A stretch of 38,446 bases of DNA from a virus: IMG/VR virus record IMGVR_UViG_3300028392_000012, positions 1-38,446 of that record. One strand, written 5' to 3'. Positions within the stretch are counted from its first letter, which is position 1; every line of letters starts with the position of its first letter. Below the pieces are notes generated by a model, which saw only the letters and a program-made list of their open reading frames with translations, had not been told where the DNA came from and did no database searches. Made by a program: the position numbers and the translations under genes. Of this stretch, positions 1 through 38,446 are shown piece by piece.

Positions 1-115
1 CCCCCACCCATTCGGTTAAAAGGATCCATGTCGTGCAGACAGCGGTTTCAGAACGGGCAGCCCCATTGGTTTTGATCAGTTGATCAACCTGTTCGGACAG
101 CGGGCTGGTTTTCAT
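1..115 (-). CDS. N-terminal fragment of the 80-aa hypothetical protein completed at 38192-38434
   Basis: The ATG at 115-113 opens the same frame as the complete gene at the right end of the window. The rest is missing only because the circle was cut here. It follows the 56-residue membrane protein (stop at 125) by 9 bases, so the operon started at about 877 runs on through the junction. It should not be counted as a second gene. Confidence 0.85.
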   Translation of the reverse strand, partial: MKTSPLSEQVDQLIKTNGAARSETAVCTTWILLTEWVG

Positions 116-127
116 AACCTCATTCTA
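1..127. repeat. Terminal direct repeat, left copy (circular contig overlap)
   Basis: These 127 bases are identical to 38320-38446. An exact direct repeat of 127 bases, a common maximum assembler k-mer length, is what a circular contig that was not trimmed looks like. The gene at the right end starts inside the right copy, and its start is also present here (start codon 113-115). The genome is therefore circular or terminally redundant in assembly, and this repeat need not be a physical end. Confidence 0.95.
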
Positions 128-295
128 GCGATGAGGCAGGTTTATGTCGCTAATTGAGCCGACGATTACCAGAATTAGTGCCGTTATCATGAGAACCAGA
201 TTGTCCCAGATGCGGATCAGTCGTTGTCCTCTTGGAGTCCAGTTCCAGTTGCGCCAGTAGTCGGGATCGTTTGTGCGCTTGTTGTGCTTTGCCAT
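125..295 (-). CDS. Small single-pass membrane protein (56 aa)
   Basis: The protein starts MAKHNKRTNDPDYW. It has a basic, tryptophan-rich N-terminal half and one hydrophobic segment near residues 33-48 (LVLMITALILVIVGSI), and ends NLPHR. The ATG at 295 overlaps the previous stop as TAATG, which supports this start over the longer frame from 397. It is the last complete gene of the cassette-A unit before the circular junction. Function is unknown; a small inner-membrane protein with a cytoplasmic charged tail is all the sequence shows. Confidence 0.65.
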   Translation of the reverse strand: MAKHNKRTNDPDYWRNWNWTPRGQRLIRIWDNLVLMITALILVIVGSISDINLPHR

Positions 296-459
296 TAGAT
301 GTCCTTTCCACAGATGTCGCATTGCACGACATCCCAATCGGGGTTTGGGTTTTCGAGAGCCAGCATTGGGATCCCTTGAATGTTTTTCGGGGTGCATTTG
401 ATGCAGGTCATTTGGTTTTCGTGGAGCCAGCCCACAATCTCGGTGTTGTCGTCCATCAT
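295..459 (-). CDS. Zinc-ribbon-like microprotein (54 aa)
   Basis: Two CxxC pairs (TCIKC in the middle and QCDICGK at the C-terminus) suggest a small zinc ribbon. The start at 459 forms an ATGA overlap with the upstream stop and is preferred; an in-frame ATG at 477 is the alternative. It sits in a run of cysteine-rich small genes behind promoter cassette A. Function is unknown. Confidence 0.6.
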   Translation of the reverse strand: MMDDNTEIVGWLHENQMTCIKCTPKNIQGIPMLALENPNPDWDVVQCDICGKDI

Positions 460-659
460 GCTCCAGCCTTTAGACATTTCTTGCAGAGGATTGGATGAGG
501 GTTAATAGTGCTGGAGTTGTAGTGGATTGACTCTGCGTCGTTTTTGTTGATTTCGATTGCAGATCCACAAATTGCGCTTTGCGCGATTGAGTCTTTGTTG
601 ACTGCGTGGTATTTCCCGCCTTCGTATCTAGGTGGGTAAAAGATCATTGTCTGAGCCAT
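456..659 (-). CDS. Hypothetical protein with one CxxC pair (67 aa)
   Basis: The protein starts MAQTMIFYPPRYEGGKYHAV. The N-terminal half looks like a small beta structure, followed by an AICGSAI stretch and a C-terminal ILCKKCLKAGA, so one full CxxC pair and one lone cysteine could coordinate a metal. It starts 2 bases after the previous stop. The gene is second in the cassette-A unit. I do not recognise a family. Confidence 0.6.
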   Translation of the reverse strand: MAQTMIFYPPRYEGGKYHAVNKDSIAQSAICGSAIEINKNDAESIHYNSSTINPHPILCKKCLKAGA

Positions 660-661
660 GA

Positions 662-877
662 CTATTCGTCCTCATCCCAGTTGTCGCAGGACTTACAGAA
701 CGGGGTGCAGTCTCCAATGCAGCAGTCGCACCATTCGGTTGTGTCTGGGTATTTTCCATCTTCGGTGCAGTCTTGCGACCAGTTTGCGGGATGCGCTGGA
801 CATACCAGCATTTCAAGAAGGTTGTATCGCCACACTAGTTCGGAGTCTGGTGCGGTTTTCTCTAGTCTTGGTTTCAT
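662..877 (-). CDS. Cysteine-rich, acidic-tailed microprotein, first gene of unit A (71 aa)
   Basis: It begins MKPRLEKTAPDSELVWRYN. The C-terminal half is dense in cysteine (CPAH, DCTEDG, CDCCIGDC, FCKSCDNW) and ends in an acidic NWDEDE. This resembles small metal-binding phage early proteins, but I cannot name a family. The start at 877 directly follows the conserved GAAGGGAAAACC leader shared by five units, which fixes the start and excludes the longer frame from 949. Confidence 0.65.
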   Translation of the reverse strand: MKPRLEKTAPDSELVWRYNLLEMLVCPAHPANWSQDCTEDGKYPDTTEWCDCCIGDCTPFCKSCDNWDEDE

Positions 878-998
878 TAGGTTTTCCCTTCGTTCAGGGC
901 ACTCTGCCCTTATAGTTCTAGCCTGCCTTACAGAGGGGCTGAGTGTCAAGTCATTTCATAACATTTTTGATAACAGTTTGATAACGGATTTTGTTACA
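877..998 (-). promoter_or_regulatory. Promoter/operator/leader cassette, copy A
   Basis: Read on the minus strand: repeat sites of the GTTATCAAA family at 977-985 and 966-974 (perfect) and 954-962 (GTTATGAAA), then a -35 TTGACA at 949-944, an 18-base spacer, and a -10-like CAGGCT at 925-920. A leader hairpin AGGGC/GCCCT lies at 910-896, followed by GAAGGGAAAACC just before the ATG at 877. A fourth degenerate site (TGTAACAAA) lies at 998-990 and overlaps the stop of the upstream gene. The same order of elements occurs at four other places, which is the main support. Confidence 0.8.
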
Positions 999-1275
999 AA
1001 CCTTCGGCTGCTCGTTCGGCTTTATTCTCAAAATAGATCGCAGCACACTCAGGGCAATCAGCCCACTCGTTGTCGCCCCCATGCTGCTCGCAGTTCTCAG
1101 CCACAAACGCATTCTTATGTCCGAATCCATTTGGGCACACCCAGTATTTTTGCAATTCTCCGATCGCTTTTTTGACAACTCGGTATCCAGCCTGTTTACG
1201 ATCCCCGTAACCAACGATTTCTTTTTTCTGGAACTTCATCAGTTCAAGATGGGCGTTACATTCTTGGCATTTCAT
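994..1275 (-). CDS. Zinc-finger-like hypothetical protein (93 aa)
   Basis: The N-terminus starts MKCQECNAHLEL, and later CPNGFGHKN, ENCEQHGG and DCPECAAIYF supply further cysteines and histidines. Two small metal-binding units are plausible, as in treble-clef or zinc-ribbon DNA-binding proteins. The start overlaps the previous stop (TAATG at 1275). It is the last gene of unit B, and its stop runs into the operator array of cassette A. Function is unknown. Confidence 0.65.
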   Translation of the reverse strand: MKCQECNAHLELMKFQKKEIVGYGDRKQAGYRVVKKAIGELQKYWVCPNGFGHKNAFVAENCEQHGGDNEWADCPECAAIYFENKAERAAEGL

Positions 1276-1472
1276 TATTTGCCTTCTTTAATTTTTAAGG
1301 CTTCCTGACGATCCTTTAGGCTTTGAGCCCATGACGCATCTTGATAACGTGGATTCTTGGCTTTAAGTGTTTCTATGGATTTTTTAATTTGTTCTGCTGT
1401 TCGCCTTGACGCGATCCATCGCGGCACATCCTCGGCTTCGATCATTACTAGCGGGTTAATTGGATTTATCAC
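1275..1472 (-). CDS. Hypothetical basic helical protein (65 aa, GTG start)
   Basis: The GTG at 1472 lies in a GTGA overlap with the upstream stop, and an AAGGG motif sits 5-7 bases ahead; the longer frame from 1514 lacks such support. The protein is lysine/arginine-rich and probably helical (VPRWIASRRTAEQIKKSIE). Middle gene of the three-gene unit B. No family recognised. Confidence 0.6.
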   Translation of the reverse strand: MINPINPLVMIEAEDVPRWIASRRTAEQIKKSIETLKAKNPRYQDASWAQSLKDRQEALKIKEGK

Positions 1473-1666
1473 TTTTCGCCCTTTTCGTATGGAGTAAAGT
1501 TTACGCCGACGCACCAGACACCAGTTCGCGATTGGTAGATTTTTACCGTTTCGCTTTTGTGGTATGGATTCTGGATTCGGTATTCGTAGTATGCGCGGGC
1601 TTGTTCCTCGTTTTCGTAGCCACCGATCTCTACGTTATTTGGATGATGCTGTGGTGTTTTATTCAT
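1469..1666 (-). CDS. Hypothetical protein, first gene of unit B (65 aa)
   Basis: It begins MNKTPQHHPNNVEIGGYENE, with an alpha-beta pattern containing EQARAYYEYRI and VKIYQSRTGVWCVGV. The ATG at 1666 follows the conserved GAAGGGAAAACCTAAA leader, which decides the start. I do not recognise a family; the pattern could be a small single-domain protein binding a partner or nucleic acid. Confidence 0.6.
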   Translation of the reverse strand: MNKTPQHHPNNVEIGGYENEEQARAYYEYRIQNPYHKSETVKIYQSRTGVWCVGVNFTPYEKGEK

Positions 1667-1787
1667 TTTAGGTTTTCCCTTCATTTGGGGCTCTCTGCCC
1701 TTATGACTCCACTCTGCCTTATGGCGTATTTGATGTCAAGCCATTTCGCAACTTATTTGATAACGATTAGATAACAGTCTGTTATCA
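1667..1787 (-). promoter_or_regulatory. Promoter/operator/leader cassette, copy B
   Basis: Minus-strand order: repeat sites at 1775-1767 (GTTATCTAA), 1764-1756 (perfect GTTATCAAA) and 1752-1744 (GTTGCGAAA), -35 TTGACA at 1739-1734, a 17-base spacer, and a -10-like CAGAGT at 1716-1711. The leader hairpin is GGGCAGAGAGCCC, followed by GAAGGGAAAACC. It drives 1666 down to 994. The outermost repeat lies against the stop of the 40-residue gene upstream. Confidence 0.78.
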
Positions 1788-1907
1788 GTTTTTCTCGCCA
1801 CACTCAGGGCAGCATTCAAAGTTCAGACTGTTCGCGAACGCCCTTGTGCTCTTAGACGCTGACTTAAATACCGCGTCACATTCCCTGCAGCAGATCCACA
1901 CGTCCAT
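1785..1907 (-). CDS. Zinc-ribbon microprotein (40 aa)
   Basis: The ATG at 1907 immediately follows the TAG of the upstream gene. The 40 residues contain two cysteine knuckles (WICCRECDAVF and FECCPECGEKN) spaced like a classic four-cysteine zinc ribbon. It is the last gene of unit C and ends at the operators of cassette B. It is too short for most gene callers. A nucleic-acid- or protein-binding role is inference. Confidence 0.6.
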   Translation of the reverse strand: MDVWICCRECDAVFKSASKSTRAFANSLNFECCPECGEKN

Positions 1908-2228
1908 CTAAAGTTCCTTCATCATTTCATTTAAGGCTTTGTAATCTAGCGACTGACTGCGCCATTGAAAGTTATCAGGGGTGCGTTCTGTCGTCATGCC
2001 GTACTCTTTCAGAAACGCTATGTACGGATGATTACCTGTGTAGTCGACCATGAACCCTCGAGCCCGTTCGTACCATGCTGGATCGTTGTTGATCCAGAGC
2101 GACACGTTCCACGTTGCTTTATTTTTCCAGCCATTGTATTCAGTCATTTCGCTCTTCCTCTGTTTTTTGACTAGCGCGACGCTTTTCATCCAGTCGCTGC
2201 TTTCGATGATCTCGCTGTATTCAGTCAT
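1908..2228 (-). CDS. Conserved phage hypothetical protein with NGWKNKATWNV motif (106 aa)
   Basis: The central part (EYNGWKNKATWNVSLWINND) resembles a domain I recall from diverse phage early proteins of unknown function. The first 27 residues look like an added leader. The start at 2228 has a GGAG motif 7 bases ahead. A second in-frame ATG at 2147 also has a good GAGGAAGAG site and gives the same MTEY start, so a shorter product may also be made (see findings). Confidence 0.65.
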   Translation of the reverse strand: MTEYSEIIESSDWMKSVALVKKQRKSEMTEYNGWKNKATWNVSLWINNDPAWYERARGFMVDYTGNHPYIAFLKEYGMTTERTPDNFQWRSQSLDYKALNEMMKEL

Positions 2229-2385
2229 TTGATTCTCCATCATTGTTGTTTTGTTTTGCTGCTTTGTGGATGGCTTCGATCCCGTCCAGCCGAGTGGCGT
2301 TAGAGATGTTGCCTTCTGCGTGATCTATTTCTAGAGCCACGATTGCTTTAATTTGGTCGAGGGTTAATCCTCTAAATACACTCAT
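2221..2385 (-). CDS. Small helical hypothetical protein (54 aa)
   Basis: Starts MSVFRGLTLDQIKAIVALEI, which looks like a short helical bundle, and ends in an asparagine-rich tail. A weak GGGGAT element lies upstream. Its stop overlaps the next start by 8 bases. Coding is supported by position and by the gap-free packing of the unit; function is unknown. Confidence 0.55.
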   Translation of the reverse strand: MSVFRGLTLDQIKAIVALEIDHAEGNISNATRLDGIEAIHKAAKQNNNDGESND

Positions 2386-2394
2386 TGTGATCCC

Positions 2395-2760
2395 CTAGAA
2401 ACTGTAGTCGTAGTATTCGTCGCGGTAGCCGATTGCGAGCATTCCGTAATCTGATCCCTGCTGGATAAACTTGCCGTTTTTGCGCTTCGTGAATGTCTTG
2501 ACTGGGGCATTAGGATTGGTTGTGTATTCGTATCCTTGCGAGTCGCTCATTCCATGCCCGTCGGTTCGCTTGGCGATGTCGCGGGTTACTTTGACTGCCT
2601 TGATTTGACCTTTTTGTTCTCCGCTTTTGTAGCAGATAATTTCGACGATTGTATAAGCGTTGCGATCACTCCAGCCGAGGTAGGTTGCGCCGTCGCCGAC
2701 CTGTGGTTCACGTTGCGCTGATCCCGCTTGCAGGTAGTTAAATAGGCTTCCGTATTGCAT
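2395..2760 (-). CDS. Hypothetical protein (121 aa)
   Basis: Starts MQYGSLFNYLQAGSAQREP. A beta-rich core (VGDGATYLGWSDRNAYTIVE) suggests a small barrel-like or SH3-like fold, and the end is tyrosine-rich (YRDEYYDYSF). The start 2 bases after the previous stop is preferred over the longer frame from 2850. The WSDRNAYTIV pattern is familiar from phage and plasmid proteins of unknown function. Confidence 0.6.
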   Translation of the reverse strand: MQYGSLFNYLQAGSAQREPQVGDGATYLGWSDRNAYTIVEIICYKSGEQKGQIKAVKVTRDIAKRTDGHGMSDSQGYEYTTNPNAPVKTFTKRKNGKFIQQGSDYGMLAIGYRDEYYDYSF

Positions 2761-2762
2761 GA

Positions 2763-3038
2763 CTATTCGCCCTCTCCCCATGCTGCTGACGTTGTGTATC
2801 CTGTCGCGCTTGTTGACGCGATGTAGATTACGTCTGGCTGTGGGCGGCATTCGCAGTCGTCGTCGTTGTCAGCGATCTGGCATTCCTCTGAGTGGAAGTC
2901 CATTGTGGTGACTACGTTAATTGAGTGGATGTCTACTTCAAGTGGGTATTCAGGCTGGATTGCTAACTTGATCTCGTCGTTGCCGAACCCATTGTCTCTG
3001 ATTTCCTCTAGGAGTTCGATCATTTCGTTTACATTCAT
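2763..3038 (-). CDS. Acidic hypothetical protein, first gene of unit C (91 aa)
   Basis: Starts MNVNEMIELLEEIRDNGFGN, a helix followed by strand-rich sequence, then an acidic and cysteine-containing stretch (ADNDDDCECRPQPDVIYIA). The opening pattern resembles small phage proteins of unknown function. The ATG at 3038 is placed by the conserved cassette leader. Confidence 0.6.
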   Translation of the reverse strand: MNVNEMIELLEEIRDNGFGNDEIKLAIQPEYPLEVDIHSINVVTTMDFHSEECQIADNDDDCECRPQPDVIYIASTSATGYTTSAAWGEGE

Positions 3039-3150
3039 TTTAGGTTTTCCCTTCATTCTGGGCACTCTGCCCTGTTATGTCTCTAGACTGCCTTATGCTC
3101 ATGGTTACTGTCAAGCCATTTTGCAATTTATTTGATAACAGTTTGGTAAC
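3039..3150 (-). promoter_or_regulatory. Promoter/operator/leader cassette, copy C
   Basis: Minus-strand order: repeat sites at 3150-3142 (GTTACCAAA), 3139-3131 (perfect GTTATCAAA) and 3128-3120 (degenerate), -35 TTGACA at 3114-3109, an 18-base spacer, and -10-like CAGTCT at 3090-3085. The leader hairpin is GGGCAGAGTGCCC, followed by GAAGGGAAAACC. It lies between the structured non-coding region and the gene starting at 3038. Confidence 0.8.
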
Positions 3151-3159
3151 AGATTTTGC

Positions 3160-3470
3160 TGGCAGGTGGTGGTTATTTATCCACCTTTTAGCACCTCATG
3201 TCGGTTACGGAACAAGATTGACTATTGCTAGTGGAGCGCGTTAGCGCGATTGCGTCATGTCTCTACAAAGGTGGACGTTCGTCACTTAGGCAACCCGTGT
3301 TAAGTGATCCCCGTAGAGCGCATCTTGAAATCTATACTTTGCCTAGATCGTGATGCTGGCAATCCACCCTGCCTGTGGACATAACCCGAGTAGCCCATCT
3401 GACGGCTGCTTCTGACGCGGGTTAGGCGTAGCCCAAGTTTTACTACTTTGCGAGGTAGTTCCTGTATTTA
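3160..3470. other. Hairpin-rich non-coding region: structured RNA or replication origin candidate
   Basis: There is no credible open frame on either strand for about 310 bases. Helices seen: 3164-3169/3181-3186; 3237-3240/3245-3248; 3261-3266/3313-3318 enclosing 3282-3289/3300-3307; 3320-3324/3352-3356 enclosing 3330-3334/3344-3348; 3358-3361/3370-3373; 3383-3388/3418-3423 enclosing 3389-3395/3404-3410; 3442-3446/3455-3459. The wobble pairs in 3282-3307 and 3389-3410 are G-U only if the plus strand is transcribed. DnaA-box-like words lie at 3177-3185 (TTATCCACC) and 3374-3382 (TGTGGACAT). Both readings are inference. Confidence 0.55.
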
Positions 3471-3484
3471 GTTATTGCTAATTA

Positions 3485-3997
3485 TTAAAAAGATGTTGGG
3501 GTTGAATACTTACTGGACTTGTTGTAAATGCTGCGTTGTTGAAGTTTGACCATCGCTTCCTCGCGTGTGGATGAAGTTCGCATAATCTCGTATTGCTCAG
3601 TTCGACAGATAGGGCAGAAGGTTGTTGCGTCGTATAACTTCCCGCGCTGCTCTACGACTGCCCCGTCGATCCATCCTTTGTAACAGACCGTGTGATTACA
3701 AGCACAGCCAACAATTCTGCAATGTGCATCTGAATACACACCTGCATCTGAACGCGCTGCAGCGTTGCCCCCAGAGCGCGACAGAACTAACTGGTCGAGT
3801 CGGTACAGGGCAGCAGCGGGCGGGAAATTAACCCCTGCAAAATTACCCTTGCTGATCGTCAGGGCTAAAGCCTCTGGTTCCCACCCATTTTTCCAGCCTA
3901 TTCGCAGCGCGTTCTTTAGTCGGTCGCCGATCTCTGGACGAAGTTCAGGGGGTAAATTGTCGATGTAGTTCTGGACGTACTCATGCTGTTCCGTCAT
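3485..3997 (-). CDS. Zinc-binding hypothetical protein, last gene of unit D (170 aa)
   Basis: The N-terminal half is helical (EYVQNYIDNLPPELRPEIGD). The C-terminal half holds a split zinc-binding unit: HCRIVGCACNHTVC, then FCPICRTE about 30 residues later, with a basic tail. This layout resembles zinc-containing replication or loader proteins, but I cannot assign a function. It is the last gene before the structured non-coding region. Confidence 0.6.
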   Translation of the reverse strand: MTEQHEYVQNYIDNLPPELRPEIGDRLKNALRIGWKNGWEPEALALTISKGNFAGVNFPPAAALYRLDQLVLSRSGGNAAARSDAGVYSDAHCRIVGCACNHTVCYKGWIDGAVVEQRGKLYDATTFCPICRTEQYEIMRTSSTREEAMVKLQQRSIYNKSSKYSTPTSF

Positions 3998-4004
3998 GCT
4001 GTTC

Positions 4005-4310
4005 CTAAATTAGTTTGAGTTTTATGACTTTCTGTATTTTGTGGTATTTGCCTCGTCGGAAATACCGTCTCTCGGATGCTGTCAGCCCGCCCCACATTCC
4101 CCAATTCTCATTCTTGAGTGCGTAGTCCAAACAGGGTATGCGCTCAGGACAACCCACGCAAATCGCTCTTGCAGATTCGATAACTTCCAGATCTGGAATG
4201 ACGCTTTCCTCGGCGTAAAAAATCTCTGGATCATGATTACGGCAGGCAGCCATTGGAAGCGACGGGGGCTTCGGGAAATTATACGGGCGAGCCATACACC
4301 TATTATGCAC
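4005..4310 (-). CDS. whiB: WhiB-family Fe-S transcriptional regulator (copy 1)
   Basis: The four conserved cysteines are at about residues 23, 51, 54 and 60 (CVGCPERIPC), followed by the GMWGG turn at 71-75 and a basic tail (RRYFRRGKYHK). WhiB proteins are Fe-S regulators confined to Actinobacteria and their phages; they bind the primary sigma factor region 4 and modulate transcription. The start is uncertain: GTG at 4310 or ATG at 4295, neither with an ideal ribosome site. It may redirect host transcription or act on the phage's own repeated promoters; that is inference. Confidence 0.9.
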   Translation of the reverse strand: MHNRCMARPYNFPKPPSLPMAACRNHDPEIFYAEESVIPDLEVIESARAICVGCPERIPCLDYALKNENWGMWGGLTASERRYFRRGKYHKIQKVIKLKLI

Positions 4311-4327
4311 ATAGTTGCGACAATCAC

Positions 4328-5230
4328 CTATTTGATCGACAGCCTCGAGTATCCGTTGCCCTGTTTCTTAGGGATGAACCCGAGGAGCCTCTGGACTTCC
4401 GCCTCGTCAGTTGTTTGACGACCTGACACTTGCGCCCACTTGATTACAATCCCGTTTGCTGTAGTGCCCTGTGTGCCCTCAAGCATAGACTTTATGAAAT
4501 CCATCTGAGCGTCAGTCTGCTTATTAAGGATTTGTAGATTTTTGTAATCCTCGACTAACGACTCGATTTCAGGATTGTTGATTGGATGCTCGCTATTCAT
4601 GTTTACGATGCCTGTGCATTCGCCGTAAAAAGGGCAGTAGAGTTTACAAAAGTCTGCATCTTTTTCTGGAGCAGGTGGCTCAAAACTATCCTTGATCCCG
4701 TAATAGCGTTCTAGCGCATTTAGAGCGACAGCCTCGTCGTAATCGACTAAGTATTCGCGAATGTCATTTTCGCTGCCATCTCGAGCGATCGCGACTAATC
4801 CGACTTGATCAACTTTTACCCCATTATTGTTAGCGAGGTATCCGTACAGTTGCACCTGTTCGATCTGTTGCTGCGAGGGGAAATACGACAGGCTGTTTTT
4901 AGTAGTCGTTTTCCAATCCCAGACTGTATGGGTTTCGGTGTCGATCAGATCAACGTGCCCAACTAATTCATCTTTCTTAAACTCTGACTCGATCAAGTAC
5001 CTGCCGTCTCCTGCAAAAGCATTCTCGATCATTGTGTGAATTGCTGTGCCCATACTCGCAGCCAGTCCGAGCGTTGTTAAATTGGTTTTGGGAGTGCCAT
5101 TTATTCTGTACCAGAGTCGACGCTGGCAACCGCCAATTTCTGACGGTCCTACCCATGCTTGCAGGCTTCGTGGACGACTTGCGTCACGCTTATGTAATTT
5201 GTCGATCAAGGTATCTTTCATGCTGTTCAT
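4328..5230 (-). CDS. Cas4/RecB-like PD-(D/E)XK exonuclease
   Basis: At 300 residues, it contains a GGCQRRLWY start motif (Cys35), GHVDLID (Asp94), VWDWKTT (Asp105, Lys107) and the QVQLYGY motif at 125-131, which together form the RecB/Cas4 nuclease core. Cys195, Cys199 and Cys205 (FCKLYCPFYGEC) with Cys35 could hold a 4Fe-4S cluster as in Cas4 and AddB. In phages such proteins act with annealing proteins in recombination and end processing, and an annealing-like gene lies at 6244-6798. The AAGGA motif 6-7 bases before 5230 supports the start. Confidence 0.85.
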   Translation of the reverse strand: MNSMKDTLIDKLHKRDASRPRSLQAWVGPSEIGGCQRRLWYRINGTPKTNLTTLGLAASMGTAIHTMIENAFAGDGRYLIESEFKKDELVGHVDLIDTETHTVWDWKTTTKNSLSYFPSQQQIEQVQLYGYLANNNGVKVDQVGLVAIARDGSENDIREYLVDYDEAVALNALERYYGIKDSFEPPAPEKDADFCKLYCPFYGECTGIVNMNSEHPINNPEIESLVEDYKNLQILNKQTDAQMDFIKSMLEGTQGTTANGIVIKWAQVSGRQTTDEAEVQRLLGFIPKKQGNGYSRLSIK

Positions 5231-5239
5231 GTTGTTCCT

Positions 5240-5587
5240 TTACATGTCTATTGCGCTACGGACAGACGTTCCGATGGATCTCGTAATGTCTACCTGTGTG
5301 CGTATCCTGTTGGTATTCCCTCTTGCTGCTCTGACCTTAGCCTCTGCAATGGCTAATGACCTAATCGCAGTCGAGCATTCGACTGTTGCTAGATCCTCGC
5401 GATCTTGAACTGTGTATTTTATTGGTGCAGTTTTAGTCCTTAGCCTTGCTTCCGCCAGAGAAATTTCACACTCTGATTTTGCAATATGGTATTCAGACTC
5501 ACACTCCTCAAGAAACCTGTACGATTCGTCAATGTCTTTTGAGAGATCGAGTAATCGTTTTTCGACTGCTGCTGGAGTGACTATCAT
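5240..5587 (-). CDS. Conserved actinophage coiled-coil protein (115 aa)
   Basis: Strongly helical with heptad-like patterns (VEKRLLDLSKDIDESY, EISLAEARLRTK, IAEAKVRAARGNTNRIRTQV) and the typical ending around an R-T-Q-V-D-I block. Proteins of this type sit beside Cas4-like nucleases and annealing proteins in many actinophages, as here, but have no known function. The start overlaps the upstream stop as ATGA. Confidence 0.7.
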   Translation of the reverse strand: MIVTPAAVEKRLLDLSKDIDESYRFLEECESEYHIAKSECEISLAEARLRTKTAPIKYTVQDREDLATVECSTAIRSLAIAEAKVRAARGNTNRIRTQVDITRSIGTSVRSAIDM

Positions 5588-5721
5588 TTAACCTTGTCCT
5601 TTCTGCAATAGGAGCAGAGTGACTGGGCGTAAGACCAACTTCCGCATTGAGTGCATCTTTCAATTTTGCTGTCGACCTGTTTCCCGAGCGGTCTAGATCC
5701 ACGAATTGTCTGGTTGAGCAT
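5584..5721 (-). CDS. Zinc-ribbon microprotein overlapping the winged-helix gene (45 aa)
   Basis: The ATG at 5721 lies inside the 3' end of the winged-helix gene in another frame, with GAGAGGGTG ahead of it. The stop overlaps the next start as ATGA. The product has a four-cysteine ribbon: ERCTQCGSW and LCSYCRKDK. The exact fit between neighbours and the cysteine pattern support coding. Function unknown. Confidence 0.65.
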   Translation of the reverse strand: MLNQTIRGSRPLGKQVDSKIERCTQCGSWSYAQSLCSYCRKDKVK

Positions 5722-6244
5722 TTACGATCACCCTCTCAAAATACTCTTTGACCATTTTGGGATCCAGATCCATGTTGTCACCATAAGTGTTCCACCATGT
5801 CTGTAACTCGAGCAGCATACTTTGACGCAGCGACTCAATCTGTTGAGCAGCGTATTCGCTCTTTGGTTGTGTCTGGCGGTACGGACTGACCTCGCGATCA
5901 AAAACGTATTTGAGCAAGATGTAGATTTCGCATTTGTCTCGACGTTCAGTCAGCCGAGCAATTACTCCCTCTTTGTGCATGACGCTTAAAACCCCAGAAG
6001 CCTGCCCATGATGCCAGTCATTTGCTGCAGCCAAGTCTTTCCACGTTAAGCCCTGCATCCCAGCGCGATTAAGATCCGCATAGGTTTTATCCTGACGACG
6101 TTTAGTGATCCCATTCGAGTCTGATTCGACTGCTCGTTCAGCAGAGGTTGTTGACCCCGACCATCCTGACGTTCCGTTATACGGAGTGATTGGATCATCG
6201 TCCTTTTCGTAATAGTCGTGATTAAAAAGATCAGGCTCAGTCAT
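5693..6244 (-). CDS. Winged-helix DNA-binding protein (183 aa)
   Basis: The N-terminal 45 residues are acidic, low-complexity and include PYNGTSGWSGS. Residues about 52-115 look like a winged helix (GLTWKDLAAANDWHHGQASG, then VMHKEGVIARLTERRDKCEI as recognition helix and wing). Actinophage proteins with this same PYNGTSGWSGS plus wHTH layout are common next to recombination genes. It may regulate transcription or load replication proteins; the sequence does not decide. The start overlaps the upstream stop as TAATG at 6244. Confidence 0.7.
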   Translation of the reverse strand: MTEPDLFNHDYYEKDDDPITPYNGTSGWSGSTTSAERAVESDSNGITKRRQDKTYADLNRAGMQGLTWKDLAAANDWHHGQASGVLSVMHKEGVIARLTERRDKCEIYILLKYVFDREVSPYRQTQPKSEYAAQQIESLRQSMLLELQTWWNTYGDNMDLDPKMVKEYFERVIVNAQPDNSWI

Positions 6245-6798
6245 TACGCCACCTCGTCTTTACGTTGCATGATGTACGCCCGCAATGTCGTGTCGTTGTG
6301 ATCTAAGTCCAGCAGGTCGCTATTTGCCCCCCAGATCGCCTTTAGTTCGTCGGGGGTAGTTGCACCAGCGACTAATTCGTACGCCACCATGAGGACGGCT
6401 GTTGCCTCGTCAGCGGAACGCTCAGGCTTTGGTGCTGCAGTTTTGGCTGGGGCTCCTCGCTGAACCTTGCTCATCTCCTCACGACTTGCACGTTTGCCCT
6501 TAGTCGCAAAACCTGCATTTGCGAGTGCCCGACCGATTGCCGAAGTCTCGCAGTTTTCTAGTGCGCTGGTTTTGTTAACCATTCCTTGACCGACTACCTC
6601 TTGCGCGTAGCCTGACGAAAATGGCAGAGTTTCGACATCGCTATTGCGGTAGAGATGCGATACAAAAATGTATTGGTTATCCTCTTTTGAGATCAGTCCA
6701 GTTTCGATTCGACCATCTGGGTATTGCGTCCAGAACTTGACGATGCGTTCCTCGACTGTTTCATAGTCGTCCAGATTAAACTTGCGTTGCTGTTCCAT
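6244..6798 (-). CDS. Single-strand annealing protein-like (ERF/Rad52-type) recombinase
   Basis: The hallmark is ENCETSAIGRALANAGFA, the pattern seen in ERF-type single-strand annealing proteins and related actinophage ssDNA-binding proteins. An alanine/proline linker (GAPAKTAAPKPER) joins a small C-terminal helical domain. It would pair complementary single strands produced by the Cas4-like nuclease during replication-linked recombination. The start at 6798 is chosen for its AGGAGC site 6 bases upstream; the frame is open further back to 6900 but crosses a hairpin. It could instead be a general ssDNA-binding protein. Confidence 0.65.
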   Translation of the reverse strand: MEQQRKFNLDDYETVEERIVKFWTQYPDGRIETGLISKEDNQYIFVSHLYRNSDVETLPFSSGYAQEVVGQGMVNKTSALENCETSAIGRALANAGFATKGKRASREEMSKVQRGAPAKTAAPKPERSADEATAVLMVAYELVAGATTPDELKAIWGANSDLLDLDHNDTTLRAYIMQRKDEVA

Positions 6799-6836
6799 TG
6801 TTGCTCCTGTATAATCGGTATTGCTGTTCATTGGCG

Positions 6837-6880
6837 AGGGGCGGGTTTTACCATGCTGGAGACCCGCTCCTATTTTTATT
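6837..6880 (+). terminator. Intrinsic-terminator-like hairpin, plus-strand orientation
   Basis: Arms 6837-6846 and 6862-6871 give a 10-bp stem. The one imperfect pair is G-U on the plus-strand transcript but A-C on the minus strand. A U-rich run (TATTTTTATTATT) follows on the plus side. It therefore best fits termination of antisense transcription, although every gene here is on the minus strand. It fills most of the roughly 100-base gap before the annealing-protein gene. Confidence 0.55.
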
Positions 6881-6899
6881 ATTGCATTAGGGACTGACA

Positions 6900-7103
6900 C
6901 TATTCCCCGATCGCTGCTTCCACAAACTTTGCTTTGTCAAATCTTGGATTGTCGGTCGCCATGTAGTCAGCAATCCGATGAGCCAAGATTGAGATGTCAG
7001 CCAAATCTGGTTCGATTAACTCAAGTTCTGCATCTGCCTTGATTTCGGCAACGCTCAGGTTAATGACCTCAGCGATCTTTACATAATCTTTTCGAGTGAG
7101 CAT
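6900..7103 (-). CDS. Hypothetical helical protein (67 aa)
   Basis: Starts MLTRKDYVKIAEVINLSV and is helical throughout, with DISILAHRIADYMATDNPRF resembling small phage proteins that bind other proteins. The ATG directly follows the upstream TAA. The DNPRFD pattern is common in actinophage small genes of unknown role. Confidence 0.65.
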   Translation of the reverse strand: MLTRKDYVKIAEVINLSVAEIKADAELELIEPDLADISILAHRIADYMATDNPRFDKAKFVEAAIGE

Positions 7104-7283
7104 TTATTTCACCCCCTGCTGTTCTGCCTGAACTCTGAACTTCCAGAGGAGAAACTTTGCATGATCTCGAATCTGCCTTGTGGCTCCTGTCGTCGACTCG
7201 AGTGCCAAAACGTCTTGCAGCGTGTACCAGTTATGCTCGCTCAGTTTTAGCGTCAGTTGATCTTTCATTCGCGGTGTGCTCAT
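7104..7283 (-). CDS. Small hypothetical protein, probably DNA-binding (59 aa)
   Basis: The start overlaps the upstream stop as TAATG at 7283-7285 and the stop abuts the next ATG. The product begins MSTPRMKDQLTLKLSEHNWY and is basic and helical, with LQDVLALESTTGATRQIRDH reading like a short helix-turn-helix. Perfect packing between neighbours supports coding. The DNA-binding role is inference. Confidence 0.6.
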   Translation of the reverse strand: MSTPRMKDQLTLKLSEHNWYTLQDVLALESTTGATRQIRDHAKFLLWKFRVQAEQQGVK

Positions 7284-7636
7284 TAGAAGTACAGAGCCTC
7301 TGCCAATTTGCTGTTTGCGATCATTAGTTCCAGACGCTCTGCAGCCTTACGACTTCCGCCGACTGACCATTCTTTAACAGCCTCTGGCTTTATGTTGTAT
7401 TCTTTCCAGTCATAGATTGAGCAGTTAATACCATCGCTAAATGTGATGATCCATTCGACCTGTATCTTGCCGTCGCTTCCGTCCGAGGTGTAGCGCATTG
7501 GTTCGCCTAGAGCAGCGATTAGTTCATTGTAGTCAGCGCGGAGACTTCCGCATTTGCCTGTGCCTACCATTAGATAGACATCCTTTGTCACTTTGGCTGT
7601 GACTGTCTGTTCGATCTTTACTTCGATTGTTTTCAT
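7283..7636 (-). CDS. Hypothetical protein, first gene of unit D (117 aa)
   Basis: Starts MKTIEVKIEQTVTAKVTKDV. Alternating strands suggest a beta-rich domain (IQVEWIITFSDGINCSIYDW), followed by a C-terminal helix (RKAAERLELMIANS). The pattern is familiar from actinophage early proteins without known function. The ATG at 7636 is fixed by the cassette leader GAAGGGAAAACC. Confidence 0.65.
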   Translation of the reverse strand: MKTIEVKIEQTVTAKVTKDVYLMVGTGKCGSLRADYNELIAALGEPMRYTSDGSDGKIQVEWIITFSDGINCSIYDWKEYNIKPEAVKEWSVGGSRKAAERLELMIANSKLAEALYF

Positions 7637-7747
7637 CTTGGGTTTTCCCTTCTTGGCTGGGCTCTCTGCCTCAGTAGTTCCAGACTGCCTTACGCTGGCT
7701 ATTACTGTCAAGCCATTTGATAACTAATTTGATAACGATTTGATAAC
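7637..7747 (-). promoter_or_regulatory. Promoter/operator/leader cassette, copy D (three perfect repeats)
   Basis: This is the best-preserved copy: three perfect GTTATCAAA sites at 7747-7739, 7736-7728 and 7724-7716, stepping by 11 and 12 bp, then TTGACA at 7711-7706, an 18-base spacer and CAGTCT at 7687-7682. A weaker leader hairpin (GGGCT/AGCCC-type) and GAAGGGAAAACC follow. The two upstream sites lie inside the last codons of the preceding gene. It should drive the recombination genes down to 3485. Confidence 0.82.
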
Positions 7748-7924
7748 AGGTTCTAATCCTTCGATAAAGGCGGCGATCCGTGTAACCGTGTCATTTTGAG
7801 CGATTGCGTAAGTGTCTCCACTCGTCGTTGCATAACAGGCTGGATGTGTACCTTTACAATCGCAGGTAAAAGCAAATGGGGTAAATCGAGCCTTGATTAA
7901 ATCTGCTATTTCTTTGTTGTTCAT
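7724..7924 (-). CDS. Hypothetical protein, last gene of unit E (66 aa)
   Basis: Starts MNNKEIADLIKARFTPFAFT. The central FTCDCKGTHPACYA could bind a metal. An AAGGAAA site lies 7 bases ahead of 7924, which favours this start over 7954. The last residues (PVIKSLSN) are encoded by two operator repeats of cassette D, so the gene end and the regulatory array share sequence. Confidence 0.6.
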   Translation of the reverse strand: MNNKEIADLIKARFTPFAFTCDCKGTHPACYATTSGDTYAIAQNDTVTRIAAFIEGLEPVIKSLSN

Positions 7925-7958
7925 CGTATTTCCTTTTCTGTTTGTTGGATCCATACCA

Positions 7959-8216
7959 TTATCTATTCGTGTCTCCCTGCAACGCTATGCGTAGCCGTTC
8001 GTGGATGTATTTAAGTTTAACGGCTCCGTCTGGAGAAATTAGCAGGTTGTCGTCAATTTCACGCAGGACATCTAACACCCGTTGCTGAGATTGCGCCATC
8101 TCCATCACCGACTTGTTTCCGTAAAGGCATTCACACATTACAAGCCCACCCGTCATAAGAATTGGCTGGCAGGGATCATGCTCTAATACATACTGATTTC
8201 GCATTAGACTAGCCAT
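7959..8216 (-). CDS. Hypothetical protein (85 aa)
   Basis: Mixed sequence with a cysteine-containing middle (GLVMCECLYGN) and a helical C-terminal half (SQQRVLDVLREIDDN, KLKYIHERLRIALQ). Overlaps the upstream gene by 8 bases; ATG at 8216 or 8204. A REIDDNLL pattern is common in small phage early proteins. No function can be assigned. Confidence 0.6.
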   Translation of the reverse strand: MASLMRNQYVLEHDPCQPILMTGGLVMCECLYGNKSVMEMAQSQQRVLDVLREIDDNLLISPDGAVKLKYIHERLRIALQGDTNR

Positions 8217-8511
8217 TGTGATCCACCAGAAGCCAAGGAATCCGACTTAAATACACGTCCAGCCCTGTTAAATAATTCACAGCGTCAGCGATCTCCTCGC
8301 GCAACTCTCCAACTATTTCTTGCGCGGTTAACTCTTCCATGCGCTGATGATCGTCTCTGTTGTAAGCCTGATCTCCAGCCAAGATCCGAGTCCTTGCAAA
8401 ATCCGTGAACTGCGACTGGCAGTCAGCGAACTCTTGAGAGGTCATTCCAAACGGCGGGTAAGTGGGTAATGAGGTTTTATGACTCATGTCGTATTCTTTC
8501 ATTTTGCTCAT
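8209..8511 (-). CDS. Phage protein with MazG-like helical motif (100 aa)
   Basis: The segment ELREEIADAVNYLTGLDVYL resembles the acidic metal-binding helices of MazG/all-alpha NTP pyrophosphohydrolases, and actinophages often carry short proteins of this kind. The full four-helix enzyme is not obvious in only 100 residues, so nucleotide hydrolysis is a weak inference. The start overlaps the upstream stop as ATGA at 8508-8511. Confidence 0.55.
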   Translation of the reverse strand: MSKMKEYDMSHKTSLPTYPPFGMTSQEFADCQSQFTDFARTRILAGDQAYNRDDHQRMEELTAQEIVGELREEIADAVNYLTGLDVYLSRIPWLLVDHNG

Positions 8512-8642
8512 TCGTCATCCTCTGTGTCTGATTCGTAGTTATCGTCTCTGAACTCTGCCAGACATTCCCAGCAGTTCATAATAGACGCTGTTCCACCATG
8601 CCTACGACAGTTGCCCGCCAGTTCTGGATCAAGATTTGTCAT
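8508..8642 (-). CDS. Zinc-finger-like microprotein (44 aa)
   Basis: Starts MTNLDPELAGNCRRHGGTAS, with cysteine and histidine followed by NCWECLAEF and an acidic tail (YESDTEDDE). The C-H/CxxC spacing fits a tiny zinc-binding fold. The start at 8642 overlaps the upstream gene by 14 bases; the frame is open to 8690. Function unknown. Confidence 0.55.
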   Translation of the reverse strand: MTNLDPELAGNCRRHGGTASIMNCWECLAEFRDDNYESDTEDDE

Positions 8643-8811
8643 TACGAAACTCCTCGATGCCCTGTAAATACGTTTCGGCAGTCGCCACAATGTTTACTAT
8701 TACTGCTTCCATGAGTCGGATGTCGTCTGACTTGGAAGCCTTTTTTGCAATCTTAGAGAGTGCCTGCAGGTACTCTCGTACCGTCGTTTTGAGCATTATT
8801 TCAGGTGTCAT
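8629..8811 (-). CDS. Small helical hypothetical protein (60 aa)
   Basis: Continuous amphipathic helices (REYLQALSKIAKKASK, LMEAVIVNIVATAETYL). The start overlaps the upstream stop (ATGA at 8808-8811). The sequence does not suggest a family or membrane span. Confidence 0.55.
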   Translation of the reverse strand: MTPEIMLKTTVREYLQALSKIAKKASKSDDIRLMEAVIVNIVATAETYLQGIEEFRNDKS

Positions 8812-9086
8812 TTTTCAATCCCGTTTTCGATGTTCATGGTGATCGGTGCAATCAGTTTAAGATAGGTTTCAGGATTCTCCTCGGCTAACTTGTCAAATAC
8901 TGGAGTCTGCTCTGTTACTGCTTTTGCAATGATTTCGATCTCCTCAGAGATTAGCGCGTTAATGACTGATTGCTGCCCCGACTTAATTGCGATTGGGTGG
9001 ACAATAGTTGTTGCCACCATCGCCCCGATTGAGATAGACAGTCCGATTATCGCCAGCAGTTGCACGATGCTTATTTGATTATTCAT
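8808..9086 (-). CDS. Single-pass membrane protein with N-terminal anchor (92 aa)
   Basis: Residues about 8-30 are hydrophobic (IVQLLAIIGLSISIGAMVAT), followed by a helical soluble domain rich in glutamate and isoleucine. The layout fits an anchored cytoplasmic or extracytoplasmic helical protein. It is coupled to the WhiB gene by an ATGA overlap. A role in superinfection exclusion or membrane remodelling is possible but not shown. Confidence 0.55.
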   Translation of the reverse strand: MNNQISIVQLLAIIGLSISIGAMVATTIVHPIAIKSGQQSVINALISEEIEIIAKAVTEQTPVFDKLAEENPETYLKLIAPITMNIENGIEK

Positions 9087-9418
9087 GCTGTTCCTTCTTG
9101 TTGTAGTAGTTCCCGATCGCGTTTGCGTTCGGCTCTTTCGTGGCTAGGGAGTAGCACCCTAATGTCGTTGTTAAGTTGCAGGGGGACGATCCCCTGCTCT
9201 TTTTGGATTTCTTTGCGCTGCATCTCTGTCAGCCCGCCCCAGAAGCCTTGTTCGTTAACGTGTAGCGCGTAATCTCGACAGGCTTTAAGAACAGGGCAGC
9301 CCATACAAATCTGGATCAAAAAATCCTCAGCCTCGTACTTTTTGGCGTACTCGACGGGGAAAAACATTTCTGTGTCAATTCCTATGCACGATGCGCCTTC
9401 GTAGTTTGGTGCTCTCAT
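9083..9418 (-). CDS. whiB: WhiB-family Fe-S transcriptional regulator (copy 2)
   Basis: Cysteines at about residues 11, 38, 41 and 47 (CMGCPVLKAC) plus GFWGG at 58-62 are the WhiB signature. The C-terminal tail is long and charged (SHERAERKRDRELLQQE), unlike the short basic tail of copy 1. It is likely an Fe-S protein acting through the host primary sigma factor. The two copies are in different transcription units and diverge strongly outside the motif, so they probably have separate targets. Confidence 0.9.
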   Translation of the reverse strand: MRAPNYEGASCIGIDTEMFFPVEYAKKYEAEDFLIQICMGCPVLKACRDYALHVNEQGFWGGLTEMQRKEIQKEQGIVPLQLNNDIRVLLPSHERAERKRDRELLQQEGTA

Positions 9419-9654
9419 GGTTGCTTAATCCTGTCATTGTAGCCGTCCATGTAGCCACGTTCGTAGCCTCGTAACTCGCTTGCGTCACAGCCTGCCTCTA
9501 GCCCTGACAGGAAACCAAGTATTCGATGATCTATGAGGGCTGAGGCAAGCGCAGCCCAGATTGGATCTCCGAGCGGTTGTTCTGGAAGCAGGTGAACAAG
9601 TGCATGACGCGATTCAGCGGCTTTAGCGATTGCGTCTTTTTTGACTGAGTTCAT
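9415..9654 (-). CDS. Hypothetical helical protein (79 aa)
   Basis: Starts MNSVKKDAIAKAAESRHALV and contains a repeated glycine/tyrosine stretch (LRGYERGYMDGYNDRI), a pattern I recall from actinophage small early proteins. It starts in a TAATG overlap at 9654 and ends in an ATGA overlap with whiB copy 2, so the two are translationally coupled. Confidence 0.65.
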   Translation of the reverse strand: MNSVKKDAIAKAAESRHALVHLLPEQPLGDPIWAALASALIDHRILGFLSGLEAGCDASELRGYERGYMDGYNDRIKQP

Positions 9655-10184
9655 TACATTCCTTCCTTTGCGTATTCGGCGACGGCTGCCTGAAATTTGA
9701 TTTGGCGGGCTTGTTGATCTAGTTCGCGGTAGCGACGTGCCTCTGTTTCTGCCCACGTCTCAGCAAAATCTATGTCGATTAAGGTTGAGACTGTTTGCGA
9801 CAGAGCATCTGACATTCGACCGCCGAGCAGATTCATGTGAGTGTGAGCAACTGCCATTGCGCGGGCGCGATGCTCGTAGGGGATGCGATTTAACTCTCTT
9901 GCGTAACGATGCGCTGCTGGAAACAGGTAGCGACCGCTTTCTGAGTCAGCCCATTTCAGCCATTCCTCTGAGTAGCGATCCTCTGGTTCACGCTTCGCGC
10001 AGTAGTGATCTTTTACACAGCCGAGGGCTGATTCACCTTTTAAGAATAGTTGGTAGGGCTGGAATCCGTCTGCCTGAATTGGGTTACAGGTGGGGCAGTA
10101 AACCTTCCACACTTTTGTCCCAGCAGTCCATCCAAATCTCCGATCGTCTAGAGAATCGGTCATTGTGATCTGTTCGATAATCAT
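9654..10184 (-). CDS. Hypothetical protein with CPTC motif (176 aa)
   Basis: The N-terminal part has WKVYCPTCNP and a later GCVKDHYCAKRE, together a possible four-ligand zinc site. The rest is helical and charged (RYRELDQQARQIKFQAAV). An AGGAG motif 8 bases before 10184 supports this start. It resembles no family I can name. Third gene of unit E. Confidence 0.6.
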   Translation of the reverse strand: MIIEQITMTDSLDDRRFGWTAGTKVWKVYCPTCNPIQADGFQPYQLFLKGESALGCVKDHYCAKREPEDRYSEEWLKWADSESGRYLFPAAHRYARELNRIPYEHRARAMAVAHTHMNLLGGRMSDALSQTVSTLIDIDFAETWAETEARRYRELDQQARQIKFQAAVAEYAKEGM

Positions 10185-10187
10185 TAG

Positions 10188-10484
10188 TTACGCTCCTATT
10201 CCGACTTCGATTGTTACTGTTTGCCCGTTGATGCACGACAGCAGTTCATCCTCTAATTCTTGATTACTGACAAAACGTCCTTCGATGCGCTGCAGGTCGA
10301 TGTTCGCGATGAACTTTCCATTTTTGTAGGCGACCGATACTCCCTCGACCTCGTATTCCGAGTTGCCTTCATCACCGATTCCACTAAGGGATAGTTCCTC
10401 GATTGACTCGGCGATCTTTTCACAGATCATTTCGTGCATTTCGTCAAGCGAGATTTCAAGATCTTTGATTTTGTTTGTAGCCAT
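10188..10484 (-). CDS. Acidic hypothetical protein (98 aa)
   Basis: Starts MATNKIKDLEISLDEMHEMI. An acidic helical N-terminal half is followed by a strand-rich region (EVEGVSVAYKNGKFIANIDL) and an end reading GQTVTIEVGIGA. No family is recognised; size and position are typical of an early phage protein. Confidence 0.6.
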   Translation of the reverse strand: MATNKIKDLEISLDEMHEMICEKIAESIEELSLSGIGDEGNSEYEVEGVSVAYKNGKFIANIDLQRIEGRFVSNQELEDELLSCINGQTVTIEVGIGA

Positions 10485-10486
10485 GA

Positions 10487-10705
10487 TTAAGCCTCGATTC
10501 CGACGAGCCCATTGCGGGACACTAGCGCGACTGAGTAACGGTAGCCGTCAGGTGCATCCACGTCGCCATTGCGATAGACTCGCAGTTCCTGTCCTTCGAT
10601 CTCCATGATTACGGAGACTGCAGCGGGGATTGCATTGAGTACCTTTAGCCCGCGTTTGCGAGCCTCACGGATGCTTGCGTCACTTGTTGTTTGGATCTTG
10701 ATCAT
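10487..10705 (-). CDS. Hypothetical protein, first gene of unit E (72 aa)
   Basis: Starts MIKIQTTSDASIREARKRGL, then a basic stretch and a small beta-sheet-like region (GQELRVYRNGDVDAPDGYRY). The ATG at 10705 follows the conserved GAAGGGAAAACCTAA leader. Function unknown. Confidence 0.6.
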   Translation of the reverse strand: MIKIQTTSDASIREARKRGLKVLNAIPAAVSVIMEIEGQELRVYRNGDVDAPDGYRYSVALVSRNGLVGIEA

Positions 10706-10816
10706 TTAGGTTTTCCCTTCATTCGCTGCGCTCTGCAGCCCTATGAGTAAAAACTTAGCCGATGCGTTAGACAATTACAAGTGGATCGGGCACTATTTTG
10801 ATAACGATTTGATAAC
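10706..10816 (-). promoter_or_regulatory. Promoter/operator/leader cassette, copy E (divergent)
   Basis: Two perfect GTTATCAAA sites at 10816-10808 and 10805-10797 and the GAAGGGAAAACC leader are kept, but the third repeat is lost and the -35 is degenerate (TTGTAA, 17-base spacer, TAAGTT as a better -10). A stronger leader hairpin (GGGCTGCAGAGCGCAGC-like) replaces the simple one. An extra GTAACAAA lies further upstream at 10828-10821, inside the end of the phosphoesterase gene. It drives the unit from 10705 to 7724. Confidence 0.72.
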
Positions 10817-10824
10817 GAGATTTG

Positions 10825-12018
10825 TTACACGATCGCGAGTTCTGACCATCCAGAATCAGACAATAAAAACGTCACCTGTCCAGCCGTACTCCCTCGACCC
10901 GACGATTCCTCGAACCAGTTGCTACCGCCATCCATTGCGGGAACCTGTAGATGCCAGCGACTTTTAGCACATTCGACCATTCTGAAATGGTGGAAGTGCC
11001 CTGTAACAAGTAGATCTGCTCCACCGACAGCGCGGTTTCCTAATGCTTGACCTTCCCACCATCGCCCAATGTCGCCTGATCGCGACTGGTGTCCATGAGC
11101 CAAACCAATAATTTTATTACCTACCTGCAGCGACACCGATAATTCCTCTTTAGGGAGCAGCCATTTTATGTGTCCAAACACGTCAGGCTTGATCGCAAGA
11201 GTCTCAGCGACTGCTTCCCAAACTGCTACATCGTCATTGTCGTTAGTCGAAGTAAAGGATTTAGATCCACGACGATTCTCGCCATGATTACCCGCAACAG
11301 CAGCAACAGTCACCGACTCAAAATGAGGAGCCCACTTCATCAGAGCGTTACGCGCCAGCCGTCGAACTATTTTATTTTGATCACGTCGATCTAACTCAAT
11401 TCCGAATGTTTGTTGTTCGTAGTGCCCTGTGCAGCCCTCACCTAAATCACCCAGCGAGCAAACCAGCAAGTGCCCAATGTCGTAGCCGCATTCTCTAAGA
11501 TAATCCGCCCGATCTAGCACAGCGTTAAAGGATGCCTCTAGGCGAGCCGTAGTGCCTTCTAAGCCGTCGCCATCATCCTTTCCGATCTGCCAATCCCCCA
11601 GAGGAACAACCATTGTGTATCGCCCGCTGTGACGATTGGTTGGACGCTTAATCCTTTTAACGGGAGCAGTCAATAACTCTAGTTCCGAAGCAGTCAGTCC
11701 AGACTTAGAACGGATCGTCGCTTTGTAAGCCCATAACTGGCGTTCATCATAGGTTTGCCAAGTGCTGAATCTGACAGGCTCAATCACCTCGTACAGATCT
11801 GGATCAAAACCCCATTCTCGAAGTTCATCGTCCCAATTAGCGACAGGGGCTGTTTTAGGTTTGGTTGTTAATTCGCCGTCCATCCCGTCAAAGATTACGC
11901 CCGCCTTCCAATGCGAGCCCTGATCTGCCTGTGGTTTTTCTTTTTTGACAGAGACGGGGATGGATCCGCCTTCTACCGTTTGTAATAACTCCTCGACACG
12001 ATCAGAAAAATTGCTCAT
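10825..12018 (-). CDS. Calcineurin-like metallophosphoesterase
   Basis: Metal-binding motifs in order: GDWQIGK (141-147), GDLGE (190-194), AGNHGE (242-247), AHGHQ (307-311) and TGHFHH (339-344), the full calcineurin-like set. The 130-residue N-terminal part is variable. Phage enzymes of this type are related to Mre11/SbcD and may trim DNA ends or cleave nucleotides; the sequence does not tell which. Length (397 aa) is normal. The start forms an ATGA overlap with the small HTH gene, and the stop lies at operator cassette E. Confidence 0.8.
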   Translation of the reverse strand: MSNFSDRVEELLQTVEGGSIPVSVKKEKPQADQGSHWKAGVIFDGMDGELTTKPKTAPVANWDDELREWGFDPDLYEVIEPVRFSTWQTYDERQLWAYKATIRSKSGLTASELELLTAPVKRIKRPTNRHSGRYTMVVPLGDWQIGKDDGDGLEGTTARLEASFNAVLDRADYLRECGYDIGHLLVCSLGDLGEGCTGHYEQQTFGIELDRRDQNKIVRRLARNALMKWAPHFESVTVAAVAGNHGENRRGSKSFTSTNDNDDVAVWEAVAETLAIKPDVFGHIKWLLPKEELSVSLQVGNKIIGLAHGHQSRSGDIGRWWEGQALGNRAVGGADLLVTGHFHHFRMVECAKSRWHLQVPAMDGGSNWFEESSGRGSTAGQVTFLLSDSGWSELAIV

Positions 12019-12206
12019 CTAGCCTCGCAAGAACAAGTCCCCGCCCTGTGGCGATAGACGATTTGATAAGAGATCTTAAATCCTGCAGCCTCAAGTTCGC
12101 GGGATACAGAAGCAGCAGGAATAGGCGCAGCGATCAGAGAGCGTAAAGCCCGAGCGTCCTGTTCCGTCATGGCTGAGTAAACTCTAGCCACTCCACAATT
12201 TGCCAT
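12015..12206 (-). CDS. Small helix-turn-helix protein (63 aa)
   Basis: Starts MANCGVARVYSAM with an AAGGT site 6 bases ahead. Residues about 24-50 read as a helix-turn-helix (IPAASVSRELEAAGFKISYQ), followed by a short tail with CSC. Such small HTH proteins commonly precede phosphoesterase genes in actinophages. A DNA-binding role is likely, but its target is unknown. Confidence 0.6.
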   Translation of the reverse strand: MANCGVARVYSAMTEQDARALRSLIAAPIPAASVSRELEAAGFKISYQIVYRHRAGTCSCEAR

Positions 12207-12241
12207 AATTGACCTTAGCAGGTTAAACCCCCCAAATAGGG

Positions 12242-12658
12242 TTATGCGGGCATAGTTTTAAGTTGCAAATTGACCGTGTTGTAATTAGAAGCCCACCCCA
12301 GATAAATCTTTCCCCAATGCTGGGCAAACCATGTTACGGGCACTTCGCCTACATAGTTGGTTACTGGAGCATCTGTCGAGATTACAATACCTTTTTTGTC
12401 TGACTGCAGAGCAACATGCCCATAGTCACCGCCAGCCCAAAAATGGGGAGCCCCGATTGGAGCCTTAGTTGGATCGGTATGACGCGCTGCTTTTGGGACG
12501 TGATTCCATGCGTCGATTGCCGAAGCAAACATTACAGGGAGTCCCCAAGAGTTTTGACAGGTTGCATGGCAACGACCCTGCACCCCGTTGTGATGGGTGT
12601 CCATCATGTGTTTCATGGTGGCAAATGCTTGTTGTCCCGTGAGCCTACTGCTGGACAT
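12242..12658 (-). CDS. Endolysin, single peptidase domain (actinophage lysin A type)
   Basis: Cys34 in HATCQNSWG, His81 in GDYGHVALQ and the end motif WGKIYLGW match the peptidase domain common in actinophage lysins (CHAP/NlpC-like cysteine peptidase). It would cut peptide bridges of host peptidoglycan. At 138 residues it has no separate cell-wall-binding domain. The start at 12658 has an AAGGT site 7 bases upstream; 12676 is an alternative. It sits directly after three membrane-associated genes, forming a lysis cassette. Confidence 0.75.
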   Translation of the reverse strand: MSSSRLTGQQAFATMKHMMDTHHNGVQGRCHATCQNSWGLPVMFASAIDAWNHVPKAARHTDPTKAPIGAPHFWAGGDYGHVALQSDKKGIVISTDAPVTNYVGEVPVTWFAQHWGKIYLGWASNYNTVNLQLKTMPA

Positions 12659-12863
12659 TTGATTTACCTTTTCCATAACGAGCGTCTTGCGGATTTAGCG
12701 CGTTAATTCCGACGTTAACAATCATGATTACAACTGCAGTCTGAGCAGGATCAAGGTTAAGGGACGCAGCATTATTAAGCACCCATGCAAGCCCCGCGCC
12801 AACTCCCACCTTAAATGCAGTCCCTAGCGGATGCTTGGCAAGCCAATTAAAAATCTGTGTCAT
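12645..12863 (-). CDS. Holin-like small membrane protein (72 aa)
   Basis: Starts MTQIFNWLAKHPLGTAFKVG. Two hydrophobic stretches are visible (GTAFKVGVGAGLAWVL and TAVVIMIVNVGINAL) separated by a polar turn, with a basic tail (DARYGKGKS). Two-span membrane topology right before the lysin fits a class II holin. The start at 12863 overlaps the 37-residue gene; the longer frame from 12947 is unlikely. Confidence 0.6.
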   Translation of the reverse strand: MTQIFNWLAKHPLGTAFKVGVGAGLAWVLNNAASLNLDPAQTAVVIMIVNVGINALNPQDARYGKGKSNVQQ

Positions 12864-12960
12864 TATGATCCTCATCTGTCTCAAAGTCGTTAAAAATAGC
12901 GTAACAGATAGCCGTCCCGAGTAATGTAAAAATCGCGCAAATAGCAATAAGGAACTGCAT
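12847..12960 (-). CDS. Tiny membrane protein in the lysis cassette (37 aa)
   Basis: The ATG at 12960 abuts the upstream TAA. The protein begins MQFLIAICAIFTLLGTAICY, one membrane span, followed by an acidic soluble tail (NDFETDEDHNDTDF). It may be a holin modulator or a spanin-like anchor, though it has no lipobox. Too short for automatic callers; support is position and composition. Confidence 0.55.
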   Translation of the reverse strand: MQFLIAICAIFTLLGTAICYAIFNDFETDEDHNDTDF

Positions 12961-13284
12961 TTATTCGTCAGTCTCTACCATGTGTTGCGTAAACTTGCCT
13001 TGCAGATTTGCTAGATCAGAACAAGCCTTATCTAATTTCACGTCCATTATTTTTTGATCAGATTTGATCGAGTTAATAGCCTCACGGATTCCCCCACCAT
13101 TGCCACCAAACTGCACATCAAGTTGCTTCTGCATGATCTCCAGTCTGTCGGTAACTCTGATTGTTGCAACATAAGACTCGGTTTGACGCTTGTCAATTCG
13201 TTTCCAAATAGCGTAAATTCCCAGCAAGGCAGCAGCCACAACGGAGCCGACCTGAGCAATCCCAGCAGCAGTATTCAGATCCAT
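12961..13284 (-). CDS. Membrane-anchored coiled-coil protein, lysis cassette (107 aa)
   Basis: Starts MDLNTAAGIAQVGSVVAAAL: one hydrophobic span (GSVVAAALLGIYAIW), then a long helical tail (VTDRLEIMQKQLDVQFGG, INSIKSDQKIMDVKLDKACS). This layout matches actinophage proteins placed beside holins. It may be a holin or a regulator of it. The start overlaps the fibre-like gene stop as TAATG at 13284. Confidence 0.6.
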   Translation of the reverse strand: MDLNTAAGIAQVGSVVAAALLGIYAIWKRIDKRQTESYVATIRVTDRLEIMQKQLDVQFGGNGGGIREAINSIKSDQKIMDVKLDKACSDLANLQGKFTQHMVETDE

Positions 13285-13826
13285 TATGACGACACCCAAA
13301 TCGCTGTTAATGATGCGGTGACTGCTGAACCGCTACCCAAAATAGAAGCAGGGTTAGCAGGTGTAGTGGCTGTACCGTTTGCGCGTCCAAAAAGTTCTAC
13401 ATAATCGCCCACGTTTAAATAGACAAAACCATTTGAAATGCTTGAGAAGTAAACGCTTGCCACGCTAGTAACACAGTTTGAACCATTTACGGCTGTTGTT
13501 CCATTCACATTAAGATAAGTTCCGCGAACAGTAGCGGCGGTGTTAGCCCAATACAATTCACCGCTTAACCAATACCAACCAGCGGTATTTATTGTAAGCC
13601 TAGTTGGCGAACCAACAACCCAATTATTGTCGCGGTTAATAGGTGAGGATGCAAACGTAACTGCTGCGGCTGTACCTATTGCAAACGATTGTGTAGTTAG
13701 AGTGGTGATCGCCTGAGCAACAGGCTTTCCTAGTATAAAGTTACCAACAGCCGTAATTGAACTGTTTAGATAAGCGGCAGTCTCAAGTTCTCCAGCAGTA
13801 AAAGTGCGAGGTTGAGGGACAATCAT
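13284..13826 (-). CDS. Tail fibre / receptor-binding-like protein (180 aa)
   Basis: The N-terminus (MIVPQPRTFTAGELETAAYL) is the typical anchoring stretch of actinophage minor tail or fibre proteins, followed by a strand-rich C1q/TNF-like jelly-roll pattern (INTAGWYWLSGELYW, GDYVELFGRANGTA, TASLTAIWVSS). It probably sits at the tail tip and contacts the cell surface. Lies directly after the large tip protein. Confidence 0.65.
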   Translation of the reverse strand: MIVPQPRTFTAGELETAAYLNSSITAVGNFILGKPVAQAITTLTTQSFAIGTAAAVTFASSPINRDNNWVVGSPTRLTINTAGWYWLSGELYWANTAATVRGTYLNVNGTTAVNGSNCVTSVASVYFSSISNGFVYLNVGDYVELFGRANGTATTPANPASILGSGSAVTASLTAIWVSS

Positions 13827-16800
13827 TTAATAACCTAACCTTGTTGTTCCGCTGATGGGAGCCGACACGTTAAAACCTTCATACACAGCCCCACCTTTAA
13901 CGTAAGTTCCAGTAAAACCAGTATTGCTAACGTAATAAACTTTATCATAAGCATTGTGATTACTGACTCCCAAAACTGTACCGTCAACAGCCATGCCTCG
14001 TTTAGTCACGCTCCACGATCCAGTTGCGCCACCTGTCACGATCATAAACTCATTACCAATCAAAATGACTGTTCCAGATGCAGGTGGAGTGCCCGTAATA
14101 TTTAATGTATTTTGAGTGGCGGTTGCCGACGCATTTAAGGATAGTCCAGAGTCTGTTACCTTAAATCCAGTTAAAGACAGATAGCCCGAAGTGTTAGGAA
14201 CAGGAAGCGAGATTACGGCAAAGTTTTCGACAGCCCCATTTGACCCTACAAAACTAAGTATCTGCCCAATGTAAAGATCCGCAATAGACGGATTAAAATT
14301 ATCGGGACTTATTGACAGCAGCCCGTTCACCACATACGGGGTAGCGGAAGTTGTATTTGTAGGGACGGATGCGGTGGTGGTCGCCCATTGTCCGATTGTA
14401 GAAACTGAATCATAGATCGTATTCGGTGGAGTCGTGTAATTAAGATTTGCTAAGGGAACGTCTGGATACCAATCAGTAACAACGGTTCCGTTAACACTTG
14501 ATACAGCAGAGTTCATTGGATAAATAAACGATCCAGCAGCGTGAGGCGCAGAGATAGTTCCTAATTGTGCGCGAGCCGTAATGTTAACGCTGTTTGTGGA
14601 CGCTGCCGTTCCCGTTACAATTTCCCCGTCAATCCAGTAATAGCCAGAGGTCGACGAAACTGTAGTATTTGTGGTTGCCGTAGCACCCGTTGCGCTAGGG
14701 CTGAGGAGACTAACAAGCGCGTTTGTGGACTGCTTTCCGTTAATGATCCGAGGGACTTGATAGGCGTTAACGGAACACGAAGTAGATGTTTCAGAATAAC
14801 TGCTGGGATCAGTCACACATCTTAAATAAGTAACCCCGTCATTAGTGTATTGGAATACTAGCGATACTCCATTGTTAAGTAGATACCTATTAACCTGACT
14901 AACGTCACTCGCCGATTTAGCAAAGGTAAACCCTGCTGCGTTTATTGCGTTTGTTGTATGGCGGAATGCTGCCGCGTTCCAATAGGTAGTGACTGCTGGA
15001 GTGATTGTTAAAACAGTATTCCAGTCTCCAGACTGTGCGTCAAAATTGTGTTCTACTTTTTCTACAAAGCAGTTAATAGAGATTTGTGTTGCGACAGGAT
15101 TAAGCGGTTTTAATCTGACTGTGATCAAGGTGTCGATCTCTATTCCAAGAGCCGTTGCCCAAATAGCCGTGTTGCTGCTCGGAGTCAGCGTGATTTGGAT
15201 AGGGCGCGGATGAGGATCTTTCGATCGAGACAGCAACCAGTAACCAGAGTCTCGAGCCTCGGAGTCGCTAGTGTTGTAAATGGTTCGATTAAAGGTGCGC
15301 CTAAAATACTTTTTGATGCTATTAAAATCCCTGAGCACAAAAGTGGATCCGCCATTTCGCGCGATCTCCACTTCATTGTAAACAAATTGTGGGTCATAGT
15401 CGATCGCTAATCCTGCAGCGTTGTAAGGGATTTCGCCCGCTCCGACGTTATCGCCAAATACTAACGATGGGCTAAAGTTTTGTTGACGATCTAATCTGTC
15501 TTGAACAACAATGTACCCGCTGGAATCCACATACCATGATCCACCTTCGGTGTCCGAAACGCTCTGAATGTAATCGGCAACACTCTGCCCGCTAGGGTTA
15601 ATTGCTTGCATCTGGGACTGCCCATTGTCAAGAATGAAAGGGGTAAACACAAAGTTTGTAATGTTAAACAAAATGTTTTTGATTCGAGTACCTGTGGACT
15701 CGGCTGTGGTGCTAGAGGTTATCTGCCCATACTTTCCTAAATTAAATAGGCTTGCTGTAGGGGAAGCAGCATTTTGGAATACTGCAAGATGCCCTAGCCC
15801 CTGAGTTGCAAAGTTGCTTGCAGCCCCGATGATCATCTGACTAGGATTAAGAAACAGCGGGCTGACTGTTGTAACACTTAAATTGGTAGTTGATCCTGCG
15901 CCTCTTGTTGACGAAACGGAAGCCGCCTGCACCTGACCAGCAGTATCAAACGACATGCTAATAAAGTTCCATGCTCCATAGTCGTATGTGCCTGTTGCTA
16001 CATTTGTGGCGTTTCCATTCTTAACCCAATCAAGGCTAAGGATCCCGCCCGTTCCAATGCGCCAAGATAACCAGTTAGTATTTGATCTGTCCCCGAAAGC
16101 GAACAAAGTTGAATTAGGGATGTCTGTAGGATTGTCACTTAAATAAACCCAGAATGAAACATTTACATTGTAATTAAGTGCTAAGTCGGTCACGTTTTTA
16201 ACGCCAAGATAAGTCCCATAAGGTGCATTTCCTGCATTAAATAATCCCACATTGTAAAAAGTAGCGACTGAGGTTCCGCCCATACCAATCAGATCCGTTG
16301 TGTTAGTCGATCCACCAAAAAAAGGATTAAGCCCAAAGTTTCCAAAGGTAGTCGGGATTAAAGGATTTTGAGAATAAGAAGTTCTATTGCTTGCCGATGT
16401 AGCCGTCGAAGGCTCCGACATTGGATAATAGTAATAGCAGGCTGCTGATCCGTAGACGGTCGCCTGAGAATTACAAAAAGATTCGTAAAGGCTTTCCATT
16501 GAGATCTGACTCAGGGACGCAAACACATCCGTAGCAACAAGGTTTGCCTCTCCCCTATTTGGGGCTTGATACGTTGATGGGTAGCGTTCGACATGCCCCG
16601 TCCACAATGGGTACAGAGTAGGACCCGTCTGGACTACCGTTGCGGATGCAGTCGATCCAAACTCAATCATCACGTCGTCGATGTAAGTAAAGTCGTTTAC
16701 GATGTTTGTCGTATTCTGCATCTCCATAGAGATCGTTATGAGATTTGTGTTAGGAGTCAGGGTTAAAGTATTACGCAGCCATGAGGATGTGTTCCCTTTT

Positions 16801-17600
16801 GCAGACGAAACGATAGGAGAGTTTACAGGGCTGCGCCAGTCAATAAGCGGAGAATCGTAAACTTTGCAAACGTGAGTGGCTGTGGCTGCTCCAGTATTTT
16901 TGTAATAGTAACTAATTGTAATTTGTTTACCTGCCACCACAGGAACCTGCAGCGCAGCATTACTTTGAGTGTAAACATTGTAACCAAATTGCAAAGATGA
17001 AGTTCCTGAATACGACTGTGAGGTAACAATCGAAGCGGAACTGTAGGGAGTCCGACTCGCGCAATACCAGTTATAGGGAGCCGTCCCTTCAAACGTGCTA
17101 TCTTTTGCACCGACTCTGATCCGATAAGCATTGTAATCTGCGATAGATGCGGTATTAAACGGTTGCAATGTGTTAACGGAGTTTGTGTCATTTAAGATAT
17201 TCCCTGACACTACGTTCGTAGAGTCGGTGCGATTTGCTAAAGTTGTATACGCAGCCATGATCTGAATAGGGCGATAAGGCTCGACGTTTCCGTAGAGTGG
17301 ACTTGCAGTATTGTTTGGATCAAATAGCCCGTCTGAATTGTCTACTTGAAATGACGCTTCGCCAGCCTCGAGCCGTCCGAGTTCATACGTTCGCCCGCGA
17401 GAGCAGTTAAATGAGTATGTTCGTCCGCTGAGGGAGTATCCAAAAGAGGAAGGGGTATTCGCATAATTAAAGTTAGTCGAAAAGCCAAAAGGGTTAAATG
17501 GCAAAACAGCGCCAGCCTTGATCTTTGACAGCAGGTTCCAATAGTCGTTTGGTTTAACCTGATGCTCTAAGACGACACCCACATACGGCAAATCGCGCAT
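13827..17600 (-). CDS. Large minor tail protein / tail tip (1257 aa)
   Basis: It is the longest gene. The N-terminal segment (YELGRLEAGEASFQVDNSDG, VEPYRPIQI) resembles distal-tail proteins. The middle has a laminin-G/concanavalin-like sandwich (VSFWVYLSDNPTDIPNSTLF, YDYGAWNFISMSFDT). A baseplate-hub-like segment follows (VADYIQSVSDTEGGSWYVDS). C-terminally, a repeated beta module (ILIGNEFMIVTGGATGSWSV) recalls the insert in the connector protein at 22914-23816. The carbohydrate-binding-type sandwich suggests host surface adhesion. Position after the tape measure fits a tail tip fused to an adhesin. Confidence 0.75.
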   Translation of the reverse strand: MRDLPYVGVVLEHQVKPNDYWNLLSKIKAGAVLPFNPFGFSTNFNYANTPSSFGYSLSGRTYSFNCSRGRTYELGRLEAGEASFQVDNSDGLFDPNNTASPLYGNVEPYRPIQIMAAYTTLANRTDSTNVVSGNILNDTNSVNTLQPFNTASIADYNAYRIRVGAKDSTFEGTAPYNWYCASRTPYSSASIVTSQSYSGTSSLQFGYNVYTQSNAALQVPVVAGKQITISYYYKNTGAATATHVCKVYDSPLIDWRSPVNSPIVSSAKGNTSSWLRNTLTLTPNTNLITISMEMQNTTNIVNDFTYIDDVMIEFGSTASATVVQTGPTLYPLWTGHVERYPSTYQAPNRGEANLVATDVFASLSQISMESLYESFCNSQATVYGSAACYYYYPMSEPSTATSASNRTSYSQNPLIPTTFGNFGLNPFFGGSTNTTDLIGMGGTSVATFYNVGLFNAGNAPYGTYLGVKNVTDLALNYNVNVSFWVYLSDNPTDIPNSTLFAFGDRSNTNWLSWRIGTGGILSLDWVKNGNATNVATGTYDYGAWNFISMSFDTAGQVQAASVSSTRGAGSTTNLSVTTVSPLFLNPSQMIIGAASNFATQGLGHLAVFQNAASPTASLFNLGKYGQITSSTTAESTGTRIKNILFNITNFVFTPFILDNGQSQMQAINPSGQSVADYIQSVSDTEGGSWYVDSSGYIVVQDRLDRQQNFSPSLVFGDNVGAGEIPYNAAGLAIDYDPQFVYNEVEIARNGGSTFVLRDFNSIKKYFRRTFNRTIYNTSDSEARDSGYWLLSRSKDPHPRPIQITLTPSSNTAIWATALGIEIDTLITVRLKPLNPVATQISINCFVEKVEHNFDAQSGDWNTVLTITPAVTTYWNAAAFRHTTNAINAAGFTFAKSASDVSQVNRYLLNNGVSLVFQYTNDGVTYLRCVTDPSSYSETSTSCSVNAYQVPRIINGKQSTNALVSLLSPSATGATATTNTTVSSTSGYYWIDGEIVTGTAASTNSVNITARAQLGTISAPHAAGSFIYPMNSAVSSVNGTVVTDWYPDVPLANLNYTTPPNTIYDSVSTIGQWATTTASVPTNTTSATPYVVNGLLSISPDNFNPSIADLYIGQILSFVGSNGAVENFAVISLPVPNTSGYLSLTGFKVTDSGLSLNASATATQNTLNITGTPPASGTVILIGNEFMIVTGGATGSWSVTKRGMAVDGTVLGVSNHNAYDKVYYVSNTGFTGTYVKGGAVYEGFNVSAPISGTTRLGY

Positions 17601-19885
17601 TACAAAAACGCTCCCTTAGGAATCGTCAGATTGTTGGCTACGTTACGGCGATTATGTTTAAGCGACTGATGCTGTACCGATTTGTGGATTTGCTTTCCGT
17701 CAAGATGCACATTGACCGTTACTTCAAGAGCCTTTTCTTTTGATTCAGCAGCAGCCACTTTCCCCTTTGCTTTTGCAATGTTTCCTGTAAGTCCTGCTGA
17801 TTTGGCTCCTACATCTCCAATACTGCTAGAGATGGTTTCGACCTCATGCTGTAAAGAGTTTAATGATCCAATGTTGCTGGCAAGGATTTCGCGAGCCATA
17901 GGCAAAGCGTCGGGTCCTGCAGCGATCACCTGCTGCAACATGGTGTTATTTAATCCTTTTCGAGCCAAAGCCTTAACGACTTTAGCGAACTCTTTTAATC
18001 GGTAAACCATTAGTTTAAGACCTACAGCGGGACTTGTTCCAGCAGGAGTGTTCATAATGTCAGGCTGATACGACGAGGAAATCCCAGATTTGTAACTTCC
18101 AAAATCGGATCTGGCTTGGATCAAAGCATCCTTAGCATCTTTTACCTGTTGCTTGGCTGCGTCTAACAAAGCCTTTTTTCTATCGGCACTACTGGTTCCG
18201 CCACCTGATCCGCTACCTGCTCCGCTGCCCGATCCACTACCTGCACTAATTACTGCTGCTGCTGAATCACCTGTCGATCCACCGCGCTCCCCAGTCCTGT
18301 AATTGTTGTAACCTTGATTTGCTATTGCAGCAGCCTTGTAGGTGTCAGAGATGTCTTGTGCAAGAGCCCTTGCTGCAGCACTAGGCACAGCCTTAGTTCG
18401 GTTAATTCCATTTGCTAAACCTTGATTAAAATTGTCTCCATGTTCAGCCATTACCTTAGATGGGCTGCTGATCCCGAGAACATTCTTAAAGGTTTTAACA
18501 ACAGTATCTGCCACGCTTTTAACCGCGCCAGTTACAGCCCCAATCGCGCTCCTGATACCTCTGACTAAACCGTTAATAATGTCTTTGCCCCATTGGAAAG
18601 CCTTAGTGCCCAGATCCTTGATTTGCTTAAAATGGCTAATTATGAAATAGATTGCCAGCCCGATAGGACCCGTCATAAACGCGAGGATCAGTTTCCAATG
18701 TGTCTTAAAGAAATCAAGGACATCTAATGCAATCTTTTTAACTGCGGTGAAAGCAACGTGAATAACTTGCCTAAACTTTTCGCTGTGTTTATAAGCGTAG
18801 ATGAGCCCCACCACCAAAGCAGCAACGGCAGCAATAATAAGTCCGATCGGATTAGCCATCATTACAGCGTTTAATACTTCCCACGATGTTGCCAAGACTC
18901 CGTTTGCTGCAGCATCTGAGTAAGTCCAAAATGCGTAGGCTTGCATAGCAGCCCTGTATGCAAATTGAACAGCATTTGCTACCTTCATTACTCCAATAAA
19001 AGTACCGATTATTAAGACTAAAGGTTTAAGAGCAGCCTGATTGCGTATTGCCCATCCAGCAACATCGGCAAGCCCTCTGGCTACAGCCCCCAAGAAATCG
19101 GCTGCTGGTTTTAATTTAGCAATCCACCCGCTCCAAACAGGCAGGTTTTGGTTTATGTACGTCACCATTTTGAGGAGATACGGCAATAATTTAACGCCGA
19201 TCTTTTCCGCTACGTTTGTGACCTGCGCTCCAAGCGCGTGCATTTGACCACCAAATGTCTTTGCATAGGCAGCAGACTGACCAGATAATCGCTCTTGCAG
19301 TCTGTAGAGCCCGTTAGCAGCCCTGAGAGAAGGATCTTTAATACTCTTATCTAGAGTGATGCCGAGTTCTTTAAGTGCCCGAGCAGCCCCCTGTGTGCCT
19401 CTGGCAATCAGTCGTGCAGAGTCCGAAAGGCTAATGTGCCTAAATCGTGCGTAATCAGCAGCCAGCCCAAGTAGTTTCATGGATCGGGCAGGATTTTGGG
19501 TAGCCAATTCTAACTTTCCAAAAGCGTCAGTCACATCGGTGGACGAAAAACCTAATTGAGCGTACTTAGACGACAATCCCTCAACGGCAGACATGATCTC
19601 TTCGACAGGTGCTTTTTGAGCCTCGAGAGCCGTCCGTAATCTAACCTGAGCATCCTCAAGTTTCATGCCTTCATGAACGGCTATTGCTGCACCTGCAGCC
19701 AGAGCAGCGGCTCCCAAAAGTACGCCTTTACTTAAAGCAGCAGCAAACCCTTGCCCAGCCCTACCGCCTTCGGCTTCGAGAGATCTAAGTTCGCCCTTAG
19801 CCTCAGCCATCTTTGCAGAAAACTCGCCAATGCTGGCGCGGAGTTCCATAATGACAGGTGGTAAAAACTCACCCATACCAGCCAT
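17600..19885 (-). CDS. Tape measure protein
   Basis: 761 residues. The N-terminal third is helical with a hydrophobic span (LLGAAALAAGAAIAV), and a second membrane-like segment lies in the middle (ANPIGLIIAAVAALVVGLIY). A KVMAEHGDNFNQGLANGI motif, typical of tape measures, precedes a glycine/serine linker and a helical tail. It sets tail length and is placed directly after the frameshifted chaperone gene, as expected. By the usual rule of about 1.5 angstrom per residue, a tail of roughly 110 nm is implied. Confidence 0.9.
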   Translation of the reverse strand: MAGMGEFLPPVIMELRASIGEFSAKMAEAKGELRSLEAEGGRAGQGFAAALSKGVLLGAAALAAGAAIAVHEGMKLEDAQVRLRTALEAQKAPVEEIMSAVEGLSSKYAQLGFSSTDVTDAFGKLELATQNPARSMKLLGLAADYARFRHISLSDSARLIARGTQGAARALKELGITLDKSIKDPSLRAANGLYRLQERLSGQSAAYAKTFGGQMHALGAQVTNVAEKIGVKLLPYLLKMVTYINQNLPVWSGWIAKLKPAADFLGAVARGLADVAGWAIRNQAALKPLVLIIGTFIGVMKVANAVQFAYRAAMQAYAFWTYSDAAANGVLATSWEVLNAVMMANPIGLIIAAVAALVVGLIYAYKHSEKFRQVIHVAFTAVKKIALDVLDFFKTHWKLILAFMTGPIGLAIYFIISHFKQIKDLGTKAFQWGKDIINGLVRGIRSAIGAVTGAVKSVADTVVKTFKNVLGISSPSKVMAEHGDNFNQGLANGINRTKAVPSAAARALAQDISDTYKAAAIANQGYNNYRTGERGGSTGDSAAAVISAGSGSGSGAGSGSGGGTSSADRKKALLDAAKQQVKDAKDALIQARSDFGSYKSGISSSYQPDIMNTPAGTSPAVGLKLMVYRLKEFAKVVKALARKGLNNTMLQQVIAAGPDALPMAREILASNIGSLNSLQHEVETISSSIGDVGAKSAGLTGNIAKAKGKVAAAESKEKALEVTVNVHLDGKQIHKSVQHQSLKHNRRNVANNLTIPKGAFL

Positions 19886-19896
19886 CTAGTGACCAC

Positions 19897-20094
19897 CTAT
19901 TCTGACGCTTGCGACTCGGCTTTAACTTCCTTGACCGCACTACCTATTTGTAACATCCAGTCTACCCAAACTGCAGGCTGTTCATCTATCTGTTCTTTAG
20001 TCCAGCCAAAATCAGAAGCAAGCAGCCAGTCCCTGTAATACGGGGTTAAAGGAAACCGCTCGTCATAACTACCGCCCTTTAAGATCCATTTAAG
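19897..20094 (-). CDS. Tail assembly chaperone, -1 frameshift extension (GT-type C-terminal part)
   Basis: In the -1 frame after the slippery site, an open frame gives KGGSYDERFPLTPYYRDW, then LLASDFGWTKEQIDEQPAVW and a charged end, stopping at 19899-19897. This is the well-known second domain of actinophage tail assembly chaperones. No usable start codon exists near its beginning, so translation must enter by frameshift from the upstream frame. It ends 11 bases before the tape measure start, as in other siphoviruses. Confidence 0.8.
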   Translation of the reverse strand, partial: LKWILKGGSYDERFPLTPYYRDWLLASDFGWTKEQIDEQPAVWVDWMLQIGSAVKEVKAESQASE

Positions 20095-20456
20095 TCGACC
20101 GAGTTCTCTATAATTGCTTTTGGGTCGTCAGTCACGTCAAAACTTGGAAGTAGTTGTTCCAGCATCGGAGAGACGATCGCCTGAATATCCTGCACAGTTT
20201 GGAATGGCAGGTCGATCAGATTATCCGTTGTCACGTCTGCGCCAAACGACCACGATTCGATTAAAGCAATGGCAAGTAGATCCGCATACTCGTTAATTGC
20301 GTCTAATGACTTAACGTCAAAATCATCCTCAGATACTCCACCTGCTTGTGCAAGTTCAGCGATCTTAGAGATCAGAGGACGACGCTGGCGTTCACTCACT
20401 CGTTTAGGATCGCGTAACTGTACCCAGCCCTCGAATACTGCAATTTGCTCTGACAT
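20079..20456 (-). CDS. Tail assembly chaperone (G-type N-terminal product)
   Basis: 125 residues with an acidic helical C-terminal half (VQDIQAIVSPMLEQLLPSFD), between the major tail protein and tape measure. This is the zero-frame product of the chaperone pair that coats the tape measure during tail assembly. Its stop at 20081-20079 lies 7 bases beyond the candidate slippery heptamer. The start has a good upstream site. Confidence 0.85.
   Translation of the reverse strand: MSEQIAVFEGWVQLRDPKRVSERQRRPLISKIAELAQAGGVSEDDFDVKSLDAINEYADLLAIALIESWSFGADVTTDNLIDLPFQTVQDIQAIVSPMLEQLLPSFDVTDDPKAIIENSVDLNGS
20088..20094 (-). other. Programmed -1 frameshift site (CTTAAAT)
   Basis: The zero-frame codons TTA AAT re-pair as CTT AAA after slipping back by one, linking the chaperone's two frames. 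It departs from the ideal X-XXY-YYZ form at the first base. The same CTTAAA core recurs 9 bases downstream. The frame relation is certain from the sequence; the exact slip position is inference. Confidence 0.65.
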
Positions 20457-20477
20457 GGTTTGCCTTCCTTATCTTTG

Positions 20478-21710
20478 TTAGTAGGTGTATGTGGATGCAG
20501 GCTTTGCATTCTTGACAGTTAGTTTGATCGGAGAATATCCACCGCTCGCACCTGCGTCAGTCGTGTTTGCAATCGCCTTAAACTCGGTGACGACCTCGAC
20601 GTAATCTTTACCGCGTTCGATCTTAGCAACTGTAAACGCACACTTAGTCATAGTCGCCTGCACCTGAGTTGCGCCACCGCCATTAGAAGTCTGTGACCAG
20701 TTGATCACAAGAGACGGCTGGCTGTTGTTTAAGTAATTTAGCAACAGACTGTCGTCCTCAACAACCCACGTTAGCGAACCATCAACGGTGACTGCTCCCT
20801 GAAAGATCTGGTATGGATCTTGATTGCCGTCAACGGTGAAAATTGGGGTCGCTGGACGCTTGATTGAGATGTTGCCCTCTTGTAGTGCTGAGGACAGCGT
20901 TCCTGCAAGCGTCGTTGTACCAACCCACACAGGGATTGGCTGTGTGTTTGTAAAGGACGAGGTGGGGTTAGTTACGACCGCAGACACAAAGCCTGTTCCT
21001 TTAGCCGAGTATTCCAGCAATCCGTCAGCATTAAACTTTAGATCTAGTTCATGGAACTGAGTTCCAGCGTACTGACGTGAAGTTGCAGAGCCAACGATTC
21101 CGTAATAATCAGTCAGCGTGTATGAGGTCGCCTGACCGTTTACATTATTCTTAGTCGATACAGCATGAATGTACGGTCCTGCACCTGTCGTTGTTACGTC
21201 GCCAAGTGTTCCCGCGATCATGTAACCGACAGTATCTGGGAACACATCTCCAGTTAACTCAAACTCTGAAAAACGATTTCCCTGAATCTCGCCGTAATTC
21301 TCGACCATAGATCCACGCCAGTTAGTGTCCTCTAGGTACTTAATGTTATCGAACGGAGTCAGAGACTTGATTGGAATAAAATCTGCTGGGGTTCCGTTTG
21401 CACCTGTCGTCGATCCGCCAGCCTTGTAGACAACAGCGTTTGTGTAGGTAGGTGTTCCACCTGTGGCTGTGTTTGCAACTACAAAAGTAGTTGATGTGGC
21501 TGAGGTGATTACAAACGTGCCATTGTATGAACCTGACGACGGCGTTCCACCAATACCCGCAATAACGACTGTCTGCCCTGTTACAAAATTGTTTGCAGCG
21601 GTATACGTCGCTGATCCACCACTAGGGGTTGACGCTGCAAATACTGTGATAGGGGTGCTTGTGGTTTCCTTAGCAATGCCAAGATAAGACCGATAACGTG
21701 GTAACGCCAT
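20478..21710 (-). CDS. Major tail protein with an N-terminal inserted beta domain
   Basis: 410 residues. The core (WRGSMVENYGEIQGNRFSEF, VTVDGSLTWVVEDDSLLLNY, RGKDYVEVVTEFKAI) matches tube-forming tail proteins. Residues about 28-97 hold a separate beta module (TGQTVVIAGIGGTPSSGSYN, FVITSATSTTFVVAN) that probably decorates the tail outer surface. Its place right before the chaperone gene agrees with this role. Confidence 0.8.
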   Translation of the reverse strand: MALPRYRSYLGIAKETTSTPITVFAASTPSGGSATYTAANNFVTGQTVVIAGIGGTPSSGSYNGTFVITSATSTTFVVANTATGGTPTYTNAVVYKAGGSTTGANGTPADFIPIKSLTPFDNIKYLEDTNWRGSMVENYGEIQGNRFSEFELTGDVFPDTVGYMIAGTLGDVTTTGAGPYIHAVSTKNNVNGQATSYTLTDYYGIVGSATSRQYAGTQFHELDLKFNADGLLEYSAKGTGFVSAVVTNPTSSFTNTQPIPVWVGTTTLAGTLSSALQEGNISIKRPATPIFTVDGNQDPYQIFQGAVTVDGSLTWVVEDDSLLLNYLNNSQPSLVINWSQTSNGGGATQVQATMTKCAFTVAKIERGKDYVEVVTEFKAIANTTDAGASGGYSPIKLTVKNAKPASTYTY

Positions 21711-21713
21711 GCG

Positions 21714-21932
21714 TTATGCTCCTTGTTCTGGGGCAACCTCAGTTGCGGGTTGTGGATCTACTGCTACTGAATCCGATGATACAGCAGATTTGGTTTTGCC
21801 ATTTGACGGAACAAGTACGAGTCCAGCGATGTCTGCCTCGAAGTTTAATTTGACTGTTGCATCTGGCGCGATTGTCAAACCTAAATCTGGGTAGACTCGC
21901 TCCTCTGGGTTAATCGACTTATAGGTTGGCAT
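21714..21932 (-). CDS. Small virion-module hypothetical protein (72 aa)
   Basis: Starts MPTYKSINPEERVYPDLGLT, then a beta-like stretch and a disordered acidic tail (SSDSVAVDPQPATEVAPEQG). Similar short proteins between the gp10-like and major tail genes are common in actinophages. Role unknown; possibly structural. Confidence 0.6.
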   Translation of the reverse strand: MPTYKSINPEERVYPDLGLTIAPDATVKLNFEADIAGLVLVPSNGKTKSAVSSDSVAVDPQPATEVAPEQGA

Positions 21933-21941
21933 TAAATCTCC

Positions 21942-22373
21942 TTATGCGAGGGCTGCCCGAATAGAGTCTGTGTAAATCTGTTTCAGTTTACCAGACGACA
22001 TGAGTTTTTGTTTTGCTGGAGCCACGAATGGATAGTTAACTCCGCCCCAATCGTCTCGTCCCATTTCGAGCGCACGACCATAAATAGCAGTAGGACCCGC
22101 AACAGCATAGTAGTCCCCGAAACCCATCTGTTTAACTTCAAACCGTACGCTGCGCCTTAAATTGCCCGTGACGTTAGTTGGCGGAGATCCAGCGGAAGAG
22201 GGGGTTGGAGTACCCATCGGGTGATGCCCTTTAATCTCTGATTTGATCGCTCGAGTTGCTTCTGTTGCCATCGCCGTGATTGCTTGGCGAACAGCCAGAT
22301 CGACTTTAATTGGCATTTCGTCAAACTTCTTTTGTACGGCTGCACCGCCGATAAAATAAAAGTCTACTGCCAT
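21942..22373 (-). CDS. HK97 gp10-like tail completion protein (143 aa)
   Basis: The helical N-terminal part (MATEATRAIKSEIKGHHPMG), the GNLRRSVRFEVKQMG stretch, a YYAVAGPTAIYGRALE segment and the end YPFVAPAKQKLM are the HK97-gp10 pattern. It helps join tail and head or complete the tail end. It starts just after a hairpin that holds its ribosome-binding site. Confidence 0.75.
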   Translation of the reverse strand: MAVDFYFIGGAAVQKKFDEMPIKVDLAVRQAITAMATEATRAIKSEIKGHHPMGTPTPSSAGSPPTNVTGNLRRSVRFEVKQMGFGDYYAVAGPTAIYGRALEMGRDDWGGVNYPFVAPAKQKLMSSGKLKQIYTDSIRAALA

Positions 22374-22378
22374 AGTGA

Positions 22379-22413
22379 CCCGCCCCCTAGTGGAAGGCGT
22401 ACTAGGAGACGGG
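22379..22413 (-). promoter_or_regulatory. 13-bp hairpin covering the ribosome-binding region of the gp10-like gene
   Basis: Arms 22379-22391 and 22401-22413 with a 9-base loop. Two imperfect pairs are G-U only on the minus-strand RNA, so selection on the transcript is likely. The 3' arm holds a purine-rich AGGGGGCGGG 5-14 bases before the ATG at 22373, so folding would hide the ribosome site. No U-run follows, making translational control or mRNA processing likelier than termination. Confidence 0.5.
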
Positions 22414-22427
22414 TCGGCTTTGCGCCG

Positions 22428-22913
22428 TTACGCATTAAATACCTGCGTGACGACAAACCTAATGGAAGCCCACGTTTCTGTGGCTCCGCCGTTGATTTTC
22501 TTGGGGACTCCGTAGTCAGCATCTAGGGCTGGTTCCGCGCCCTGCCAAACAAGGGTTCCTGTAGTGTCTCCAAATCGGTGATCAGATCGGAGTCTGTCTT
22601 TAACGCCGTCGATTGTTGCGTCAAAATCGTTCATTGTGTCCTCGGCATGATTTTGCAACGAGTGGTGGAATACTTGGACGACAACGCTGTAGTCAATTCG
22701 CTTAACACCGCTTGTCGCTCCACCTAGAGCCAGACGAGTTTCATTCTCTGCCTCAATAAAAACAACGGCTGCAGCGCGAGACATCTGTCCAGCCGTAGCG
22801 TTTACCTGAAAGTCAATACGGTTTGGGAATGAAGTAAAAACCTGATTTAGACCAGAGATAGATCCGCCTGCGAGGAATGATGAAAGTTGTGATCGAACTT
22901 GGGCTCTAGACAT
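22428..22913 (-). CDS. Tail terminator-like protein (161 aa)
   Basis: Its position between connector and gp10-like genes and the central pattern (VVFIEAENETRLALGG, RIDYSVVVQVFHHSLQNH) suit a gpU-type tail terminator that caps the tail and joins the head. C-terminal WASIRFVVTQVF is a strand typical of that fold. A neck stopper is the alternative. Confidence 0.6.
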   Translation of the reverse strand: MSRAQVRSQLSSFLAGGSISGLNQVFTSFPNRIDFQVNATAGQMSRAAAVVFIEAENETRLALGGATSGVKRIDYSVVVQVFHHSLQNHAEDTMNDFDATIDGVKDRLRSDHRFGDTTGTLVWQGAEPALDADYGVPKKINGGATETWASIRFVVTQVFNA

Positions 22914-23816
22914 TTAGCGCATCCTGCGGAATGGTCGCAATAGATCCTCTGCCATGCCCATGTCTGTTCCAAGATTTTGGGTTCCACCGCCCCTGCGTAG
23001 ATTGCTTGGTTGGCTAATTACATCCATAACAAGGCTGTTGTCGCCACGCACCTTAATGAAGGCTGTCGTTGCAAGGATCGCTGCTTCTTTAACGGCTGGC
23101 GGTAAAGCGGAGACAGATACTCCGCTGGAGTGCCCGTAAGAGAGCGTAGAGGCAACAGGGACGGTCGTTGAGCCAAATGTGTACCCAGAGCCCACGACGA
23201 TTGTTTCGGTGCTTAATCCGTCGTAGATTGTCATGCGCCCGCCCGCGACAATACCGCTTGCATCTTTGACCGTGATGCTGCTTGCACCTGACGTGACAGT
23301 TGCTGCAGTAATCGTATTCGCGTATCCACTCACATAGGTGTACTTACAAAAAACGCCCGCTCGAGGGATCGCTGGCATACCAAACTGTAGCGGTCCTGCA
23401 GAACTGTAAGTAACATTCGCTGCTGTGTAGGGAATAACAAACGACTGATCCTCTACCCATCCCTGCGACGGATCAGGATAATCCACCATGTCATTTGGGG
23501 TTATGCCATACGAGAGTGCAGTCAAAGCAACGATTGGGAAGTAGCGGGGATGCAGGGCAAGCATTCCATCTGGGCGTAAACGGGATCGTTGCTGCTCAGT
23601 CTCCGAGGTAGCCCCAAGCACTTGATTGCAATGGATGTCAATCCATGACGAGGCTCGAGCAATGACGTTAGCCAGTTCGGCATCTTGCACAGCAGCGTCG
23701 GTTGATCCGCTTACTAGGTTGTTGTAGTCGATTGCTGTTGGAGCCGATTTGTATTCGGCAAGAGTCAAATACGGGGTCGAGAATAACTTGGTTGTTGCGC
23801 CATACGCATTAGTCAC
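22914..23816 (-). CDS. Head-tail connector (adaptor) with inserted beta module
   Basis: 300 residues. The N-terminal helices (VQDAELANVIARASSWIDIH) and C-terminal helix (VKEAAILATTAFIKVRGD) fit the gp6/gp15-type adaptor fold. Residues about 170-235 form a separate beta module (GGRMTIYDGLSTETIVVGSG, STLSYGHSSGVSVSALP). The start is taken as GTG at 23816 with GAGGA 5 bases ahead; the apparent earlier start is an ATT codon. It overlaps the 37-residue gene upstream by 8 bases. Confidence 0.7.
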   Translation of the reverse strand: MTNAYGATTKLFSTPYLTLAEYKSAPTAIDYNNLVSGSTDAAVQDAELANVIARASSWIDIHCNQVLGATSETEQQRSRLRPDGMLALHPRYFPIVALTALSYGITPNDMVDYPDPSQGWVEDQSFVIPYTAANVTYSSAGPLQFGMPAIPRAGVFCKYTYVSGYANTITAATVTSGASSITVKDASGIVAGGRMTIYDGLSTETIVVGSGYTFGSTTVPVASTLSYGHSSGVSVSALPPAVKEAAILATTAFIKVRGDNSLVMDVISQPSNLRRGGGTQNLGTDMGMAEDLLRPFRRMR

Positions 23817-23922
23817 TTTGATCCTCGCAATCACATTCCCCGTAAGGAGTGTAGTTAGTCACGCACCATGCTTTATGGACGCGATCTGATTTAATGTCTT
23901 TCGTCTGATCAGGCTGAATCAT
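23809..23922 (-). CDS. Small cysteine-containing protein between MCP and connector (37 aa)
   Basis: Starts MIQPDQTKDIKSDRVHKAWC and ends with an acidic GECDCEDQSD. It overlaps both neighbours by 14 and 8 bases. The frame is open upstream to 24069, but that overlaps the zinc-ribbon gene, so the short form is preferred. Coding support is moderate. Confidence 0.4.
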   Translation of the reverse strand: MIQPDQTKDIKSDRVHKAWCVTNYTPYGECDCEDQSD

Positions 23923-24181
23923 TGTTGTGTCCACATCGTCCACATACTGCAAACCATCCGTTAAAGCCGCATTTAGCACAAAGGTAGCCAGAGCGCGTAT
24001 TGGATGTGCCCATAAGCGAGGCTTGAACAAACCCAGATTGTTCGAGAGCCTTTGCATCGTTCGCATCATTCACCTCGTAAAAACCTTTTTTATCTGCTCG
24101 GAGTGTCCGAGTAGTGCCAGTCCTTGCCCCTTCGATCTGTACCTCTACAGCCCTACGATCACTTGCAAAATACTTAGTCAT
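23909..24181 (-). CDS. Small zinc-ribbon protein of the head module (90 aa)
   Basis: The N-terminal half is a beta-rich domain (VEVQIEGARTGTTRTLRADK) and the C-terminal third a zinc ribbon (YLCAKCGFNGWFAVCGRCGH). Proteins like this often follow the capsid gene in actinophages. Virion role is likely but unproven. An AGAAGGA site precedes the ATG. Confidence 0.6.
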   Translation of the reverse strand: MTKYFASDRRAVEVQIEGARTGTTRTLRADKKGFYEVNDANDAKALEQSGFVQASLMGTSNTRSGYLCAKCGFNGWFAVCGRCGHNNDSA

Positions 24182-24202
24182 TCGCCATCCTTCTGTAAAG
24201 AG

Positions 24203-24245
24203 GAATGTCCCCTACCCCGTCGTGAGATTAGGGCAGGGGACATTC
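24203..24245 (-). terminator. Strong hairpin just after the major capsid gene
   Basis: Arms 24203-24218 and 24230-24245 form a 16-bp stem. The two non-canonical pairs are G-U on the minus-strand RNA and A-C on the other strand, so the hairpin is built for the minus transcript. A short CTCTTTA follows, so termination may be partial. It lies 13 bases after the capsid stop and could set higher capsid mRNA relative to tail genes. Confidence 0.75.
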
Positions 24246-24257
24246 TTTGTTTATGCC

Positions 24258-25943
24258 TTATGCAGACACGATACCCGAAACAACACCGTTCCACGCTGGA
24301 GCGTAGCAAACGAATGTGCCGTTCCAGTATGTCGAGGTTTCGTATGCGAACTGGGTAACTGGCCATTCGATCGCCATGTAATCCTGCGTATTAAATACAG
24401 ACCATACGTCCGACACATTTGTGTCTGGAATCGGAAGGGTGTATGACAATACAGGCGCAACGCCCTGTGGAAGCCAAGGATGGACAGTCAGGCTTACGCC
24501 CTTGCCTGTTACTTCATTCTGCAGACCTGTAACGACATCGCCAAGCACTACTCCACCGATTTCATCTTGTGAGATGTTTAGACGGTAGTTAGCATTTGAG
24601 CCCGACTTGATCGCATCTGATAACTGCTTACGGTCAGAGCCGTTAAGAAGTACCTCATCTGGATCAGCCTTTACGTTGTCGTACAACTGGCTAAAGACCT
24701 TCTGGAATTCAGAACCAGGATTGCTGGTTGAGAATACGCTGTTGATCTCGTTAATCGAGCCTGAGTTTGCGCCAAGTACGACAGGCAGAATGCCATCGTA
24801 GCCTGTTGCAAATGCAGAGGTGTCGCCTGAGATGGTGCTTGCAAGCGTACCTGTGGTGTTGTAGACGAGGTTGTCGCCAGTTGTCACCGTTGAGGTCGCG
24901 CCCTGCAAAGTACCTGTAAGGCTGGTAATACGTCCGACGTAGTGAGCGTTGGCTGCACCTGTCGAAGTACCTACATAGATCTTTGTTCCTAGTGCACCTG
25001 CGACGTTATTGACGCTGATAGTAAGAACCTGAGCATTGGTTACAGCCTGTGATGCAACAGTCGAAAGGACTGATTCACCAAATGCGCCAGCGTCCGAAGT
25101 CGCGTAGACGTAAAGGGTGACAGAGCCTAGACCTAGACCAGCCTGACCTGTACCTGCAGTTGCTGCAGACAAGGTTACGGTTGGGGCAGCAAGAGCACCC
25201 GAAGCACCTGAATCTGTCGATCGTGACATGAGCAACATACGCTCTTCCATAAGCATGGATGCGTAAAGAACACTTGTCTGCGACAACTGACGGATGTCTT
25301 GGTAGCCCTGACCTTGGAACTGTGCCGAAAACGGTACAGCATCCGAGAGGCTGAATTGCTTGTAATTAAACGCCTGATCGTAACCAGCGTACGAGATCTT
25401 AGGACCGCGCAAGTAGGAAACTGATCCGAACGTCGTTGTGGTCGAGTCGGTGATACCGGGAAAGGTCGAACCTACTCCGCCTGTGCCTGTACCTGTGTAA
25501 CCTGAGATTACCTTGATACGGTGGCTTGTACCCACGCCCTTCTTACGAACAATCTTGTTGCGTAGAGGAGTTGGACGAGGTGTCAGCAACTTGGCTGGGG
25601 CTTCAAGATCAAACGCTACAAGACCAGAACTGATCGGGCTTGTAAGAGTCAGATCCTTCACGATGTCTGCACCTGCAGCGCGTTGCGCTTCGAGCGAGGT
25701 CGTGAGTGATGCAAGAGCATCTGGAGCCATTGACTTGGTTAGGCTTTCGTTGCCAAGAATGGCAGCGATTGCAGCGGAAGGATTAGCGGGAGCAGCAGGA
25801 GCAGCACCATTCATAGTCATTGGGTCAATCGGTGCTGACGCACTTTTTGCCAATGCTGATAGGTATTCCTCATGACGTGCAGCCGCTTCCTTAGGGGCTA
25901 GACCGCCGTAGAGATCGGCGACCTTTGGGGCTTCTGTAGACAC
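24258..25943 (-). CDS. Major capsid protein, HK97 fold with inserted beta domain
   Basis: 561 residues, longer than usual. The N-terminal 100 are helical, alanine-rich, and likely a delta/scaffold-like segment. HK97-type parts follow (RGPKISYAGYDQAFNYKQFS, MEERMLLMSR) and again after residue 375 (VFSQLYDNVKADPDEVLLNG). Residues about 252-372 form an Ig/FN3-like insertion (VTLYVYATSDAGAFGESVLS). The start is GTG at 25943 with AAGGA ahead. Follows the protease/scaffold gene and ends before a strong hairpin. Confidence 0.88.
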   Translation of the reverse strand: MSTEAPKVADLYGGLAPKEAAARHEEYLSALAKSASAPIDPMTMNGAAPAAPANPSAAIAAILGNESLTKSMAPDALASLTTSLEAQRAAGADIVKDLTLTSPISSGLVAFDLEAPAKLLTPRPTPLRNKIVRKKGVGTSHRIKVISGYTGTGTGGVGSTFPGITDSTTTTFGSVSYLRGPKISYAGYDQAFNYKQFSLSDAVPFSAQFQGQGYQDIRQLSQTSVLYASMLMEERMLLMSRSTDSGASGALAAPTVTLSAATAGTGQAGLGLGSVTLYVYATSDAGAFGESVLSTVASQAVTNAQVLTISVNNVAGALGTKIYVGTSTGAANAHYVGRITSLTGTLQGATSTVTTGDNLVYNTTGTLASTISGDTSAFATGYDGILPVVLGANSGSINEINSVFSTSNPGSEFQKVFSQLYDNVKADPDEVLLNGSDRKQLSDAIKSGSNANYRLNISQDEIGGVVLGDVVTGLQNEVTGKGVSLTVHPWLPQGVAPVLSYTLPIPDTNVSDVWSVFNTQDYMAIEWPVTQFAYETSTYWNGTFVCYAPAWNGVVSGIVSA

Positions 25944-25960
25944 AGTAGTCCTTTCTAGGG

Positions 25961-27370
25961 TTAGGAATTGGATTTCTCGAGATCGGCAGCCATTTGACGG
26001 TAGCCGTCAGCAAGTGCTTTATCGAGTGTGGTTTCGGCTTTGGCTCGGAAATACTGAGCCTTAGTCGCATCTTGATTTTTGGGACTACTCACCGCAGCAA
26101 AACGCCTAGGACCGCTCGGTGCAGCAAGAGCCTTAACCTGTGCCAATTCCGACTCCAACGCCTCAATGCGCTCGTCGTCGACTGCCTTTGTTACGACATC
26201 TTCCGCCCCTTCTGGGGTGGTGAGTATGCTTTTCACAACTTCCGCAACGATCTCGCGTAGTTCTGAAACTCTCTCTGCTTTCTTGGCTGCCTTGCGGGCT
26301 GCCTTATCTGCTGGATCCTCATCGGACTTAGCGGTTGCAGAATATCCGCCTTCAGCACATTTACATTCTTTCATGGACTTTCCACAATCTTCACACATTG
26401 GGCAGGTGCAGTCGGCTTTAGCCTTGTGGCAGTCTTTACACATTTCGGAATCACCTTTGTCAGCATCTGGATCAGCAGACAATTCAATTTCCATGCTTGA
26501 GTCAACGTCGGTGTCGCCGTATCCGCCTTCTACGTCCATAGTTTCGCCGTCGGCTGCTTCATCTTGATGAAACTCAAACAAGGCATGAATCGCTGTGAAC
26601 AGGCAAGCGATGCTATCTGTCTCATCTGATCCTTCTGCCATTTCGCCAGCCTCTACAATGAGGAGTTGAGCAAGCCCACGTCGAGCCATGTCGTAAGCAC
26701 CTTGATCAAACTTGACTACATCGCCAGCAATTTCTTTTGCTAATGCAATCAAGTCGGTGGCTGGAGTCGCTGCTTTCTCTGCTTCTACCTCAATAGCCTG
26801 TACGTCCTGTACGTCCTGTACTTCGGCTATTACGTCTGCAGACTTTACTTCCACGTCCATGATTTCACCTTCGGTTAATTCCTCGACCTGCACTAATTCA
26901 GCGTTAATTGTTTTAGCAACGGTGAGTGTGCAAGCAGGGTTTGCTGGACGATCCACCAAACTAATTTCAACAATCTCTCCGTCGATGATTCTACCACCTG
27001 CAGCCTTGTTATCTTTTACAACGCGAGGTCGGCGGATCCCAATAGAGAAACCCTTAAGAACGCCAGCCTCTGTTTTTCTAATCGAGGTGGGGTCAACAAT
27101 CAGGGCTGTGATGAAATGACCTGATCCTTTATTTTCGTATTCAGTCGCGACACCTGCAGCAATACTGGAATGCTGCTCGCGGATGTTTCCGTACTTAAAC
27201 CACTCAGGCATTGCAGCCTTGAGCCATGTGGGATCACAGATCTGTTCGTCTGAATCAAGAGTGTCGTCCGTAGCCTTGCCGTAAACCAGCAAAGTTCCGT
27301 CGTCCTGCTTTTCCATTTTAAGGATCGGGGCATAGACTGACGTGTCGTTGACTACCGCTTTATTTGACAA
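25961..27370 (-). CDS. Prohead protease fused to scaffold-like region (469 aa)
   Basis: Residues 1-150 are a phage serine protease of the prohead/XkdF type: His67 in NIREQHSSIA, Ser109 in LKGFSIG, then VEISLVDRPANPAC. An acidic low-complexity region includes three VQD units. A cysteine-rich segment (CKDCHKAKADCTCPMCEDC) may bind zinc. The C-terminal 130 residues are helical and charged, as in scaffolds. It starts at TTG 27370, with AGGAG 7 bases ahead. It probably organises and then cleaves the prohead interior. Confidence 0.75.
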   Translation of the reverse strand: MSNKAVVNDTSVYAPILKMEKQDDGTLLVYGKATDDTLDSDEQICDPTWLKAAMPEWFKYGNIREQHSSIAAGVATEYENKGSGHFITALIVDPTSIRKTEAGVLKGFSIGIRRPRVVKDNKAAGGRIIDGEIVEISLVDRPANPACTLTVAKTINAELVQVEELTEGEIMDVEVKSADVIAEVQDVQDVQAIEVEAEKAATPATDLIALAKEIAGDVVKFDQGAYDMARRGLAQLLIVEAGEMAEGSDETDSIACLFTAIHALFEFHQDEAADGETMDVEGGYGDTDVDSSMEIELSADPDADKGDSEMCKDCHKAKADCTCPMCEDCGKSMKECKCAEGGYSATAKSDEDPADKAARKAAKKAERVSELREIVAEVVKSILTTPEGAEDVVTKAVDDERIEALESELAQVKALAAPSGPRRFAAVSSPKNQDATKAQYFRAKAETTLDKALADGYRQMAADLEKSNS

Positions 27371-27395
27371 AACAAACTCCTAATCGCCTTGACTT

Positions 27396-27423
27396 ATTGT
27401 ACCTATTTAGACGGGGTTGTCTA
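27396..27423 (-). promoter_or_regulatory. Candidate promoter for the protease and capsid genes
   Basis: TAGACA at 27423-27418, a 16-base spacer, and TACAAT at 27401-27396 make a sigma-70-type promoter with five of six matches in each box. It lies in the only gap of the head module, about 26 bases before the protease start. It carries none of the GTTATCAAA operators. Not experimentally supported. Confidence 0.4.
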
Positions 27424-27702
27424 CACGCCTGCATAAAGAATTGACAGATAGCCTGACGGAGACGTTGCACAGATTGCGTAAACGATGTCGCTTGATCCAA
27501 GCCATAATTGCACCGATGCTGCTGTTGCAAGCGCATTACCAACGGTGGCTCCTGACGTTGAAACGCTTTTGTCGCCAAGATAAATTGTCGCGCCCGTGTT
27601 GTTAAAGATTTGGCAGGCGACGAGTTGCTGCATACCTGCAGGCATTTGGATGATCGGTCGAATACTGGTATCGACTTGTGTGTTGGTGTGAACGAGTGCC
27701 AT
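27421..27702 (-). CDS. Small virion protein, possibly head decoration (93 aa)
   Basis: Strand-rich throughout (QQLVACQIFNNTGATIYLGD, ASVQLWLGSSDIVYAI), like a compact beta sandwich. Located between the MuF and protease genes of the head module, and similar small proteins there are common in actinophages. Decoration or fibre-like role is inference from composition and location. Confidence 0.55.
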   Translation of the reverse strand: MALVHTNTQVDTSIRPIIQMPAGMQQLVACQIFNNTGATIYLGDKSVSTSGATVGNALATAASVQLWLGSSDIVYAICATSPSGYLSILYAGV

Positions 27703-27704
27703 GT

Positions 27705-28592
27705 TTAATCCTCTAACTGATCGTCGGGCAGGGAGTCAAGTATGTTTCCTATTATGGCAGATCCTACAGTAATTATTCCGTCATGGATTAGGCTTCCTGA
27801 ACTGTCTCCTGATCCATCTCCTGATCCGTCTCCCGAGTCGGAGCCCGTTGTGTCTATTCCGCCTTCTGGAACTACAGGGGCTACGTCACAAACACAGTTT
27901 GGGTGAGCAGGTGGTTTAAGGATGCCTGTCGAAAACTCCTCTCCGATGTCTACGATCATTCCGTCTAAATCTACGCAAATGCAGCCGATAGGGTCTCCGA
28001 CCATCCATTCGATTTGAGTAATGCCGTATTCCTGATACGAGGCGACGTTAGAGTCGGTTATTGCTCTGGCGGTTTCCGTCCTTGCAATAAGCATGGATCG
28101 GGCAGGGTCGTCCAAAACGTAATTGACGGCAGAAGCGGTTTCCTTTATTCCTAGCCCTTGTGAAAGAGACAATGCGAGAGCGCTACCGATCCGATCGTAA
28201 GTCAGGTCGTCTATGCCCTTGATTGTAATTGCTTTGCTCTCTAGTAGCGTCTTGAGCCCTCTAGGGGCATCCACTAAAGCAGCAGCAGTCTCGTTACCTA
28301 TTGCAAGCCCGCTCCAGTCTGCAGCAGAGAACCCCAGAACGTCAGCAGAATCGTAGGATCCAAATACCCATCCACCTGCATACACCTCGTCCATAGTGTT
28401 CATAAGAGGCTTGTTGTCAAGAGTTACGTTAACTTTAACCCATCCCTGAGCCGAGGCTTTTTCCTCAGCCGTGATCCCTTTCAGGTGATTATGGGCAAGC
28501 CACTTCTCGGCGATTTTGTCAGCGTCAGCCTGCTTTCGCATTGCACTCTGGATCAGCAGGGCATGTGTTGCTATTAAACCTTGTTTAGCCAC
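27705..28592 (-). CDS. MuF-like minor head protein (295 aa)
   Basis: The MuF signature is present: ARTETARAITDSNVASYQEY followed by KPPAHPNCVCDVAP. These proteins are placed in the capsid near the portal and may be injected. The C-terminus has a Gly/Ser/Asp repeat stretch (GSDSGDGSGDGSGDSSGS) and a hydrophobic segment (ITVGSAIIGNIL). Adjacent to the portal gene as usual. Confidence 0.85.
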   Translation of the reverse strand: MAKQGLIATHALLIQSAMRKQADADKIAEKWLAHNHLKGITAEEKASAQGWVKVNVTLDNKPLMNTMDEVYAGGWVFGSYDSADVLGFSAADWSGLAIGNETAAALVDAPRGLKTLLESKAITIKGIDDLTYDRIGSALALSLSQGLGIKETASAVNYVLDDPARSMLIARTETARAITDSNVASYQEYGITQIEWMVGDPIGCICVDLDGMIVDIGEEFSTGILKPPAHPNCVCDVAPVVPEGGIDTTGSDSGDGSGDGSGDSSGSLIHDGIITVGSAIIGNILDSLPDDQLED

Positions 28593-28603
28593 ATCGCGGT
28601 GGC

Positions 28604-30457
28604 TTACGCTTTTTTTAGTATTACCTCAGAGACGGACTTGATTAGATCAAAGTCTTGGTTTTTGGCTGCTCGATTTAAGGCTGCCGCGTGAACTGCATCC
28701 AGAGTCTTAAACTCAAAATCTCGATCAGTGGCTCCCCGACGCGCCCATTTCATAAAGGCTTTTACTTCTTGACTACTGGACTCCTGAGAAGCGGATTCCT
28801 TAGGGGGTTCTGTAGATTCGGCTGGCTCTACTGGATTCCCGTTTGCGTCCGTTGCCGCATCGTCTGGAACGACTACTGGAGACGGCTTTGATGCTGAAAC
28901 AACACCATCGGGAGTTATGAACATTAGCCCGCTGCTGGTTAGGAGCATAGGGACATCGGCTTCGGCTGCATCAAGTAGGGGTAATCCCATCTCAGCGCGA
29001 GCCTCGTTGATTGAGCGTTGCCCACCCTTGATTTCAATGTCTCGTCTTTGCGCGTCTGCAATAGTCTCGGATGTGCGTCCACCGTCAAAAATGAACTTTA
29101 GTTCACGGGGCATCCCCAAGAACTTGTAACTGATGTCGGAGATTTGATCTTGCAACCAGCCGATTAGTGGATCTGCACCTAGCGCGGAACCTGTCTCGGC
29201 TTCACCATTTTGTTGACCTGATCCACCTAAAGCGCCGCCGTCTGTGTAGCCGATTTCGGTAGGCATGACACCGAAATGTCCTGCGATTCCTTTAATCAGA
29301 TACTCGTCAAATGTGGCACTAAACTTTTCTGAAAATCCTGTGTTGTTGATCGGGGTGAGTCCAGCAGGGATTAAGCGAGCGCGTTTGCGCTGTTCAGTCT
29401 GTCCCGCCATGTCGTCATTAAATACGTTTTCATAAGCGCGGAGTAGATCAGGGTTGCTACCAAATGTCTCATCGGCTTGGAACATCATGTCAGGCATTAC
29501 ACCATCGGTGAACTCTGCCCGTAACCACTGCTGGCGTTTAATGTAGATGTCAGCCAACGGCAGGGCTCGTTCTACAGGGCTGTAACCGTATGGTGTCCAT
29601 GTGCGACGATTGCGGATCAAATAGATCATTTCGTCTGCTGAAAAATTGCCATCTTGATCTGGATCATCGGATGTTGCTAAGAACTCCCCACGCGGGAAGC
29701 CATAAAGCATTTGCTGGTATGCGGGGAACGGGGCTGCAGGGCGCATACCGCGATCGTCTAGCAACGGCTTGATTGTGGATCCGTCAAGGATTTCGAGGCT
29801 ATGTAGATTGCCCTTGAGGTCGGGGTGGGGGTAGATTGCAAGCGCGTCTAAAACAAGAACTTCCTCAAGCATCATGCCGAGCCAGTCCTTAAATGAAAGC
29901 CCGTTAATTCGATCAGGTGTTTGCCAAAAGTCTCGGAGTCTAGCAATTTCGTCGCCGTACTCGTCGCGAGCCTTTTGCATTGCTCGTACATGATCGCCAC
30001 CGTATTCGGCAGAGATCTTTTCGGAAGCCGACTCGGAGAATACGATGTCCCAATCTAGTGACGCGATTTTAGACTTAGTGACTTCCACGCAACGACGCAA
30101 TAGGTCGATCTGATCTGCTGCTACGCGCAGCACCTTCCAAGGAACGATGCGTTGCTCTGTAACAAAGATGTTCCATGCGACAGGGTATTCCCAACGTCGT
30201 GGATCGGGTCGACCGTCGTCGCCGAGAGGGTTGATTGCGGAAGGGGTGAGGGCGACACTAGGACCGAAGGGGATGCTTGATAAAAATGCTTGACGCTGGA
30301 GTGGAGTGAGTACGCCAATGTTGTAAGACTGATTCCCGATTCCCTGCAGTTGCTCTTGTGTGAATTGGGTAATCTGTGCACCTGCTGGCAATGCGGGGGA
30401 TGCTTTTTCGATCCGCTCTGACTTAAAGAAATTGGTGACGTTATCCCAGATTGCCAT
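28604..30457 (-). CDS. Portal protein
   Basis: 617 residues between TerL and MuF. Portal features include VEVTKSKIASLDWDI, MLEEVLVLDALAIYPHPD, FPRGEFLATSDD, YLIRNRRTWTPYGYSPVERA and a C-terminal FKTLDAVHAAALNRA. A low-complexity stretch near residues 535-565 holds Glu/Ser/Pro repeats. It forms the dodecameric DNA gate of the head. Starts in a TAATG overlap with the terminase stop. Confidence 0.9.
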   Translation of the reverse strand: MAIWDNVTNFFKSERIEKASPALPAGAQITQFTQEQLQGIGNQSYNIGVLTPLQRQAFLSSIPFGPSVALTPSAINPLGDDGRPDPRRWEYPVAWNIFVTEQRIVPWKVLRVAADQIDLLRRCVEVTKSKIASLDWDIVFSESASEKISAEYGGDHVRAMQKARDEYGDEIARLRDFWQTPDRINGLSFKDWLGMMLEEVLVLDALAIYPHPDLKGNLHSLEILDGSTIKPLLDDRGMRPAAPFPAYQQMLYGFPRGEFLATSDDPDQDGNFSADEMIYLIRNRRTWTPYGYSPVERALPLADIYIKRQQWLRAEFTDGVMPDMMFQADETFGSNPDLLRAYENVFNDDMAGQTEQRKRARLIPAGLTPINNTGFSEKFSATFDEYLIKGIAGHFGVMPTEIGYTDGGALGGSGQQNGEAETGSALGADPLIGWLQDQISDISYKFLGMPRELKFIFDGGRTSETIADAQRRDIEIKGGQRSINEARAEMGLPLLDAAEADVPMLLTSSGLMFITPDGVVSASKPSPVVVPDDAATDANGNPVEPAESTEPPKESASQESSSQEVKAFMKWARRGATDRDFEFKTLDAVHAAALNRAAKNQDFDLIKSVSEVILKKA

Positions 30458-31908
30458 TACGCTCCTAGCGGGTGTCGTGTGTCGTCACTCTCGATTAGTT
30501 GCGATCCACACTTACTGCAATTCCTCTGACTTTTAGGCATTGGCAGATTACAATTATCGCACCATACAGCAAGGTTAGACAAGTAGCCTGAGAGGCTTCC
30601 AGATTGCAACAGATCGGTGATTGCCCAAACCATCGCGTCTAGTCGATCGGGGGATTTAATGTCGTCTGGAGTCCAGATCGTCATTTGGGTTTCCAACTGC
30701 TCGAATACACCAACGTGGTGTACGCGCCCTTGTTCGTACATGGCTGCCACAGGTTCGGCGCGTAGGCGTTTGCCTCGGCTGGCTCGCACCTGAGTTACTT
30801 TAACCGATGGATCTACTTGTTTGATAATCATAGGGATCATGTCACCGCCGTTATTGGTTTCGACAACGATCGCGTCAGCCTCATGCATTCGGTATGCTTC
30901 CACCGCCCGTTTAGCCCATTCGAGAGGGCTCGCTCTGAGCGTGTAGTCAGCCAAAATAAACGCTTCGCCTTTGTTGTTCTTGGCTGCCACAATAATGCCT
31001 GTTTCGTCTGAATCCTCACCTGACGTAACAGCAGGGTCGACTGCCACAACAACTCGTTGTAGATCGAATGGGGCTCGGTCGACTCTGGAATCGTTGATCG
31101 TGTCCTGCTTCCACAATGCGCCTTCAATGTCTGTCAGCAGTTCGCCATAGAGTTCCTGTGCGCCGATCCGTGTGCCCTCGTAGCGGGCTCTAAGTTCGAT
31201 TAGGGCTGCAGGTGACAGGTTGGCTGCATTGTCAAACGTGGAGCCTCTGGTGACGTGTACGGAACCATCTGTTCGGGCTACCCACTCTCTGAGCAGTTTG
31301 ATGGGTTTAGGGGTGGTCGCGATCACGGCTCTAGGGTTACGTCCAATACGCAGGGCAGGGGCAATACCTTCTGTCCACGTTTCGTAGGGGTAACGCCATT
31401 TGGCTACCTCGTCAGCCCAAATGCCAGCGAGGTTAAAACCACGTCCAGCGTCAGGGTTATCTGCCCCGAGCATGTGGATGCGTTGCCCTTCCTTAAATCG
31501 AATCTGCCACGCAGATCGGTTGTAAAAGAAATCCACATCCTTCTTTAATCCTTGCCTCTCCAAAACATGCAGGATTCCACTAGGACCCTCAGTGCAAACG
31601 GTACGAGTATCACCAAACGTCTCCGCGATGATCGCCCATTCGGTAGGCATTCCGTCAGGAGCATAGGGTTGAGAAAGCACCTCATGCGCCAGCCACTCTG
31701 CACAGGTTCGGGTTTTGCCCCAGCCACGTCCCGCAAGGATTAGCCAAACGCTCCAGCCACTTTCAGGTTCCTGCTGTTCAGGTCGACCAATGAACCACCA
31801 AGGGTTACGGGCAAGATTCTCAATGACATCATCTGGTAAATTAGCGATCCACGCTTCTTGTTCCGACTCAGGGATTACGGCTAATTGCTCGGCTAGAGAT
31901 AACGCCAT
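30457..31908 (-). CDS. terL: Terminase large subunit with C-terminal zinc ribbon
   Basis: The Walker A motif AGRGWGKT is at 59-66 and Walker B at GIWADEV (Asp166, Glu167). The nuclease domain begins at VAVDPAVTSGEDSDETGI, with a later VVETNNGGDMI. The last 40 residues include CDNCNLPMPKSQRNCSKCG, a zinc ribbon not usual in terminases. It packages DNA into the head. Starts 3 bases after TerS. Confidence 0.93.
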   Translation of the reverse strand: MALSLAEQLAVIPESEQEAWIANLPDDVIENLARNPWWFIGRPEQQEPESGWSVWLILAGRGWGKTRTCAEWLAHEVLSQPYAPDGMPTEWAIIAETFGDTRTVCTEGPSGILHVLERQGLKKDVDFFYNRSAWQIRFKEGQRIHMLGADNPDAGRGFNLAGIWADEVAKWRYPYETWTEGIAPALRIGRNPRAVIATTPKPIKLLREWVARTDGSVHVTRGSTFDNAANLSPAALIELRARYEGTRIGAQELYGELLTDIEGALWKQDTINDSRVDRAPFDLQRVVVAVDPAVTSGEDSDETGIIVAAKNNKGEAFILADYTLRASPLEWAKRAVEAYRMHEADAIVVETNNGGDMIPMIIKQVDPSVKVTQVRASRGKRLRAEPVAAMYEQGRVHHVGVFEQLETQMTIWTPDDIKSPDRLDAMVWAITDLLQSGSLSGYLSNLAVWCDNCNLPMPKSQRNCSKCGSQLIESDDTRHPLGA

Positions 31909-31911
31909 AAT

Positions 31912-32358
31912 CTACCCTTCTGTATCTGGAGCCTTAGAGCGGATAAAATCAAGCACCGACTGTCGAACGTCCTCGACTTGTATTGGGGCTCCACCGACTC
32001 CAGAGATCTCTTGCGTAACCTTTGTCTGTCGTCCCCATCTGGCAGGTTGGGATCTTTCAAGCCACCATGCAGCAGCCGTCCAGTTCTTGCCTTCTGACGC
32101 TGCTCTTTGGATCAGAGCCACATTGCGGATTTCAGCCTCAGCCCGCGCCTTTTTTACTGCGTCTAAGAAATCCTTGTATTGCTTTGGTGCGTCGTCTTGT
32201 TCGGCTTTTGTTACCCATGCATGGTAGGTAGATGCGCCTATTCCTGCGTATGTGCAGGCTGTTTCGATGTAGTTTCCTGCTTTTAGTGCTTCGGTTAGGC
32301 GTTCAAGTACGTCTGGGGTGAGTTTGGTGGGTTGCCCTCTGCCTCTTTTGTCTGTCAT
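31912..32358 (-). CDS. Terminase small subunit
   Basis: 148 residues with an N-terminal helix-turn-helix (LTEALKAGNYIETACTYAGI, TYHAWVTKAE) followed by a helical oligomerisation region (RAEAEIRNVALIQRAASEGK) and WWLERSQPARWGR. It is directly upstream of TerL and would recognise packaging sites. Confidence 0.8.
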   Translation of the reverse strand: MTDKRGRGQPTKLTPDVLERLTEALKAGNYIETACTYAGIGASTYHAWVTKAEQDDAPKQYKDFLDAVKKARAEAEIRNVALIQRAASEGKNWTAAAWWLERSQPARWGRQTKVTQEISGVGGAPIQVEDVRQSVLDFIRSKAPDTEG

Positions 32359-32361
32359 TGC

Positions 32362-32931
32362 CTACTCCCAGTTTTTGACGTTATCCACATCGCGCTTTAG
32401 GAGTGTGATGGTTTCCTCGCAATAAGGGCATGGGATTACGATTTTGGCTTCGTCTTGTTTGGCTTGGCTTATGTTCCCTATTGCGGTGTCTAGCACGTTT
32501 CCTGCTTTGGCTACATGATCGGCTGTGATGGGTGCAGCAAAATCGCCGAAGTTGGTTTCTAGTTTAATGTTAGGGAAAAAGATGTCTAGTGTGTTCTTGT
32601 CTGTGAACTCTTTAAGTTCGAGCAGTAGATCATCTGTCCATGTCGCATATTCGGACGTTTTGTTGTCAATGATTCGGTATTCTTTAGCCTGTTTTGGTGG
32701 CAAGTCGGAGATCAAAACTAGGGCTTCGGTGTAGCCAAGTTTCTTTAACGCGAGGTAACGGGTATGCCCTGTAATAATTGTCATTTCTTGATCAACAACA
32801 ATGGGAGACTGATAGCCGTACTTTTCGATTGACGCTGCGACCTTTTCGACGGATACGTCGTTTTTGCGTGGGTTGCGCCAGTAGGGGATCAGACTGTCTA
32901 ATGGGACGGTTTTAGGTTCGATGTTACTCAT
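32362..32931 (-). CDS. ParB-like nuclease/CTPase-fold protein (ParB 2, 189 aa)
   Basis: The N-terminal ParB/Srx core reads VPLDSLIPYWRNPRKNDVSV, then SIEKYGYQSPIVVDQE and IITGHTRYLALKKLGY (GHTRYL replaces the typical GHRR-type motif). The C-terminal part has a zinc-like CPYCEETI. Such proteins often pair with DNA methyltransferases in phages. Its start at 32931 overlaps the IbrB stop by 8 bases. A role in DNA recognition or nicking within the modification cassette is inference. Confidence 0.8.
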   Translation of the reverse strand: MSNIEPKTVPLDSLIPYWRNPRKNDVSVEKVAASIEKYGYQSPIVVDQEMTIITGHTRYLALKKLGYTEALVLISDLPPKQAKEYRIIDNKTSEYATWTDDLLLELKEFTDKNTLDIFFPNIKLETNFGDFAAPITADHVAKAGNVLDTAIGNISQAKQDEAKIVIPCPYCEETITLLKRDVDNVKNWE

Positions 32932-33601
32932 CTGGATGTGCCTTCCGATAGTCGCGACGTAGTTTGACTTGTTCGTCGGTTTCCCACGCCTGTCCATATT
33001 CTACGCCATTAAACAACTTTGCGAAACCTGTAACGTATTTGAGTCGAATTAACTCCTCTGCTTCTAATCCTACTTCATTGCAGATCTGCTCATCGGTTGC
33101 CCCGTTTTGGAGCATCTTAAATACGATCTGTCCCATCCCTGCAACCGAGTGTTTTCCTCTTGCGCGGTTGTGTCGGATGGTGGCTGCCATGCGGTCGTTT
33201 GCATCTTTGTCGATTACTACGATCGGGAGACAGCCCCCGTTTAATTCCTGCAGATCTTTATTTAATCGCATAGTCGTGTAACGGTGAAATCCGTCAACAA
33301 TCACATATTTGTCGATTGACTCGTCATAAATTGTAACAATGGGTTGCGTGTAACCGTCATGGCTTATGGAGACGTAGAGCAGCCGCATTTCATTCTTGGC
33401 TACACTATTTGGATTGTAATCGTTGGCTTGCACCATGTCGATCGGAACCCACATTACGTTGTCAATCGGCTGGCTCCCGCGTGGAGATAATTCGCGAACA
33501 ATGTGAGTACGCAGGGCGTTCAAGAACTCTTGCTTTTCCTCGACTTCATCGTAGGCAGCCTGCAGTTCTTTAATCAGGCTGTTCGGCAAACTTTGCTGCA
33601 T
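32924..33601 (-). CDS. ibrB-like: IbrB-like ParB/sulfiredoxin-fold protein
   Basis: 225 residues with the typical IbrB series: MVQANDYNPNSVAKNEMRLL, HDGYTQPIVTIYDE, YVIVDGFHRYTTM, VVIDKDANDRMAATIRHNRA and a C-terminal RLKYVTGFAKLF. IbrB was named as a partner of IbrA in E. coli and recurs beside PAPS-reductase-like proteins. The ParB/Srx fold binds nucleotides. It overlaps IbrA by 32 bases, with GAGAGGT before the ATG. Substrate unknown. Confidence 0.85.
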   Translation of the reverse strand: MQQSLPNSLIKELQAAYDEVEEKQEFLNALRTHIVRELSPRGSQPIDNVMWVPIDMVQANDYNPNSVAKNEMRLLYVSISHDGYTQPIVTIYDESIDKYVIVDGFHRYTTMRLNKDLQELNGGCLPIVVIDKDANDRMAATIRHNRARGKHSVAGMGQIVFKMLQNGATDEQICNEVGLEAEELIRLKYVTGFAKLFNGVEYGQAWETDEQVKLRRDYRKAHPDE

Positions 33602-34694
33602 GATCCAGACCTCTCTGTCGTTGGTTAATAGTTTGATGGCTGGTTTCCCAATTCTTGATTTTAGTCATTTCGACGTCGTTGCAAAGAATTGCGTTAATGT
33701 GATTCCGATACATTTTGTCGTTAATTTCATGCGGGTAGCGTCGCTCAATCGACTCAAATGTGCTTCTAAACTTTTCGCGGTACTCGTCTGCGATCAGGTG
33801 TTTGAGCAGGTAATCGCGGTATTCAGCCCAATCTGAAAACATGAAAGGTAATTCTTTGATGTACCAGTCCTCTTTACCCATTTTGCCTGCTGTGTCGAGT
33901 CCACCGATTCGGCGGGTTGCTCGCTCGTAGGTGTCTGGCTCCACCTCTTGCAATAGGAATAGCGCGTGGACTGCCGTCTCATGGTGATAGTTAGACACCC
34001 GCATTTTCTTGAGTGAAACGCCATAACGATACAGATCGTCATAATGGGTATTGTACGTCCAGTTGTTGTCATGGATCGCTTTCCAGATGTCAATAAACGT
34101 CCAGTCATACAACGGATGAAAATTGTAATGCTGGTTTGGCTTGCTGATCAGATTGCCCCATGTAATCCACTTGTAAGTGACCTGCCCTGTAAGCCCCATG
34201 TATCGGGCTGGAGACTCCTCGCCACGAACACCTGTGAATACGGCTGTTTTGGATCCCTCAAATAGTTTGGTGACAGCCTTCTCCATGAGATCGACAAATC
34301 GGTCAGTCCCAAATGTGTTTTCTTTGATAGAAATTGGATCTTGATCTCTGACCCATTCCTCGCCTTCTCCCCAAACATGTAACCATTGGTCTTTTGCTGA
34401 GGTGGCATTCTGTAGGCGAAATGGTACTTGTAACCAGTAGGGCTCCACATCTGAGTCGTAAAATACGTTTCTCATGTAATCGACTGTTGCTTCTAATTCG
34501 CATTCTTGATCCAGCCATAATACTTTTAATGGCAGCCGATCACGTTCTTTAGCGACCTGTTTAACCATTTCATAAACAACGGTGCTGTCTTTGCCCCCTG
34601 ACATTGACACGACGATATTCTCAAACTCGTCAAAGATCATGTTGATCCGCTCTAGGGCTTCTTGATAAACAGTATTTTGTTTCCAGAGTTTCAT
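33570..34694 (-). CDS. ibrA-like: IbrA-like PP-loop ATPase (PAPS reductase family)
   Basis: The SGGKDS PP-loop is at 32-37, followed by LWLDQECELEATVDYMR and TGVRGEESPARY. Later YHHETAVHALFLLQEVEPDT is typical of IbrA rather than CysH. PP-loop enzymes activate substrates by adenylation; in this family sulfur chemistry is likely but not shown here. It lacks the CysH C-terminal ECGIH motif, so it is not an assimilatory reductase. Translationally coupled to the methyltransferase (ATGA). Confidence 0.85.
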   Translation of the reverse strand: MKLWKQNTVYQEALERINMIFDEFENIVVSMSGGKDSTVVYEMVKQVAKERDRLPLKVLWLDQECELEATVDYMRNVFYDSDVEPYWLQVPFRLQNATSAKDQWLHVWGEGEEWVRDQDPISIKENTFGTDRFVDLMEKAVTKLFEGSKTAVFTGVRGEESPARYMGLTGQVTYKWITWGNLISKPNQHYNFHPLYDWTFIDIWKAIHDNNWTYNTHYDDLYRYGVSLKKMRVSNYHHETAVHALFLLQEVEPDTYERATRRIGGLDTAGKMGKEDWYIKELPFMFSDWAEYRDYLLKHLIADEYREKFRSTFESIERRYPHEINDKMYRNHINAILCNDVEMTKIKNWETSHQTINQRQRGLDHAAKFAEQPD

Positions 34695-35224
34695 GAAATT
34701 ACCTTGACCAGTCGTTCATAACGGGCAGGGTTAATTTCAGATCCGATGTATTCGGCTCCAGCCTTGATCGCTGCTTTTGCTGTTTGCCCGATCCCCGCAA
34801 ATGGATCAAATACTGTTTTGGCTCCAGTCTGTCTGATTGCCTCGCCGATTAGATCAAAGCCTTTAGTCGTCTCGCCAAATGTGATTTCTGCATTAAACGT
34901 GAGTAGAACAAATGTTCGCCCCATCGACTGAATACGGGGATGGACTCCAGTCAAAACATGATTATGATTTTCCATAATTTCGACGACTGTTTCCCAATCT
35001 TTTGCAGCGAACTCAATAACCATTGGCTTTAAGCAGTCTGCGTAACTGGCAAGTTTATACATGATTGCCACAAAGTCGATCTCTGGACGGACACCTGTCG
35101 CCTTGTATTGCATGGTTGCAAAGGATTTTGCCATTCGTTCACCCCAAGGGGGATCGGTGTAAAGGAGATCATACTCTGGGAAATGCACCCATTCCATGAT
35201 GTCCTTATTAAATGCTTGGCTCAT
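34691..35224 (-). CDS. DNA methyltransferase-like protein (DPPW, beta class)
   Basis: Contains YTDPPWG (24-27) as catalytic motif IV and FDPFAGIGQT (139-148) with YIGSEINPARYERL as the AdoMet-binding part. Catalytic motif before AdoMet motif is the beta-class order, methylating an exocyclic amino group (N6-A or N4-C). At 177 residues it has little room for a target-recognition domain, so a partner, perhaps a ParB-like neighbour, may supply specificity. Coupled by ATGA overlaps to both neighbours. Confidence 0.82.
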   Translation of the reverse strand: MSQAFNKDIMEWVHFPEYDLLYTDPPWGERMAKSFATMQYKATGVRPEIDFVAIMYKLASYADCLKPMVIEFAAKDWETVVEIMENHNHVLTGVHPRIQSMGRTFVLLTFNAEITFGETTKGFDLIGEAIRQTGAKTVFDPFAGIGQTAKAAIKAGAEYIGSEINPARYERLVKVIS

Positions 35225-35943
35225 TTTTGCCCTCTCAGCCTGCCGTCAATCCCTGTGAAATCAACCTGTTTGCTGCCCTCGATGTAAGGCAGCATGAACT
35301 CTACGATCCAGTCTATTGCAGTAACGTCAAAATCTGGATCATACGATTGACTGGTTCTTTCATAGTGTCCCACTTTGGGTGAGGTTCCAAACGTGCTATC
35401 TGCGAATCCGTCATGCTGAACTAGCGATGGCATGATCGCATACAGGGGGTGGTTTTGGATTGCTGCCCAACACTTTATTAACGAATCCTCGGCTATGGAT
35501 CCAACAGGGTAATGGTGCTCTCTAGCCCATGCAGCGAAATCATAAGCAAGAATTGTTGGAATGGCGTGTAGGGGGATCCAAATGTTTTTGCCTGTTTTAA
35601 GGACGTGATGCCCGCTTGCTACTCCAGCAATGTAATCTTTGTTAGTCGGATTGTAAAATGAGATTGGTTCTTTAGGCGATCGAGTTAATACATGATGGAT
35701 TTTATCAACCAGCCCATTAGGGATTTTGATGTCGTCATGGATAACTATTTTCCAATCGTCGTCGGTTTTGTGTTCCATGATTTTTAGGTAATTATCATTT
35801 AAGCCTTCATACCGATTTAAGGATCTACGATTTTTGTAGAAATCTGTTTGATCAGTAAACACCATTACTGTGGCTCCCTGAGCCTCTAGTTGCTTAACCG
35901 ATTCCGATGCATCTCTGCTGTAATGGTTAAGAATGTAGAACAC
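35221..35943 (-). CDS. Glycosyltransferase-like protein (GT-A type)
   Basis: 240 residues, GTG start in a TAGTG overlap. The N-terminal Rossmann-like part (QGATVMVFTDQTDFYKNRRS) runs into DDWKIVIHDDIKIP, a DxD-like site typical of GT-A enzymes, and a later HYPVGSIAEDSL. Its place between a conserved hypothetical and a methyltransferase suggests DNA, surface or virion glycosylation. Acceptor unknown, and family assignment is moderate. Confidence 0.65.
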   Translation of the reverse strand: MFYILNHYSRDASESVKQLEAQGATVMVFTDQTDFYKNRRSLNRYEGLNDNYLKIMEHKTDDDWKIVIHDDIKIPNGLVDKIHHVLTRSPKEPISFYNPTNKDYIAGVASGHHVLKTGKNIWIPLHAIPTILAYDFAAWAREHHYPVGSIAEDSLIKCWAAIQNHPLYAIMPSLVQHDGFADSTFGTSPKVGHYERTSQSYDPDFDVTAIDWIVEFMLPYIEGSKQVDFTGIDGRLRGQK

Positions 35944-36305
35944 TACTCAGTCCAGTAAGTTTCGGATGGGCGGGCAAAATACTGCTTCCCATAAAACGAG
36001 TCGATAGGGGCTCGGTTAATTACAATAGTGTTCTCGAGCAGATCGCCCATTGTCCAATACTTAAATGTCCCCACATAGATGTAGATGTAAATCTTTGAGT
36101 AAAAGTTTTCTTGATGCCCGTATTCACGGATTGTTAAAACCATCTGCTCAAAATCTTCCTCTGATTCAGGTCGCCATTCCCTGATTGTGTATTCGTGAGG
36201 AGTCGTATTTGAGTAACTTTTAGCGGTTTTCCATCTGACTGCTGCTATAAAGTCAAGAACAAACTTTCGGGCTGGCTCGGGCATTGCGGAGTCAGTATTA
36301 TTCAT
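35943..36305 (-). CDS. Conserved hypothetical protein beside the modification cassette (120 aa)
   Basis: The segment TFKYWTMGDLLENTIVINRA is a pattern I recall from a family of unknown function seen in phages and bacteria; the rest is short alpha-beta. It is the first well-conserved gene of the cassette and is coupled to the glycosyltransferase-like gene by 1 base. No function can be assigned. Confidence 0.7.
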   Translation of the reverse strand: MNNTDSAMPEPARKFVLDFIAAVRWKTAKSYSNTTPHEYTIREWRPESEEDFEQMVLTIREYGHQENFYSKIYIYIYVGTFKYWTMGDLLENTIVINRAPIDSFYGKQYFARPSETYWTE

Positions 36306-36309
36306 GCTG

Positions 36310-36471
36310 TCATTTTCCTATGTTTAATTTTTTTAAGATTTGTCTAATCTTATCTGAATACCTGCTGTCAGTCGAATCCTCGTCCTCGGGATTAAAGTCG
36401 CTACGCCCAAAAGACGTTTCCACAAAAGTTCCATCTGGTAAAGGTTCAGGAGTAATTTCGTCGTCACTCAT
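36310..36471 (-). CDS. Acidic small protein (53 aa)
   Basis: The ATG at 36471 overlaps the upstream stop as ATGA. It starts MSDDEITPEPLPDGTFVETS, then FNPEDEDSTDSRYSDK and a short basic helix (IRQILKKLNIGK). An acidic body with a basic end is reminiscent of DNA mimics, but that is speculation. Below the length most callers keep; support is from packing and codon flow. Confidence 0.6.
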   Translation of the reverse strand: MSDDEITPEPLPDGTFVETSFGRSDFNPEDEDSTDSRYSDKIRQILKKLNIGK

Positions 36472-36689
36472 TCGATGCCGTCCTCTGTCTTACGCGATCG
36501 AATTATCTCGACTGCCTTCTTGAGTCCTCGAGCCAGTTCTAATGGGTCGCCATTCTCAATAAGCATTTCTGCGTATGCGTCAACCTCTTTCGCAATTACT
36601 TCGCTAACGTCATTCGCGCAGAGAGTCGCCACAAACGTATTATTCAGGTGGCGGTCAGCAGCGTCTGTTCGATTCATTAGGTTTACCAC
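36468..36689 (-). CDS. Hypothetical helical protein (73 aa)
   Basis: Starts at a GTG at 36689 or ATG at 36677, next to the SSB stop. It is helical and acidic (NDVSEVIAKEVDAYAEMLIE, LARGLKKAVEIIRSRKTED). Position after SSB is common for small replication-linked proteins, but no function is seen. Confidence 0.6.
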   Translation of the reverse strand: MVNLMNRTDAADRHLNNTFVATLCANDVSEVIAKEVDAYAEMLIENGDPLELARGLKKAVEIIRSRKTEDGIE

Positions 36690-37036
36690 GGCGAATCCTC
36701 TTTCTTAGCAGGGCGAGGGATCACCCCAATGTTATCCGCATCTATTACAAGAGCGGTACGGGCTTCCCCGTCTTTCGATGTGTAATGACTTTCCGATAGT
36801 TTCCCGCTTACTGTGACTAGGGAGCCTTTGGGGATGCTGTCGATTGCTGCCTCAGCCCCACGCCACAATGAGACACTAAACCAGAGGGTGTCTTTGTCGA
36901 TCCAGACATCGTTTTCTTTGGTAGTTGGGGTTACAGCGATCTTGAAATTGCCTACTGCTCGCCCTGTCTGGGTAAAGTTGATTGTTGGTTCCACTGCCAC
37001 TCGTCCGACGAAGGTGACTGTTGGTTCTCCTGCCAT
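36683..37036 (-). CDS. ssb: Single-stranded DNA-binding protein
   Basis: 117 residues with the OB-fold pattern of SSBs: VTFVGRVAVEPTINFTQTGR, VGNFKIAV, TLWFSVSLWRGAEAAI, IPKGSLVTVSGKLSESHYT, and an acidic C-terminus KKEDSPW. Its tail is shorter than in bacterial SSBs. It would coat ssDNA during replication and recruit partners. Its first 85 bases overlap the HNH gene in another frame. Confidence 0.93.
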   Translation of the reverse strand: MAGEPTVTFVGRVAVEPTINFTQTGRAVGNFKIAVTPTTKENDVWIDKDTLWFSVSLWRGAEAAIDSIPKGSLVTVSGKLSESHYTSKDGEARTALVIDADNIGVIPRPAKKEDSPW

Positions 37037-37371
37037 GCTGTGTTTTCCTTAATCTCTAGACTTACGTCTCCATTATTCATTAAGATTACTCTTGTACCAT
37101 CTGGACGGCAAATTGCTATTTCCTCTGGCGTGTCCCATGATTTAACGATAAAACCCATTTCTGTAGCCTTTTTAGGATTTAGGTGGACTGACTGAGTGCC
37201 TAGATTATGGCATTCGTGATGCAACGCGACTAGATTACTAGCCTCGTCTCTGCCCCCTTGTGAACGCAGTTTCCTGTGATGGATCGCCCATGACTCTGGA
37301 AGCCAGTCTCCACATAGTTCGCAATAGCCCTGAGCCCTGTGGAATACTAACTCTCGGAGTTTTTTATCCAC
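36952..37371 (-). CDS. HNH endonuclease
   Basis: The HNH core is ELCGDWLPESWAIHHRKLRS then NLVALHHECHNLG, with CELC and CHN supplying the zinc-knuckle and His-Asn residues. It may aid packaging, replication or be a selfish nuclease; location near SSB rather than terminase argues against packaging. GTG at 37371 with GGAAAG 6 bases ahead is the likely start (in-frame ATG at 37428 is an alternative). Its last 28 codons overlap ssb. Confidence 0.82.
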   Translation of the reverse strand: MDKKLRELVFHRAQGYCELCGDWLPESWAIHHRKLRSQGGRDEASNLVALHHECHNLGTQSVHLNPKKATEMGFIVKSWDTPEEIAICRPDGTRVILMNNGDVSLEIKENTAWQENQQSPSSDEWQWNQQSTLPRQGEQ

Positions 37372-37867
37372 GTTTGTCTTTCCATGAAAACAGGCAATCT
37401 TTGTTGACGCAGACGTATTCAGATCCACATTTCATTATTGACGGCTTAGTGCATTCTGGGCATTTCTTGCGGGATTTGTATTCGGGCAGATCGGCGGGGG
37501 CTGTCCTTAGCAAAATGGCATGATGCCAATCGCCTAAATCGTAGATCATTTGTTTCCCGATGTCCTCTTGTTTTGCTATAAAGGATCCGATGTATTCAGC
37601 AAAAAAGTCAAGCCTCATTGAGACGATCGGGCTGGCTCCATAAGTGATGTTTGCAGCGTGAGTGGGTGGAGCGATCTGTAATACGTTTCCAATGTGATCG
37701 GTTTGGACTGTGATCCAGTCCTCAAACTCTTGCACAAAACTGATCATGTCTAGCATGATTGGGTACGGTCGAGTGTTTTGAGTGTGAGAAAGCGATTCCA
37801 TAAGATTCCATAATCGGGGATAGTGAGCCGAGCATTCGGATGTCAGCAATTTAGGCGTGATCACCAT
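37364..37867 (-). CDS. Hypothetical protein with C-terminal zinc ribbon (167 aa)
   Basis: Starts MVITPKLLTSECSAHYPRLW and is helical in the first 110 residues. The end has a clear four-cysteine ribbon: KKCPECTKPSIMKCGSEYVC, then CLFSW. Proteins of this layout are known from actinophage replication regions, with no assigned function. Overlaps the resolvase-like gene by 17 bases; ATG at 37867 preferred. Confidence 0.65.
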   Translation of the reverse strand: MVITPKLLTSECSAHYPRLWNLMESLSHTQNTRPYPIMLDMISFVQEFEDWITVQTDHIGNVLQIAPPTHAANITYGASPIVSMRLDFFAEYIGSFIAKQEDIGKQMIYDLGDWHHAILLRTAPADLPEYKSRKKCPECTKPSIMKCGSEYVCVNKDCLFSWKDKRG

Positions 37868-38195
37868 AGCCCGCTTCCTTAAGTAATTGAACCATGAGCG
37901 ACAGCGGGATAATAGCGGGGAAGTCTGCGATGCGTGCTTCTCCCCATCCATCTGGACGGATCACGCAGATTGGCAATACGCCGTCCACAGCGCGAGCCTT
38001 AGCCTGCTCCATTGCATCAATGGGTGAAAACCCCCGCCTTGCTTTTACTTCCCAATCTAGGGCTGGTGTGCCCGTAACGTCGCTACCTGATCGACCTGCA
38101 CCTGTGGATTCAGCAAATGCCCATCCATTCTTTTTTAGATAATCGGCAACCATGCGTTGAGTGGCGTACCCGCGATGCTTTCGGTGTTGGCTCAT
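37851..38195 (-). CDS. PD-(D/E)XK endonuclease, Holliday-junction-resolvase-like
   Basis: 114 residues from the ATGA start at 38195: GRSGSDVTGTPALDWEVKAR has the Asp39 and Glu49-x-Lys51 catalytic set, followed by RRGFSPIDAMEQAKA and PICVIRPDGWGEAR. Actinophage proteins like this are usually annotated as resolvases or VRR-NUC-type nucleases. Likely acts on recombination intermediates, consistent with the annealing and Cas4-like proteins elsewhere. Confidence 0.75.
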   Translation of the reverse strand: MSQHRKHRGYATQRMVADYLKKNGWAFAESTGAGRSGSDVTGTPALDWEVKARRGFSPIDAMEQAKARAVDGVLPICVIRPDGWGEARIADFPAIIPLSLMVQLLKEAGYGDHA

Positions 38196-38434
38196 TCGTC
38201 GTCCTCGTCTACCCATTCATAATCGTCCTCGGTTGAAAGGACATGACTGAGTATTCCAGTTCTACGCCATGCAGGTAAATCGGACGTTCGATGCTCCTCT
38301 AGCCAAACGCTTCCATCTCCCCCCACCCATTCGGTTAAAAGGATCCATGTCGTGCAGACAGCGGTTTCAGAACGGGCAGCCCCATTGGTTTTGATCAGTT
38401 GATCAACCTGTTCGGACAGCGGGCTGGTTTTCAT
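38192..38434 (-). CDS. Acidic-tailed hypothetical protein spanning the circle junction (80 aa)
   Basis: Starts MKTSPLSEQVDQLIKTNGAA inside the terminal repeat, has a hydrophobic middle (VCTTWILLTEWVGG) and ends with a very acidic DDYEWVDEDDE. It directly precedes the resolvase-like gene with an ATGA overlap. No family recognised. Confidence 0.65.
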   Translation of the reverse strand: MKTSPLSEQVDQLIKTNGAARSETAVCTTWILLTEWVGGDGSVWLEEHRTSDLPAWRRTGILSHVLSTEDDYEWVDEDDE

Positions 38435-38446
38435 AACCTCATTCTA
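38320..38446. repeat. Terminal direct repeat, right copy
   Basis: Identical to bases 1-127. It contains the start of the junction-spanning gene. Counted once, the circle is 38,319 bp. Confidence 0.95.

Follow-up and report, generated by a model that had tools for sequence, protein, structure and literature searches.

MtrA-like boxes in five phage promoter cassettes point to probable control by the actinobacterial response regulator MtrA

MtrA is an essential actinobacterial response regulator of the OmpR/PhoB family. We propose, with a probability of roughly 0.7, that five near-identical promoter/leader cassettes (A to E) on the minus strand of the genome of an uncultured, probably actinobacterial phage are regulated, most likely activated, by this host protein. 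The cassettes lie in the left arm of the window, the 38,446-nucleotide stretch of IMG/VR record IMGVR_UViG_3300028392_000012. Among the evidence for the proposal, the box pair CGTTATCAAATCGTTATC matches the published MtrA binding site, the boxes keep a fixed distance to the -35 element, and arrays of the same kind recur in many other phages.

The first-pass annotation had described a five-copy cassette of direct repeats, promoter, hairpin, and leader, and this layout is real: a repeat search of the window recovered all five copies independently, each with a box array, a leader hairpin, and a common ribosome-binding leader (Table 1). The nine perfect GTTATCAAA copies it listed are all in place on the minus strand; at 1 mismatch or fewer, the window holds 24 matches against 9.7 expected, a count reached by 0 of 100 shuffles. 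Read along the minus strand, each cassette consists of box 1, box 2 (11 nt on), an optional box 3 (12 nt on), the -35 (13 nt on), a spacer of 17 or 18 nt, the -10, the hairpin, GAAGGGAAAACC, and ATG. The distance from box 2 to the -35 is 25 nt in every cassette, an invariance that the annotation had not recorded. The 38.4 kb has exactly five matches to the pattern GTNAYC-N5-GTNAYC, one at the distal pair of each cassette, where 0.23 matches are expected.

Other parts of the description apply to some copies only. The third of the "two or three" boxes is a perfect copy in D; A (GTTATGAAA), B (GTTGCGAAA), and C (ATTGCAAAA) have degenerate forms, and E lacks it. The combination of TTGACA with a CANNNT -10 is valid for A to D alone (all CAGNNT), since in E the -35 is TTGTAA and the -10, TAAGTT, is a good one. 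The GGGC/GCCC hairpin is present in A to C; its place is taken by GGC/GCC in D and by GCTGC/GCAGC in E, and every one of the five leaders folds (z -2.0 to -2.9). An exact search for the leader pattern, GGGCAGAGNGCCC...GAAGGGAAA, has no IMG/VR match apart from this record, which marks the leader as particular to this phage; an Rfam search gave no match. Cassette D heads a block with a Cas4-like exonuclease, a WhiB, and a winged-helix protein.

Table 1. Cassettes, repeat copies, and candidate regulator genes in the window.
Feature	Position	Strand	Boxes or match	-35	-10	Hairpin	Leader	Start
Perfect GTTATCAAA copies	966-974, 977-985, 1756-1764, 3131-3139, 7716-7724, 7728-7736, 7739-7747, 10797-10805, 10808-10816	-						
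Cassette A	877..985	-	977-985, 966-974, degenerate 954-962	TTGACA 944-949	CAGGCT 920-925	897-909	GAAGGGAAAACC 880-891	ATG at 877 (ORF 662-877, 71 aa)
Cassette B	1666..1775	-	1767-1775 (GTTATCTAA), 1756-1764, degenerate 1744-1752	TTGACA 1734-1739	CAGAGT 1711-1716	1688-1700	1671-1682	ATG at 1666 (ORF 1469-1666)
Cassette C	3038..3150	-	3142-3150 (GTTACCAAA), 3131-3139, degenerate 3119-3127	TTGACA 3109-3114	CAGTCT 3085-3090	3060-3072	3043-3054	ATG at 3038 (ORF 2763-3038)
Cassette D	7636..7747	-	three perfect: 7739-7747, 7728-7736, 7716-7724	TTGACA 7706-7711	CAGTCT 7682-7687	core 7660-7670	7641-7652	ATG at 7636 (ORF 7283-7636)
Cassette E	10705..10816	-	10808-10816, 10797-10805; third slot not conserved	TTGTAA 10775-10780	TAAGTT 10752-10757	GCTGC-AGAGC-GCAGC 10725-10739	10709-10720	ATG at 10705 (ORF 10487-10705)
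WhiB-family gene	4005..4310	-	PF02467 E 2.2e-16; not favoured as regulator					
Second WhiB-family gene	9083..9418	-	PF02467 E 9.8e-14					
Weak MarR/winged-helix-like protein	5693..6244	-	MarR_2 E 0.017, below cutoff; not favoured as regulator					

The resemblance to MtrA sites holds against several published descriptions. Of 294 sites measured for Mycobacterium tuberculosis MtrA, the one bound most tightly (Rv2524c, 4.6e-8 M) reads GTTTTGTTATCAAATCGTTATGCTGG; replacing either half-site lowers affinity about 85,000-fold or abolishes binding, and the same paper states that MtrA affinity is poorly predicted by sequence alone (PMC10609481). The core of this 46 nM fragment, GTTATCAAATCGTTAT, is present in cassettes D and E (PMC10609481). 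The MtrA motif from ChIP-seq consists of cG[T/A]nA[C/T]c repeats with a 4-nt gap (PMC6265350); a direct repeat of this form with an 11-bp period is found at all five distal pairs and nowhere else in the window. The Corynebacterium glutamicum consensus (A/G)TAACAATttn(A/G)TAACAAT (PMC3353115) matches ATAACGATTTGATAAC on the plus strand. Across mycobacteria, corynebacteria, and Streptomyces, MtrA regulon sites share with the cassettes the half-site cGTnA[C/T]c, the 11-bp repeat, and the activator position upstream of the -35 (PMC6265350, PMC3353115, PMC13189361). Those sites serve chromosomal genes, whereas the cassettes are phage promoters; in the MtrA literature we covered, mostly papers outside subscription, we found neither a phage promoter nor a link of MtrA to one.

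Arrays of this kind are widespread among phages. The first-pass annotation had suggested a search of phage genomes for the repeat array with TTGACA: 109 IMG/VR contigs have a box pair with TTGACA after it, the reversed control gives 0, and the opposite orientation, with a looser pattern, gives 22. The helical-turn spacing noted in the window is borne out across 58 non-redundant viral sites, where the boxes lie 13-15, 23-27, or 33-37 bp from the -35 and at no other distance (phases of 14-15, 25, and 36 bp; Rayleigh R=0.92, p~5e-22); all five window cassettes sit in the 25-bp class. TANNNT follows at the right spacing in 38 of the 58 sites (4.75 expected). Phages that differ widely in GC and gene content share the 20-bp array, and every intergenic match among cultured phages belongs to a phage of Gordonia, Corynebacterium, or M. 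abscessus. WhiB proteins are specific to actinobacteria and mark actinophages; 21 of 26 long array-bearing records encode one, which points to actinobacteria as the probable host group. Loss of the repeats in relatives had been named as evidence against the regulon, and this was seen in part: arrays are absent from terminase relatives (58-65% identity), including the four longest, two of which have leader or promoter cassettes of their own, in several copies and with another sequence. A peptide-pattern search of viral contigs for the Cas4-exonuclease found no relatives.

The phages appear to leave the regulator to the host. No OmpR-family (PF00486) gene is present in the 18 array-bearing phage records tested (the window and 17 others). 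Matches to the 20-mer in bacterial genomes come mostly from an Oscillospiraceae repeated element, which terminates in a sequence like a guaA 3' end, and from Flavobacterium intergenic repeats, and are therefore not evidence for actinobacterial use; searches of an actinobacterial class and order were used in place of an all-bacteria 20-mer search. In the class, the box pair occurs in 14 of 395 genomes (15 matches against 2 in the control); in the order, there are 25 matches against 1. Two genomes of this order (1.5 and 1.9 Mb, loci at 49% GC) encode MtrA (NF040689, 347 and 341 bits, cutoff 300) with the recognition helix, helix 8, reading TRLVNVHVQRLRAKV as in M. tuberculosis. In one of the two, PF00486 is matched five times, with four of the matches above cut-off. 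Against the MtrA reading, numerous host copies of the site in the order precede sugar-ABC-transporter genes, which are not classical MtrA targets, and a search of two genomes of the order found no GTNAYC box pair ahead of mtrA itself.

The annotation's model of one protein on helically spaced repeats, switching five units as a regulon and probably activating them, fits these data; its choice of a phage-encoded binder is not supported. Candidates were a WhiB acting with SigA, the winged-helix protein at 5693-6244, and the 63-aa protein at 12015-12206. Some WhiB proteins do work together with SigA on AT-rich DNA immediately ahead of the -35, and two WhiB genes and the weak MarR-like match lie within the regulated arm. 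Nevertheless, a phage regulator is quite unlikely given that phages so diverse share one array, that the site equals a published MtrA site, and that it recurs in bacterial chromosomes. Moreover, winged-helix homologues occur in 3 of 21 records tested, two of the three without arrays, and thus do not track them; 5 of the 26 long array-bearing records lack a WhiB match, although records may be fragments; and for the protein at 12015-12206, Pfam gives no match and PHROG none that is significant (best E 0.07). A chance origin, or an unrelated repeat such as IHF-, DnaA-like, or integrase-arm sites, is highly improbable and is refuted for promoter-linked arrays: the 20-mer does occur in the Oscillospiraceae and Flavobacterium settings above, but the empty reversed control, the phasing to TTGACA, and the -10 enrichment all speak against it. 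Strict phasing relative to the -35 was the reason for rejecting DnaA or IHF sites.

Direct repeats with an 11-bp period are typical of the whole OmpR family, and another host member (PhoP/RegX3, PrrA, or a GlnR-like orphan) might use the repeat. Candidate host genomes encode several PF00486 proteins that could share the site, and the position of chromosomal copies before sugar-transporter genes would suit such a regulator. We regard this as unlikely: the repeats published for PhoP/PhoR-type regulators are different (C. glutamicum PhoR CCTGTGAAaatCCTGTGAA, PMC3353115), and only for MtrA does a measured top-affinity site contain the box-pair sequence. OmpR-family regulators can also repress. MtrA or a similar protein might hold the promoters off until signalling changes, in a lysogeny-like or pseudolysogeny switch; an M. 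abscessus prophage has a box pair in the intergenic region beside its immunity repressor gene, and a repressor that contacts polymerase could also use a fixed upstream position. Repression nonetheless seems rather unlikely, as in C. glutamicum MtrA sites ahead of the -35 serve activation and those near the -10 repression (PMC3353115), and the boxes of all five cassettes lie upstream of the -35 with helical phasing, with a poor -10 in A to D.

Under activation by host MtrA, a dimer would bind the 11-bp direct repeat cGTTATCaaatcGTTATC head to tail, and the third adjacent half-site in A to D may take further MtrA. Bound with box 2 starting 25 bp upstream of the -35, the protein would lie on the helix face that permits contact with RNA polymerase engaged with a consensus -35 and, in A to D, a poor -10. 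MtrA would be so placed at all cassettes, and a single host protein would therefore switch all five left-arm units together. In this manner, phage gene expression would be tied to MtrAB signalling, and thereby to cell division, cell envelope, and osmotic state. The transcripts would begin with a short hairpin and the common Shine-Dalgarno leader, which probably serve mRNA stability or uniform translation.

Comparable arrangements are known elsewhere. In the "lytic deferment" of alphaproteobacterial phages, sites for CtrA, likewise a host OmpR-family cell-cycle response regulator, occur in phage promoter regions; they arose independently in several phage lineages and are skewed to promoters (PMC9437464). 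That system involves another host phylum and another regulator, with binding and regulation shown by gel shift and reporters, whereas the MtrA case is argued from sequence; unlike CtrA sites, the window boxes form tandem arrays at fixed helical distances inside a repeated promoter-leader cassette (PMC9437464). Cyanophages likewise use a host OmpR/PhoB-family regulator through direct-repeat sites, PhoB with its Pho boxes (Zeng and Chisholm 2012, as cited in PMC10976474). There, control concerns phosphate stress and selected genes, whereas five near-identical promoters precede most of the left arm of the window phage and MtrA is the proposed regulator (PMC10976474). The SAS/ESAS of Cluster K mycobacteriophages are likewise conserved elements that occur in multiple copies on one strand, shortly before gene starts, with a 13-bp GGG...CCC element that reads GGGATAGGAGCCC there and GGGCAGAGWGCCC in the window; the ESAS, 17-bp inverted repeats to which no promoter has been assigned, contrast with the direct repeats with -35 and -10 in the cassettes (PMC3203893). 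The cassettes have neither GGGATAGGAGCCC within a few bases of the start codon nor 17-bp inverted repeats upstream, and their 13-mer lies upstream of the Shine-Dalgarno sequence instead of at the start codon. The left arm of the window phage is best read as a putative host-MtrA-activated regulon, the actinophage counterpart of the CtrA and PhoB systems.

Actinobacteria include Mycobacterium and the most abundant freshwater bacteria, and to our knowledge the switching-on of gene sets by their phages is mostly unknown. Fixed-distance MtrA-like boxes suggest a widespread way of tying phage genes to host control. A short, recognizable array at phased distances provides a testable rule for regulated promoters in viral dark matter and a host marker for actinophages. 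The chances seem even that many unrelated actinophages have independently come under the cell-cycle and envelope signalling of host MtrAB, that the lytic program is coupled to host division, and that a helical-phase rule of 14.5, 25, and 36 bp predicts MtrA-driven phage promoters from the sequence alone. The arrays raise the question of why phages would tie their genes to an essential regulator of division and envelope, and would extend the CtrA/PhoB pattern of phage control by host regulators to a third phylum.

All five units of the first-pass annotation's minus-strand series of boxes, promoter, hairpin and leader were recovered. Cassette architecture and geometry are directly visible: a GTTATCAAA-type box, 11 bp, box 2, 12 bp, a third slot, 13 bp and the -35, followed by 17-18 bp, the -10, a leader hairpin, the ribosome-binding site GAAGGGAAAACC, and ATG. 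The third slot is perfect in D, degenerate in A-C, and absent in E. TTGACA with CANNNT, claimed for all five, holds for A-D (TTGACA, CAGNNT) and fails for E (TTGTAA, TAAGTT). Every leader folds into a hairpin, and the changes in E are compensating. The distance from the start of box 2 to the -35 is precisely 25 nt in 5/5 cassettes, despite a varying -35/-10 spacer. The box pair, GTNAYC-N5-GTNAYC, matches once per cassette (5 matches in the window versus 0.23 expected).

Repeated elements in the window and in two of its terminase relatives, L278 and L273
Element	Coordinates	Strand	Remark
Cassette A	877-985	minus	
Cassette B	1666-1775	minus	
Cassette C	3038-3150	minus	
Cassette D	7636-7747	minus	
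Cassette E	10705-10816	minus	
L278 repeated promoter-leader element	3512-3561, 7922-7988, 10327-10393, 11719-11770		without MtrA boxes
L273 repeated leaders	11565-11643, 12642-12720, 18457-18535		GG(C/G)GTAAGAA(G/C)CC then AAAGGAGAAAT

The window is probably a complete phage genome, circularly permuted or circularised, because its ends are identical over 127 bp (1-127 and 38320-38446 of the 38,446-bp virus record). Almost every gene is on the minus strand. Upstream of cassette C, ~315 bp (3165-3480) hold no minus-strand gene; they contain GGTGG...CCACC followed by a T run, plus other inverted segments, and may encode a structured RNA or act as a terminator; Rfam gave no match. PAPS-reductase-like and glucosyltransferase-like genes (33570-34694 and 35221-35943; PHROG matches) possibly serve DNA modification.

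The array recurs among viruses. In IMG/VR, GTTATCNAANNGTTATCNAA followed by TTGACA within 31 bp was found in 109 contigs, versus 0 with the hexamer reversed; a looser pattern in the opposite orientation was found in 22 contigs. At 58 non-redundant sites, box 2 lies only 13-15, 23-27 or 33-37 bp from TTGACA, with peaks at 14-15 and 25. These steps equal one helical turn (R=0.92 at 10.5 bp; p ~5e-22, indicative since sites of related phages are only partly independent), extending the helical-turn spacing noted earlier upstream of -35. TANNNT stands at the proper spacing at 38/58 sites versus 4.75 expected. Given this phasing and enrichment, the sites are promoters, and their boxes work from one helix face.

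Which protein binds the boxes? A phage-encoded binder had been proposed: a WhiB, winged-helix or HTH protein. Three results speak against this. The array is common to many dissimilar phages (GC mid-thirties to about 60%), homologues of the window's winged-helix protein are distributed differently, and no OmpR-family DNA-binding domain was found in 18 array-bearing records tested, the window among them. OmpR-family proteins typically bind 11-bp direct repeats. The box sequence points to a host protein, the response regulator MtrA. The tightest of 294 Mycobacterium tuberculosis MtrA sites (46 nM) is GTTTTGTTATCAAATCGTTATGCTGG, whose half-sites TGTTATC and CGTTATG are each essential (PMC10609481); the ChIP-seq motif is two cG[T/A]nA[C/T]c with a 4-nt gap (PMC6265350). 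The Corynebacterium glutamicum consensus, taken from the opposite strand, is almost the same as the window's plus-strand box sequence, and MtrA activates there from positions upstream of -35 (PMC3353115).

The evidence points to actinobacterial hosts. WhiB serves as an actinophage marker (PMC10202952); the window has 2 WhiB genes, and WhiB occurs in 18/50 array-bearing records, mostly fragmentary, and in 21/26 long records with phased arrays. Among named phages, matches to a three-box query lie either inside genes or, when intergenic, exclusively in phages of Gordonia, Corynebacterium and Mycobacterium abscessus. On chromosomes, the box pair gave 15 matches versus 2 for the control in one actinobacterial class (395 genomes), and 25 versus 1 in one order with small (1-2 Mb) genomes (151 genomes), to judge from size and GC probably the freshwater Nanopelagicales. 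In two genomes of this order an encoded MtrA passes the NCBIfam equivalog cut-off, and its helix 8, TRLVNVHVQRLRAKV, exactly matches the helix given for M. tuberculosis in PMC10609481. Two observations count against a clean MtrA story: many chromosomal copies in this order precede sugar-ABC-transporter genes, and in two genomes there no obvious box site lies at mtrA itself. In small-genome actinobacteria (loci L426, L430, L434, L435, L441 and others), the 11-bp repeat often stands ahead of sugar-binding ABC-transporter genes, which suggests that its regulator controls sugar uptake there.

Elsewhere, GTTATCAAATCGTTATCAAA occurs in most genome contigs L123-L242 within a repeated element of Oscillospiraceae and relatives; ending in ...ATTCCCACTC, a sequence similar to a guaA 3' end, this element looks like the attachment region of an integrative element, with no tie to phage promoters. 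Flavobacterium too carries this 20-mer in conserved intergenic DNA (L128, L134, L136, L143 and similar), followed by TTAACA-type repeats, perhaps another OmpR-family regulator's site.

Array-bearing records hold 1-7 box pairs (window 5; others 7, 5, 5, 4, 3), with 1 control match in 38 records; the window's four longest terminase relatives hold 0 (one mismatch allowed throughout). Two of these relatives carry their own multi-copy elements. Those of L278 are promoter-like, with a ACCGTAACC spacer, a TAATCT-like -10 and an AT-rich leader hairpin (TTATTGG...CCAATAA); those of L273, a leader hairpin plus ribosome-binding site, have the same architecture in a different sequence. As both carry such elements without the boxes, a multi-copy cassette is the better conserved trait, and MtrA boxes are one of the ways in which it can be filled, with gains or losses over moderate distances. 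The cassettes' 13-bp hairpin element resembles the start-associated sequences of Cluster K mycobacteriophages, yet falls outside their definition (PMC3203893).

The best reading is that the five units are co-regulated: host MtrA would bind the boxes and activate, not repress, the units in response to division, envelope or osmotic state, and the leaders would probably serve mRNA stability or uniform translation. Activator dependence fits A-D because their -10 is poor; E has two boxes and a better -10 and may be expressed at a higher basal level. Alphaproteobacterial phages under CtrA, shown by gel-shift and reporters (PMC9437464), and cyanophages under PhoB (PMC10976474) are documented cases of control by host OmpR-family regulators. 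Our literature search, which covered few subscription journals, turned up no paper that connects MtrA with promoters of phages. The MtrA reading of phage promoters thus gives a wide, directly testable prediction.
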